This document shows, one piece after another, positions 1 through 64,000 of a DNA stretch of 64,000 bases. Source of the DNA: Daedaleopsis sinensis. Taxonomy: Eukaryota > Basidiomycota > Agaricomycetes > Polyporales > Polyporaceae. Position 1 is the first letter of the stretch; each line of letters starts with the position of its first letter. The notes below the pieces were generated by a model that was not told where the DNA came from, did no database searches, and saw nothing but the letters and a program-made list of their open reading frames with translations. The stretch lies in NCBI GenBank assembly GCA_033807695.1, contig CM066309.1, positions 2,232,001-2,296,000 of the forward strand. The letters are read 5' to 3'. The position numbers and the translations under genes are program-made.

Positions 1-29
1 TCTGGCTGTAGAACTTGCTAGTACTAAAT

Positions 30-215
30 AACGGTTCAAGCGGACAACTTGATGCTCTCCAATGTCTGTGAGCTACACACGAGAGCTAATGAACGCTTGA
101 ACGACGTCGGATACGAATATAGAAACTACGAAAACTTAAAGCACCAGGCGTACAGACTCCATTGGCAACTAGGCGGCAGCATCTATGGTGACAAGCAATC
201 TTCCATCACTGTGTG
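30..215. repeat. Divergent copy of the flank of the DUF5648 duplication
   Basis: This stretch resembles 28139-28320, which lies just downstream of the second DUF5648 gene. Shared blocks include AAGCGGACAA, GATGCTCTC, CACACGAGAGCTAA and GTCGGATAC/ATCGGATAC. The similarity is clearly diverged and has small gaps, so it is an old copy. It suggests that more of the duplicated family lies to the left of the window. A 95-codon frame across it has no coding signature and is not called as a gene. Confidence 0.55.
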
Positions 216-844
216 CCCCGGTCGTCGGGAATTTCACGGCGGAGTACTTCGGGAATTGTCTGGAACGGTGATGATGTGTTCTGATGAAGAGCCCCAAGTT
301 CTGAGCGCTTCGAGGCATCACCACTTGGGGAATTAGTGGGTAGCACACACTAGATTTTGAAACACTTCACCATGTACTGATCCTTCTCACTAACGCATTG
401 TTCACCATCATTTACGAGTGAGATCACTGTCAAATATATGGTGCATGCCGCCATGATGTATCGTACTTTCAACTGTGGTGCGTGCTGGCATAATCCCTAT
501 CACACTTGGGTCACAGACTAGGTAAACCTCACCAGACATTCTCTAGACGACACTGCAGACATTTCACCATGTCGCTCACCATGTTTCGGCGTGGTAGAAA
601 TGTTCTCGGCACTTCGCTTGATGATATTTCCTTGATCTGTAGGCGCAGTCACACTGATAGCATTCTCGAAAATCAGATCATATATTGGCGCTGCCATCCC
701 AAAAGGGAATACATGGTCGCTACTGGCATCTAGTACACGTCACATCGCGGAAGAGAAGTTCCAACTCGTCGACGTCAAGCCGACGCAGTACAGGGCCCCC
801 ACTCTGAGGGAGTGCGTATAGTAAGTACTACTATGCAGCCCCAT
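216..844. other. Intergenic, nothing recognised
   Basis: Short open frames only. I see no conserved protein, RNA gene or clear repeat in this stretch. Confidence 0.5.
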
Positions 845-1709
845 CTAGATTTCACAACTCGGTGAGCGACGACGACGAGGACTGGTCTTGAGCTCACTAC
901 GGTTCAGGTACCCACTGCGGATGGCGTGCTTGCGACGGTTCGAAAGGAACTGCTTGGCCATCTCAGCGGTGACCCAGTTGTTGTGGTACCGCCTGAGAAT
1001 CGGATGAGCCTCGCGGGCCTACACAAATATCGGTGAGCTCCATCAATCACCGAGATGATGACTAGTCACTAAACCATCACACAGGATGACGTACCGCTTT
1101 GTACACCTTGGCAAGGGACTCGGTGCTGTGGCGACGGAAGTCCTCAGTGATGTCGAGCTTGCACATCACTACCAGGTCACGCACGGTGCGCTAGCCAATG
1201 AGCAATGGCAGTGAGTACATTGGCCAGAGCACATGCTGGTTGTCACTCACCTGAATGGACCTGTAGTCGTCGTGTTCAAGCCTAGACAGCCGCTCGAGGT
1301 TGCGTAGGATCCCTCGGGGCTTAGGGATTGTTGCAGCGGTAGCCTGAGCAGCAGGTCCTGCGGCGGGGCCTGCGGCCGCAGCTTGAGCATCAGCGGCAGC
1401 CCTGGCAGCCGCTTCGACTTGGGCATTAGCAGCTGCGACTTCGAGGCGGAGCCGCTCAAGGCCAGCCGTCGCCTCTTGGAGCTGTTCAGCGGCATCTTGA
1501 CGGTCTGATGGTACGCGTGAGTATCATCGCAGACTGTGACCGTGACACTGATAAGGTTCGTGGTTAGACTTACCCTGTACTTCGCCGGTGAGCTTCTGCT
1601 GGAGCTCGGCAATGAGAAGTTCTAGGTCTTTCTTGGTGCGCTTGGTGCAGGAGAGGGAATGAGGAGAGGTGGAAAGCGACCATGGTACGTGACTCACAGG
1701 TCTGGACAT
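845..1709 (-). CDS. Orphan coiled-coil protein, 4 exons, 219 aa
   Basis: Exons on the minus strand are 1709-1574, 1504-1251, 1190-1095 and 1018-845, and all phases close. The protein starts MSRP. It has a Leu/Glu/Gln-rich region predicted to be coiled coil (about residues 30-75), an Ala/Pro-rich stretch, and a basic C-terminal domain with the motifs YRSIQRTVRDLVVMCKL and YHNNWVTAEMAKQFLSNRR. It ends in an Arg-rich tail. The family is not recognised. The C-terminal domain looks conserved and could bind nucleic acid, but that is inference from charge only. A TATA-like box lies about 200 bp upstream of the start. The gene sits beside a stack of transposons, so it could itself be element-derived. 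Start choice: the first ATG in the frame that joins the first donor. Confidence 0.6.
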
Positions 1710-1910
1710 TGTGCCGGACAATTGATATGGACGGCGATAGTGAGACTTAAAAGAGTGAAGGTGTTTGACAGGTATGGAGCCAGAGGAGAGGAACAACGAA
1801 GAGGTAGTGTTCACGGCAGGGATGTTGGCAGAGGGTGACCGGCACCAGTAGGAGGAAGTTGGAAGGGGGGAAAATGGGGAGGTAGGCGTGTCGTTGAGCG
1901 GTGAGTGGTC

Positions 1911-1916
1911 TATATA
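1911..1916 (-). promoter_or_regulatory. TATA box of the orphan gene at 845-1709
   Basis: On the minus strand the sequence reads CAGTATATAGACC. It lies about 200 bp before the ATG, followed by a C/T-rich leader, as is common in fungal promoters. Confidence 0.4.
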
Positions 1917-1946
1917 CTGAGCGCATATTTTTCGTTGTTTGGCTCA

Positions 1947-2160
1947 CCTTGCGTGGTCATGGAGCTTAGTGCCCCGTGTACCTAGGACAACCGGAAAACG
2001 GGTAGATTCAGCCTGTAGTGCGCGCCGTGACCCGCGCCACTGATATCGGGATCTGCACATAAAGGGCGTCGGGAGAGGCCCATTATGGTCACCTTCACGA
2101 TGTTCGGCCGTGACGGCTAGTTCGGAGACCACTGTGCTGCCACTCGTGACTCAAGCCTGT
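1947..2160. other. Left flank of the chromovirus insertion
   Basis: About 210 bp with no gene. It may be the original sequence left of the Tnp2 transposase gene, since the chromovirus separates it from 8413. No convincing CACTA-type terminal inverted repeat could be matched to the right side of the Tnp2 gene. Confidence 0.35.
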
Positions 2161-2165
2161 GTGGA
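2161..2165. repeat. Target-site duplication GTGGA, left copy
   Basis: Matches 8408-8412 on the other side of the chromovirus. Confidence 0.95.
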
Positions 2166-2437
2166 TGTAAGCCCTACGCTCGATTCATATGTGACATCAC
2201 TCTCGCGCTTACCTTACACAGCCACCGTATCCTTCACACATTCCCTATTCGGATAGTACATCTTCTCAGTATTCTGACTGCGTGCTACTCTACCTCATAC
2301 TTAGAGCAGCAACGCAGGTACGTACCTCACACATGTTTATCTACCTCATACTTAGAGCAGCAACGCAGAGTTTTTGTGCCTGTTCTGTTCCCCTCCAGTG
2401 TGAGCTCTCGGACGCCGCCTCCGCTGCGAGGCTTACA
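2166..2437 (+). repeat. 5' LTR of the chromovirus
   Basis: 272 bp, TG...CA ends, one mismatch to the 3' LTR. It contains an internal 29-bp direct repeat (2289-2317 and 2340-2368) separated by 22 bp. This repeat is also present in the 3' LTR. Confidence 0.97.
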
Positions 2438-3265
2438 CTTTTTTTTTGAACATCGCACACCGACCTGCCGGAGACAAATCCTCTCAAGGAGCCTCACCAG
2501 GTCTAGACCGCCAACAGGACAGTTGAACAGGATCACGGTGCGGGACGCGAAAGGGAGCTCGCCCCTTCCTTCTCGTCTCGCCCTCGTTTTTTCTGCACAC
2601 TGTCGCGGTACAGGCCCTCGGTTCCTATCCCACTCCGGACTCGTTCTCGAGGAGCTCCCATCCCACCCGAGACACGTGCGGATCCCCTCAGTGCCAGGGT
2701 GGACGACACACGAGGTTCGACAGGAGGGATTGACCCCGTCCTGGACAGTCTTTCCCCGGACTCGACTCTTTCGAGTCTGACCTCGATCTCGTCTTTACCC
2801 TCAACGCGCTCGGGATCTCCAATCCGTGACGCTTCTGCCTCTACTCGGAGACGCTCCTCGAGTGAAGACGCCCGCATACAAGGACTTTCGAGACGCATAT
2901 ATCCACCTCTCGTGAGTCTGAACCAATCGATCTCTTCCGCCCGTCCCCTGCCACAGAAGCTGGCTCTACCTCCGTCATCCGAACCCGTTGTCGTTGTGCA
3001 AGACACCGACACTACGATCTCCGCTGCCCCGGGATCTTCGTCTCTCACCGTTACCGCCATCTGCTCTGCTGCCGACCCCTCCGCACCGACGACTACCAAA
3101 GTCGTTCCCTGCTTCACGAATCCTATTGCAATCACTACTGCTCCTGCTGTTACTCGATACGTTCCCCGGTTTCGTCCGATCGACACTCTCCCGCCTCCGG
3201 TTCCTCAGCAGCATTCGTCATCCGACTCCGATTCCGATTCTGTCTCGCACCGAAATCGTACGACA

Positions 3266-6200
3266 ATGTCCTCCACCTCTGCAAATGCTTCGGATATCGC
3301 GGAAGTTAAATGTGATTCGTATAAAGAACTCCCCGCTCTGACTGCCGGCAAACTCACGCCGGTGGTCTATCATGAATGGGTCGCTAAATGCGGCCAGTAC
3401 TTCGAGACTAAGACGATCACGGACGACCGCAAAGTCTTCGTGGCCATGTCTGGAGTACGCGACCCAATCATGAAAGACTGGTACTATGCGGATCAATTAG
3501 CCTTCCATCGCCTCTCTTGGAGAGATTTCTGTATCCAATTCCAGACTCGCTTCCTGGAGAAATTCTGGGATCAGAAGCTAGTGCAGAACATGTCTCGTCT
3601 TTCCCAGACCACGGAGGAACCTCTCACGCGCTTCATCGAGCGCCTCGAGCGTCAGAACATCCTGCTGCGTGGATCAGTACACCGATGGGATGACGACCGC
3701 CTTCGAGAGCACATCGAGTCCCACGCGGCCCCCGATGTCCGCTCTGAGGCCAACAAAATCATCTATCGTTCAGTAAACGACTATCGGACCTGGAAGACCG
3801 CCTTGTGCGAGTACGACGAGGACCGGCTGCGAACGCGCGCGCGTACACTCAGGGAGGTAAAGAGCGTTCTAGCCCAAGAGCGTCAAACACCTTCGAAGCG
3901 CTCCGGTGCCCCTCGCGACCGCGAACAATCCTCGTCCTCATCCATCACGGTCTCTTCCTCGTCCTCCAAACCTCGACTCCCCGCTCTCACTCCTGCTGAA
4001 CGTGAATACCTGTTTGCCAACAACGGGTGTCTCAAATGTCGTAGGATCAACGTCGACCATCGGTCCAAGACGTGTCCGAACGATTTCCCTGACGCCGCCA
4101 CGTACAAGACCGTCGGCCCATCCTCTTCGAAGTCGACGACGGTCACTTCAAGCACTCGCCGGACTGCTGTGGCTGCGCTTGGACCTCTTGACGACGATGA
4201 GTCCCTCGAACATGCCGAGTCTGAGACCGACTCGCTCTCCGCTACAATCGCCGCTATCAGCGACAAGCTCGCGACGACCGGAATCCTCGATTCTGGCTCG
4301 TATTCCTCCTCTTCTGAGGAGGACGACGACGGGTACGTATCCCCGCCTTCTGTACCACACCTCACGTGGCGCACGTCGCTACACACCCCCGACGGCTTGT
4401 CAGAGCCTTTGCCTATGCTGATCGATTGCGCTTCACCACCAGTGCTTATTAGGGCTGATGTCGTATCCGCTCACAAACTACGCCGACATTCCTTGCGAGA
4501 ACCTTTCCGTCTGGGCGACGCATTCAACGGTGGCGAGCATGTGTCGAAGGAGTGGGTGAAGGTCAGGGTGGGAGACCCTGCTTCTAGCTACTCCTCACGA
4601 TCGGTTCGCGCCTACGTCGTAGACAACCTGTGTGTACCCGTGATACTAGGCAATTCATTCCTAGCACGTAACCACCTCCTGCCGGATCTCCGGCTTCGTG
4701 CGCTCTGGGACTCCCATTCTGGAGTAGACGTTCTCGCCCCGGCTGTCCCTTCCTCCCCTCCTCCCCCGTCTGTGCGAGAAAGTCGTACGCTACGTCTGGA
4801 GTATGAGCACCTCCAGGCACGGCTACGACTGACGCAGCACAAAGACGTTATGCGTGAACTGCTGCAGGCGATCTCCACGCGGGAGGGCGAGCCCCTTATG
4901 GGGGCTCCCGCGTTGACCATTGCTGCTGTTCGTTCACGCATCGAAGAGCTCGCTGAGCTCGACGAGATGGCAGTCGCTGACGCGTCTATGAAGGACAAGT
5001 ACCGCGACTGTTTCCCCCTCGATATCCCGACCCTCGACGAACTACCGACCAACGTCTACCACGAATTCAACCTGAAAGACCCCAACATGACGATTAAAAG
5101 ACGCACTTACGATTGTCCAAAGAAATACAAGTCAGTATGGAACGAGCTGCTGCAGGAGCATCTCGTAGCTGGTCGGATTCGTCCATCTTCCTCCCCCTTC
5201 GCTTCGCCCGCGTTCTTGATTCCTAAATCGGATCCCTCCGCGAAGCCGCGCTGGGTGAACGATTATAGGCAACTGAATCAGAACACGATACCCGATGCCC
5301 ATCCTCTACCCAGTATCCAAGAGATATTGGCTGACTGCGAGAAAGGTCGCGTGTGGGGTAAATTGGATATGACCAATTCTTTTTTCCAGACACGCGTAAA
5401 GCCTGAGCACATCCCCTACACAGCCGTTACGACACCCTTCGGCTTATACGAGTGGACGGTGATGCCGCAGGGGTGCCGAAACGCCCCCAGCACTCATCAA
5501 AGATGCATGTTCAACGCTCTTCGTCAACATATAGGCAAGATCTGCCATGTCTACCTAGATGATATAATCATTTGGTCGCAGGACATGGCTGAGCACCGTC
5601 GAAACGTTGCGACTATCCTCGATGCTCTTCGCGCTAACAAACTCTATGTTTCGCTGAAGAAGACGACCCTATTCTGCAAGGAACTCAGCTTCTTAGGCCA
5701 CAATATCTCCCGTGCCGGAATCTCTCCTGACGGAAAGAAAGTCGACCGCATCCTCTCGTGGCCGACTCCTCGTTCTGCTGGCGACGTACGCTCGTTCCTC
5801 GGACTCACTCGCTACTTGGCTAGCTTTCTTCCTTCGCTCGCATCTTTGACCGCTACTCTGACGCCTCTGACGACGAAGGAATCCGAACGCGAGTTCATCT
5901 GGGAGGACCGACACACTGTCGCTTTCGAAGGAGTCAAAGCTCTCGTGACTGGACACGGATGCTTGACCTCCATAAACCACGACGACATGCGCGACAACAA
6001 AATCTTTGTTTGTTGCGACGCGAGCGACTTCGCGACGGGAGCCGTTCTATCTTACGGTCCTACACTCGAGACAGCACGACCTGTAGCCTTCGAGTCTGCT
6101 CAACTGAAGGCTGCGGAGCTGAATTATCCCGTACATGAAAAGGAACTCCTGTCGATCGTCCGCGCACTCAAGAAGTGGCGTGTAGACCTACTCGGAGTCC

Positions 6201-8059
6201 CTTTCATCGTCTACACGGATCATCGAACACTCGAGAACTTTGGCACCCAAAAGAACTTGTCCCGTCGACAGGCGCGCTGGCAAGAATTCTTGGGCCAGTA
6301 CGACTTCAACATCACTTACTTGAAGGGCGAAGAGAACTCCATCGCGGACGCGCTCTCTCATCTCCGTCCTCAGGATATTATCATAGATCCATCCACTGTC
6401 GCGACAATCGGTCTCATCCAATCCGCTTCTACCGCGCTACGTGCTCGCGCCCTCCTCGAGAACTGTGATCGTGTAGTCGTCGCTCCTGTGTCTGTCCTGC
6501 AAATAGCGACCGATGCGGCTTGGCTAGATCGTGTTCGTGCTGGCTACCTCGAGGACCGCTGGTGTATCAAGCTGCTAAAGGGACTAGCAGGCGACGGCGA
6601 ACAAGCTGCCTTGGAGCTTTTTCACTCCGGATCCCTTAACGGTCGCTCTCATGCGGGGGTCCGCTGTGTCGACAAGCTCTTATACGTGGGGAACCGCCTC
6701 GTCGTCCCGAGGATCGCTTCCCTGAGGGAAGTCATCTTCGCTCTCGCACACGACACACTTGGTCACGGCGGCTTCGATAAGTCTTACGCCGCCATTCGCA
6801 GCGACTACTACTGGCCCCACATGCGGAAGGAGCTACAAACAATGTATATCCCCGGTTGCGAGTCCTGTCAGAGGAACAAATCGTCTACTCGAAAACGACC
6901 TGGGCCACTTCATCCCTTACCAGTTCCCGACGGCCGTTGTCTATCAGTCGCCATTGACTTCGTTGGACCATTGCCTCCAGACGGTGGTTTCAACAGTCTC
7001 GTGACGATGACGTGCCGCATGAACTCAGATCTCCGTATCGTTCCCTGCCGGACGGACATCTCAGCCGAAGATTTCGCAGCCATCTTCTTCGAACATTGGT
7101 ATTGCGAAAATGGTCTACCTGATGTTATCATCTCAGACCGCGATCCATTATTCATCTCAGCATTCTGGCGCGCTCTGCATCGTCTTTCCGGGGTCAAACT
7201 TAACTTGTCGTCCTCGTTCCACCCTCAGTCAGACGGCGCTAGCGAACGCTCGAACAAGACTGTCGTGCAAATGCTACGCTACCATGTCAACCGCAAACAG
7301 ACCGGCTGGGTCGCCGCTCTGCCCGCAATCCGCTTCCAAATCATGAACACGGTCAATGCCTCGACCGGGTTCACTCCCTTCCAGCTACGTCATGGCCGTT
7401 CACCGCGTGTGGTCCCTCCTGTCTCCTCCGCTCTCGTCGACGAAGCTCGTGTGGAATTTCCGACTGGGGCTGATGCGGCTCGCGACGTCATCGCTCGACT
7501 GGAGACGGATACCATGGAGGCGGCTGACAACCTCCTTATGGCCAAGATCGACCAGGCGGACGCTGCTAACCATGGTCGAGCACCGGATCCCCGATTCGTC
7601 ATCGGCGATCAGGTCTTGCTGTCTACCTTCCACCGTCGGCGTGAATACATGCAAAGAGGCGACACACGAGTCGCTAAATTCATGGTACGATTTGACGGAC
7701 CTTTCCGCATTCTTCAGGCTTGGCCCGACTCGTCAGCGTATACTCTGGACTTGCCCGAGTCTATGCGCATCTTTCCCACTTTCCACGTCTCCCTCCTCAA
7801 ACGCTTTGTTCCGAACGACGAGGACATGTTCCCAGGACGCGAGGATGCCGCTCCCGGACCAACCGTTGGCCCTGATGGGGAATCCGAGTGGTTCGTCGAA
7901 CGCATTCTCGACTGTCGTCGTGTTGGACGTGGATACCGTTATCTGGTTCGTTGGCTCGGATACGGCCCCGCGCACGACTCGTGGCTCCCGGGCCGAGAGG
8001 TTAAAGACTGTGAAGCTCTTGACATTTACAATTCAGAAAACAACATCGTCGAAGATTAA
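3266..8059 (+). CDS. Gag-Pol polyprotein with C-terminal chromodomain
   Basis: From the first in-frame ATG at 3266 the product is 1597 aa. The same frame is open without any ATG from 2507, and that leader is Ser/Thr/Pro-rich and looks translated, so a non-AUG or otherwise unusual start is possible. The order is capsid-like Gag, then a zinc knuckle near residue 255 of CX2CX6HX4C form. A degenerate protease follows, with IDCAS where D(S/T)GA is expected. RT has YLDD at residue 763, and RNase H starts near 911. The integrase has an HHCC finger (from about 1160) and a DDE triad at D1231, D1291 and E1327 with the expected 35-residue D-E spacing. The chromodomain is at about 1541-1597 (EWFVERILDCRR, YLVRWLGYG). 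Chromodomains direct chromovirus integration to histone-marked chromatin. Gag and Pol share one frame with no frameshift. Confidence 0.95.
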   Translation: MSSTSANASDIAEVKCDSYKELPALTAGKLTPVVYHEWVAKCGQYFETKTITDDRKVFVAMSGVRDPIMKDWYYADQLAFHRLSWRDFCIQFQTRFLEKFWDQKLVQNMSRLSQTTEEPLTRFIERLERQNILLRGSVHRWDDDRLREHIESHAAPDVRSEANKIIYRSVNDYRTWKTALCEYDEDRLRTRARTLREVKSVLAQERQTPSKRSGAPRDREQSSSSSITVSSSSSKPRLPALTPAEREYLFANNGCLKCRRINVDHRSKTCPNDFPDAATYKTVGPSSSKSTTVTSSTRRTAVAALGPLDDDESLEHAESETDSLSATIAAISDKLATTGILDSGSYSSSSEEDDDGYVSPPSVPHLTWRTSLHTPDGLSEPLPMLIDCASPPVLIRADVVSAHKLRRHSLREPFRLGDAFNGGEHVSKEWVKVRVGDPASSYSSRSVRAYVVDNLCVPVILGNSFLARNHLLPDLRLRALWDSHSGVDVLAPAVPSSPPPPSVRESRTLRLEYEHLQARLRLTQHKDVMRELLQAISTREGEPLMGAPALTIAAVRSRIEELAELDEMAVADASMKDKYRDCFPLDIPTLDELPTNVYHEFNLKDPNMTIKRRTYDCPKKYKSVWNELLQEHLVAGRIRPSSSPFASPAFLIPKSDPSAKPRWVNDYRQLNQNTIPDAHPLPSIQEILADCEKGRVWGKLDMTNSFFQTRVKPEHIPYTAVTTPFGLYEWTVMPQGCRNAPSTHQRCMFNALRQHIGKICHVYLDDIIIWSQDMAEHRRNVATILDALRANKLYVSLKKTTLFCKELSFLGHNISRAGISPDGKKVDRILSWPTPRSAGDVRSFLGLTRYLASFLPSLASLTATLTPLTTKESEREFIWEDRHTVAFEGVKALVTGHGCLTSINHDDMRDNKIFVCCDASDFATGAVLSYGPTLETARPVAFESAQLKAAELNYPVHEKELLSIVRALKKWRVDLLGVPFIVYTDHRTLENFGTQKNLSRRQARWQEFLGQYDFNITYLKGEENSIADALSHLRPQDIIIDPSTVATIGLIQSASTALRARALLENCDRVVVAPVSVLQIATDAAWLDRVRAGYLEDRWCIKLLKGLAGDGEQAALELFHSGSLNGRSHAGVRCVDKLLYVGNRLVVPRIASLREVIFALAHDTLGHGGFDKSYAAIRSDYYWPHMRKELQTMYIPGCESCQRNKSSTRKRPGPLHPLPVPDGRCLSVAIDFVGPLPPDGGFNSLVTMTCRMNSDLRIVPCRTDISAEDFAAIFFEHWYCENGLPDVIISDRDPLFISAFWRALHRLSGVKLNLSSSFHPQSDGASERSNKTVVQMLRYHVNRKQTGWVAALPAIRFQIMNTVNASTGFTPFQLRHGRSPRVVPPVSSALVDEARVEFPTGADAARDVIARLETDTMEAADNLLMAKIDQADAANHGRAPDPRFVIGDQVLLSTFHRRREYMQRGDTRVAKFMVRFDGPFRILQAWPDSSAYTLDLPESMRIFPTFHVSLLKRFVPNDEDMFPGREDAAPGPTVGPDGESEWFVERILDCRRVGRGYRYLVRWLGYGPAHDSWLPGREVKDCEALDIYNSENNIVED

Positions 8060-8122
8060 TCCCTTTTACCCCCTTCCTTTTTCCTACCGTGCATTTTACC
8101 TCCTCCCCGCGTTCATTTTTTT

Positions 8123-8135
8123 GGATGGGGGAGAG
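8123..8135 (+). other. Polypurine tract of the chromovirus
   Basis: GGATGGGGGAGAG directly precedes the 3' LTR. It is expected to prime plus-strand synthesis. Confidence 0.8.
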
Positions 8136-8407
8136 TGTAAGCCCTACGCTCGATTCATATGTGACATCACTCTCGCGCTTACCTTACACAGCCACCGTAT
8201 CCTTCACACATTCCCTATTCGGATAGTACATCTTCTCGGTATTCTGACTGCGTGCTACTCTACCTCATACTTAGAGCAGCAACGCAGGTACGTACCTCAC
8301 ACATGTTTATCTACCTCATACTTAGAGCAGCAACGCAGAGTTTTTGTGCCTGTTCTGTTCCCCTCCAGTGTGAGCTCTCGGACGCCGCCTCCGCTGCGAG
8401 GCTTACA
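8136..8407 (+). repeat. 3' LTR of the chromovirus
   Basis: Same length as the 5' LTR with one substitution (8238). Confidence 0.97.
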
Positions 8408-8412
8408 GTGGA
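8408..8412. repeat. Target-site duplication GTGGA, right copy
   Basis: Matches 2161-2165. Confidence 0.95.
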
Positions 8413-9103
8413 TATCGAGATAACAGACCGCTTGGAGAAGTCGTCAGACTCACCGGTGCTAAGTCCGTCATCCCCTGTGCGTCCCCCTCAAACTACCGCG
8501 AGCGCGTATACATCCTCGACAGGCTATCCTCTCTAGCTCTTTCCGTCTGCCTCTTCTTGTTACCCTCTTGCTCGTGTGCTTCTGATACTGTGCAACATGG
8601 CTCCACCAAAAATCAAATGCAGACATTGCGGAGAACTTGTGTCCCGCTCGACGGAGTGGCGACACATGAACGGGGACGCACCAGCCTCTTTGAACGCAGG
8701 TGTGGCTGCCATGAAGGAGAATCAGTTGCGTGTAGTCCTGCCAGTGAGTGCATCGAGACCAGTCAAGCGACGCAAGACGGCGGCAGACAGCCGCGAAGGA
8801 GACAAGAGCGACCCTGCGATGGATCCCGAAAGTGCCCCATTTGCCGACATGGATGCTGGTGCAAGTCGCAATGCATATGGTCCTGACGGTATGTCCCTGT
8901 TGGATTGATTTGGGCATATATCTAAGGTGTCGGTGATGGTGGACAGATTCTGTGAGCTCGACGGCCACTGGTGCAAATCAAGTAGTATGTTCTCCTCACC
9001 ATGCAAGTGACTTGAGCCCTCAACTATCCGCTCAGAATCCCTCCCCGCAAGCATCTGTGGAGCATCCTGATACCTCAACCGTCTCCGGACGTGATCGGGT
9101 TGC

Positions 9104-9107
9104 ACGC
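9104..9107. repeat. Target-site duplication ACGC, left copy
   Basis: Repeated at 21800-21803. Deleting one copy with the element restores an open Tnp2 frame across the junction, which supports a 4-bp duplication. Confidence 0.85.
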
Positions 9108-10014
9108 TGATGGGGTAACTCTGGGTCGCTGGGCGAAACACACACCCAAACGAGCACGAGATCAGCTACCTAGTAGGGTGCGAGGTGGAGGACAGGTTCC
9201 CGGTGTAGTCGCTCTTCTTCACGTAGCCCGTCGACGATAGACAAGGAAGTTGAGCAACTTCAGATGGAAGTCAAGCAACTTCCGTGGGTGAGGCTAGTCT
9301 GCAAGAGGAGGTTTGAAGATGGACGGTCTTCAATTGAGTGTCGACTAGATGATTCTTGGACTCGGACTCGATCTCTGGAGCTACTGCGCTGCTTTGCTGG
9401 GCCGCAATCCCGCTGACTTATATACTGTACAAATCGTCACCAAATAAACTACAACTATCCTACCAATCGTCCAATCATAGGAAACCCTGCTCCTCCCACG
9501 CTCACGTCGCGATCCTCCTCTCCTGAACCCCTACGGCGCACTCCGGTGGTTAGGTAGGTGTTTGCACCGAGCCTATCACGTCGCCGCTCGACTTGCATCC
9601 GCGGTCACGAGAGCGCTTAGTCTTGTGGCGCGTCACCACGTGATCGCGTCTGAAGTCCATCCGCTCGTCTTCATAGGCCTCGGAAGGCCGTCCCCCTCAC
9701 TCCCTTGTCTTCCGGGCCTCTTCCGACGACCTTCGTACCAATTACTGGACTCCGTGGCGGTCGCCTAGACCAGGCCCTCGATCGATCGCCTCCTCTGTCC
9801 TGGCTAGAGCTCTGGCGACCTCGGTCAGCCGCCGGCAGCTCGGCATCGGCTCCTTCGACCCTTGGAATGGCATGTCTCCGTACTCGCTCCTTCGGTAGTC
9901 GCTCGCCTTCCTTGTGAAGCCGCTCGTCTTCATACTGCGTGAATTGACTGACGGGCGCGAATAGTGATGTGCTGCGTGGTGTTTCCGGGGCCTAGCTGGT
10001 CCTGAGGCTCATCA
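9108..10014 (-). repeat. LTR, left copy (3' LTR in element orientation)
   Basis: 907 bp, no difference seen from 20893-21799. It contains the inverted-repeat motif GAAGTTGAGCAACTTC at 9246-9261 and a related one at 9266-9283. Small open frames inside the LTR occur in both copies and are not called as genes. Confidence 0.97.
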
Positions 10015-10028
10015 CCTCCCCCCCACTT
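10015..10028 (-). other. Polypurine tract next to the LTR
   Basis: On the minus strand AAGTGGGGGGGAGG directly abuts the LTR, the expected plus-strand primer. An identical 14-bp copy lies at 14229-14242. Confidence 0.75.
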
Positions 10029-10055
10029 GCATTCGAACCGTCCTCGGTTTGTGCG

Positions 10056-10063
10056 TATATAAA
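10056..10063 (+). promoter_or_regulatory. TATA box of passenger gene 1
   Basis: TATATAAA, 36 bp before the ATG at 10099. This gene therefore has its own promoter inside the element, just past the LTR boundary. Confidence 0.65.
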
Positions 10064-10098
10064 CTCCCTCGTTCCATCCTCGGTTTTCATCCTTCGCA

Positions 10099-10669
10099 AT
10101 GTCTGCCTTCATCTTCCTCAACGTCCCCATCCTCACGGAGACTGTCCGTCAGCTTGAAGTCGCGATCTCTGAGTTCGAGGCTCTTGCTGCCGCTCGTACT
10201 GAAGAGGACGTTGGAATCATCTACGATTCTTACGACCATATCGCTGAACTGGTGGTACGTCGTCCTCCTTCCGCGTGTAGGCCCTCGTCTTCGTGGCTGA
10301 CTGTCTTCATGGCAGGACACTTTGATCACCTTGGGGGACGATGGCGAGGTTGCCGCGGACTTCGTGAAACGGACCGAGAATACGATCACCGAGGGCTGGC
10401 CTGCCTTGGCTGACCGTCAGCTCTTCCTTTTCCAAGAGCTTGTCGCCCGGTCCCGTCGGTGCGCTCGTCGGGCCGATCTCGATGCCCGTCGCATTGCCTG
10501 TCAGCAGCGGCTCCGGAAGCAACTCTGCGCGCGCCGCGTCCTCAACCGCGCCGGAGGGTCCTTGATCACGGAGTCTATTCTGGTTGATGCCCGGATCCGG
10601 AAGGTCGAAAAGGAAATGGAGGAGATAGATCAGGAGTTTGCCAGCCTCCGAGAGGACATCCACTTTTGA
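10099..10669 (+). CDS. Passenger gene 1: helical protein, 169 aa, 1 intron
   Basis: Exons are 10099-10254 and 10316-10669. The 61-nt intron has GTACGT and CAG borders and phase 0. The protein starts MSAFIFLNVPIL and is almost entirely predicted helix, with Arg-rich central repeats and a Glu/Lys-rich coiled-coil-like end (KVEKEMEEIDQEFASLRE). No catalytic or known domain is recognised and there is no signal peptide. It is transcribed opposite to gag-pol, 63 bp upstream of passenger gene 2 and on the same strand. The frame is unbroken with canonical splice sites and a TATA box, so it is probably expressed and under selection. Its function is unknown. Confidence 0.75.
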
Positions 10670-10683
10670 GTAGCCGCGTGTCG

Positions 10684-10689
10684 TATAAA
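10684..10689 (+). promoter_or_regulatory. TATA box of passenger gene 2
   Basis: TATAAA, 48 bp before the ATG at 10732 and only 15 bp after the stop of passenger gene 1. The inverted motif GAAGTTCATCAACTTC follows at 10708-10723. Confidence 0.6.
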
Positions 10690-10707
10690 GCCGCTGTAAC
10701 TGCCTTC

Positions 10708-10723
10708 GAAGTTCATCAACTTC
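10708..10723 (+). promoter_or_regulatory. Inverted-repeat motif shared with the LTR
   Basis: GAAGTTCATCAACTTC matches 13 of 16 positions of the LTR motif at 9246-9261 (GAAGTTGAGCAACTTC), and both keep the same half-sites. It lies between the TATA box and the ATG of passenger gene 2. A binding site for a shared regulator is an inference. Confidence 0.35.
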
Positions 10724-10731
10724 CATTTTTT

Positions 10732-11386
10732 ATGTCGTCGACCGTCCTCCCGCGTACGCTCGCCCTCCAAGTCAGCTCGCACCGCGAGTTGGCCCTTGAA
10801 CTCCTCTCCCCGCTTCGTGCGCACATTGTTGAGCAAATCGAGTTCTTCGAGACGGTATCCGTCGACCACGGCTGTCCCCGCGTTGTGTATGAACACGCGC
10901 TTTCCCGTTTAGGACAACTTTTGGTGAGCTTCTCGGCCTGATGCTTCTCGCGCTTGATTGACACCTTCCCAGTATGGTTGGAGCATGCTTCATGACGGCC
11001 TTCTCGTCGGCGTTTCCGACCTACTTGCCCGCGTGTCCATCGCCATCGACCAGTGTTTCTACTCCAACGGCCTTGAGGCGTTCCTTGTCGACCTGGTCCA
11101 GACGCACCGCCTGCCGTACCGCCTCCACTTCCTGGACTCAGTGCATGCCACTCTGCAACACGAACTTCAACTCTTGGAGGTCATGCGCGACCTGGCGCGC
11201 GACGACCGGTACCGCGTTCATTTTTCGGAAGTACTCGCGCGTCTGGAATTGGTCGCCGCTGAACTGCGCGGGGTGCGTATTGAGCAGTCCGCCCTCCACG
11301 CGGCCATCAAGAAGCTGGAAAGGTCGCCGTCCTCTCTGTCAGACGAGGATGAAGTCTTCGGTTCTATTCCTTTGATGTGCGACTGA
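10732..11386 (+). CDS. Passenger gene 2: helical protein, 201 aa, 1 intron
   Basis: Exons are 10732-10923 and 10973-11386. The 49-nt intron has GTGAGC and CAG borders and phase 0. The protein is Leu-rich and predicted all-helical, with several heptad-like stretches (for example HELQLLEVMRDLARDDRY and VLARLELVAAELRGV) and a short acidic Ser-rich tail. No known domain, signal peptide or membrane segment is seen. The start is the first ATG after the TATA box. Like its neighbours it lies antisense to gag-pol. It could partner with the other passenger products, since all three have helical or coiled-coil regions, but nothing in the sequence proves this. Confidence 0.75.
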
Positions 11387-11559
11387 TTGGGGCCGCCCTC
11401 GATCGCCGTCGCGCGGAGAGCGCTTAGATTACCGCATTTGGACGTTGTACTTCACGGTTCCCTTCACGTTCTTCTGACTGTCGCCCTTAATAAACGTTTT
11501 GGCCTTCTGGTTGTCCGCCTTCGTGCATTCTCCTCTCGTCTTCTCATCCATCGCCCACC
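11387..11559 (+). promoter_or_regulatory. Spacer and promoter of passenger gene 3
   Basis: 173 bp between passenger genes 2 and 3. TTAATAAA at about 11487 could serve as a TATA-like box or as the poly(A) signal of passenger gene 2. A C/T-rich leader precedes the ATG. Confidence 0.35.
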
Positions 11560-13823
11560 ATGTCCGCTTCCAACCGTCGCTCGTCTTCCAACGTCGCCGC
11601 CACTCGCTCGTCTTCCGATGCTCCTCGGCGACCGATCCCCAAGGAGCTGTTCAAGTGGCTCCCGTTGCAATTCACGCGTGAATCCGATCGACTTGGCTGT
11701 GAGGAGCCCGTTCCCACTACGCCTGACGAGCTTCGCGATCAGGACGCCGCTCCGCTGACGATCAGCGACTTCCGGGCGATCTTGGAAGAGTACACCGACG
11801 ACCAGCTCGCTACGTTCTCATATGGCACGTTCAAGGCCATGTTTGATCGTATCGTCATGGCTCTGGTACGCCGTCCCGGCCTTCCAAGTCTTGTCTCGCT
11901 GACACATTCCTTTTTCGCAGCACCGTCTCGTCCCGGAGTGGAATTGGTACCTGGATCCCCTGCTCCTCGCCGCGCTCCCGACGTTCGAGTTTTACGCGCC
12001 GCCCTCCCTAATCTCGGAGTTCTTTCGCTCGTACGCGCTGACTTCTCGCCGGTTGCGGCTGTTCGCGGTTTCGAGCACCGTAGCGGAGTCCCCCCTGGAG
12101 ATCGACATCGCCTTCCAGGCTCACCGCCTTCGGCTGGGCTTCTTCGAGCGTAAGTACTTACGTTCTTCGCCCTCACTGTTGCTTGACTAAGACCGCTCCT
12201 CCTTGCAGTGAACTGGTACCACGAGATCATCCAGCCACGCTGGATGGAGGTCGCCGATTACCCGCCCGACATGCGCGCTTCTCGTGAAACCATCGACACT
12301 CGCGTCGACCAGTTCTTGCCTTTGCTGTCCGGCATGCGTTACGTCCCGGTCCTCGACAAGAAGCGTCTCACGAGGATTCTCGTCACACGCCCCACGTCCT
12401 CGTCAACCGCGCCTTCGTCTGACCCCGATGCCCTTCCTGGCGACGCCTTCCTGGCTGCGATGGTCACTGGTGTCGAGTACGTTCCCGAAGAGGAAGCTTC
12501 TGACGACGAGCCCCTGGCCGACGCCGCCCAGCGCGACTCTCCTCGTCGTTTCCGCACACGCTCCCCCCTCTCGCCTGACCAACCTCCTCCTCCTCCGCTG
12601 TCTCAGCTGCCGTTGAAGAGGAAGAAGACGCCCCTCTTCTTCAGCACCGATGAGAGCGAGCCGCCCAAGAAGCCCGTCGACAAGGGAAAGCGTAAGGCGG
12701 TTTCTCCTCCCGCGGACGATTCCGACCGCGATGCCGAGGGCGAGGTCGACGATGAAGGCGAAGAAGAAGTCGACCAACTCGAGGAGGAGGAGCCTCCTAA
12801 GAAGAAGTCCCGCACCTCGCCCCGCAAACGTCCGCCTCCCGTCGTCGAGTTGTCGCCTAGGGTCAAGAAGCGCGACAAGAAGCCTCCTTCCACTCGCCAA
12901 GGTTCCGTGGAGTTGTCCAGCGCCGTGCAGATCGAGGGCGACTGCGACGAGTGCCGTCGCGCCGGGGTCACCTGCAGACGTCCGGACCCTTCCGCGTTCC
13001 GCTGCAACTTCTGCAAGAAGAAGGGGAAAAACTTCTCTTGCGCGTACGACCACCTGAGTGTCCAGGGGACGGTCAAAGGTCAGTACCTTCCCCCTTCTTC
13101 TCTTGGTCTTCTTGCTGACTTCTTGTCTTCTTTCTAGTGCACGCCCGCATCGGCGCGATGTACAACGGCGTTGGGTTTTCCTTCCGGGAACCCTCGCAGC
13201 TGCCGCCCGCCGACCGTCTTCTCGCCGTCGACTTCGTCCGCCAGTTCGAGAGGAACTCGCACAAATTCCTCTCCGTCGACAAGGCCGCGCTCCAGGAGCG
13301 TCTTCGTCCGAAGACCATCCGGAAGGACACCCCCGTCTACCCGTACCCGGAGGGTCCTACGCGTTATCCTTCGCTCGACGAGAAGGGCCGCCTGCTCGAG
13401 GACTATGGCAACAGCAAGGCCGAACCCGACGACTCTACGCCTCCTCCTCGTTCGTCTCGCGCTTCTGGCAGCGTCAAGAAGGAGAAGCCGAGTCCCTCCA
13501 AGTCGACTTCCCAACCGGCGACGCCCCTCAAGATCTCGATCAAGTCCTCATCTTCCAAGCGCAAGTCGCCGGAGCCGGTCAGCTTCTCGCCGGAGGTCGT
13601 CGCGAAGGTCAACCATCTTCGCTCGCAGGTCAGCCTCGCACGCGCGCGCATCGTCGAGGACTTGGTGTCCATTCGGCAGCTTTCCCGCCGCGAGACTCGA
13701 CAGACCCAGCTCGATTTTGGCGTGAAGATCGAAGGGTGCGACGACGTGCGGTCCTTCAAGGACTTGGTGGCGTCCAATGGCTATCGTGAGGATCTCCTCG
13801 AGCTTCTTCGCAATGCCGAGTAG
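11560..13823 (+). CDS. Passenger gene 3: Zn(II)2Cys6-type nuclear protein, 696 aa, 3 introns
   Basis: Exons are 11560-11865, 11921-12149, 12209-13078 and 13138-13823, and all phases close. The N-terminus has a conserved-looking block (RRPIPKELFKWLPLQF). The middle is Pro/acidic/basic with several candidate nuclear localisation signals (PLKRKKTPL, PPKKKSRTSPRKR). A cysteine cluster follows with spacing CX2CX6CX9CX2CX8C, which fits the Gal4-type binuclear zinc cluster. The C-terminal part has a Lys/Ser/Pro-rich linker and a coiled-coil-like segment near the end (HLRSQVSLARARIVEDLVS). Gal4-type proteins usually have the cluster near the N-terminus, so its mid-protein position is unusual. Likely a DNA-binding nuclear protein; target unknown. 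The gene converges on pol, 450 bp away, and may regulate the element or host genes. Confidence 0.78.
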
Positions 13824-14273
13824 GGACTTCTTCGACGCGCGCGCGTCCACGGACTTCTTGTTATTAGCTTTTCTTGTCATCTCCTGCTTGGTCGTCGTCT
13901 CGTCCTGTCGTCGCGCGGCTCGCGCTGTCTTGTTTTCTGTTTTTCGCATATATCTCCTCTGCTCGTCTCTGTCTCCCGCGGACTAGTCTCTCCGTCTCCC
14001 TCCTGTCGCTCTGGGCTTTGTAATGTCTCCTTCTGGTTTTCTTTCCCGTATCCCGTCGCGCTCAGCTTCTGTTGTCCGTCTTAATCTGTACTGTATCTAG
14101 TATCCCGAATGTATCGCATCGCCTTCTGCTCTTCTTCTTGTGTGATCTCCGAGATGACCGACGCGCGAAGCGCCTCTTGAAGCGCTCTTCGGCCTGTAGA
14201 GGAATTGACTTCCGTAGTCAAGCGACTTCCTCCCCCCCACTTTTTCCATTTGACGTCCTCGTCAACGTGAGTG
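13824..14273. other. Convergent spacer between passenger gene 3 and pol
   Basis: C/T-rich on the plus strand. It contains the second polypurine-tract copy (14229-14242) and, at 14204-14230, a segment resembling the LTR motif (AGTCAAGCGACTTCC versus AGTCAAGCAACTTCC in the LTR). Confidence 0.5.
14229..14242 (-). other. Second copy of the polypurine tract
   Basis: The same 14 bp as at 10015-10028 (AAGTGGGGGGGAGG on the minus strand), 32 bp after the pol stop. It marks the inner edge of the passenger block and could be either the ancestral end of the element or an internal priming site. Confidence 0.55.
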
Positions 14274-17200
14274 TTAGCCGTGTTCGTCGTCGTCTGCTAA
14301 TCCTTCCTCTTCGTAGTTTTCTGTTGTGTTTTCTAATTCTTGCAGTCGGCTCTGTGGTGCGTCCAGTTCCTCAATATTGAAGTTGATTGGGTCCTCACGC
14401 GCTAGGTAGGGGATGATTCTGAAGGCCGCTATGGGTCGATCGAAGACGGTCCCATCGAGTTCTGCAATGATGTACGCGCCGCCTCTGTTGCGCGATATCA
14501 CTACTAGAGGGCCTAGGTACCGTGGTCTCATCTTCCTGTTGAGCGACTTCTCAATTGCCGTGTTCCGCATCAGAACCAGCCTCCCTCGCTGGAAGTTGAA
14601 GTCTCGGATGGTTGCGCTGTGTTCCTTCTCGAATAGCTCCGCAGCTTGGACGCGTGTTCGGTAGACGGTTGACCGCAACCGCGCTATGTCCTCCGGTCTT
14701 TTCTGCAAGGCCATCGCCCTGTTGGTGATCAACTCCGTTGTGGACACGAGCTTCGTCGGTATAGGCAGCAGGTACGTGGCTTCTGTGATGTCCATGGGCA
14801 GGATTGGATCCGTCCCAGTTACCGCGTAGTAGGGTGAGCAACCTAGTCTCCTGCGTACTGTGATTCGGTCCGCCCAGAGTACTGAATATACCCGCGCCAC
14901 CCATTGCGTCGTATCACCTTCGCATGCTTTGAAGAGCGCGTCCCGGACGTGGAAATGAGGCCGCTCGACGATTCCGTTCGCTCGTGAGTTGTATCCTGAG
15001 ATCCGTATGTGCTTGACGTGGTATTGCTTTGCCAGGTACTCCAACGCTGCAACCCATGGACTTCCGTTGTCTGACACGATCTCGGACAGCGCTCCCCATC
15101 TGCACAGCAGGTCTTGATAGATCCAGTCGCCGACCGCCTTCGCTGTTTGGACTGTACTTGCCCGCCCTTCAGCATAACTTGTGGTTGCACACCTCGCATG
15201 GAAGAAGTGCTTGTACGAGCCAGGCATGTCCATAGAGTCGACGTGAACTCGTACGAACGGCGCCGCAGGATAGGAAACTGAAGGTGGTATGTAGATCCGC
15301 GTAGTTTGTCGAATTTGACATTGGTGGCAGCTTCTCACATACCAGGCCACATCCGCCTTCATTTCTGGCCACCAGAACCGTTCGGCCACGAAGGAGATTG
15401 TCGCCTGTACGCCTCTGTGTCCTATGAAGTCGTGCATGCTCACGAACGCTTTCGCCCGTAGTTCTGGGGGTAGTACTCTCCTGTGGTTCCCATTCTTCGC
15501 TATCTTCCATAGTCGGCCATCCTTCACGAAGAATTGTCCTGCGTATTTGACGAACGCATCGAGCTCCTTCTGAACCAGCTTCGGTCTTCTCTTGGTGCAC
15601 AGAAATTCGTAGACGTTCGCTATTCTGTGGTCAAACTTCTGGGCAACCTCCGTGCGCGGTACGATTGCGTAGTCAATTTCTGGAATATCCGGTAGCTTGC
15701 CCGCCGTCCCGCTTGTCTGCTGCATGAGCGCACTGAAGCCCATCGCTTCCGTCTTGAAGTTGCTCGTTTTCCGCTTAACCTCGTGTTGTAGAGGAGCGTC
15801 TCCCAAGTGTGGAGGTGGATTTATGAGGTGTGTAAAGCCGTACATGTTGTCCACCCAGTCATCGAATTCTCCGTTGTCTGCTTCTTCTGGTTCGTCTTCA
15901 GGCTGCGCAGGTCGTCGGCTGAGACCGTCCGGTCCATGGGAGATTCCAGGTACGTGCCGCATTTCGAAGTGGAACATATTGATGCTAATGATCCACCTAT
16001 TCATGACCGCATTCGGCGCGACATCCGGATTCTGGATCATGGCTTTCGTAGATGTCGCATCCATTTCTACTATTAGGTTTCGTACACCGACCAGCCAGAA
16101 GCGGAGCGCCTTCAATGCTCGGTACAGACCATAGAGCTCGAGCTTCGGTTGCGAGAACCTGGCTTCCCTTTCGTTCAAGGTAATGGATCCAAAGCGGTTG
16201 TAGTATCGTTTCCGCGGGTCTTCCGGATCCTCTTGACACAGCTGGTAGCCGACCGCGATATAAGAGGTGTCCACCGCTAGAATTACCGGGGCCTTCGACT
16301 CGTAGTTGATCGACTTCAAGGCCGGGGATTCCACTAATGCGGTCTTTAGATCCTCCATGGCCTTGTCCTGTTCCTCTCCCCATTCGAACGGTACGTCCTT
16401 CCGCGTGAGCTTGACTAATGGCGCGGCCTTCTTCCCGAAGTTCTTGATGAAGATCCTCCCAACGCCTACCGTTCCCAGGAACGACCGTACTTCGGAAACA
16501 TTTTTACACGGTCCCCATTTGAGTACCGCATCCACGCAACCTCTCTCTGGAAGACGGCCTTCCGGTGTGCATCGATGTCCCACCGCTACGAAGTCGCGCG
16601 CCGCGCAGACGAACTTCTTGCCCGAGAAGGTACCTCCCGCATGTTTCATCCGCTGTACAATCCTGTTGACGTCTTGCATGTGCTCCCAGATGTACCTCCT
16701 GATGCCTGGATTCCCCTTCATACACTCGAAAGAACCATCTTCCCGTTCGTAGGAAGACTCCGGTCCAATGACAGGTACGTCGTCGATGTAGGGAATCGTC
16801 GTATCCGGAATTTCAGGCTGCAATATGTAGGTCACGTCGTCATGGAAGATGGGTACTGAATTTGTCCATCCCATTGGTAGCGTCGTCAGTCGCATGGCTC
16901 CGAAAGGCGTTTGGAAGGTCGTGAGGTCGCGCGACTCTTCGTCCAGGATCCTCTCGTCGTATCCAACGTATAGATCCAAGGTCGTCCCGCACGCACGCCC
17001 TGCAAAGCGTTCTGCCATGTGGTCGGGTATCGGTGGTACACCGCTGTGTTGAATAGAGACTCTGTTGAGCGGCTCCAGACTATGGACGATCCTCAGACTC
17101 CCGTCCTTCTTCAGCACACAGAACCACCTGGATCGGTAAGACGCATTTGAGGGTTCGTATACGCCTGATTCTATTTTCTTCTTCATGATCTCACAGATTT

Positions 17201-18044
17201 GTCGGTAGGTTCCGGGTGGAATGGGGAAATTCGTTTCAATCCACGGAGTGTGAGGCACAACCGCAAACTTCACTGGTGGGAACATGTCCGTCCTGAAGTG
17301 GCCACGCTCGCTGTCTTCCCAAGCGAAACCCTGCTCCTGTTTGCACATCATGTCGTCTAGCAATGCTAGCTCTTCTTCTGATAGGTGAGCATTGACTTTG
17401 TGGAGCTTCTCGCGTCGTTCAGCGGTGTACCGCCCAGTTGGTTCAAAAGGCTTTGGATTGAGGTCAAGCGGCTTCATCCCTTCGAGAGGGTCGCCGATTA
17501 TCTCCCGTACAATTCTGTACTGCTTGGGAAGCTCCCCAATCACTGGTCGTACTTTCTTATCCACTGGCTTGTACTTCTTCTTCGATTTCACGTAGCTGCG
17601 TACGCTCTCGGGGTCCTCGGTGGCTGCTTGCCGCTCGTCGTCTTCTGGAAGTTGCTCGCCTTCCGCCTCTTGTTCTTGCTCGCTCGGCTCAGTTTTCTCG
17701 CTCGCTCTTGCTGCTTCGCTGGACCTAGACCGGGTTCTGACTGCTCTTCTGCCTCTGGTTTTCGTAGCGTATACTGGGAGTGCTCGTCCTCGGAAGAGGG
17801 CTCGGTCGACTTCGCGATGTGGTTGTCGGCTCCGCATTCTATCCCCTTCCGATTCCTGGATCGGTACTTTCGAGAACATGGTTTTGATTTTCTGCTTTGT
17901 CTCGGAGTCGTCACAGGCCGATAAATATGCTGACTGAATTGTGGAATTTTCTAGGTTTTCTAAGTCCTTGTACGCCGTCGTGAAAACTTGACCCGTTCTT
18001 GCGTCATAGTCGAGGACGAGAGCGACCTCTCCCTGACTGTTCAT
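14274..18044 (-). CDS. Pol polyprotein: RT, RNase H, integrase, 1256 aa
   Basis: The ATG overlaps the gag stop as TGATG, so translation is probably coupled by termination and reinitiation. The N-terminal roughly 200 residues are charged and variable. RT has the motifs WFCVLKKDGSLRIVHSLEP, TTFQTPFGAMRLTTLPMGW and YIDD at about residues 419-422. RNase H shows LAVDTSYIAVGYQL and LELYGLYRALKALRFWL. The integrase has an HHCC finger (MHDFIGHRGV...CHQCQIRQ) and DDE residues in HVDSMDM, IVSDNGSPW and NGIVERPHF. The C-terminal RYLGPLVVISRNRGGAY segment is a typical gypsy integrase tail, and there is no chromodomain. The frame is uninterrupted, so the enzyme is probably functional. Confidence 0.95.
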   Translation of the reverse strand: MNSQGEVALVLDYDARTGQVFTTAYKDLENLENSTIQSAYLSACDDSETKQKIKTMFSKVPIQESEGDRMRSRQPHREVDRALFRGRALPVYATKTRGRRAVRTRSRSSEAARASEKTEPSEQEQEAEGEQLPEDDERQAATEDPESVRSYVKSKKKYKPVDKKVRPVIGELPKQYRIVREIIGDPLEGMKPLDLNPKPFEPTGRYTAERREKLHKVNAHLSEEELALLDDMMCKQEQGFAWEDSERGHFRTDMFPPVKFAVVPHTPWIETNFPIPPGTYRQICEIMKKKIESGVYEPSNASYRSRWFCVLKKDGSLRIVHSLEPLNRVSIQHSGVPPIPDHMAERFAGRACGTTLDLYVGYDERILDEESRDLTTFQTPFGAMRLTTLPMGWTNSVPIFHDDVTYILQPEIPDTTIPYIDDVPVIGPESSYEREDGSFECMKGNPGIRRYIWEHMQDVNRIVQRMKHAGGTFSGKKFVCAARDFVAVGHRCTPEGRLPERGCVDAVLKWGPCKNVSEVRSFLGTVGVGRIFIKNFGKKAAPLVKLTRKDVPFEWGEEQDKAMEDLKTALVESPALKSINYESKAPVILAVDTSYIAVGYQLCQEDPEDPRKRYYNRFGSITLNEREARFSQPKLELYGLYRALKALRFWLVGVRNLIVEMDATSTKAMIQNPDVAPNAVMNRWIISINMFHFEMRHVPGISHGPDGLSRRPAQPEDEPEEADNGEFDDWVDNMYGFTHLINPPPHLGDAPLQHEVKRKTSNFKTEAMGFSALMQQTSGTAGKLPDIPEIDYAIVPRTEVAQKFDHRIANVYEFLCTKRRPKLVQKELDAFVKYAGQFFVKDGRLWKIAKNGNHRRVLPPELRAKAFVSMHDFIGHRGVQATISFVAERFWWPEMKADVAWYVRSCHQCQIRQTTRIYIPPSVSYPAAPFVRVHVDSMDMPGSYKHFFHARCATTSYAEGRASTVQTAKAVGDWIYQDLLCRWGALSEIVSDNGSPWVAALEYLAKQYHVKHIRISGYNSRANGIVERPHFHVRDALFKACEGDTTQWVARVYSVLWADRITVRRRLGCSPYYAVTGTDPILPMDITEATYLLPIPTKLVSTTELITNRAMALQKRPEDIARLRSTVYRTRVQAAELFEKEHSATIRDFNFQRGRLVLMRNTAIEKSLNRKMRPRYLGPLVVISRNRGGAYIIAELDGTVFDRPIAAFRIIPYLAREDPINFNIEELDAPQSRLQELENTTENYEEEGLADDDEHG

Positions 18045-20926
18045 CAGATCCTCGAAGCCCGAAAACCCTCGACTCTGAGTCCATAACTCGGAGAGTCTCC
18101 ATGTGCGTAGGTCGGTAGCGTCAATTCGCGGTTCGAGTTAGGGCAAGTGACGGTAATTGACAATTGGCCATCCATAGAGTTGCTCGACCTCGCACGCATC
18201 ACCGTCATGAACGGCCTTCCTAGGAGGATCTGGTAAGGCGCTGCCTTCACAACATGCATCTGGAGGTAGACCACGATCCCGCCACCTAATTCCACAGGCA
18301 CGTTCTTTGCTAGACCGAGTGTCATGTCGACCGTCCCATTTGCGCTGATCATCCTCCTTCGCTTGGTAGGATCGTAGGGGATCTTCAACGCATAAGCGAT
18401 TTGGTCGTTTATACCGACGATCTGGGACCCATCGTCGAGTGTACACTCTGTCGGCGTGTCCGTTCGAGCTACCCAGGTGAACAGCGACCTCAGCTTCTCC
18501 GATTCCGAGGCTACGATGGTTGACTTCCGCCGACTGCTCGCAGGATAGCCTTGTCCCGGAGCTACATACGGTGCATTGTGCGACTTTGGCTCCTCGTCCT
18601 CGTCCTCGCTGCCTTCATAGTCCAGGTCTACAAATGCAAAGGATCCAAGCGTCGGCCTTCTAGTCCCTGAGGATGAACTTCCTGCTGTCTGGAGGTTATC
18701 TTCCGGGAAGTCTTCGTCTTCAGCGACTTCGGTCACTAGTACCTTGTTCCGAGGCCGCTCGCCTTCCCGGTTGGTCACTTCCTGCAGTTGCTCGTCTCTA
18801 ACTTGCGTTCGCCTGAGAGCTGTGGCCTCATGCACTCGCTTCCTGAGTCCTGGAGAAATACTGAGTAGCTCGGCTGGTGACACTGTGATACTCTGGCTGT
18901 CTCCGAAGCTTCGGTTGAAGACTCTTTCTTCCGCGGTCGGGTCGATGATCGCTGCGGTCCTTCTGACCGGTGGTTCGTCCTTCTTCGGCAGTTCCTGGCC
19001 TCTGGGTACCACAGTCGGCGCATAGGGATGAAAGGTCTCTTCAGGCTCTTTTGCCCTCGTGTCCCAGGTAACGTGCTTTTCCTTCTCCTTTCCCTTCTCT
19101 CTCGTTGGCTGGTGAGGCGGCTGATCACGCTCGGGCGTCCCTGCCCGCGTGTCGTCCCTCCCTTTCTCCGAGTTGCGCGTAATACGTCGAGGCCGCGTCT
19201 CTAGCTCGACTCCATCAAAAACCTGCCGTCCCGAGCGAGTGTTCATGCGCTCTTTAACCATGTTTGCCTTGTGCATGAGGACTTCTAACTCCTCTTCCAA
19301 GGTACGCTCGTCTTCCTGCATCTCGAACTGATAGATGTTGCTCATGGTTCCTCGCGCTCGTTGGTTTGGGTTCTTTTCGTGCCAAGCATTGACTCTATCG
19401 CGCATACAGTTCCCTGGCAGACTACGAGGGATCACACCGCCTCCTGGTAGGATGATTTTGTCGTATACGTCCTTCCGGATGAGTCCCGCCGTCATGTCCT
19501 CTGCGACTTTCGGGCACGTCTTCAACCGACATCCCGGTAGGCCACAGTAGATGCATTCGTCGTTAGCGGGTGGATTACGTCCGTATAGGCCCCCTTGCTG
19601 CTGCTGGTACCTTCCCTGGGGAGGTTGTGGTGGTGGAGGGTATTGTTCCCCTTGTTGCGGTGGTTGCGTGGCTTGCATCCTCTGCTGGCTCACGAAGTCG
19701 CGCATGGTCGAACTCATCATGGAGATCATCTCCCGCTTGAAGGCCGATAGATCCGGCTCGGTTTTCACCGTAACCGTGGAGGCCATGGCTGGAGCCGGAG
19801 GATTGACTCGAGCGAGGTTACCGGACGTCGCAGTTGACCAACTTCCGATCCCGCCGAACGGGCCTCCGTCCGCCAGACAATAGGAAATTGCTTCATGAAC
19901 TTGCGCGACCGTGTAAGCTTCTTCTTTGTGTTTGGCAGGCACCTGGTGTGCTAACCGCGCGGATACCGCCATTGTGTACTGCATAGGAACTAGCCGTAGC
20001 AAGGCTGTCGACGCGTCGCGCTCCGTTAGCTCTGGCTCGGTCTTCGCATGCAAGTACCGGTAGATGGGATAGAATTTGCCGTAGAACTTCATGTAGGTTT
20101 CGAGGCTGGATATCCCCGTACGTACGGCTTCCCCGATGACTTCATTGTATTCTCGCAGTGTCCAGGTGTACTGGGCATCCGTCCCGAGGTAGAAGGATAG
20201 AACCTCCGTCTTGAATTCTTCATACGTCTTCTGGGTGTCCGAGAACGTCGGCAGGGACTTCCATCGCTTGGCGACTCCCGCTGGTATGTAGTCGACCGCC
20301 GCCGCCTTGCAAGCTTGTTCATCAGTGATGCTATGCTTCTTCAGAAGTCGGGCAAGGTCGTCAAAGTACCGCTCGACGGTGTCCTTAGATTCCTCATCGA
20401 ATTGGGGCGCACTCCTTTCCGTACGCAACGGTAGTTTCGATAGATCTGCGCTAGCCATTGAATGGATTGTAGGTGGTACTACGGGTGGTAGAGCCGTAGG
20501 TAATATTTGAGCGGCGTAGGCTAGCAGTGAAGGAAGGGGGTTCCTAGGTAGGTTGAAGGCCCCTGCGGTATGTGATAGCGTAGGTCTTGGGTTACTAATT
20601 GATTCTGAAGTCAGGAACGGATGGTCCGGAACTTCAATGTCCTTCTGCTCGTCTTCGGAAGCGTCCTCTAGTTCGGTAAGCGGAGAGTCTGCGAAAACCG
20701 CGAAGTTGTTCTCGATAACGGTAGTGATCTGCTCTGCTCTCTCGGGGTCTTCTGCTTCGATTTCCTCTAAAGCCTGTTCGGTTTGTCGATGGAGGCGACG
20801 GATACGTTCGCTCCGCGTCGGCCGCAAACGTGGGATTCTTGAGCCGGAACCGGTGGAGACTGTTCTTGTACCCCTCGCGGTGGGCTCCAGAATGATGGGG
20901 TAACTCTGGGTCGCTGGGCGAAACAC
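18044..20926 (-). CDS. Gag with C-terminal aspartic protease, 960 aa
   Basis: The ATG at 20926 lies inside the LTR, 34 nt before its inner end, so the first codons are LTR-encoded and translation runs through the putative primer-binding site. The capsid-like region is central (about residues 170-330). A Gln/Pro-rich linker and a zinc knuckle of CX2CX4CX4C form (CIYCGLPGCRLKTC) follow, with Cys in place of the usual His. The C-terminal part holds a retropepsin-like domain (CTLDDGSQIVGIN...YQILLGRPF). The protease is therefore fused to Gag rather than to Pol. The stop overlaps the pol start (TGATG). Starting at an internal ATG instead cannot be excluded. Confidence 0.9.
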   Translation of the reverse strand: MFRPATQSYPIILEPTARGTRTVSTGSGSRIPRLRPTRSERIRRLHRQTEQALEEIEAEDPERAEQITTVIENNFAVFADSPLTELEDASEDEQKDIEVPDHPFLTSESISNPRPTLSHTAGAFNLPRNPLPSLLAYAAQILPTALPPVVPPTIHSMASADLSKLPLRTERSAPQFDEESKDTVERYFDDLARLLKKHSITDEQACKAAAVDYIPAGVAKRWKSLPTFSDTQKTYEEFKTEVLSFYLGTDAQYTWTLREYNEVIGEAVRTGISSLETYMKFYGKFYPIYRYLHAKTEPELTERDASTALLRLVPMQYTMAVSARLAHQVPAKHKEEAYTVAQVHEAISYCLADGGPFGGIGSWSTATSGNLARVNPPAPAMASTVTVKTEPDLSAFKREMISMMSSTMRDFVSQQRMQATQPPQQGEQYPPPPQPPQGRYQQQQGGLYGRNPPANDECIYCGLPGCRLKTCPKVAEDMTAGLIRKDVYDKIILPGGGVIPRSLPGNCMRDRVNAWHEKNPNQRARGTMSNIYQFEMQEDERTLEEELEVLMHKANMVKERMNTRSGRQVFDGVELETRPRRITRNSEKGRDDTRAGTPERDQPPHQPTREKGKEKEKHVTWDTRAKEPEETFHPYAPTVVPRGQELPKKDEPPVRRTAAIIDPTAEERVFNRSFGDSQSITVSPAELLSISPGLRKRVHEATALRRTQVRDEQLQEVTNREGERPRNKVLVTEVAEDEDFPEDNLQTAGSSSSGTRRPTLGSFAFVDLDYEGSEDEDEEPKSHNAPYVAPGQGYPASSRRKSTIVASESEKLRSLFTWVARTDTPTECTLDDGSQIVGINDQIAYALKIPYDPTKRRRMISANGTVDMTLGLAKNVPVELGGGIVVYLQMHVVKAAPYQILLGRPFMTVMRARSSNSMDGQLSITVTCPNSNRELTLPTYAHGDSPSYGLRVEGFRASRI
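20872..20889 (-). other. Possible tRNA primer-binding site
   Basis: On the minus strand TGGAGCCCACCGCGAGGG starts 3 nt after the LTR. Beginning with TGG is what a tRNA CCA end requires; a U before the CCA would fit a tRNA-Cys-like primer. The tRNA identity is inferred, not matched. Confidence 0.45.
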
Positions 20927-21799
20927 ACACCCAAACGAGCACGAGATCAGCTACCTAGTAGGGTGCGAGGTGGAGGACAGGTTCCCGGTGTAGTCGCTCT
21001 TCTTCACGTAGCCCGTCGACGATAGACAAGGAAGTTGAGCAACTTCAGATGGAAGTCAAGCAACTTCCGTGGGTGAGGCTAGTCTGCAAGAGGAGGTTTG
21101 AAGATGGACGGTCTTCAATTGAGTGTCGACTAGATGATTCTTGGACTCGGACTCGATCTCTGGAGCTACTGCGCTGCTTTGCTGGGCCGCAATCCCGCTG
21201 ACTTATATACTGTACAAATCGTCACCAAATAAACTACAACTATCCTACCAATCGTCCAATCATAGGAAACCCTGCTCCTCCCACGCTCACGTCGCGATCC
21301 TCCTCTCCTGAACCCCTACGGCGCACTCCGGTGGTTAGGTAGGTGTTTGCACCGAGCCTATCACGTCGCCGCTCGACTTGCATCCGCGGTCACGAGAGCG
21401 CTTAGTCTTGTGGCGCGTCACCACGTGATCGCGTCTGAAGTCCATCCGCTCGTCTTCATAGGCCTCGGAAGGCCGTCCCCCTCACTCCCTTGTCTTCCGG
21501 GCCTCTTCCGACGACCTTCGTACCAATTACTGGACTCCGTGGCGGTCGCCTAGACCAGGCCCTCGATCGATCGCCTCCTCTGTCCTGGCTAGAGCTCTGG
21601 CGACCTCGGTCAGCCGCCGGCAGCTCGGCATCGGCTCCTTCGACCCTTGGAATGGCATGTCTCCGTACTCGCTCCTTCGGTAGTCGCTCGCCTTCCTTGT
21701 GAAGCCGCTCGTCTTCATACTGCGTGAATTGACTGACGGGCGCGAATAGTGATGTGCTGCGTGGTGTTTCCGGGGCCTAGCTGGTCCTGAGGCTCATCA
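20893..21799 (-). repeat. LTR, right copy (5' LTR in element orientation)
   Basis: 907 bp, apparently identical to 9108-10014. A TATATAAG box on the minus strand at 21202-21209 lies about 280 bp before the gag ATG and is a plausible promoter for the genomic RNA. Confidence 0.97.
21031..21046. promoter_or_regulatory. LTR inverted-repeat motif, right copy
   Basis: GAAGTTGAGCAACTTC, the same as 9246-9261 in the left LTR. The two half-sites GAAGTTG and CAACTTC are perfect inverted repeats with a 2-nt spacer. Confidence 0.35.
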
Positions 21800-21803
21800 A
21801 CGC
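21800..21803. repeat. Target-site duplication ACGC, right copy
   Basis: Matches 9104-9107. Confidence 0.85.
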
Positions 21804-24800
21804 GAGGCTATAGCTGCATCTGGAGCACAGGTTTGGGCTGGGCGCACACGTCGGGCATGGGTAGAGGAAGACGATGATGTCGAAGATGGCATGCAAGCGT
21901 CGGGCACTGCCGGTGATGAAGAGGAGGCCGTGGAGTATGAGTACGAGTGGGGCTCAGAGACGTATGATCATGACCAGTATGTTGCGATCTCCGTCTGGGA
22001 TGAGCTCTCTGAACTGTTTGAACGCATGGGTCATACGTCGGGTGCGTCCGAGTCCTTGCAAACTCTATTTGGGAGACTCGGAGTGGCTGAACAGAGTTTG
22101 AACTTTAAGCTGATGACATCACCCCCGAAGACCTTGCGCATCTCCGCCCGTTCGCCTTGAAGGTTGACACACATATGCCAGGACAGACATTCGCTAAGCT
22201 CCCCTTTGCATTTCCCGACGCGCATATTGAGACATGGAAGAGGATACAAGCCCGAGCGGCTCAACTCTCTGGAGTTCAACCCGAGCTGTACGACTGCTGT
22301 TCGAGCTCGTGCCTATGCTATGTGGGACCTCATGCCGACCTGCGTGAGTGTCCTTACTACAATGAACCCCGCTTCCGGCCAGATGGCCAGCCCCGCTCCC
22401 GATTCATGTATCTTCCGTTCACCCCACGGCTCAAAGCCCTCACTGCGAACTGACGATCAGCACACCTGATGCGACATCGAGCAACTGGACATATCCCCAA
22501 AGACAGAGTCATCTCAGATGTTATGGATTCATCTCACTATCAAGACCTTCGCAGCAAGAACGTCATCGTGAACAACACCCCACTATCTCACAAATACTTC
22601 GAAGACGATCGCGACGTAGCCCTTGGGCTCTCGACTGATGGCTTTGCTCCTCATAGGCGGCGGAAGAAGACTGCCTGGCCGCTCATTCTTTTCAACTACA
22701 ACCTACCTCCCGAGATCCGTTTCCACCTTGAACACATTCTTCCGCTGGGCATCATACCCGGCCCAAAGAAGCCTCACGACTTCGACTCCTTCCTCTGGCC
22801 AGCTATCCAAGAGTTTCTGCATCTCGCTGTAGGAGTTCACGCTTACGACGCCGTGTCAGACGAATTCTTTGCCCTTCGTGCGTATCTCATCCTCATCTTC
22901 GGCGACATTCCAGCAATCTCTATGGTGATGCGCATGAAGGGACACAACGGTTTCGCTCCATGCCGTATGTGTCACATACATGGTATTCGAACGCCAAACA
23001 CTCGCCAACCTACACACTACGTCCCCCTCCACCGCGCACGCCATCCCGACCTGGCTTCCACCCCACCAGCAACTCGGAACTACGCACCCTTGTCACTACC
23101 CTCGCACACCCACGACGAGTTCTTGCTGCAAGCCAATGAAGTACAATTTACGACCACCGAAGTTGAGCACGAACGCCTGTCCAAACTCTATGGCATCAAA
23201 GGGATACCTGCAGTCAGTGTCCTCGGCTCCCTCAGATTTCCGTCTTCGTTTCCCTATGATTTCATGCATCTTATCTTCGAGAACGTCTTCAAGAACCTTG
23301 TCCTACTCTGGACAGGAAGTTACAAGGGTCTCGATGCCGGAACCGAGGAGTACGAGATACTACCTTCTGTCTGGGATGCGATCGGTGCAGCAGGTGCGGC
23401 TGCCGGTGATACTATCCCATCCGCCTTTGGACCGCGCCCGCCCAATGTAGCCAACAACAAGGCATCATGGACGGCAGACTCACGCTCCTTCTGGACACTC
23501 TACGTCGCACCAGCGCTATTAGATGGTCGATTCATCCGGCGCCGATACTACGACCACTTTGTCCGCCTGGTCACACTCATCCTCACATGTCTTCAGTTCG
23601 AAATCACCGACACCGAAGTAGTCCAGCTACGAGAAGGCTTTGCAAAATGGGTCACGGATTACGAGCTGTGCGTCGTGCCACCCACATTTTTCCTTCATTG
23701 TCATGTTCTCGCACTGACAGGTCTATACCACACGCAGTATCTACTATCAGCATGATCCCGCTCGGCTGTCCGCATGCCCACTGACCATCCATGCGTTATT
23801 ACACATTGCTGACAGCATTGTCGCCGCAGGACCGGTATGGACTTGTTGGGCGTTCCCAATGGAACGTTATTGCGGCGCGTTGCAGCCATCAATTCGAAGC
23901 CGACGCTATCCCTACGCAAGCATGAATAGATACGTGCTTGACCGCGCCCGCCTCGACACCATCAAACTCAAGTACAATCTAGAAGATCAACTCAGTTTAA
24001 AGCCTCTGACCCTCTGTGGCTTCTATCGAGCCGTATGCATCCCTCGCTGTACGTCACAGTCTATGACGATTCCCTCCAACCCTCCGGGAACCTTGCTGAC
24101 CTCGCCCTTCTATATACAGATCAAACTTGCGCTCTTTTGCCGCCTCACAGGGACGCTTTCGCTGCCATCAAGCTACCCATTGGCATCAAGAATAAGATGA
24201 TTAGTGCGTTAGGTACACGCTACCACGGTACGGCCTCAAATACACGTGCGGCATTCGCGACGGCCATGGTCGAGGAGTGGGGTGGTGTGCGGATCTTCGA
24301 AGATGGCGATGTCATCCGCGCTGCAGCCTTCGGACAGGTGTCTCCCTCGCATTCCAGAGCAGCTACAGCGACGCGGGCGGGCGAACACGATGCTACATAT
24401 GTCCGGGTACGTCAAGCTACTGTAAACATCTTATTCATGTGCGCGCTCCGCTGACTCTCCTCGCATGTAGTTCCAGGCGCTAGTTGACCTACATGCGGCT
24501 GTCCGAAACCGCGCTGTTTCTTATACCTCCAGTACCTTCTATGGGCAGCTTCAACATATCCTCGTCCTCGACTGCCCACCTATCGCACGTACCACACATA
24601 CCACCACCTCCCGCATTGTCCTCGCCGTCATCCGACAATGCGAGATCGAAGAGTCGCACCCCATCCTTGACATACACTACTACGCACGCGAAGGTGCACT
24701 CCATGTCCTCGACATCACGACTATTCAATGCCTCGTAGGACGCATTCGCGACCGTGAACGCTGGGCGGTCATTGACCGTAGTGGTGCGCTCTCGCGCGCA

Positions 24801-24845
24801 ATCTATGATCCGGAGAACGATGGCGGCGGCGAAGATGGGGCTTGA

Positions 24846-25229
24846 GGAGAGCGCAGAACTTGTAGCTGAGCCGCCCGGTGGTCTGGAGAGCTCGATGTAG
24901 TACGGTATAATGTGTACAGTGGGGTACGAGTACACTATCTCATAACGTAGTCTAGTACCCCATTGTTACGCATCTGCAACTCGTTCTGCTTAGCTACGTT
25001 CCCAGCGTGATATTTCACCTCGAATGTTGTGCGTGGAACATGGGGTACGAATTGACGCCCGTGCGGATAAGGGCGCGCGCGGCGCATGTGTACTTATACC
25101 ATCTTACACTGGTATCCACCCATCCGAACTTTTCCCTATCTGATTCACCACCCTCAACTTGTCCCCATGTTTCATGGTGAAACGGCGTTTTCACGATCTT
25201 ATTCGGACGTAAATGCGATGTGTAGGGTG
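24846..25229. other. Intergenic after the Tnp2 pseudogene
   Basis: No gene. The right terminus of the Tnp2 transposon should lie here but was not identified. A CAGTG at about 24920 has no convincing inverted partner on the left. Confidence 0.4.
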
Positions 25230-25345
25230 CACAGTGCATCAACCTCCTTGTCACCACCGGAGGTGTACTCCCTGCGACTGGGAAATATAAGTTAGCAAAA
25301 GGAGGAAAGGGAAAAGCGACGCTAGAAATCGTGCACACCTTAGTA

Positions 25346-25946
25346 CTACTGCGGGTTCACGTACGCAGCAATTCCCTCGTCGACATATCCCAAACTAGTG
25401 ATCGCATTGTCCTTCTCCACCGCGCTGGTGGTATAGAAGTGGTCGGTAGCACCGGGGCTGTACACCCTGTAGAGGGGCACAGAACCGCAGAAGTTGCTCG
25501 GATACACATAGGCCGCGATGCCTTCGTCGGAGTAACCCAGGCTCTTCACAGCGTTGTCACGTTCGGCTGCGTTGGTGGTGTAGAAATGGTCCAAAGCCGC
25601 AGGCGAGTACGTGCGGTAGAGCGGCACCGTGAGAGGAGCCTGCGAAGGGAGGACAGAGGCAGCGTCACCCTCGGAGGTGTAGCCGAGGCTACCGACTGCG
25701 CGTTCCATCTCAGGTGCACTGGTCGTGTAGAAGTGGTCGGTCGCGGCAGCGCTATAGGCACGGAGGAGGGGGACGGTCGGGTAACCGCAGGTTTGCGCGG
25801 CGCGACGCTGCGGAGGCCGAGTCAATGATAAAACAACGCAAGGTGCAGAGCAAGCTCACCTCTGCCTCGCCGTGCGGTGCGGCGGGCATAGAATGCACTT
25901 GCAAGGCCAAGATGGAAGCGAGGACGACTGAGGAGATGAACTTCAT
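25346..25946 (-). CDS. Secreted DUF5648 repeat protein, copy 1, 182 aa
   Basis: Exons are 25946-25860 and 25807-25346; the 52-nt intron is phase 0. A signal peptide (MKFISSVVLASILALQVHS) is followed by three DUF5648-type repeats of about 47 residues. Each has the core PLLRAYS/PLYRxYSP, DHFYTT, a Ser/Ala-Glu helix and a SLGYxxEGxAAYV strand. DUF5648 repeats occur in secreted fungal and bacterial proteins and may form a beta-propeller-like lectin fold. A role in binding surface sugars is only a guess. A TATA box lies at 26035-26041. Copy 2 (28438-29038) has the same exon layout. The only cysteines in the mature part are one near the N-terminus and one between repeats 2 and 3. Confidence 0.88.
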
Positions 25947-26034
25947 GGTGGTGATAATCCGAGTGGTTGTAGGGCAGTGACTGAGTGTTAGTCGCTGAGC
26001 AGCCTGAGCTGGTGAAGGTCGCATCTCCCCGCCT

Positions 26035-26041
26035 TTTATAT
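26035..26041 (-). promoter_or_regulatory. TATA box of DUF5648 copy 1
   Basis: TATAAAAGGC on the minus strand, about 90 bp upstream of the ATG. It is conserved in copy 2 near 29119-29125. Confidence 0.6.
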
Positions 26042-27589
26042 GTACTCGACCAAGAGGTTTGCTTCTAAACCATACTGAAACGTCTCCGGTATTCGCGAAC
26101 GATTTGTGAGTACCTGTATTAAGAGGTAGCGCTTGAGTTAGCCGGTTAGTCACTTGACGGTGGGGCAATGTCCCTGCATTGAACGGACGAAGAGAACACC
26201 ACCGACTTTCATTCGCAAGTCATACTCTCAGGCTACTGTCACCACATGGGATCTTAAGAAACCCATTTAGAATGATGAAGTGGTATTATGCGTGCCCGCA
26301 TTATGTTGTGCTGTCCGTTTGGGAACCTAAGTAGTAGGAGGATCACTTTCTCAAACAGTAAGTCTCTGAGCCAGTGTATCATATGGATCTATACGCACGA
26401 CACACATCTGGGGTTATACTCTCCGATCCTAGTCGGAGCAGAGCAGTTCGCAGCGTGCTTCATGTCGACCACACCTGAAGGGCTTGCACTGTTGGTACGA
26501 ACTCCGTGTCGTACCCGGACGTCGGCTACAATCGAAGGGGTGTCAGAAGACTCCGGTTCACCGACTCCGGACTTGAACTGACTGAAGAATGGTCGAGGAT
26601 GCAACATCAGCATTAGACTACGCTATAGGGAAGCCCTCTCAAGTGGAAACATATAAACGGTACGCCAAACATTGCTTGGATCCTAGAGGTGGCACCGACG
26701 TGATCAACGCACTAAGCCGCCCGCCAAACAGCCACCGATCTCGCGTGGAGATAGTACGGACTTGCTACAGAAAACGAAGAAAAGGTCGTATCATTAGATG
26801 GCCTTGTATCAAGTTGTATGATACAACGTGTACTGGTGTCGACACTCAAACTCGACACCTAGCCACGTCAAAGCATTTCGTATCACCAAGTGTGAGCACA
26901 ACATACCTTGGATTAACGGCGCGACGGCACAGTTCCAATACTTTGATTTCCAATGCAACCCAGGGGGCCTACGCTGCTGAAGTTCGCGAGTTTCCATTTG
27001 ATGTGGATAGATGGACCGAGGTTTGACATCGGACACTGACCGGAGGTGTCGAAAGCCCTGTGCGCCGATCTATGTCCGGGACCACACGACTTACGCGTGA
27101 TGCTCCATGTAGGAATGTCGACGAGGTCGAAGTTGAAGTTCCTAACGCATCAGCAGTCTCGGAATCCTGGATAGAATACACCTGAGTACACAGAAGAATA
27201 TAAGAAATACACACAGAGCTCGAGCACCACACTAGTCGTACCACGTTGGGCTGTCACCGCAAAGACATCGTAGAAACATACCCTATTCCGGCCTCCTGAC
27301 GACTAGTGTGAGGCACCTTGGACTCGGAACGCCGATCATCCTAGGAAGCCAGCTACTAGAGCTAGGTCCGGCGAACCAAAGCTCAAGCCGCCGTACGTGT
27401 AGTCTTCAGATCGGTCATTCCGCGCACCGCTGCGACGACCCGGCTGAGAAACGTCTGCAACCCACACGCAACATTCCAAAGCTCCACTACTCGAACGGCT
27501 CATTGTCACTGACAGGGCCTCACCACCGACTCCACCACACCGACTCTTCAACGCCCTGCAATCGCTCTTCACTTGGCTTGAACGTCCGC
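26042..27589. other. Non-coding part of duplication unit A
   Basis: Upstream region of DUF5648 copy 1. No gene recognised, only short unsupported frames. Most of it aligns with 29130-30633. Confidence 0.5.
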
Positions 27590-27861
27590 AATTTGCGGAC
27601 CACATCCTCGCTGCCGGAGATCGAGTACCCCTTGGGGTTCGCGAGGATCGAGTTGACGAGAGCGACGGTGTCGGTGCGCGCTTTCTTCAAGTTGGCCGAG
27701 GTGGCAGTCTGCAGGCCTATGGGCGTGTCGTCGGCCTTGTGCTTCACCATCGCCGCGGCGTCAAGAGGGTCCTGCGGTACTGGAGGAGGATAGGGTATGG
27801 GCTGGAGGAGGGAGGGCGCAGGAGGAGGAGGAGGCCCGGGGTTTCCCGCGTTGAGGGTCAC
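27590..27861 (-). pseudogene. Gene fragment at the edge of duplication unit A
   Basis: An open frame on the minus strand encodes a Pro-rich run followed by a non-repetitive helical sequence (TSANLKKARTDTVALVNSIL...YSISGSEDVVRKLRTF). It then runs into the duplicated sequence, where the likeness to unit B begins (SEERLQG). It has no ATG at the upstream end. It looks like an internal exon of an unknown gene truncated by the duplication breakpoint. Confidence 0.35.
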
Positions 27862-28309
27862 AGTCGCGTATTGTCACAGTGGCGGATAATTATCACGCTT
27901 ACACTCCGAGTCTGTGACCGTGACTACGTCCTTCTTCGAGCCACCAGTGACTAGTGAGCGGCGAGCTTGAGCCTCTTTCTACCTCCCATCACCTTCTCTA
28001 TCATAAGCACGGCGCTGAAAGTGAAGACTTTATATGCTGCAAGCAGGGAATGCGAAGTTGTTTCTCTGCGGAGACGGACTCGGAGTCGCCTGCAACTTCC
28101 AATCTACGATCGCGAGTCAGATCAAGATTTCTGTCTGTCGAACTTGCCAAAGAACGTTGTAAGCGGACAAAGATGCTCTCTGAGGTCTGTGAATTACACA
28201 CGAGAGCTAAAGATCACTTAAGCGACATCGGATACAAATGCGGAAACTTGAACACCGGCCGCGCGCACACATTCGCAGGAATACTAGTCAGCATTCATGG
28301 TTCCAAGCA
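27862..28309. other. Spacer between duplication units
   Basis: No gene. Positions 28139-28320 resemble the left edge of the window (30-215). Confidence 0.45.
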
Positions 28310-30633
28310 AACTCCATCAACCTCCTTGTATCCTTGTATCAGAGATTCACTCCCTGCGACTGAAGTCTGAGAAAAATAGGTCAGCAAAAGGAAGAAGACA
28401 AGGGAAAGTGACGCTAGAAATGCTGCACACCTTGGTACTACTGCGGGTTCACGTACGCAGCAATTCCCTCGTCGACATATCCCAGACTATTGATCGCCCA
28501 GTCCCACTCCCACTCGAGTGCGGTATAGTAATGGTCGGTGATACTGGGATTGTACACCCTGTAAAGAGGCACAGAACCGCAGAAGTTGCCCGGATACACA
28601 TAGGCCGTGATGCCTTCGTCGGAATAGCCCATGGTCTTCACAAAGTTGTCACGCTCGGTTGCATTCGTGGTGTAGAAGTGGTCCAAAATCGAAGCCGAGT
28701 ACATGCGGTAGAGCGGCACCGTGTTCGGAGCCTGCGAAGGGAGGACGGAGGCGGAGTCGCCGTAGGACGTGTAGCCGAGGTTACCGACTGCGTTCTCCAT
28801 CTCAGTTGCATTGGTTGTGAAGAAGTGGTCGGTCGCGCCAAGGCTATAACCACGGAGGAGGGGGACAGTCGGGTAACCGCATGTCTGCGCGGCGCGACGC
28901 TGCGGAGGCCGAGTCAATGATGAAGTAACGCAGAGTGTAGAGAAAGCTCACCTCTGTCTCGTCGTGCGAGGCAGCGGGCATGGAGTGCACTTGCAAGGCC
29001 AAGATAGAAGCGAGAACGACTGAGGAGATGAATTTCATGGCGAAGACAGTCAGAGTGGCTCAACGGCAGTGACTGGTTGGTTGCTGGCTGAGCTGGTGGT
29101 GAAGGTCGCATCACCTCGTTTTTATATGTACTCACCCAAGGATTGTCTTCTAAACCACACTCCGATATTCGTGACCAATTTGGAACTGGGTGTATTGACA
29201 GGCAGCGCCTGTGTCGGGCAACAGTATACGGTCGGGGCAGGGTTAGTCACTTCAAGACGGCCGAGCAATCTCCCTGCATCGAAGGGACGAAGAGATCACT
29301 GACTTTCGTTGGCAAGTCGTACTTTGAGGCTACCGTCACCACATATGGGCGTAAGAAGCCCGTTTAGAACGATGAAATAGTATTATGCGAGCTCGCATTA
29401 TATTATGCTGTCCGTCTGAAAACCTAAGTAGTAGGTCCTAGGAGGATCATATTTTGCAAAGAGTAAGTCTAAGTCTCTGAGCCAGTGTATTGTATGGATC
29501 TATACGCACCTAGACTCTCCGATACTAGTCGGAGCAGAGCAGCTCGCAGCGTGCTTCATGTCGACCACACCTTAAGGGTTTGCACTGTTGGTACTTGGAA
29601 CTCCGTGCCGTACCGGGATGTCGGCTACAGTCGAAGGGGTGTCAGAAGACCCCGGTTCACCAGCTCCGGACTTAGACTGACTGAAGAATAGTCGAGGATG
29701 CGACATCAACACTAGGATACCAGCTAAAGGGAAGCCCTGTCAATCGGCAACATTTAAACGGCACGTCAAACGAACGCACATCCGACAGACCGTCGCCGAT
29801 ATCGAGGGGATTGTACGGACCTGCTACAGAAACCGAAGAAAAGGTCTATCATTGGATGGCCTTGTATGATACAACGTGTACTGATGTCGACTCTTGAACG
29901 AGTACTCAACACCTAGCCACGTCAGAGCATTTCGTATTACAAAGAGTGAGCACAACGTACCTTGAGATTTCCTATATGTTTGTTTCCCAACGGAACCCAG
30001 GCAGCCTACGCTGCTGAGGTTCGCGAGTTTCCATTTGATGTGGATAGTTGGACCGGATTTTGACATCGGACACGGATCGGAGGCGTCGAAAGCCCTATGC
30101 GCCGAGCTATGTCCGGGACCACACGACTTACGCGTGTTGATGCAGGAATGTCGACGAGATCGGAGAAGGTCCTAACGCATCAGCAGTCTCGGAGTCCTGG
30201 ACAGAATGCACAGAAGAATATCAGAACTACACACAGAGCACCACACTAGTCGTACACGGTTTCCCAACCCATCACGTCAGGCTAAGACCGCGAAGACATC
30301 GTACAAACATACCACGAATTATGTAGTTACAGCGCAACAAGGCCCTGTACGCGAAGACGAGGAACGAAAGAAGATGGACCCTACTCCGACCTCCTGATGA
30401 CTGTGAGGAACCTTCGAACGCCGGTCATCCTAGGAATCCAGCTAGGTCCGGCGAACCAAGCCGCCCTGTAGTCTTCAGGTCGGCCACTCCGCACACCGCC
30501 GCGTCGATCTGTAGAAACGTCTGCATCCCACACGCAACACTCCAAAGCTCCGCGAACCTGGAAAGTTATTGAATCTGAACGGCTCATTGACACCTCACCA
30601 CCAACATCATGCCTTGCAATCGCTCTTCGCTTG
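28310..30633. repeat. Tandem segmental duplication, unit B
   Basis: Partner of 25230-27577. Both right edges fall within minus-strand coding-like sequence (27590-27861 and 30652 onward). Confidence 0.85.
28438..29038 (-). CDS. Secreted DUF5648 repeat protein, copy 2, 182 aa
   Basis: Exons are 29038-28952 and 28899-28438 with a 52-nt phase-0 intron, exactly as in copy 1. The signal peptide is identical and the three DUF5648 repeats are recognisable. Changes cluster in the loops (DHFFTTNATEMENA, SILDHFYTTNATERDN, SITDHYYTALEWEWDW). The last repeat has the most altered helix, so ligand specificity may differ from copy 1. Both copies keep open frames and splice sites, so both are probably expressed. 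Confidence 0.88.
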
Positions 30634-30651
30634 TACGTTCGGGGTCGACCA
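29130..30651. other. Non-coding part of duplication unit B
   Basis: No gene recognised. It aligns with 26042-27577. Confidence 0.5.
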
Positions 30652-32500
30652 TCAGAGTTCCATTGCCATGGAACCACTCCCATGAGTATCCTTGAGTGCG
30701 TCGCCGGTCATCTGCCCGAGCTTCATGAACGCATCGAACAGAGCGGGTACGACGAATGGTTGTTTGCACTCGCGCGTCGTGTCTTTCATCACGCTCTCGA
30801 CCTCCGCTCGGCGGAGGCGCTCAGCTCGAAGGAGCGCCTCGGACACCTTCCGCGCCTGCTTTTCGCGGTTTAGCTCGTCGCGTAAGGCTGCATGTCGATC
30901 GTGGTGTGGGCGTAAGTATGCGCACAGGCACGGCGAGATTGGTACATGAGGGATCAATTATGGTTTGTCGGTCTTTAAGCGGACAATGACGCACCACCGA
31001 TCTCGTCTTGCATTGATTTTAAGCGTTGATCAGATGCATTCGAACTCCCTCCCTCCATGGGGGACACCGGCTGCCCCAAGTGCTGCAGTTCCGATACCAA
31101 GCTAGTCTCTCGTGCTTGCAATGCTGTAATCTGTCGCCGAACGTCCCATAATTCACGCGTAGCAGCATGTGCGGCTGGCCCACGCGACGACGGGGCAGGC
31201 GTAGAGGAGGCAGGTCTGATAGCACCCAGACTAGAGTCTGCCATAGGGTTGGAAGAAACAGACGAAGGGGGCCCAGATGTTCCCATCAACGATGAGAGCT
31301 GGGTACCAAAAGCGTTCGCGGGCGATGATGCGGGGGCAACCGGCGGAGCAGTCGCCATGGTTGGTGAAGTAACGCTTGCCCCAATGCTCGTAGCGGCGAG
31401 GCTAGGAACGCTCGACTGCGCGGATAAGAAAGCCTGTGCAGTAGTAGACTTGACGCCGGCTTTCTCGAGCAATGCTTGGATATTGGGAATCCCCGACTGT
31501 GCAGCGGATTTCGCGGGCTGACGGAGCAAAGAAGACAGCTCGGCAGGAGACGCAGGTTCGGTCTTAATGGGTGTCTAGTGCGAGTGATTAGTGATCATAC
31601 TAAATACCTCAAGACTCCTTCACTCACAGACATAGTGGGGCTGAATTGCATGAGAGTTTGGAATGCGGACGACTGACTCAGTTGTTTCAACGTCTGCTGG
31701 GTTACGTCCATGACGTGAGCAGACGAGTCACTGCCACTCGCGGGCGGTGTGCGCTCGCCCACGGTAGGCATTGACAGCATATCGACATCTCTAGATCGAT
31801 ACTCATTGTAGTATCCCGAGGAGCTTGCGCCATAGCCAGAGCTGTCTGGACCAATGCGCTGGGAGAGCGGTGTCACCGCCTTGCGTGCTTGCGAGATGAC
31901 GGTCGGGTACTTGGGGGCTTTCCCGTACGACTTCATGTTAGTGTTGTTCACATTATAGGGGTCTGCCGACTTGTTATACGTCTTCGGTTTATACGGTTTG
32001 TTCGCCAGAGACGTTGTATGCATAATGCCACTATAGCACAATGCGATGTCAGGGAAAAGAACAGTGGGAACTGACCTTGAGGTCGGATATAGCCCACGTA
32101 CTCTTCGTTCAAGGATATGTATCGTCTGCGAGTGTTGGGTTTGAGGAAAGGGGGGTGGTCATGAGGGGATGTAGCTCACATGTTACGATCAAGAAGGTGA
32201 TGGGCCTCAGCCTTGGCCTTCATAAAAGCGTCCTGGATGATTTGGTGGATATCCTGCCAGTCCAAGCATGCGTCACACAGTTCAGTGAACACGAGGTGAA
32301 GTACGCACGCTGTCCCGGTCGACATGCCAAACGCACAACATGAAGCCCGACTTTTCTATAGGCTTCTGTTCGTGAGGCATAGGAAATCCAAAGTACTCAA
32401 GATCATCGATCAAGCCTTTGGTGTACTCTGCTGCCAGGTCCTCCCGCAGAAGCAGCCTGGCTCGTTCACCAATATACTGCACCCGGACGACGAGCTTCAT
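30652..32500 (-). CDS. Orphan multi-exon protein, 6 exons; one exon junction does not close
   Basis: Exons on the minus strand are 32500-32309, 32253-32180, 32125-32076, 32030-31628, 31574-30995 and 30887-30652. Exons 4-6 join cleanly in frame, as do exons 1-3. Between exons 3 and 4 the phases differ by one nucleotide, so there is a frameshift, an unusual splice site or two separate genes. The first part (MKLVVRVQYIGERARLLLRE...LEYFGFPMPHEQKPIEKSGF) is compact and conserved-looking. The middle is Ser/Ala/Pro/Gln-rich and low in complexity. The last exons form a predicted coiled coil (LRDELNREKQARKVSEALLRAERL). No known domain is recognised. The start lies 268 bp from the ORC5 start on the opposite strand, so they may share a bidirectional promoter. 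Confidence 0.55.
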
Positions 32501-32768
32501 ACGCAGTCGCTAGCAGATTGAGTCGCGGTGGATGAAGTTGAGGCCGCTCCAGGCGAGATGCTGGAAGATGAGAAAGTGCAAAAGATGAGCGCAGAGAACA
32601 AAGAACGAGACAAAGCTGAAGCGGATAAACGCCCAGCAACTCGTGTATGCATTGACCTTTGGCGCGCGCGCACGTGAGCATCGTGCACGACGTGATCCAC
32701 GCGCGCCGGCGTTTGACCAGCAACCACAACCCTCCTCGACGCCTCTCTCAGGTGCTTTCTGCTTGCAA
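32501..32768. promoter_or_regulatory. Divergent promoter region, orphan gene and ORC5
   Basis: 268 bp between two divergent starts. No TATA box is obvious. A GC-rich GCGCGCGC stretch lies at about 32660. Confidence 0.4.
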
Positions 32769-34643
32769 ATGGGCACTATCTCTGAAGGTCTTGAACACGC
32801 GCTTTCTCAATCTGGGGATTTAGAGATTGTCACCACACACTTGTCTGCTCTCCTCCTGTCCTATTCACCCGGCTTCGTGTACATACATGACCCAGAGACC
32901 GCTCGTCTCACTTCCTCTGTGGTCCGCGCTACACTCCAGGCTCTTTCCACCTCAGAAGACTCACTGAGCATAAAATACGCCTGCTTAGATGCTATCACTT
33001 GTTTCTCTCCGCGAGTCTTGTTCGACACGGCCCTGAACGCCCTGGCTAATTGGACACCAGACTGGCTCGCTGGAGCTACAAATTGGCAAGGCCCATTCGG
33101 CGCAGAAGGCAGACGTTTCGATGATAACCTTGACGCGTTCGTACACGGTCTCCAAGCCATCTCCGCGGAGGTGTCGCCCCAGGTCAATGGTGCTGGGAAG
33201 AGGAAAGGAAAGGCGAAGGAAGCCCCACTATGCCGGATGGTTCTGATGGTCGAGCGCGCAGAACGCCTGAGGGATAACATGCCTGAGCTCCTTGTATCTT
33301 TGACGAGGCTCTCTGAATTGGTGAGCAACCATCATCAAAGTCGCGAGCAACGTGTTGTATCCAACCCATTCTCAAGTCTCAGGTGGAGATCACCACTATA
33401 TTCATCTCGCACGTCCAATGGCAGGACATACGTCCACCTCTTCGCGCATCTCCAGAACCGTACTATATCGATGTTCCCTTCCTGACAAAGCAAGGTAACA
33501 TCTTCAACAACCACTACGCTAGTGTACTGACATAGAGTTGTAGCTACACTGGATCTCATTTCGGCATCGTTCCCATCGAACTTGTCCCAAGGCTGTACCT
33601 CTCGGTTCACAGAGCCAGATGTCTACCATCCCGGCCTCAAACCACTATATGCGCATTTTATCGCGACACTCTACAGCGCATGCGGTTTATTCACGCATGA
33701 TCCAAGCGAACTGGCCTACATCGCTGCAGCTAGGTGGCCTGGTTTCGTCAAACCTGTCCTTGATATGTATTACGCGCAAGTCGAGGCGGACGATGAGCGC
33801 AGCTCAGGACACGAAGACGAAGAACCAACAGTCATAGCGCCGCCTTCAGAAGACATCCGCTTGCGCCTCCTCCGACTATTCACTCCCTCCCTCACCGCCG
33901 CACTAGATTCTCTATATCCACGTCTCTCCAATGCAACTCATTGGGCACGTGTGCACGTCCCGCCCGCAAATCTCCTTTCAGTTCATCCAGCACGTGCTCC
34001 CGATGCCCTCCTTGCACACGCTGTCGCAAACGCGAGTAACCTCAGCCCCAACAATGACCGCGCAAGCGAAGCCGGGGTCGAGGCTCTCCCGCGTATGGCC
34101 AAGTTCGTACTCATCGCTGCCTTCCTGGCGAGTACCAACCCGGCTCGAAGCGACTTGCGCATGTTCGGTCGCGGGCTCGACGAGCGAAGGAAGCGGCGCA
34201 GACGCAAGATCGGGACGCCACGGAAGCCGAAGCCGGGAACGACGGGTACGGCTGTGAAAATTCCACAACGGCTTCTGGGACCCACTGCGTTTCCGCTCGA
34301 CAGGCTGATCGCGATTCTGGGGGTGTTGCTGGAAGAGTACGACGCTGACATCCGGCCTCTGGCGCCACAATACACGCTACCGGGAGAGTACACGGAGATG
34401 GAGATTGCGAGGGTAGCGGTGTTTGCAAACGTATGTGATGCTGCCTCATCCGACGATGCTCACTTATAGAACTGGTCACAGATTACTGAGCTCTCAAGCA
34501 TGCATTTGCTTGTGCGGACATCTCCACCAGATAAGCTAGATGGTACACCGACTTTCAAGAGTGGTATTGGCTACGAGCTCGCATTGAAGCTCGCCAAAAG
34601 TGTAGGGATCATACTGAATGACTTCGTATACGAAGTGGTATAA
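32769..34643 (+). CDS. ORC5: Origin recognition complex subunit 5, 570 aa, 4 exons
   Basis: Exons are 32769-33320, 33383-33494, 33544-34430 and 34482-34643, and all phases close. It is a subunit of the nuclear complex that marks replication origins and loads the MCM helicase. Orc5-like features include an AAA+-type N-terminal half and the segment TIFISHVQWQDIRPP, followed by the lid-like PYYIDVPFLTKQ. The C-terminal part has FPLDRLIAILGVLLEEY, a short winged-helix-like SSMHLLVRTSPP, and the end SGIGYELALKLAKSVG. The Walker A position (residues 36-48, FVYIHDPETARLT) lacks the GKT/S, so ATP binding may be lost. A basic Lys/Arg run (ERRKRRRRKIGTPRKPK) interrupts the C-terminal half. The start is the ATG giving a usual N-terminus; the frame is open further upstream without an ATG. 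Confidence 0.85.
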
Positions 34644-35093
34644 CACAGATTGAACGTATCTCCGTCCGTGGTTGCATTGATCGCACTTGTTCTGTGCGCA
34701 CTGTTTCCAGGTATCGTTCATGATTGTTGTCTTCAGCCCTGAGGAGTGCCATCACTTCCTAAGCATATTATAATCCGTTGTCAAGGCTGACAAGTTGGCG
34801 CATATGAGAATGAAGGACAGGTCAACTGCGAGCAACACCACTGTTCCCTTAGTGAGCCTGCATTCTTCGCTCTCCAACTAATTGTATGTCGCTTATGCTC
34901 CTGGTGACCATACTCAGGATTCCATCCGTCGCTGGAGACGTGCACCTTAGCTGCACAATCATTATAGCTTTCGAGCCAATCACCTCCGAACGTACACAGC
35001 TTCGACCGATTTCCCTTATAACGGGGGGTTTACCCTCAGTTCAACTCCATTCCACTTTTCACTTCCCTGATATACGCACCTCTCGTACACGCC
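34644..35093. other. Intergenic, promoter of the first GH18 gene
   Basis: 450 bp without a gene. It contains CTTATAACGGGGGG at about 35017 and a C/T-rich leader before the ATG at 35094. Confidence 0.45.
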
Positions 35094-37254
35094 ATGACAA
35101 TCTCAGACAACATCAAGCATCTCCTGCTGGGGGTCGTCGCTCTCGGCACATTGTTGTCCGTGCATGCCGTGCAGCTACCACAGACTCCTGCAAGGGGGTA
35201 TGGCGATACTAGTTCTGCCCCGGCCAAGCGTTCGGACAGCACGTCTAAAGTGCAGTTCGGATACTTCATCAATTGGTATGTCGTTTTCCACTGCCCCTCT
35301 CCCGGACGTGTGCTCTGGCGAAGCTCACATGCCTACTCTAGGGACACCGCTTATGACAATGGCAACTATCGTATGCGACTATCATATGCTCATCAGCATT
35401 AATGCTAACGTCTGAATCGATCCACGCTTTAATGCGCTACCCAATTCCCTCAGAGCCGAGTAACATTTCCGTCGAGAACTTGACGCACATACTTTACGGG
35501 TACTCTTACGACTCCAGTACCGGCCAGGTTATGCTGGGAAATGAGTACATTGATATACAGGTACTTACATGTTGACACGCACAATGCGGTATGTGAGACT
35601 TACGAACAACGTGCATGTAGAAGCTGTACCCCGGAGATTCTACCGAAGATGATGATTCAAGCCTGAAAGGATGCTTCAAGCAGGTGCGCGATCACTTCCT
35701 CCTCAATCAGCCCCTATGTCGCGCTGTGCGCTCAACGCCACCGTGCCACGTACAGATGTACCTTCTCAAGCTCCAAAACCGCAACCTCAAGGTCGTCCTT
35801 TCTGTCAAAGGCTCGTATGACTTCCTCAACGACACTACGAAGCGCACGATGTTTGCGGGGAGCGCAACAAGCATGATCAAGTCCTACGGCTTCGACGGGA
35901 TTGACGTCGTCAAAGACGAGTTCCCGACTCAGATCACGCCCGAGCGTGCCACCCAATTCACGGCGCTGCTCAAGGAAATGCGCACTAGTTTCGACACGCT
36001 GCAGGCAGCGTACCAGGAGCGCAACCCGTACCTGCTCACGGTACGTACACTTCACCTCATAGCTATGAACGCACAGCGGTCTGTGCTAACGGCTGAGCAC
36101 CACACGATCCGTGCCATACGTCTGCGCGTGTAGTTTTCTCTGTCGGCGAATCCCGATGACTTCCTTGCGCTCAAAGACTCGATCGTGGACATGGACGCCG
36201 TGCTAGACTACTGGCACCTCAGGGTAGGCAGCTATTTCCCCAGGTGCTTCCGCTGTGTCTCTGACGGATGCTATGTGCTTTGAAGGCATACGACTATGCT
36301 GGGAGCTGGTCGAACGTGGTAAGTATTCATGTTGCTCTCTGACTGCGGGCGTCGCTGACGTTCGTCATTTTTTAGACCGGTAACCAAGCGAATCTGTATG
36401 GGAGCACTGGTACTTTCTCCGCTGATAGGGCCATCCAGTGGTACACGAACGCAGGTGCCTCCGCTCACAAGATCACGCTCGGCATGCCAGTCTACGGGCG
36501 GTCGTTCATGCACACCGACGGCCTTGGAACACCTTTCGACGGAGTACGTGTCTTATATCCTGGTCACCTTCTCACGCGTTCCCTCTTCTTCTCTCCAGAC
36601 GACCTCGAGCCGAACTGACATGCACATGTCTCATCCTGGCAGTGCGCGAACAGCGGCAACCCCATTCCGTACAAGAACCTCACACTCGCAGCCCCGGGCG
36701 TGTCGCTCGTCCAGAACCTCTCAGAGGGGTACAGCTACACCTACAACAACTCGCACAGGCGCGAGCTCATCTCCTTCGACACGCCCGACATCGCCCAGCT
36801 CAAGGCGCAGTATGTGCTCGATCACGGGCTCGCCGGGTCCATGTTCTTTGACGTGCGTGCTCTCCTCCAAAACTGTAGCATTATCCATCTCTGCCGAGCC
36901 TGACATCCACCACCTTTATCCCCGCGCACGCAGCTGTCCGGAGACAAGGCCGGCGGGGACTCGCTCGTCGCCGCGATGGCGGGGGTGTACGGCGCGCTCG
37001 CCCAGACGGAGAACCACGTGTACTACCCGGACAGCAGCTGGGCCGAAATCGCGGGCAACATGGGCTATAACGTCACATCCAGCGGGAACGGGGCCGGCAA
37101 CAACTCCAGCACGAGCGTGGTGCCGAGCTCTACTGGCAGCGGCGCCACGACTTCGTCGAGCAGTGTGCCTACGTTGACGCCCCCCACTACCACCGGCACT
37201 GCGACTGCTTCTCCTTCTTCGTCTTCACCGGCGACGACGTCTCGGCCCTCGTGA
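35094..37254 (+). CDS. GH18 chitinase-like protein with a disrupted active site, 495 aa, 10 exons
   Basis: Exons are 35094-35275, 35342-35370, 35454-35560, 35621-35683, 35756-36040, 36134-36223, 36286-36318, 36376-36543, 36643-36852 and 36934-37254. The protein has a signal peptide, then a GH18 barrel, then an Asn/Ser/Thr-rich tail without a binding module. Intron positions match the second chitinase at 48241. The catalytic DxxDxDxE motif, DGIDIDYE in that paralog, reads DGIDVVKDE here (residues 174-182). One residue is inserted and the middle Asp is misplaced. The upstream SIGGW motif is replaced by SVKGS. The substrate-side motifs AYDYAGSW and GMPVYGRSF are kept. Hydrolysis is probably lost while chitin binding may remain, as in chi-lectins; this is inference. 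All frames and splice sites are intact, so it is not a simple pseudogene. Confidence 0.9.
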
Positions 37255-37514
37255 TCCGAGAGCGGCCGCAATTGCGGTGCTCACAACTCTATGCGCAGGA
37301 CGCAGAGGCGGAGGCACATCTCAACGGATAATAAAGGAAGGACTCGGACGTGCCAGGACGTTTTGATAAAATCGTGGATTGGTATTTTTGCAGCTTGCTT
37401 ACTCTTAGATGTCGGTCATATACGCACATCCTCGTCATTCTCATCGTACAAGTCAAAAGGAGTGGTGGCGAGATGTTGTACAGGTGAGTCAGTGGCCACA
37501 GACAGATACCACCG
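37196..37514. repeat. 3'-end duplication of the GH18 gene, first unit
   Basis: Covers the last codons and the downstream region of the GH18 gene. Repeated at 37527-37791 with substitutions. Shared blocks are TCTTCACCGGCGAC, TGATCCGAGAGC and GTGAGTCAGTGGCCACAGAC. Confidence 0.75.
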
Positions 37515-37526
37515 TTATCACAAGCG

Positions 37527-37791
37527 CTGCGACTGCGTTCGCTTCATCGTCTTCACCGGCGACAACGTCTCAGCCTTCGTGATCCGAGAGCAGCCGCAAT
37601 CGCGATGTTCACAACTCTACGTGCAACATCACCGAATAACACAGGTTGATATAATCGTGATTAATTGGGTTTACAGCTTGTTTATTCCTACATGACGGTC
37701 ACATTCCTACGCTTTATCCTTCGTGTCGTACAAGTCTGCAGAGGCAGTGACGAGGTGTTGTACAGGTGAGTCAGTGGCCACAGACGGATAC
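37527..37791. repeat. 3'-end duplication of the GH18 gene, second unit
   Basis: Diverged tandem copy of 37196-37514. It includes a non-functional copy of the gene's last codons. Confidence 0.75.
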
Positions 37792-37816
37792 GGCCCGCAT
37801 TCCCATATTAGAGCAA

Positions 37817-38667
37817 TCAGTGAGTCGCTTTCCCCGCCCTTCCGGCAGCTGCATCGTGATCACGGTGCTTCAGTTCAGCCTTGGCCTGCGCCATCTCTTC
37901 CTCAGTCGGGAAAGAGGAGAACAAGTCCTTCAGCTTGTCCATGGGAGCGGTCATCATGCCAACAAGGGTCTCGGTCGGAGGCTGGTTCGGCGCAGACGGG
38001 TGGGCCCTGGAACACAATGACCATAAGCTGAGTTTACGATGCAAACTTGGGGCTTTTGGAGACTCACCTAGTCGGTACCATCTTCTTCGTCTTCGAGAAG
38101 CTCATTGCAGCCTCTTTGCTTGCTTCCTGCCCGATGGCGGCCTCGAGCGCCGGGAGGTCGTTGATCTCCTCGTCGTCGTTGTGGTGGTGCAGAGACTCCA
38201 TGATGACGGTGAGGAGCCGGTGATACTCGTCCGTGCCCGGCGTGAGGGACTCGAGCGTGTATAACTTCTCTTTCACTGACTGTTGGCAATAACACATCAG
38301 TACCGGTCACCGTGCAGTCGCGTCGCTGCCGTCGCACAAGACACGCGTCAAGAAATGCGAACCTGGTGCTCCTCGCGGTCATGGTCAGCGAGCTCTTTGC
38401 CCTTAGCACCGAGGTGCTTCTCCATGAGCGGGTATACGACGATCTCCTCTCCGACGGCGTGACGAGCGACCTCCCAAGTGAGCTGACGTCCCCACCTGGC
38501 TTGAGCATCGACGTCGCCGCGATCATGAGCGCGTTTGTACTGGTCGTGGTACTCGTACATCTAGAGGTCAAGAAGTCGTGAATCAGTGCAAACGCGGACA
38601 GTGACCCAGTCACTTGCGGACTTACCTCCTCGTGGTCCTCCTTGATCGACTGGAAAAGTGTAGACAT
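37817..38667 (-). CDS. Hemerythrin-like (HHE) protein, 213 aa, 4 exons
   Basis: Exons are 38667-38626, 38560-38363, 38279-38068 and 38006-37817, and all phases close. The HHE cation-binding four-helix bundle is marked by the metal-ligand pattern: an early MYEYHDQY helix, ARHAVGEEIVVYPLMEKH, ADHDREEHQ and LHHHNDDEE. Such proteins bind a di-iron or oxygen/NO ligand, and roles in redox or stress responses have been reported for the family. The C-terminal tail is Lys/Ala-rich. An in-frame upstream ATG at 38745 would add 26 Arg-rich residues resembling a mitochondrial presequence. However, the TATA box at 38772-38778 lies only about 27 bp before it, so that ATG is probably not in the mRNA and 38667 is preferred. 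Confidence 0.85.
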
Positions 38668-38771
38668 GGCTTTGCAATGGGTGGTGAGACGTGTCCGAGC
38701 TGAATGCGAGATACGAAGGCGTGTTGCGTTGCGAAGAGGGAACATGGGCCAGTCGAGGAAACCTGTTCATG

Positions 38772-38778
38772 TTATATA
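38772..38778 (-). promoter_or_regulatory. TATA box of the hemerythrin-like gene
   Basis: ACTATATAAC on the minus strand, about 105 bp upstream of the preferred ATG. Confidence 0.6.
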
Positions 38779-38779
38779 G

Positions 38780-39514
38780 TCGTGGGTGAGAGTGGCTGAG
38801 AAGGTAAACTCGTTCAACTTCATTTCGAGCCCCACTGGTCTGGCCCAGGCCTATCTAGTCCAGCCAATGGCCGAGTTCACGTTTGGAACCGCACATCATC
38901 CTCGACTTTATGCTCATCCTATGACGTCGGTCTGGCGTTCAGGAGGTGTAATGGTGATCGGCGCCTCCAGGATCCTCGGTAACTTCCGGTCAACTGTGAC
39001 AACGATCGCGATCCATCGGGGCTCGGAGGCACTTCCTGTCCGCATTCGGCCTGAGTCCGTGTTTGGCTCTGGTCCTTTGAATTCGTCTGCTCTCGAGCAT
39101 TGCTCGAGCAGCTTGACACAGATCACAAGCACAGACCTCGTCGCACAAGCAGAGAGCCAGCCAGCTTAATACGACTCTTATCATATGATGTAGTCCGGAT
39201 CCCTTTCATGACGAGAGCAGATTAATCTCTGCCTGCATGCATGAGTATCTACTAATCGGCGGAGGCTGTGATCTCTTGAACATTTAATGATAACTACGAT
39301 TCCATTGCAGTCTTTCAAGCACAGCTGAGTACTGAGTAGGACCTGTTACAACCAGCTAGTCGCGTAGCGAAGCTCGTCGTCAACCTTTCCATCGTTGAAC
39401 CATTCCGTGAAGCGCTCATTAGCCGAGAACGCGCGCAAAGAACGCGGTCTTCAACTTCTTCTCGTTCTGCTCAACTCCGACCACGACGAGCACACGCTCC
39501 TCGTCGTCGCCGAC
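38780..39514. other. Intergenic between divergent genes
   Basis: About 730 bp with no recognised gene. The frame of the next gene is open upstream of its first ATG but lacks a start. Confidence 0.45.
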
Positions 39515-42500
39515 ATGCCTCCTCCCCGCAGCACCGCCCCGTCCGAGACCCCCACCCGTTACACGCGTACTTCGACGCGTTCGACGGCGGCTGGATCGTC
39601 GTCGACTGGACTTGTCAAGCCGCGTTCCTATTCCACTGCCTCGCTGGCTAGCAACATCAGCGGGGTCACTACCATCGTTCCCGACCGCAAGAGCAGCAAT
39701 GGGTCGCCTAAGGACGTCGGTGCTGCGTCCCGCTCTCCGAACGCGACCCCAGTACCTCCAGGCCAGCTACAGCCTCCCAGTCTTGCCCGGAGGCTTAGCG
39801 CGGCGAACAACTCGCGTAGGATCTCAATGCCCGTCCCTCCCACGTCCTTCCTTGACCCCAACCTATCCACGTCGAGTATGTCTTCCTCCCTGAGCAAGTC
39901 CACCACCACCCCGTCGCGTCAGAACAGCGTGCCCATGCCCCGCAAGACCGGGCCTTCCGCGCCGTCTGTCGCTGCGTCGCGTCGCAGCGTGCGTTCCGCC
40001 GCCGTGTCCCTCTTCACATCCGAGTCGGACACGCAAGTGAACTCGAAGATGGTCCCGGCTACCCCGCGGACGCGTGCGATGTCGACGCCCTTCAAGGCGT
40101 CGAAGACGAACTCGCCTGCAAAGTCTCCGTCCAGGTCGCCAGGTCCGTCTGCGAGCAGAAGTCCCCTGTCCCCGCCGGAGCAGCCGAAGCCCGTGCCCGT
40201 GACCCCGAAGACGACGCCCTCGAAGCCCCAGAGAACGCCGTCGTCCAAGCCGTCGCCGTCGCCGAAGGTCACGCCGAGCAAGACGAACACTCCCGCCAGG
40301 ACTGTGAAGAATAGCCCCAGTGTTGCGCGCCGCCAGGCGTCTGGGAGCATCGCCGGCTCGCCTTCGATCATGCTCACGTCCGAAGACGAGCCGTTCTGGG
40401 ACGGCGACGACATGACGCTGGAGATGGTGACGGATGTGAACGACGGGGAGGTGGACGAGGACGTGCGTGCTCTCTCTGCTCAATCAATCAATCACATAGG
40501 TCATCTCATGCGTGTCTTACGAACCGCCACAGATGCAAGGCGCACTCGATGGCGTTCACGGCCTCCACATGCGGAAGCTGCTGCACTACAAGCGGCTCCT
40601 GGAACGTGCCCAGGCGTCTTCCGCCGCGCAGCTGCACGCTCTGCAGGCCGAAGTGCGCATGCTCCGTGAACGCGAGCGCATGCAAGAGCAAGGAGGTGCT
40701 ATGATGGACCCCGACGACGAGGGCTACTGCGTGTGCGGCGGCAAGAAGAAGAAGGGGTACTGGAGCGGGTACCGCGGGAGCGAGGACGACGGCATCGGCG
40801 GCGAGGTAGACCTGGCAACGGTCTTGCGTGGGGACGGCGGCGGCGGGTTCAACGAGATCGAGGTCCGGAGGGTCGTTCGTGGGCTGAGCAGGGACGATCG
40901 CATGAGACTGTGAGTGCACTCCCCTGGACCCCTCGCGCGTGCTGACCCCACGCAGGATCGCTATCATCCTCGACTCGTGCATGCCGGGAGACATCCGTCT
41001 CCAAATCCTGCTGCTCGAGAAGTACGCCAAGTCGACGTTTGACGTCGTCGGCAACCTGGCCCCCGACCTCGCGCTGAAGGTGTTCAAATTCCTCACCGTC
41101 AAGGAGCTCCTGGCGGTCGAGCCCGTCTCCAAGAAGTGGCAGGAAGTCGTGCACCTTCCGACGCTATGGAGGTACCATTGCTTGCGGATCACCGCTATGG
41201 ACCCATCACCCGTCAAACCCCCCGCGAAGCCGGAAGGATGGTCCGTATGTTCTTGTTCCGTGCCAGATCACGTTGATCTGACGTTCAGTCTTCTGCAGGG
41301 AACCGCTTTACCGCTCGCTGCATCACCGCGAATCCAACTTCCGCAACGGTCTAGCGCAGAGCGTCCGGTTCCTGAACGGCCACACGAACTACTGCACTAC
41401 GCTGCTCTTGCGTGGTATGTTGGCCTACATGCCCTATCTGCGATATGCGCTAAACTCCTGCTGTAGGGAAGCGCTTGATCAGCGGCTCGTACGATGAGAC
41501 CATCCGCTTCTGGGACATCGAGACGGGGGAACTAAAGAAATGCTTGCAAGTCAAGAAGCCTGTCAGCTGCGTGGACTTCCTCGCGGACGAAGGTGTGCAC
41601 GCTCTGTGTTCTCTTAGCCCGCACTTCGTTGAACAGAACCCTCAGAGGTCTTCGTGGTCGGCTTCCACGACGTCGGGTATGTCTTCCTCCATACTTCTTC
41701 CCCCGTCATCCATTCGTGCTCACCGACTTCCCAGACGCGTCCATCTCTTCTCCTCCCTCACCTTCACGCCTCTGCAACAGCTCGCGGGCCACCTCAATGG
41801 CATCCGCGCGGTCGCGCTCTCCTCGAAGAACCTCGTCTCCGCAGGCGCCGATAAGGCGCTTGTGTGCTGGGACTGGCGCGCGGGGACGAAGATCGTGCGG
41901 TTCGGCCAGCAGACGACCGTCAACATCGGTGTGCAGATCATAGGCTCAGGGGGCTCGCGCGGGGAGGACGAGGGTGAGCGTGTCGTCAGCGTTACGATCG
42001 ACGGGATGGTCCGGGTGTTCTCGATCAGTGAGTGTGCTCATCTAGCTTGCGCTATTGGTGGAGGAGGGTGCTCACATGTTGGTGATTACCTGTCACGTAG
42101 AGCGGAGAGAGATGGTGTCACAGTTCAAGCTGAGCGAGTTAGGCGGCGGAGACCCTGTCATCAACGCCAAGTTGATGCAAGTCGGACGTGCGCCAGACAA
42201 CATGCTCCAGTGAGTGCTGTCATAGGCCGGGCTTCTAAGAGTATGCTTATGCGCAATCTCAGGTGGTTCGCGGCAAAGGGCACTCAGATGACTGTGCGTA
42301 TCGAGACTAATTCGGTCCTTCGTCTGTTCGAAATTGACGACATTGTTAGTGCGCCACGAAGTCTGTAATTCTGCACCTGCAATGGACAGAGGAGGAGGAC
42401 GCCCCCACTACAGCAGCACTCCCCTCAGCAGACTCAACGCGGCCCACGACGCCCCTCACGCCCAGTGCGCTGAGTCCTGGCCCCGCACCGCGCCTCCGTA

Positions 42501-43438
42501 CCATCTCCTCGCTCTCCCGGTCGACGTCCTCACTCTCGACTCCGCAGCGCCGCGGCTCTCTCTTGGGCTCGTCGACGTCTAGAAGCCCGCTTGGGCCCTC
42601 AGGCAGCACGGGACCAAAGGGACGTCTGTCACTGAACATCTCCAACGGGCCGATGACGCCCGTCTCCATGACCGGCTCGCCGCGCACGGGCACCCCGGTC
42701 TCTGCAATGGGGCGGTCTCCGTTCGCGATCCAGTATGGGCGTGCCGCTGTGCTCACGGCGCCGCCGAAGCTCGTTGCCGTCGTCGAGACGCCGGACGTGG
42801 CGGTCGGTGCGGTCGACGCGAGAAAGCGGCGCGTTGTCACGGCCACCAGGTTTAGCACGCGCGCGGGGGCGACACGGACGGTGAGTGCGGTTCCTCCCAT
42901 GCTCCTAACGCACTTCTGAGACGGTTACGATTGCCGTAGCTGTATATGTCGCAGCACCGCGACAAAGAAGAGGTCGCGAGAGATGCACAGGAGGACAGCG
43001 ACAGCAGCGACGGGCAGAAGTCTGAAGGCCCGCGCACGCCCTCGCCCGGGGTCGACCTCGACACGGACATCCTGCCCGTCACTGGCGCGTGGGCTGCGCT
43101 TGCAGACACGGACCAGGTCTCGTCCGTGGGGACGAAGGGCCTTCTCGGGCGGCTGCCGAACAAGTTCCAGGGGCTCGCGACCCCGGAGAAGAATCCGATG
43201 TCGATGCAGCTGAGCCACGAGGAGGTCGTGGTCGGCTGTGCGGACGGCACGATCTAGTGAGTCTTTTTCTTCGCAGATGTCGGGGTGCGTGGCAGAGACT
43301 GACGACGTGCGGCGGCGCAGTGTGATGAGCTTTGTTGGTTATGACTATCAGAAGGGGCGGGAGCGGGAGCCTAGCGGCGAGTGGCAGTCGATCACGGAGG
43401 AGGAGCTGCCGACTGACCACGGGGACGACGACTTCTAA
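39515..43438 (+). CDS. Large F-box/WD40 protein, 1093 aa, 12 exons
   Basis: Exons are 39515-40462, 40533-40909, 40956-41240, 41299-41414, 41467-41592, 41646-41676, 41735-42027, 42101-42209, 42263-42293, 42350-42880, 42940-43256 and 43321-43438; every phase closes. The N-terminal roughly 310 residues are Ser/Pro/Thr-rich and probably disordered. A coiled-coil-like helix follows ([15 protein letters not shown]...LRERERMQ). The F-box is at about residues 473-510 ([22 protein letters not shown]). WD40 repeats come next ([43 protein letters not shown]). A long Ser/Thr/Pro-rich segment interrupts the propeller before a last blade near the C-terminus ([17 protein letters not shown]). F-box/WD40 proteins are substrate receptors of SCF ubiquitin ligases; the substrate is unknown. 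Two exons are only 31 nt. Confidence 0.88.
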
Positions 43439-44193
43439 ACGTGCACGCTCGGCTTTCGTAAAGACGACAAAACGACAAAACGACAAAGCCCTAAATATCT
43501 ATCGCGGATTACCGGTACCATCCTGTCTCCATCATCTCCAGCTATTAGTTTTCGCCGCTCGGTACACATTCGCCACATACACCACATAACACTGGATGAT
43601 CTCGTCGCTCTCCGGCTTTCCTTGCCTGCAGTTGTTATCCTCATATTGCCGTTGTTTTAGATTTCTCTCGCTAGTCAACGAGCTCGTACTCATGCACCCT
43701 CCTTTGGATTACAGATGACGACCGCGGTACTGTACCGTACCATTTATCGAGCTCTTACTTTAGACACTATTAGTCCTGGAAACTTCGGCTTTCACTCTAC
43801 TACGGAAATGGATAGCGTTATTATGACTTGTGCCGGACCGGGTCGCTCCGGCCCTCCTCCACCGGCAAACGATGGTGCACAACTGTCAACGACGAACGAA
43901 CCGCCTTCCAGTTCCTCTTGTACGCCGTGCGTATCGTCATGCTCAAGATTTTCAGCCTCTCAAGACTCAGGATACCCCTGCGAGATAGACCGGGAGATTA
44001 GGAGGACCAACCATTACTCCTAATGACCACATTGCGTATCCAGATTTGCTGATCCAGCACCCAATTATAACCGTGGGCCACGCCAGTCGCCTCCCCTTCC
44101 AGCCCCTTGTGGGGCGTGTGCACCTTGCTTCTGCTCCACCACGCTCAGGCTCTACCTGCTGCAGTAGCCATTGCAGACAGGTCAGAAAACGCG
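43439..44193. other. Intergenic
   Basis: About 755 bp. A 102-codon frame at 43715-44023 has no signs of being a gene. A C/T-rich leader precedes the aldo/keto reductase. Confidence 0.45.
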
Positions 44194-45437
44194 ATGCCTT
44201 GGGAACTCATCAAGCTCAACGACGGTGAGTCAGCTCGCAGGGACTGTTCGATATGAGGGTGGATGGGGAATGCTCAGGGATCGTGTGCATACGTGCGCAG
44301 GGACAAGCATTCCCAGCGTCGCGTACGGGACGTGGACGCTTGGCAACGGGGAGCAGACGACGGGCTATGTAGACGAGGCTATCTCGGTCGGGTTCTCGCA
44401 CATCGGTGAGTCCGTTCTTGGCCCCCGTGCTCGATGGACCCAGTGCTGACTGGCAATATGGCGCTGGATGAAGACACGGCGCAGGCGTACCAGAACGAGG
44501 AGGAAGCAGGCAAGGCCATTCGTGAGAGCGGCCTTGCGCGTGAGGACCTCTATATCACCACCAAGTTCTCCGGGCGGGACGGTCTCAGTATCGAGGAGTC
44601 CATTCAGAACAGCCTGAAATTTGTGCGTGTTCTGCCAGCCCTGATGTCACGCTGCGTATGCTGAAGCCCTTTCATTCGACAGCTGGGGGTGAAATATGTA
44701 GACCTGTATCTCATCCACCACCCTCGCCTGGCGACGCCGGACATCCCGACCGCGTGGGCGAAGATGGAGAAGCTCAAGGCCGACGGGCTCGTCAAGAGCA
44801 TCGGCGTGAGCAACTTTGGCGTCGCGGACCTCCAGATCCTCGTCAACTCCGCAAAGGTCTACCCTGCTGCGAACCAGGTCTGTCTATGCATACATATCCC
44901 GCTGCAGCGGCGTGGAGTCCTTACTGATGGCATATTCGCCGCAACATACAGATCATGCTTCACGCATACAATTTCGAGCAACAGCTGCCGATCATCGAGT
45001 TTGGCAACAAGTTTGGGATAGTCAGCGAGGGCTACAGCTCGCTCATCCCGCTCACCCACATGTCCGGCGGGCCCGTTGACAAGCCCCTCAAGGCCATCTC
45101 AGACCGCCTGAACACGAAGCCGGAGCAGGTCCTGCTTGCATGGGCCAAGTCGAAGGGCGTCGTCGTCGTCACTTCGAGCACCAAGAAGGAGCGCATGGAG
45201 GGATACATCGCTGCCGGAGACCTTTGTAAGTACGCTCAACAGCTTAGGAACTCCCCTGGCTAAAGTGCAATCTCCCTAGCGCTCACCACGGCGGATATCG
45301 CTGCCATCGACGAGGCCGGTGCGAAGGGCGCACGGCAACAGTCCGTTCGTTCTTTCGTTCGCCGCTTGGCGGTGGTCGCTCTGGCCGCCTCAGCTGCGTT
45401 TGCGGTCTGCGGGTACCTTGGCGTCGACCTCATCTGA
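44194..45437 (+). CDS. Aldo/keto reductase with a C-terminal membrane anchor, 303 aa, 6 exons
   Basis: Exons are 44194-44224, 44301-44405, 44474-44622, 44683-44877, 44952-45225 and 45280-45437, and all phases close. It is an NAD(P)H-dependent reductase of carbonyl compounds with a TIM barrel. The catalytic tetrad is visible: D46 and Y51 (DTAQAY), K76 (TTKF) and H107 (LIHHP). The cofactor region shows GVSNFGV and, late in the barrel, TSSTKKERM. The last 25 residues ([20 protein letters not shown]) form one hydrophobic helix after a basic pair, so the enzyme is probably tail-anchored to a membrane, which is uncommon for this family. There is no signal peptide. Its substrate is not predictable. 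Confidence 0.88.
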
Positions 45438-45601
45438 CTCTCTTCGCTATCATGGAGGGATATGCTCTGAGTCCTCCATGCCGCGTGCGATGTTGGTTCA
45501 ATATGCGATCATCGGTGTAGTATTTAGTGTAAGATATGTACAACATTTCGCCAGATTGCGTCTTCCCATGTGACTCATTGCCCTGTGCTTTACACAGTTC
45601 A

Positions 45602-46087
45602 CTACGACGGCTTTGAGGGTTGTGTCTTCAGATTAACGACAATCTTGACCTTGTCTTCGATTTGCTTCTTCATCTGAAGTAAGTCTCCCGCAAGCGTGTC
45701 GGAGATCAATGTGAGCTCTTTAGGCCGGTATGTCTCCACCGCGTCCTGCAAATCCCAGAGGCCGCGTGAATAGTCACCCTGAGTGGTGGCAGCTAGTACG
45801 GACACGGAGAGGCGCAGGCCGTCCCGTTTCTCTTCCACTATCGATGACAGGATGCACTTGAAAAGGCTCCCGACTCCAGATGCCTGGTCCGGCCGTACGT
45901 ATGCAGGGTACGGAGAGACGATCGAGAGGTAAGTCAGCTGTCTGGGGCATTTTGAAAACATGCCTTCAAGGCGAGAAAAGTCCGCACATACTGCGAGGAA
46001 GGGGGGAAGGTTAGTTGGAACCAGTCATCCGTTGTTGTATTTACTTACTAGGGACATCCTTTGACGACGTGCGGCTCTTGACCGCCC
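45602..46087 (-). CDS. Partial or uncertain gene, C-terminal part
   Basis: A last exon at 45990-45602 (129 codons with the stop) joins in phase to an upstream exon ending at 46049. The sequence (FSRLEGMFSKCPRQLTYLSI...LWDLQDAVETYRPKELTLIS) resembles the Leu-rich C-terminal ends of Agaricomycete F-box-type proteins, but the likeness is weak. The upstream frame meets a stop within about 60 nt, so either more small exons exist or the gene is broken. The family is not established. Confidence 0.3.
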
Positions 46088-48160
46088 CCAGTCATTGAAA
46101 TGGTGTCGCCATGGTGCCGTCTGTCACAAGGATGGTTTCGGGATTCAGAATCGTTGGCACGCCTCTGCGTGCGCATGTTTCCAGCAGTTAGCGCGACCCA
46201 AGCGCAAGATATCGAGGAAACATACTTGTCTTGTCTTGGAGGCTATGATCCGGCACTATTTTCGAGGTTTACATGTCCTATTCTCCCAATGTGGTCGTGG
46301 TTTGGTAGCACGAGTCAATCAGACGCCGGTACACGCCATGAAGCTCCTCCTCCTCCAGTTCGCGGCTTCTGGCAAAAAAATCTGATTGCTTCGAGTCTGC
46401 AGTGCATTGATGTTGGAAGGCTTTGAGCCAATTTTGGTAAGCTTATAACGGAGACGAGGAAACCGTTCAGGACTGACATTTTGTCGAGTTGCACAGTGCA
46501 ACTCGCACATGGTACTACTATGTTGTAAGTTCATGACGTCACTCATGCCCAAGCACAAGCCCATACCTGCGGCCGATATCGGCACTCTAGATTAACCGTT
46601 CGCGTTATCGTCGAGAACCAATACTAGTGGCACGATGATGGTACCTAGTACTACTACCCATTCTGCTAGCCTTTGATCTATACATGGCTAGTAATCACTT
46701 CCGGATGTGCTCGGAACAAAAGCTACCATATGGAAAGGCCGAAATGGCAAGTACAAGCTCCGGAACCAGTGAGCATGAGACGTTATCAACTTATCATGCT
46801 GTGTTGAACGATTGATATTCAAGGCCACTACTACCCAACTACTACCCACGTAGATATCCTCGCTGCAATATACTACATACTCTAGGCCATACACAACGTC
46901 TCGAATGCATTAGGAATACTAGATGTCAACAGTTAACCTATAGTAGGTGCAGCACTGGCCGCCGATTTAATCATACTGCTGTGAATGTGGCTGGTGGTAA
47001 CGGTATCACCAGTGAGCGCTTGGTTGAGTCAAATGGCGAATATATCTACTTATCGAGTAGACAGGATACCATGCGCTTTACGCGGGACCACATGGACGAC
47101 GATCTGCTGATCTTCCCGACCGTTGATAGGCCAACAGTACTACTTAGTCTGTACTACTCGTGAGTCATTACGATGCTGAGAGCTCAGCTCAAGTATCATT
47201 GATAGCTGCTATCTGCTCTTCATGAGTGAGAAATTGGCTCATGATGCATGACGGCGCGAATGGGAGTTTTAGGAATGGATGGAGGAGCAAAGGAGAATAC
47301 AGTTACTGCGGCGGCGCAAAGGGCTCGGAGCGCGCACCCTTTGATCCGACTCGTCTCTTTCGTAGCACCGCCACAATGCTATCGCTGAGCGCCGTGACCT
47401 GGCAGGACCTGGGTCAACTGTGCGTCATTTGACCCTCGGGCCTCATCGATCCTCAGCTATTTTCCCTTTGTCAAATTCGACCAATGCACCATGGACCGTC
47501 CTTGTGCACCTCTATTACTGTCAGTGACAATGGCCGTCTGATGACTGCCGACCAGCTGGGTATCGTTCTCGCCAGGGATGCTGATCATGAGCGCTGAGTC
47601 CTCCGAGCCCAGACGAAGACCCTTTGGGCGATTGAATCCAATCAATGACAGTTACACTGTAACCTGAGACATTGCAGTTACCTGGGAAACTAGTGATAGA
47701 GAGGTCACTCGTTCATCTCCATCAGGATCCGACGAAGGCAGCAAAGAGAGCCTAAATCGGCCATTGGCCAACCAGTCAAGAAGCTGGAAGGGAATGGACA
47801 GCGTGGAGATCACCTCGCGTGCCCGCAGCTGGGGGCGTGCAAAGCATGGTGCGTCCCCGCTAGATATCCCGATCTCATGGTCTTGCTTCCGTTCTTGTAG
47901 CTCACACCACATGGCCGCAACAACACAAGATTACTTGCCCGACCATGGGTTCGCCTTTATCTCGCTTGGCGTTTCTTTGGCGAACCCCGAGGCTTCCGAA
48001 GCCTGCCTGCCGGTGTGTATCACGCTGGGACGTCGCCCTTCGCATGCTGCCAATCGTCGTTTTCGGAAATGTCTGCGCAGTCGACATCACTCGCAAACGA
48101 GATGTACCTTCTCAGCTGAACGACCCTCATAGATGGCTACGCCGAGGACCTCCAGAGCGG
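46088..48160. other. Long intergenic region
   Basis: About 2 kb. Small minus-strand frames at 46319-46420 and 47457-47912 could be exons of degenerate genes, but none forms a supported model. No repeats or RNA genes were recognised. Confidence 0.4.
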
Positions 48161-48168
48161 TATATAAA
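48161..48168 (+). promoter_or_regulatory. TATA box of the second GH18 gene
   Basis: TATATAAA, 80 bp upstream of the ATG at 48241. Confidence 0.7.
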
Positions 48169-48240
48169 GAGGTCTGCTTCGCGGGGGATTACAGCACCAC
48201 CCGATCCTCTCCCTGGTCCACGGTCGTCCAGAAGCCATCC

Positions 48241-50444
48241 ATGGCTCTCTCGGTTACCATGAAGCGCTTCCTTCTCCTCGCTGCGGCCGCATGCACCTTG
48301 TTCGTCGCCGTCGAGGCGACGCAGGTCATGCAACGTCCTGCCAACTACAAGGAGAAGCCGCACAAGGTCACCCCCGCCAAGATTGAGCCCCAGGTTGTCC
48401 ACAAGCGTGCGGACAGCAAGGTGCAGTTTGCGTACTTCACCAACTGGTATGTGCTCTGTGCTTTCGTGGGTCTCCATCAATATATTGAAAGAGCTCTTTC
48501 ATCGTACAGGGGTATCTATGGAGCAAACTTCCGTACGTTCTACGGTGACGTGACTGCTAGATGAATCTCATACTCTATTTGTCCGGTTAGAGCCCACGGA
48601 CATCAACCTGGCCCCGCTGACGCACATCTTGTATTCGTTCGCCGACACTTCCCCCGATACGGGATCCGTCTTCCTCACTGATTCCTTCGCGGATCAGGAG
48701 GTGAGTAACGCCCTAATCCAGTCGCTAAGTAGTTCTGAACGTTACCCCTGTAGAAACATTACCCTAGTGACTCTTGGAGCGAGGCCGGCAACAACCTCTA
48801 CGGTTGCTTGAAGCAGGTACGCGATCGTCTACATCTAGTGCCTCACTGCAGCATCCTCAACTTCTATCCAGCTCTACCTGTTCAAACTTAAGCAGCGAAA
48901 CCTCAAGGTCTTGCTGTCAATCGGTGGTTGGACCTATGCGCAGCGCGGTGACTTCAACTTTGTCACCGACGCGAGCAAGCGTGCGACCTTCGTCAGCTCC
49001 GCGGTCCAGCTGGTTGAGGACTACGGCTTCGACGGTATTGACATCGACTACGAGTTCCCCACCAGCACCGCCCTGGGCGAGGGTCTCGCTTCCTTGGTGA
49101 CTGAGCTCCGTGCCGCGTTCACCAGCCTCGCGTCCAAGAAGGGCGACAAGGTCCCGTACTTGATCACGGTGAGATCTCTATTCTGACAGAAGCGAAGTCC
49201 ATCTAATGTATACCATCCATCACAGGCCGCAGTCTCTGCCGGCCCTGCCAACTACGCTTACCTCAACGTCCCGAAGATGAACGCAGCCATGGACTTCTGG
49301 AACCTGATGGTGAGCGGCCTGCTTATCAACGATGAAGAATATGCGTGGCTGACCATCATTATTCTTCAGGCCTATGACTACGCTGGCTCGTGGACGGCCA
49401 CCGCCGAGAACCAGGCGAACATCTACGGCGGCGAGCGCACTGGCTTCTCCACCGACGCTGCTCTCAAGGACTACCTCGCGAAGGGTGCAACTGCCAGCAA
49501 GATTACTCTTGGCATACCCCTTTATGGCCACGCGTTCGAGAACACCAACGGTCTCGGCAGCACGTACGACGGCGTGAGTGATTAGAATATCTTTGCGTCG
49601 GAGATGTTGGCTGAGCGCCAGAGTGCAGATTGGCCCTGGAACCATCCAGGCGGGTATTTACTCGTACAAGTACCTCCCGATGGCCGGCGCGACCGTCTAC
49701 GAGAACCTCACCGACGTCGCGAGCTATTCTTATGATTCCGCCAAGAAGGAGTTCGTCTCGTATGACACTCCCCATATCGTGACCATTAAGGCCCAGTACG
49801 CTCAGAGCAAGGGTCTCGCTGGCGCCATGTTCTGGGAGGTGCGTACTCTACGCCGTGGATGCACTCGCACTCGCCTTACTGATATCTCCGCGCACAGCTC
49901 TCTACCGACAAGACCGGCGCCGATTCCCTCGTGACCACGTCTTCCAAGGTCTTCGGTGCCCTTGACCAGACCCCGAACCACATCAGCTACCCGAACAGCA
50001 AGTGGGACAACATCAAGAACAACATGGGCCAGGGCGGTAGCACTCCTCCCACCAGCACGACCACCAGCACGCCTACCCCCACCGGTAACCCCAGCTCCGG
50101 CTCGTGTGCTGGCGTCGCCGCCTGGACTGCCGCTGTGAGTCGACGAGATCTACAGCACGACCGCCTATCCGTTACTAATGCCTTCTTTCTTTCTTCGAAA
50201 AACCAGGCCGTCTTCAATGGCGGTCAGCAGGCGACTTACAGTGAGTCACCTCGATACCTCCACCTGCTGGACTCTCGCTGACGATCATCGTGCAGACGGC
50301 CACCTTTGGACCGCGAAGTGGTGGACGCAGGGAGACACCCCTGGCGGCTCCGGTACGTCCTCTCGCCGCCGATCGCACATGCTGCAACGAAAACTGACTG
50401 TAAACTCTGCAGTTGGCGTCTGGACCGACAACGGCGCGTGCTAA
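48241..50444 (+). CDS. Secreted GH18 endochitinase with chitin-binding domain, 518 aa, 12 exons
   Basis: Exons are 48241-48446, 48510-48532, 48591-48700, 48754-48816, 48872-49168, 49226-49309, 49370-49573, 49629-49838, 49898-50134, 50207-50240, 50296-50352 and 50413-50444; all phases close. A signal peptide ([19 protein letters not shown]) and a short propeptide ending KR precede the GH18 barrel. The barrel has SIGGW, the catalytic DGIDIDYE (E195 as acid/base), AYDYAGSW and GIPLYGHAF, so the enzyme should cleave beta-1,4-GlcNAc bonds. A Ser/Thr/Pro linker leads to a CBM5/12-type module with the expected Trp/Cys pattern ([33 protein letters not shown]). The gene shares its first nine exons with the altered paralog at 35094. 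Use in cell-wall remodelling or in feeding on other fungi is likely. An in-frame ATG at 48259 is an alternative start. Confidence 0.94.
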
Positions 50445-50684
50445 CTGACTTCGATTTTGGGATAACTATAGGATAAATTAAGTACTCGGTTGGAACGTTT
50501 GTGTAGGCCTAAGCACTGTAGAATATCAGAACATTTGTGGAACATCTTGATCATTCTTCAGCGGTGCGCTTGGACCATGGGCAGGCTTGCGCACATGCTA
50601 TGCTTGTGGTTTTGACTATGTAGGATAATGACGTAGTAGTCTTCTTCTTCTTCTAATGTCGGTGAGTACGGCTGGTGTCTTTAG

Positions 50685-52775
50685 CGCTCAACGCATCTCC
50701 AGACTATTTACCACCACCATCTGCTCTATCCTTTCTGCTGCCAGTTGTTAAGGAGCTCTTGCCTCCTTCTGCTCGGGATATATCTACAACAGCACGCGCT
50801 GAGGCTTACGGACAGGCGAGAGAAGGCGGTTTGGCGCAGGTACGTGCGCCTCGTTTCCTTTTTGAACCCCTCACCGCTGCAACTTGGGTATATGTAGCCC
50901 AGAAGTAAACAGGCCCTGCGCTCCCCCCTCGCCACGGACGCGAACCACTTCCAAGTCCTCGGCCACCTCTCTAAGAGTATGGAGAGTCTGTCCCCATCCA
51001 CGTCTTCTGGGAGCTTGATCGACTCTGCCTTTGCGAGGTTTCTCTTGGCTCCGGACTTGGAAGGTTCCCCTGCGCCTCGCATTACTGAACTTCGCTTTGG
51101 GGATGACTTTGCAGGTGGAGATCTGGCTGTGAGCTTCAGCGGTCAGTTTGGTTCGTTCTATGGGCTGCCGTACGACAACTCCCCGCCTCCTGAGGAGCAA
51201 TCTCAAGACGTCGTGCCCAACCCATGTCCAAGAGAACCGCACGTAACTTCTATTGCGTACAACTTCTCTCTGCCCTCGATAGCCTCTTTCTCCCCCTCGG
51301 CCTCGTTCATGCACAAAGCTACAGAAGACGCTGTAGGAAATGCGTCGACCACGCTCTTTACGAATCCACACTATCTAGCATCCGACCTCGTTGACATTCC
51401 TTCTACCTTCTCCACAATCCAAGACACGCTAGACTCCCTGGCTGATGCGCTAGAGGAGCCGGAGCCTCACCATACGCCTCTAAGGACTTCACAAGCTCCT
51501 CCTACACACACTCGACTTACGTCGATCCCAACATCTAATCCCTTGTCAGTCCCTACACCGGATCCACAGCCTATTGCGCGTGAACTACGACCTGTACATG
51601 ACTCTATGCGACCCTCGATACTTCACCGCAGCATGACTGTTCAGCAACTAGCTCTGGATCTTCCTCTGAGTCGTTCTCGTAACAACTCTCTAAGTGCTCT
51701 CATCCACGCCCTAGAAGATGCGTCCCCTGGCTGGTATCAGTCGCTTATGGACAGCGCGTCGTCTCAAGCGGAGTCTTTGTCTCCGCAGACTACTGATAGC
51801 TCGCCCGTGAAGCATCACCAGTCGTTACTCACACCTCCGCGGTCCGACAAGTCTTTTGGACACAACATACCGACCCCAAGATCTTCAAGGGGCTCTTCTT
51901 CTGGCGGGCTTGGCGACGTGCTCGAAGAACTGGAGCTGCTAGCGATTCGGATTGGGCGGCTACCGATACCGCGACCGCACACGATCGCGTTGGAGGTCGT
52001 GGAGTCCGTCTTCTTTCCGCCATCGACCCTCCCGCCCCTTCCTCCTTGCCCGACGCGTCACGCGTCGCCGCCGGAATCCCCAGATCTCGCAGATGACTAT
52101 GCGAGACATGAGCGACAATCGACCGTCGTGCCGGCTACACCCCGGCCTCTCGTTAGAGACCGAGTGTCGTTCCGCCAGATGGTGTCAGCGCAGATCGTTC
52201 CCTCGCTATCATCTGGGTCATCTATTAGCGACAACGACACAGACAACGATACAGACAGGCCTGCTGGAATGAATTATGCACGGCGTCCAAAGCTGGACAA
52301 AGCCCTTGGCCTGCGATCCCTCCCTTCTGCGAGTCGTGTTCTGGCCCCTGCCCCGAAGACGCCCTCCTGGCGAAAGCGGGACAGCTCCCGTGCTCGAGTA
52401 GTCTCAGAGAGCGCGCCTCCTGTCCCTCCGCCAACAGCAGTAGCAATAGCAACGCCGGACGTCGAAACGAAGGAGGCGCCCCCGAAGAGACCCAGATCCG
52501 CCAAGTTCCAGTCCATGTTCCGGATCCGGCCGCCCCCCGTACCTCCAGTGCCGGCCCACGTCCAGATGCAGGTCCAGGTCCCGGACCGCAGTGCGAGAGA
52601 GAGCGTCCCAACGCCGCCGACCTTGCGCCGCGTCGCGCGCCTGTCGGAGCCACCCCTGCCTCGTCGGCTGAACCGCGCGAGCCACCAGCCGGTCAAGAAC
52701 GTCAAGCACTTCAGCACGAGCGTGGGCCCTCCGTCTCTGCCGCAAGGCACGCTCGGCTCCTTCCTGCCGATGTAG
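50685..52775 (+). CDS. Orphan Ser/Pro-rich protein, 5' end uncertain
   Basis: The main exon runs to the stop at 52775. It is preceded by an exon that ends at 50839 and joins in phase 0. The acceptor can be at 50897 or 50913, which differ by a multiple of three. The first exon frame lacks an ATG, so a further upstream start is missing. The first ATG in the main exon (50979) would give 598 aa. The protein is rich in Ser, Pro and Thr and probably disordered. It has a few ordered-looking pieces (ALRSPLATDANHFQVLGHL, LEELELLAIRIGRLPIPRPH) and a basic C-terminus. No known domain is seen. A Ser-rich regulatory or cytoskeletal protein is possible but unsupported. Confidence 0.5.
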
Positions 52776-52916
52776 CAGGTTGACTTTCGAAATTTGTTGT
52801 TTGTACTTATAGGAAGTGTTCCTTCCGACGCACATGCTAGCTAATAAGGAATGTACGACCGTCACGACCCAGTTGGACGAGTCTGACCACGCACACAACA
52901 CATGGACGGTAAGCCC

Positions 52917-53815
52917 TCATGGCCAGGACGTCTGGAGGATGTGCACGCCTCCAGTCGAGATCGTGGCCGAGTGGTTCGGGGCCTCCTCCCAGACGACCTG
53001 CAACCGCCGAGAGCCCCGTCTATCAGCAACCACGGGTACATCATCGACTAAGCCATGAAGCTCACCGATCCGTCTGAGGTCCTCTTGATGAACTTATATT
53101 CGAAGCTGGTGGCCGGCGGTGTGTGGACCGTGCCACTCCATAACGGATAGGTCTTGTCTGCAGAGAGCGGCACCTGCTACAAGGTCAGCTATCATACGAA
53201 GTATAATCGTCTATATGGTGAGCTGCTGTCCGCGATGCTTACCGCGTTCTCGACGTTCCAGCTACCCAACTGCGGGATGCTCCCGACCACGAAGACAGTC
53301 TAGATGCGGTGTCAGCGTTAACGTTGAAGCTTAGAGCTGCAAGACTATCGCGGGGCCAACGAGCGATGAAACGGACTCACTTCGCCAGGCCTGGTTACGG
53401 CGACTTCCTGGAAGGTTACGATAGCCTCGTATGCGCCCCTTTCGATGATCCCCGCTGTCGGTGCACATAGAGCCGTGCTGGCGCAGAGAATGTCTCCGCC
53501 GCTCGAGGGCGAGGAGACCTCGCTGCAAGGGACTGTAGTATGTGTGCGCGCCGCCGACGCTCGCGAACCGGTCGAGTCCTCGTTCAAAGCGATGTTCGGT
53601 CCACTGGGATCTGCAGCTGAGCCGTGAGCGAGACGGGTACAGCACTAGCTGGTGCACATACCACCACCGCACGGAGAACGCGGCGGACGCGGATGCGGAC
53701 GCGGACTTGGTCCTCTGCCAGCAGAGTCACGGTCCGCCGCCCACTGCGTCGCGCGGTATAACACGCCTCGGAAGCCGAGCATGCCCGCGATCGTCGCCTG
53801 ACACTGGAGGTGGTA
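52917..53815 (-). pseudogene. Truncated or degenerate amylase-CBM20 copy
   Basis: The last three exons (53299-53243, 53173-53066, 52997-52917) encode most of a starch-binding CBM20: VFVVGSIPQLGSW, SFEYKFIKR and VVWEEAPNHS. They share exon borders with the intact gene at 54734. The exon ending at 53381 matches too (GAYEAIVTFQEVAVTRPGE). Further upstream, NIALNEDSTGSRAS and ATIAGMLGFRG correspond to VAINNADSAWSA and TAIAGMVGFRN of the intact gene. There the frame drifts and no barrel or signal peptide can be assembled. This is probably a decayed duplicate of the C-terminal half. It could be a diverged gene of another kind ending in CBM20. Confidence 0.6.
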
Positions 53816-54733
53816 GTGGACCTGCCAGTTCCACTCGGGGATGTACGCGTACGCGTTACGGGGGGCCGCGGGATGTCTCGGAGGGCCGTTCGAGTTACAC
53901 TGGTTGCGGGAGTCGGGTCTCGTTTCCATGTCGGGTTCCTTGTCGTAGACAGTGCTGCTGCTGCTGCTGTCCCGAATTGTGCCAGAGGAGGTAGAGATAC
54001 GGTCGACTCGGAGATCGTCCAGCGAAAGGGTAATATCGAGACTCATGGTAGGTTGTACCGGGGGGATGTCGACAGTGACTGAAGGCTCCTGGACCCAGCG
54101 GACGTTGTCACCGTATACGTGCAGCCTCCGAAGTTGAAGTAGAAGCCTTGCCGTTTGAACGAAGACTCGACGTGGATGTGAAGTCTGCGGCTGACAGCAC
54201 AACTGCGGCAGTGGAGCAGGCATCGGACATGGGCACTTCACAGTCCGGCTTGTGATGGCGCGAACCGGGGGCGTCGTGCTGTCGCAATTCGAGCCGAGTG
54301 CGCATGTACTATAGGTCTTAGGACTCGACTGGGCTCTAGGGATCCACCTGCAGAAGAAATCGACTACGAGTAACGAGACTAAACTACTAACCGGAACCAG
54401 TTAAAGGCCCGGATGGTTAACTCGCACGTCTGCGCAGTGTACGTAATCGAGACCGACGTACGTCACGATTCGACCTTGCGTGTTCATTAACGTTCATTTC
54501 GGATGCTGTCCAGCGTGGAGCATGCGCAAAGGTCCACCAGCAGGGGCGGCAGATGTTCAGCGCCGCGAGGGTCGCGCTGGTATTCATTAGGGAATGGTGG
54601 TACATACAACGACAGGGAAGTCAATAGTGAAACACGGGCGGCGTCGACTCCCTCACTACCAGAGGGCGGGAAGGAGGTATACGCGATAAAGAAGAGCCGC
54701 AGACTGCAGACCGCAGGCACCAGGCCGCATCGA
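53816..54733. other. Remnant or intergenic DNA between amylase copies
   Basis: Minus-strand frames at 53815-54300 contain GFYFNFGGCTYT- and NVRWVQEPSV-like pieces in different frames, which may be remnants of the degenerate copy. No usable model. Confidence 0.35.
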
Positions 54734-57343
54734 TCATCTCCACGACGAGGTCAGCGTCAGGCTGCCCGAGGACGGGGCCGTCGCGGAGCGGTTGGGGTCG
54801 GACTCCCAGACGATCTGTATGCCACATGTGCGCGGCCATGGCCAGTGCGCAGAAGTCAGCGTCGCGTCGCATCGGCTCGCGCGGAAACGGCTGCACTCAC
54901 GCTGCCGTCCGTCTCCTTGCGGATGAACTTGTACTCGAAGGCGGTGCTGGCGGGGAGCGCGAGCGCGAGCGTCCACACGGGGTAGGACGCGGACGAGAGC
55001 GCGATCTCGGGGGGGCATGAGTGCCTCATTGCTCGATGCGGCGTGCGCGCGGGCGACTCACCGCATTCCCCGGTGCCCAGCTCCCTAGTTGCGGGATGCT
55101 CCCGACGAGGAAGATGTTCTGCCAGGGAGGGAGAGGGGCGATATGCTCAGCGTTCCGTGCGCATGGGGGAGGGGGACAACTCACTTCGCCGAACGTCGTC
55201 GTCGCAGTCTCTGCGAAGTTGATCGTGACGTTGCTGCTGCCGCTGCCGCTGCCCGTCCCCTTCGCGCCGGTATGGATCGCGATCGCGCTCCGCGCGGGGA
55301 CGGTCGCCTGGAAAGACCCGCCTGAGACAGTGAACCTGTCGACGAGCCATGAGCTCGTACGAGTATACGCAGTGCACTCCTCAAATGGGACTTACGAGGA
55401 GCCGGTGCAGCTGCTGCCAGACACAGCGCCGCTGATGACGTCGCAGTACGAGCCGTCCGCGAGCGAGGTCGCGAACGTCGCGGACCACGCCGAGTCCGCG
55501 TTATTGATCGCCACGAAGCCAGCCGAGCCTGTGCACGCATGGCCCGAGATCAGCTTGGTTGCGGCTTGCATTCTCTCGTGCGCACTCACCGCGCCCAAAG
55601 GCGATCTGCTGCGACTGGGGCGACACCCAGTTGCCCAGCGCTGCGCTGCCGACGGTGTTCCGGAAGCCGACCATGCCCGCGATCGCCGTCCAGCGGTGCT
55701 GGCACAACCACCCGTTGGAGCCGCCGCTGCCGGAGCATGTCCCTGCGCCTCCGTTCGGCGCGCCGGCGTCGTTGTCCGAGAAGCTGTAGCTGGAGAGGAT
55801 CGTGGGCGTGCCGTACGGGTGGGCGAGCGAGAAGATCAGGGCGGTGGTGTACGTGTTCGACGGCGAGTTGCTGTTGAGCGAGTCGCCGCCCTAGGTGATA
55901 CGAACACAGATGTTAGACCGTGCTCAGCCCACGTGTCCCTCGTGGGGGACTGCTTACCCGCTCTGTGTCGTGGTTGGTCACGAACACATTTGCGCTTGAG
56001 CCGGCGACCCAGCCTGGATGGGAGATATCGGTCAGCCTGAGGCTATCGACCTGTGCACGAACAATGGGCTGACCGCGGTTGTCGAAGCTCTGAAGACTAG
56101 ATATCCCTCCGCCAGAGAACGCATCCTTCAATGCGCTCGTGTAGCGGAACCTGTGCGACATATTGGTCACTCGTACGAGAGGGGTAGTGAGCCTGCAACT
56201 CACTCTTGCACATCGCCTGCGCCATCCGATATCAGCCATGATCCCAATGCGATAGAACAGAAGAAGTACTGACCGTTGCCAACGTACTCATTGGGGGTAA
56301 TCGGCTCACCAGCCCCGTAAATGACTTCTTGGGAAATGTATGGCTTGGAGGTAAGGCGCCCCAGGATGTTCGCAATGTCACCGGCAGGGATATCTGCAGT
56401 CGAAATCAGCTTTCGAGCACGGGGCGTTCACGACACTCGTGCCAAACTCACGCTTCGACGCGTCGAGACGGAAACCGTCAGCGCCTAGTGAGAGCAGGTC
56501 GTTGCCGTATTGAGCCAGACGGCTCCGAACATACTCGGTATCAGTCGCGAGGCTGTGCAGGACGCAAGTATCAGCATGCGCTATTAATACTGCGCAGACA
56601 ATGTGCATGGTGGAGCAGAGCATATGTATGTGGACGGGACGCACTCGGCAAGGTTGACGAGCTCGCAGGTCTGGACTTCGACGCGGTTGTCGTAGTTGAC
56701 GATGTCGTCGCCGCTCTCGAGCCCGCAGTGGTGAAAGTCCTGGTTCTGATAGATGCCGGGGTAGTTGTAGTGCGTGTACGACGAGCCCGCGACGCCGGTG
56801 CCCGAGTCGGACCCGGCCATGTGGTTCCAAATCGTATCTGACACGATGATGACGACGATGTACGGTCGGTCAGTACGGGCGTGGAGTACAGGTTCCGCGC
56901 CGCCACTGACCGACGATGACGCCGACACCCGCTGCATGGCAGGTGGAGATCATGTTCGCAAACTGCTGACGATTGCCCCGCTTCGAGGTGAGCGTGTACG
57001 AGACAGGCTGGTAGTCGGTCCACCACTGGCTGCCGGTGACGTGCTCGGCAGGCGGGCTCACTGGATGAGAGAGAGGGTTCAACTTCAGCAAGGCAGACGT
57101 TCGAAGTGGATAGGACGGCCGCTCACCTTGCACAAACCCATAGCCAGCGGGGCCGATGAAGTTGGTGCATTCGGCCGCGACGCTGTCCCACGTCCATTCG
57201 AACATCTGGATGATGACCGACTTGGCCTGGGACGGGGCACGAGCAGCCAGGGAGGGACCGTCTGTCGAGTTCACGACAAACGGCAGACCCTGGACGGCCA
57301 AGACGGCGCTGGCGAGAACGGAGAGTTGGGCCCAGCGCGACAT
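54734..57343 (-). CDS. Secreted GH13 alpha-amylase with C-terminal CBM20, 584 aa, 14 exons
   Basis: Exons on the minus strand are 57343-57127, 57060-56911, 56837-56645, 56552-56452, 56393-56274, 56216-56204, 56150-56074, 56013-55958, 55890-55590, 55528-55396, 55335-55185, 55118-55062, 55005-54901 and 54814-54734; every phase closes. Exon 6 is a 13-nt micro-exon. The protein has a signal peptide (MSRWAQLSVLASAVLAVQG). The (beta/alpha)8 barrel carries the GH13 residues: nucleophile Asp in GADGFRLDASKH, acid/base Glu in ISQEVIYGAGE, and the stabilising Asp in TNHDTER. A Gly/Ser linker leads to a starch-binding CBM20 (NIFLVGSIPQLGSW, FEYKFIRKE, VIWESDPNRS-type end). It hydrolyses internal alpha-1,4 bonds of starch or glycogen outside the cell. 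A TATA-like box lies at 57416-57422. Confidence 0.93.
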
Positions 57344-57415
57344 GGAGGACTCGAGAGCTTGACGGGGGAGAGGGTCGAGGAAACCGACGACGGGTTGCAG
57401 GTGGACCGGCGCGGC

Positions 57416-57422
57416 TTAAATA
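57416..57422 (-). promoter_or_regulatory. TATA-like box of the alpha-amylase gene
   Basis: CTATTTAAG on the minus strand, about 73 bp upstream of the ATG. Confidence 0.45.
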
Positions 57423-58817
57423 GCATTTCACGCGGCACCCGAAGCGGACAGATGAGTGTGGCTTTCCTGTTCGCGGCACAAGATATGGAAAACTGGTTAC
57501 GAGTCCGGAGGGAGTGCACCGGTGTCCGAATTGCATCATAGGAGCGCGGGTCGAGCGTTATGTCCGGCGTGTACCGCTGCTGGTTCTCAGCATGTGTTGC
57601 ATCGGTCGCGGTCGCAGACTCGCACCTGACAACTCCACAGCGCGACGGGGAGACGGGTGTTGGGAGGGAGAGGTCGACATCACCGGCGACTGCCAGTTTG
57701 GGAGGAGGAGAGATCACCGGACGCCCGCTTGCGAACGTTGTGGCCATGTGCGGCGCCCGTGCACACCATGCATATGCTCCTTTTCGTCCTCGTCCGAGCC
57801 GCTGTGTACGCGATCCGCGGCCCCGACCTCGTCCTGCAACACAACATTCAGTATTTTCGTCCGATCATCTCCCGTGCGAGCATGCGGCCGTCCCGCATGC
57901 CAGTGGAGCGATTAAAATATAAATATGTGGTCGATGCAGATACTACTAAACACAGCCAAGACACAGCACTATAAGTAGCGAGCTGTGACTGGGACAGGCT
58001 CTCCAAAGCCCTGATACCAGTGTCAAGTGATATCCGGCAGAACTGTACTTACAGAAAGTTGCCGTACTGTGTGCGAACTCAGAACTGCGAACTGAGTTGA
58101 AAGCTTCTAGCCATGATGGTCGTCGGGCCCGCGTTTCCCAAGAGACCGCTCGAGGCATCGGCGACCATACCGTTCGCAGCCACACCGCTGGGATTTTTGT
58201 ACGAGACGGATGGATGTGGAAGGAGTAGGGCCCTGGGTGGGACACGGCCGCGGCCAAGAATAACAAAGGTCAGAATTCAGGGGCGCTGCGTTCGACATCA
58301 ATAATCTTGGCCGCGTCGTAGCGGCTTACGTCATTGGATGATCCTGGGCGTTGCTTTCGTCCCTCGCGTCTACGCTCAGCGGCTCATGTCCCTCTAAGCT
58401 TCCACTTGTCAGTTCGTGAACGCCCCACTAGTCGGTGGTTTGCAAGTCCGAGACATGGAAAATGGTGCAAAGGTTCGGACCATCCAGTCTAGCGGCTCCA
58501 CGACTCTATCCACCGAGTCGCTGGCCGATGCAGATCGTGCAAATGGCCAGCAGTACGTACATTCCACATCGTCAGTTTATACACATATGTACAAGTGGTA
58601 GGTACATTGTCTCAGTACGACCTGCTGACCGACTCGGAGGCAAGCGACCTCGGCATCAGAAAACAAAAGAACACCGTCCGTCCGTGATCAGTACAGCACA
58701 TCCAGAAGCGTCCACCGAAAGAAAAGAAAAGGGGACCTCGCGGTCCACAATATCGATCCCCGCGCACATCCCACGACGCCCGCCCAAATCCCTCACGCGC
58801 ACGAGGCACACCCCGGC
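57423..58817. other. Intergenic
   Basis: About 1.4 kb. Overlapping frames on both strands show no supported gene. Confidence 0.45.
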
Positions 58818-60189
58818 TCACGAGACGATCACCGGCCAGCCCGACGAGAAGTCGAGGTAGTTGATGCCGAGGTACGACGGCCCGCCGAACTGGTCGTTCG
58901 GGATGTAGTGGTACACGATCACGTCGCGCCCGCTCACGGGGTCGTGGTACACGCTCTGCCCGCCCGGCGCGTACACGTTGTCGTGCGAGCCGAGCACGAG
59001 CGAGCCCGTCGGCGGGCTCAGCTGCTGTGTGAGCGCGTTCCCGCGCTGGTCGAAGAACGGCCCCGTCGGGCCGTTGCCGCGCCCGACGAGCACCTTGTAC
59101 TCGTCGCCGGGGGCGGGGCGCGTGGTCGCCTGTGTGGTGGGCACGAGAGGGTGGTCAGCGGCGGAAGCGGAACACGCGCATCGTATGCGCGTGGGAGAGG
59201 GGGAGGACGTACCCCGACGAAGGGCGTGACGCCGTCCGAGAAGAACGCGAACCAGTAAGGGGAGCTTGGCGGTTTGTAGATGTAGCTACCCTCGGCGGGG
59301 CGACCGCTGTTCCCAGCAATGTGAGTGCCAGGGGGGGACTGGGGGGATGTAGCGGAATGTCAGTGATGTATATGCAGCTGCAGCGACGCGTGTCACTTAC
59401 GGCGGACGCCGTGGAGGCGTTGAGCATGGGGACCTGGAAGATGCCGTCCCAGTACGAGCCGAACGAGAGGTGGATGCCGTTCGAGTCGATGATGTTCGGG
59501 TCGACTGCGCACGACGTTGAGCAACGGGTGGGCGATGCACCGAGACAAGGCCATCGTCACTCACTGGCGTTGTAGGCGGCTCCGGGGCTCGAGGTGATGA
59601 CGGTTCCCCAGTCTAACCAGTCTCCGGGCTCCATGGTGTAGCTCGTCGCGAGGCCGATCGCCGACGACTGACTGCCGACGGTCGAGACGGAGTAGTAGAG
59701 GACGTACGCATTGTAGAGGATGCCGACGTCGGGTGCCCAAAGGTTGCAGTTGCCGGAGAGGTTGATCTTCGAGCAGTTGGGCAGCACCGAGCCGGCGCGA
59801 GTCCACGGGCTACGAGCGCCATATAAATTCTGGTCAATGGCATCTTCATGGGGGCGGAGTTGAGCGGTGCGTACCCAGTCAAGGAAGGGGAGGTGAAGAT
59901 CTTGATACCCTCGTCCGTGGAGAAAACGAAGTATTTCTGCAAGCGCAGACGGTTACAAGGGTCGCGGAGGAAGCTTCAGCGATGCGGAGCGTACCTTGCT
60001 ACTGGGGTTAAACACGATCGTCGGATCGCGAACGACGATACTCGCTGTAGCAGGCGCGGGATGTCATAACTTGGAACAGCATTGGAGAATGGAGAAAGAA
60101 GGTTACTCACAACTGCCCGGAAGGGGGTTCGGCACCGCGAACGCAAGGGTTGCGAGTGAGACCAGCGACGCGACCACGCTGAATTTCAT
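58818..60189 (-). CDS. Secreted GH43 arabinanase-type glycosidase, 325 aa, 7 exons
   Basis: Exons are 60189-60111, 60044-59995, 59936-59875, 59809-59565, 59504-59401, 59338-59213 and 59129-58818, and all phases close. A signal peptide ([19 protein letters not shown]) precedes a five-bladed propeller. GH43 landmarks are the general-base Asp in [26 protein letters not shown], the Asp in [19 protein letters not shown], and the likely acid Glu in RPAEGSYIY. The end has the calcium-site-like [16 protein letters not shown] and IVYHYIPN. The pattern fits endo-1,5-alpha-L-arabinanases, which cut the arabinan side chains of pectin. No binding module is present. A TATA box lies at 60276-60281. Confidence 0.9.
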
Positions 60190-60275
60190 GATGAAAGGCG
60201 TGAGGGGGTGGCGGGGTGCTGGTGTTCGACGAGTCCGCCAAACAGCCGACTCCACAACGCTCGATGCGAGTGCGC

Positions 60276-60281
60276 TTTATA
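60276..60281 (-). promoter_or_regulatory. TATA box of the GH43 gene
   Basis: GATATAAAGCG on the minus strand, about 87 bp upstream of the ATG. Confidence 0.6.
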
Positions 60282-63140
60282 TCAAGACAGCCGACGGGGC
60301 TGAGGCATATGCATCGCCGTCAGGGCCACTGCCTGAAAGAGCGACTGGCTCGCGGCGAGGCAACACTGCCGTCGATAGGCTGAAAGTTCTTGGAAGCACT
60401 GATCAGGGGGTACCGGTGCAGATGACGCCCCTGGAGATTGAACATCAGGAAACCATGCACCTTATGGCCAGGCGTGGCAACACGCTACGCGGTATGGTCG
60501 AGAGTGGTCATTTGGCGCCTCGCGATACGCGGTATGATCATGGGTGGTCATCCTGCATATTGCAATACACCAGTCGACCATGTGTCGTCATTGTCCACCC
60601 ACGCAGATGAACAATGGTCAGCTATGGTCGTCTGCCATGCATGTATGTGCATATATGCCCATAGCATATCAGTTAGAGGTACAGATGATGATCAGATGAC
60701 GTGAATTAAGTAATAGTAAGAACTTGAAGTGTATCAGAAGCACCGGTCTATACAAGCTACAAAGGGCAAAACATTTACCTGCAAGTTATTATGTTGGCCG
60801 TCGAGCCTGGGTTTATACCGTTGCTTATGTGTGTCTCAACGGTCCAGTCTATAGTAGTAGTTTGAGTCTACTTACCGTTGGGGACGCGTTTGTTGGAGTG
60901 TCACGTGACTGTGGCAGGACAGTCACACTGGAGTGACGAGTCGGTCCTCGGACTGGACAGCTCAGCTCTCCTTCCTTCCTTACGGGCTCTGGCGAACCCC
61001 CTGCCCTGAACATGCTCCACTAGGCTCCACTGTCTACTTGTCGGCCGTCATCGATCCTACCGCTCCTCAAAAACCCATGCTGCCGACCGTCTACACCCAA
61101 CTCCTCTTTCCCTTCCCCCACCATGATCCCTGCACTGTGTACTCATACTTAAGCTGCAGCACCCTAGGCCGTTGACGTTGAAGCCCACCCTCTTGCTCCG
61201 CTCTTGCTCTGCTCTCGCTCACCCCGCTCTCGGTCCGCTCTTGCCCTGCTCTCGCTCGCCCCGCTCTTGTCTCGCACTCTCGTACCATCACGCTATCTCT
61301 CTGAGCAAGCTCGCCCTCGCATCGTCTATGACTCGAGCACTCTGCAGCTGGTACTGTTCTGCTCCTGTGCTTCAGTACCGACTGTCGACTTTACTATATT
61401 GTATCCGAACCACGCTACTAGAAGGCTGTCCCCGTCGTGTACTTTACTACTTTTGTCACCAGTAGTTGTACTTGAATAATATGGATTGTATTGTTTGACC
61501 CTAACCACTGTGGCACTCAGGTTGTCGTGCAAAGAGCGATGAATATTCCGCATTCTCAGCGCCTGGCAGCATCTTTCGAGGTCGGCACTGGTGGCATGCA
61601 TGACCGTCTGCAGCTGGGATAATGAGCTTCGGTGATCGAGGGCCCCGCTTAAGGTGACCTTGAGTGATCATACATGACCTTGAACTGCCTGTGAAGTGAC
61701 CATGCATGGTCATTCCCCGGCTAAGGTATGGCAATGTGTGGTCACTCATAGCTTAGGTATGGCAATGTGTGATCACTCAAGGCGCGTTAAGGTAGAAACG
61801 CGTCACCTGCTGATGGACGTGGATGCTCATGACCTTGCAAGACACGAAACTATCATACATGGCCTATTTATGCACACGTTTCCTGATGAACGTGCCGACG
61901 GCACCGTGCCAGAATGTATGAGACCGTGACGCTTGGCGCCGCGACCATGTACCTACCTCGTATTACTACGGTATAATGACGACTGTCTTCCGGGAACTAC
62001 AGGCTGGTTTACTAGCCTAGCGGTCGATGCACATGGGGATGCTCTTCGAAGCATGCATGTGGGTATACTCGTGACAGGCAGCCGCATGCAAGATCAGTCT
62101 TCGTATCGTGGCAATTAGCGCATAATTGTAGCATTCCTGCGCAACAGGCTATTGTGACGCTTAGTTCGCTCATCGATGACGAAGACCATGCAACATACCA
62201 TTGCTTCGAGAAGGATGCTTCATCTTGTCGCATGCGTCATATGCGCATATGCCCCCATCGCCCTATACCGTTCTCCGCCACGGGTCGGTTTTGGTGGAAG
62301 AAGGCCACCCTCACCCGGGCGGACTAGCCGTATTTGCCGGCGTAGTCAAGGCAGCACATGCGGCTCGATACGCGATTCTAAAGGCCTCTTCTCATGTGGT
62401 CTGGATGTTGCTGGTAGTAGGCACTGCTATAGGGCAAATGCCCAGTGTCCACTGGTTCACGTGTAGTCATGGTACAGTATGTACCTGACAGACGTCATGT
62501 GTCTAGCTAGACTAGTCACCACTTAGTGAAATTGCAAGCTATGAACGATGCACGTAGCGTACCTGGTGGAGGTCGTGCATGCAGCACGCTGCATATTTGA
62601 CGTGTGTCCTCGAGGCTCAGATGTTCAAATTCAAATAAGCTTCTATCTGCTGATGACTAGGACTACTTGCCTTCTGCCATCTATCGACCCTCGTGCTGGC
62701 GATCAAGCTAGAGCCTAGAAGTTGCATGCTCGTGCAATGCTCGTGGGCAGCGATGAACTCATGCGAGCATAAGATAGGTATATGTTTGCTGATGATCAAG
62801 ATTGAGGACGAACGCGTAACAAATTGCATGCGAAATCTGGAAGAGGACTTCAACAACAATCACAGAATATGCGAGTTCGTTATCGTGTGCGTCGCACGCG
62901 TTTTAATGTCGCTGATGACCAGATCTGACTGCATGGGGCCAGGTGAGGGAATACAAAGGTGAATATGATAAGATCATACCACAATTTTCTTCGACGACGT
63001 CGACAAAACTCCAAGTGATAGAATCATCGTACTCACAGTCGCACACGAGTTCCTCAAAGGCATGAAGAATACATGTTCATGGGATGCGAGAGCGTAGATG
63101 GTCATAGAAAGTACAAGCATGCGTCGACAGAGGGAGAAGC
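60282..63140. other. Long gene-free region with short repeats
   Basis: About 2.9 kb with no supported gene. It contains many GTGGTCA/GATCATG-like words, a 16-bp palindrome and a short direct repeat near 61.7 kb. It may be remains of a non-autonomous element, but no termini were found. Confidence 0.45.
61697..61712. repeat. 16-bp perfect palindrome
   Basis: TGACCATGCATGGTCA. It lies just left of a 25-bp direct repeat (61724-61748 and 61755-61779, one mismatch) containing AGGTATGGCAATGTGTG. Confidence 0.6.
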
Positions 63141-63925
63141 TTATACGACAGTGCCTGCGTTCGATGCAATACGCGGCCAGAGATCCGCCTGGACAGACAT
63201 CGTTTAGATTCTTCGTTGATGGGGTATATGGCGATATAGATCACTCACGCATTCTTTTGCGACCGGGCCAGTGATGGCAGAACCCTTCATCTCACCCTTA
63301 GGGTTGACGATAACACCAGCGTTGTCCTACAGGACCGTCAATATCGGCCCGTCTGGTACGATGTCTAGAACGAACTGACCTCGAAGTAGAGGAAGACACC
63401 ATCTCGCCTGCGCCACGCCTTGCGTTGGCGGATGACGACAGCGGGCATGGCTACACAGAAGGAATTGTAAACACACACGTTTGAGGGTGCCATGTCCCAA
63501 GGAGTCCGCTTCGCGCACAGGGACCGGCATGTGGGTATTGAAATGATCACTCACTTTTCTTCCTCAGCTCAGGCTTTCCCTTCTTCACAGACGCAACAAA
63601 CATGTCGCCGACACCAGCGTCAGGGAGACGGTTGAGGTGGGATCCGGTACCGTACGCCTCAATCACGAAGAGCGACTTCGCGCCGCTGTTGTCGGCGCAG
63701 TTGAGGACGGCACCAGTGGGAAGACCCATGGTCATCCGGAATTTGTTGCCAGAGGTACCCGCGCCTGATCAAAGCATCGAAGGGAAAGGCATTCGCGCAA
63801 GTCAGAACCATCGTGGATCGTTGGGAGGTAGAGAGGTACAAACCTGCAAGAAAAGCGAGCGACGTCGATCAGTCATCGTCAGGACATAGTTCTATGGTCA
63901 AGCAGGACGCACCGCGTTTCGACAT
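63141..63925 (-). CDS. RPL23: 60S ribosomal protein uL14 (L23 family), 139 aa, 5 exons
   Basis: Exons are 63925-63913, 63764-63555, 63450-63380, 63326-63249 and 63188-63141, and all phases close. It is a cytosolic large-subunit ribosomal protein. Family sequence is clear throughout: [80 protein letters not shown] and the end [15 protein letters not shown]. Its length is close to the usual 137-140 aa. The first exon has only 13 coding bases and is followed by a 148-nt intron, the longest intron modelled in this window. The symbol follows fungal/animal usage. Confidence 0.95.
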
Positions 63926-64000
63926 TTTGTTTGAGGACTTGCTGAAGTTGCTGGGGCTGTTGGCCTCGGTACACTATCCTACCACAAGGTTTCGACGCGG
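63926..64000 (-). promoter_or_regulatory. Leader or promoter start of the uL14 gene, cut by the window edge
   Basis: 75 bp upstream of the ATG. Nothing specific can be assigned. Confidence 0.3.

Follow-up and report, generated by a model that had tools for sequence, protein, structure and literature searches.

Sequence evidence for an old antisense module of intron-bearing genes, flanked by two polypurine tracts, in Ty3/gypsy retrotransposons of Daedaleopsis sinensis

Plant retrotransposons are already known to carry antisense genes past pol and ahead of the 3' LTR; such genes have also been reported in the fungal element Boty, and spliced antisense genes are known from HTLV. Ty1 possesses a second polypurine tract. 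The Boty-like element of Botrytis cinerea reportedly carries an additional antisense gene, brtn, as indicated by the title of a 2011 work by Zhao et al. For the plant Retand/Tat-type gypsy elements (Grande with its gene23, RIRE2, Retand and PvRetro13), the available sections of PMC7264820 and PMC11963269 indicate that most copies have antisense open reading frames (ORFs) in the interval from pol to the 3' LTR. According to the same sections, the products of these ORFs are possibly DNA-binding or nuclear, Grande has its own promoter, and tandem repeats occur in the antisense region of about half of the Retand clusters. The gene brtn of Boty is named in the accessible part of PMC7264820, and an excerpt of PMC4227169 attributes a chromodomain to the Boty gag-pol and describes one solo LTR with a 5-bp target site duplication (TSD). 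The antisense genes of HTLV-1 (hbz) and of HTLV-2 to -4 are spliced and start in the 3' LTR, HBZ being a nuclear regulatory protein (PMC10186651, in excerpt). Finally, lentiviruses are characterized by a central polypurine tract (PMC3185511, in excerpt).

The window analyzed here is a stretch of 64,000 nucleotides of Daedaleopsis sinensis, in which a complete Ty3/gypsy element was delimited (Table 1). Its family is called F1 in the text and its relatives F2a, F2b, F3a, F3b and F4 (F4a, F4b); all these labels were coined in this analysis. The assignment to Ty3/gypsy is based on LTRs with a TSD, a primer binding site, a polypurine tract and the order reverse transcriptase, RNase H and integrase in pol. 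The Pfam cut-offs were exceeded in pol by RVT_1 (346-511), RNase H (586-721) and Integrase_H2C2 (890-945), and the aspartyl protease match in gag was slightly under its cut-off. As no chromodomain was found in pol by Pfam at E values up to 1, the element was not classified as a chromovirus. It resembles Boty, by description only, as a fungal gypsy element with an extra antisense gene, but differs from it by the lack of a chromodomain and by a 4-bp TSD. The tRNA pattern corresponding to the primer binding site occurred at nine sites of the genome, and the one retrieved was identified as tRNA-Lys(CTT) by ARAGORN. Identical LTRs and a 4-bp TSD on both sides were found in all three LTR pairs checked, the copies on C1 and C9 having ACGT on either side. 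The gag-pol on the minus strand, the identical LTRs and the clean TSD claimed by the original prediction were all borne out. An Rfam scan of positions 9000-22000 of the window yielded no match.

Table 1. Coordinates, in the window, of the F1 element and of its parts
Feature	Positions	Strand	Remarks
Ty3/gypsy element, whole	9108-21799	-	12.7 kb; reads on the minus strand
3' LTR	9108-10014	-	907 bp; at least 41 LTR matches in the genome
5' LTR	20893-21799	-	907 bp; 0 of 907 differences from 9108-10014; ends TGATG...CATCA
TSD	9104-9107 and 21800-21803		4 bp, ACGC
Primer binding site	20872-20889	-	complementary to the tRNA-Lys(CTT) 3' end; 3 nt from the 5' LTR
gag-protease ORF	18044-20950	-	stop to stop; frame opens within the LTR
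pol ORF	14274-18137	-	reverse transcriptase, RNase H, integrase (Pfam)
Hairpin at internal polypurine tract	14250-14265	-	
Internal polypurine tract	14229-14242	-	31 bp past the pol stop; identical in 30 of 30 copies (74 of 437 14-nt windows of the same spacer likewise variant-free in the 30 copies)
Gene C	11560-11865, 11921-12149, 12209-13078, 13138-13823	+	696 aa; 3 introns; six-cysteine region in exon 3
Gene B	10732-10923, 10973-11386	+	201 aa; 1 intron
Gene A	10099-10254, 10316-10669	+	169 aa; 1 intron
TATA box TATATAAA	10056-10063	+	likely module promoter; TATAAA begins 41 bp upstream of the A start codon
Hairpin at 3' polypurine tract	10036-10049	-	
3' polypurine tract	10015-10028	-	abuts the 3' LTR; identical in 29 of 30 copies, the remaining one unaligned there

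Three other features were observed in the window. A second gypsy element lies on the plus strand at 2166-8407 (272-bp LTRs, 99.6% identical), with a chromodomain match in 2507-8056, and an ORF at 22454-23752 matches Transposase_21 (tnp2). A fragmented direct duplication extends over 25278-30551; its pieces are about 80-83% identical, the best pair being 25278-26670 and 28367-29771.

In the F1 element, the 4.2 kb past pol toward the 3' LTR consist of three plus-strand genes, A, B and C, whose five introns are all of the GT-AG type and 49-61 bp long. Both the gene models and 30 copies upheld the claim that three intact genes with one, one and three canonical introns stand at this place. At least 30 full-length modules, that of the window included, are present in the genome. 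Intactness and selection were examined on 30 F1 copies (the window copy, which L009 duplicates, and L010-L038), in which the ORFs of A and C were intact throughout and that of B in 29 of them. All three ORFs were intact and all five introns canonical in 28 of the 30; in copy L033, B was broken by a 46-bp deletion, and in copy L012 one donor site was lost. Of 44 pol matches listed in the genome, 36 belonged to F1, and at 33 of these the module was found 230-232 bp off, on the opposite strand. The remaining three comprised one match adjoining a contig end and two with a truncated pol. The many full-length copies with the module beside pol that had been proposed as a check were thus found.

Among the matches listed, eight of the 41 module DNA matches were situated away from pol. 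These were element pieces, one copy of 90-93% identity (C1:1329227-1332685, known by identity only) and three distant remnants, which were considered as a possible host source of the module and rejected. In the first, the relic L045, C is interrupted by stops and bits of LTR and of the gag start are present; L046 is a C fragment split over two frames; in L047 (1.3 kb examined), a piece of A exon 1 almost abuts B and A exon 2 is missing. No ordinary host locus was found with the module DNA, among the matches listed, or with the C proteins of two sibling families. A single capture or an assembly artefact was ruled out by the copy number, the linkage to pol and the intactness over 30 copies. The contrary pattern envisaged in the original prediction, in which the other copies lack the module and its proteins match a host locus, was looked for and did not hold.

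The flank outside the module-side LTR read NCGN in 27 of the 29 F1 copies with a readable LTR (loci L009-L038; L027 has no LTR in reach, and L015 and L017 differ), CG making up 8.5% of the dinucleotides of the window. As judged from these flanks, the F1 insertion sites are centred on CG.

Among the 30 F1 copies, 362 coding variants were counted in A, B and C, and none of them was a stop, about 17 stops being expected from the synonymous count. The ratio of missense variants to the neutral expectation was 0.12 for A, 0.50 for B and 0.27 for C; in the last 1.4 kb of pol it was 0.23, with one stop among 138 variants. When C was read in the five wrong frames, values of 1.6, 3.0, 1.1, 0.4 and 3.6 were obtained, versus 0.27 in the correct frame. 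An overlapping sense ORF was rejected as the true gene since C's own frame was the tightest; one antisense frame, at 0.40, contained two stops. The introns varied in length by 1-3 bp between F1 copies in four cases out of five. Between families, where dN/dS values are rough (dS of 0.7-1.2 in most comparisons), gene A of F2a and F2b differed by 21 synonymous changes and a single non-synonymous one (dN/dS 0.015). In F3, dN/dS was 0.12 for A, 0.145 for B and 0.37 for C; it was 0.29 for C in F2, and 0.10 and 0.08 for pol fragments. B and C are less constrained than A. The low missense rates anticipated for these genes were observed at both levels, and the A, B and C proteins are under purifying selection within F1 and between families.

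These data bear on the proposal that the antisense transcript, and not the proteins, is what matters, double-stranded RNA being used to tune gag-pol expression. Such an idea has been raised for the plant antisense ORFs (PMC7264820, in excerpt), and here A, B and C converge on pol, but the constraint follows the codons, with no stops, few missense variants and between-family dN/dS of 0.015-0.37. As RNA-only action would not by itself preserve the frames, we regard this explanation as improbable.

Searches with the pol of one sibling and the C proteins of two siblings revealed four related families, with two copies of F2a, four of F2b, seven of F3a and three of F3b. At all 16 F2-F3 loci, C was found antisense after pol, 1.2-1.5 kb past the pol piece used, and with the two siblings' C queries no C match was detected beside the weaker pol matches of the sibling-pol search, F4 aside. 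One copy of each family was examined in full (L039-L042). A and C were present in all four; B was found in F3a and F3b (one copy each) and was not found in the F2 copies examined. The gene models, built on query proteins assembled by eye from open frames, showed an ATG start, no internal stops and GT-AG introns; the F2a C alignment stops short of the stop codon, and a 45-bp intron within an open frame in the F3a C model is likely an alignment gap. Gene A has a single phase-0 intron at a matching place in F1, F2 and F3, and so does gene B in F1 and F3. In C, the first intron is in phase 0 in all five families and a second one, in phase 1, is shared by F1 and F2; the third introns differ between F1 and F2, and the F3b C has the first intron only. 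Identity to F1 was 25-32% for A and 24-32% for the C-terminal part of C, against about 67% for pol (about 61-68% over the four families). From these comparisons, we infer that the module was in place before F1, F2 and F3 split.

The pol of F4 is 44-64% identical to that of F2a, depending on the stretch, and its LTR pairs are spaced by 7.7 kb (two loci) and 10.9 kb (a third), versus 12.6-12.9 kb in six F3a pairs. In the two F4 copies examined, no A, B or C match was obtained, and some 150 bp separate the end of pol from the polypurine tract and LTR. The module is thus not essential to all relatives. This pattern may reflect a gain of the module before F1-F3 or a loss in F4, the pol tree being unrooted, as the neighbouring gypsy element failed as a root. 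Beyond this genome, a profile search with A led to the protein C8Q80DRAFT_1118515 of Daedaleopsis nitida (Polyporaceae), which is 77% identical to the F2 gene A and whose annotation retains the A intron unspliced. Two further contig-encoded proteins were found, one matching C (73% over 52%) and the other A (87% over 31%).

Other observations were made on these relatives. Three F2b pol copies on C4, near 1832737, 1848746 and 1864755, are spaced by exactly 16,009 bp, which suggests a tandem element array or an assembly effect. At locus L040, an ORF at 2-1792 with an endonuclease/reverse transcriptase match (Exo_endo_phos_2) belongs to a LINE-like element that adjoins the F2a copy. In the F3a copy L039, a tandem repeat at 6560-6900, between A and B, recalls the Retand repeat arrays of plants.

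The likeness to the Retand/Tat elements concerns the place of the antisense ORFs, after pol and before the 3' LTR, the putative DNA-binding or nuclear products, the putative promoter of the module's own and, in that F3a copy, the tandem repeat. The present elements differ from them in being fungal and in having three genes with five introns, whereas the word intron is absent from the sections available of PMC11963269. They also differ by the absence of a TRP28 (PF04195) match in A, B and C at E values up to 1 and by the two polypurine tracts that flank the module.

These tracts were found in each of the five module families, in a family-specific version. In F1, the plus-strand 14-mer CCTCCCCCCCACTT starts at both 10015 and 14229; CTCCTCCCCACCGA stands at both sites in F2a, the inner tract of F2b being different by one base, and CTCCCCCCAACTGA at both sites in F3a and F3b. 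The F4 stretches examined contained the LTR-side tract, and no second tract was found in them. The members of a pair appear to evolve in step within a family, which would be needed if a single RNase H had to recognise the two. The sequence beside each tract can fold into a short hairpin (4-nt loop), the arms of which vary from place to place. In eight hand-picked 16-mers cut with the loop in the centre, pairing was kept in 46 of 48 cells (95.8%), a level that none of 500 shuffles attained. On a MAFFT alignment with the loops out of register, 29.7% of cells were paired and the score was reached by 125 of 500 shuffles. Upon free folding of 12 longer pieces, the hairpin was formed in all except two F3 internal copies.

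Lentiviruses and Ty1 likewise have a further polypurine tract inside the element. The tract described here differs in that it follows pol, flanks an antisense module and stands by a hairpin. The internal tract would probably prime plus-strand DNA after pol, so that the plus strand of the 12.7-kb element would be finished in two segments, the module being one of them.

At the other end of the module, a TATAAA motif precedes A by 47-50 bp in F2a, F2b, F3a and F3b, as it does at a similar place in F1 (Table 1); in F4a and F4b, none was found within 150 bp. Its position suggests that A, B and C are transcribed from beside the 3' LTR toward pol. The module shares with HTLV a spliced antisense gene, splicing being predicted here from the intron consensus, the indels and the matching positions. 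It differs in that its TATA box is internal to the element, close to the 3' polypurine tract, and in that three genes with coding introns are concerned.

As regards the proteins, full-length A, B and C matched no Pfam family at E values up to 1. A comparison of A with B by hhalign gave a score of 30.9, the best of 100 column shuffles reaching 19.2, and the two are probably an old duplicate pair. A shared origin of the start of C with A or B was also considered, and was unsupported (scores of 17.5 and 15.4). C contains basic runs and six cysteines in a Zn2Cys6-like region, whose spacing in F1 fits the Zn2Cys6 motif. With the cropped cysteine region, PF00172 (Zn_clus) scored 15.1 bits in F1 and 14.0 in F3b, below the cut-off of 21, and gave no match in F3a and F2b. 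Compared with solved structures, the C profile produced weak matches at best (GAL4 at E 3.9), and no match was obtained when the C protein of F2 was used as a query. With less certainty, C looks like a basic, DNA-binding, Zn2Cys6-like regulator or anti-silencing factor, of which A and B might be the partners.

Alternatively, instead of influencing transcription or silencing, the proteins might serve the replication particle during packaging, integration or entry into the nucleus. A and B look helical, the single predicted model being of low confidence (mean pLDDT 54), the pN/pS of A is below that of pol, and the module adjoins the 3' polypurine tract. Against this, a separate promoter would give a separate mRNA and no gag fusion, and the basic runs and the zinc-cluster-like region of C are as in nuclear proteins. 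A role in the particle is thus considered rather unlikely, while deserving some weight.

Two further explanations deny the module a function for the element. If its genes had been captured as a cluster from the host and travelled as a passive passenger, the resemblance of its intron-bearing genes to host genes would be accounted for, as would the lack of a known retroelement domain in A, B and C. This is made very improbable by the presence of the module beside pol in all readable F1-F3 copies whose pol end is intact, by purifying selection in young copies as well as between families, and by the failure to find a host source with the module DNA, among the matches listed, or with the C proteins of two siblings. 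Co-option of the proteins for host benefit would agree with the strong conservation of gene A; yet the many near-identical dispersed copies and the identical LTRs in the three pairs checked fit a recent selfish spread, and no fixed host copy was found (module DNA among the matches listed, C proteins of two siblings). We therefore give this last explanation hardly any credence. Together, these observations suggest that the module serves the element and is not accidental cargo.

Our preferred reading, held with moderate confidence, is that of a fixed antisense accessory module of two or three genes, which would have its own TATA promoter, be spliced, encode nuclear trans-acting products and accompany a two-segment plus strand. 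According to this scheme, transcription of the module would start from the TATA promoter that adjoins the 3' polypurine tract, and the transcript would then be spliced. The introns of the module would outlast retrotransposition owing to their antisense orientation, since the genomic RNA contains them as reverse complements that offer no splice sites; this fits the matching intron positions across families. A, B and C may act in trans on behalf of the element as nuclear proteins, in transcription, escape from silencing or nuclear steps, although we are less sure of this point. By analogy, the module would work as HBZ does in HTLV. Similar trans-acting nuclear roles have been proposed for the plant antisense ORFs (PMC7264820, in excerpt). 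More tentatively, these elements could form a distinct gypsy lineage whose genome bears two opposed gene sets, gag-pol on one strand and a spliced, self-promoted regulatory set on the other, the latter bounded on either side by structured polypurine tracts, so that plus-strand synthesis would be programmed in two segments.

No report of gypsy elements of basidiomycetes with antisense modules that bear introns was found in the literature covered, which was partial and left subscription papers and preprints outside. The original prediction did not recognise a three-gene spliced antisense module from fungal elements; an antisense gene as such is already reported for a fungal gypsy element (brtn of Boty). 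What is added here is a three-gene, five-intron basidiomycete module, the conservation of introns between families, measured selection and two flanking polypurine tracts. On the basis of the sequences compared, the module, with a polypurine tract on either side, is an old trait of the lineage and not a recent cargo.

Plants and deltaretroviruses provide the best-known antisense accessory genes, and to these a selected multi-gene module of a basidiomycete is now added. The association of this module with a duplicated, structured polypurine tract provides a clue to the gain of the module and to the copying of long elements. Furthermore, the loss of introns that is the rule in retroelements can be put to a natural test in these families, as the introns match though the module proteins are only about 24-32% identical. 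If the more tentative scheme is true, it would be through antisense orientation that a retroelement retains its introns and assembles, in the long run, a complex set of accessory genes.
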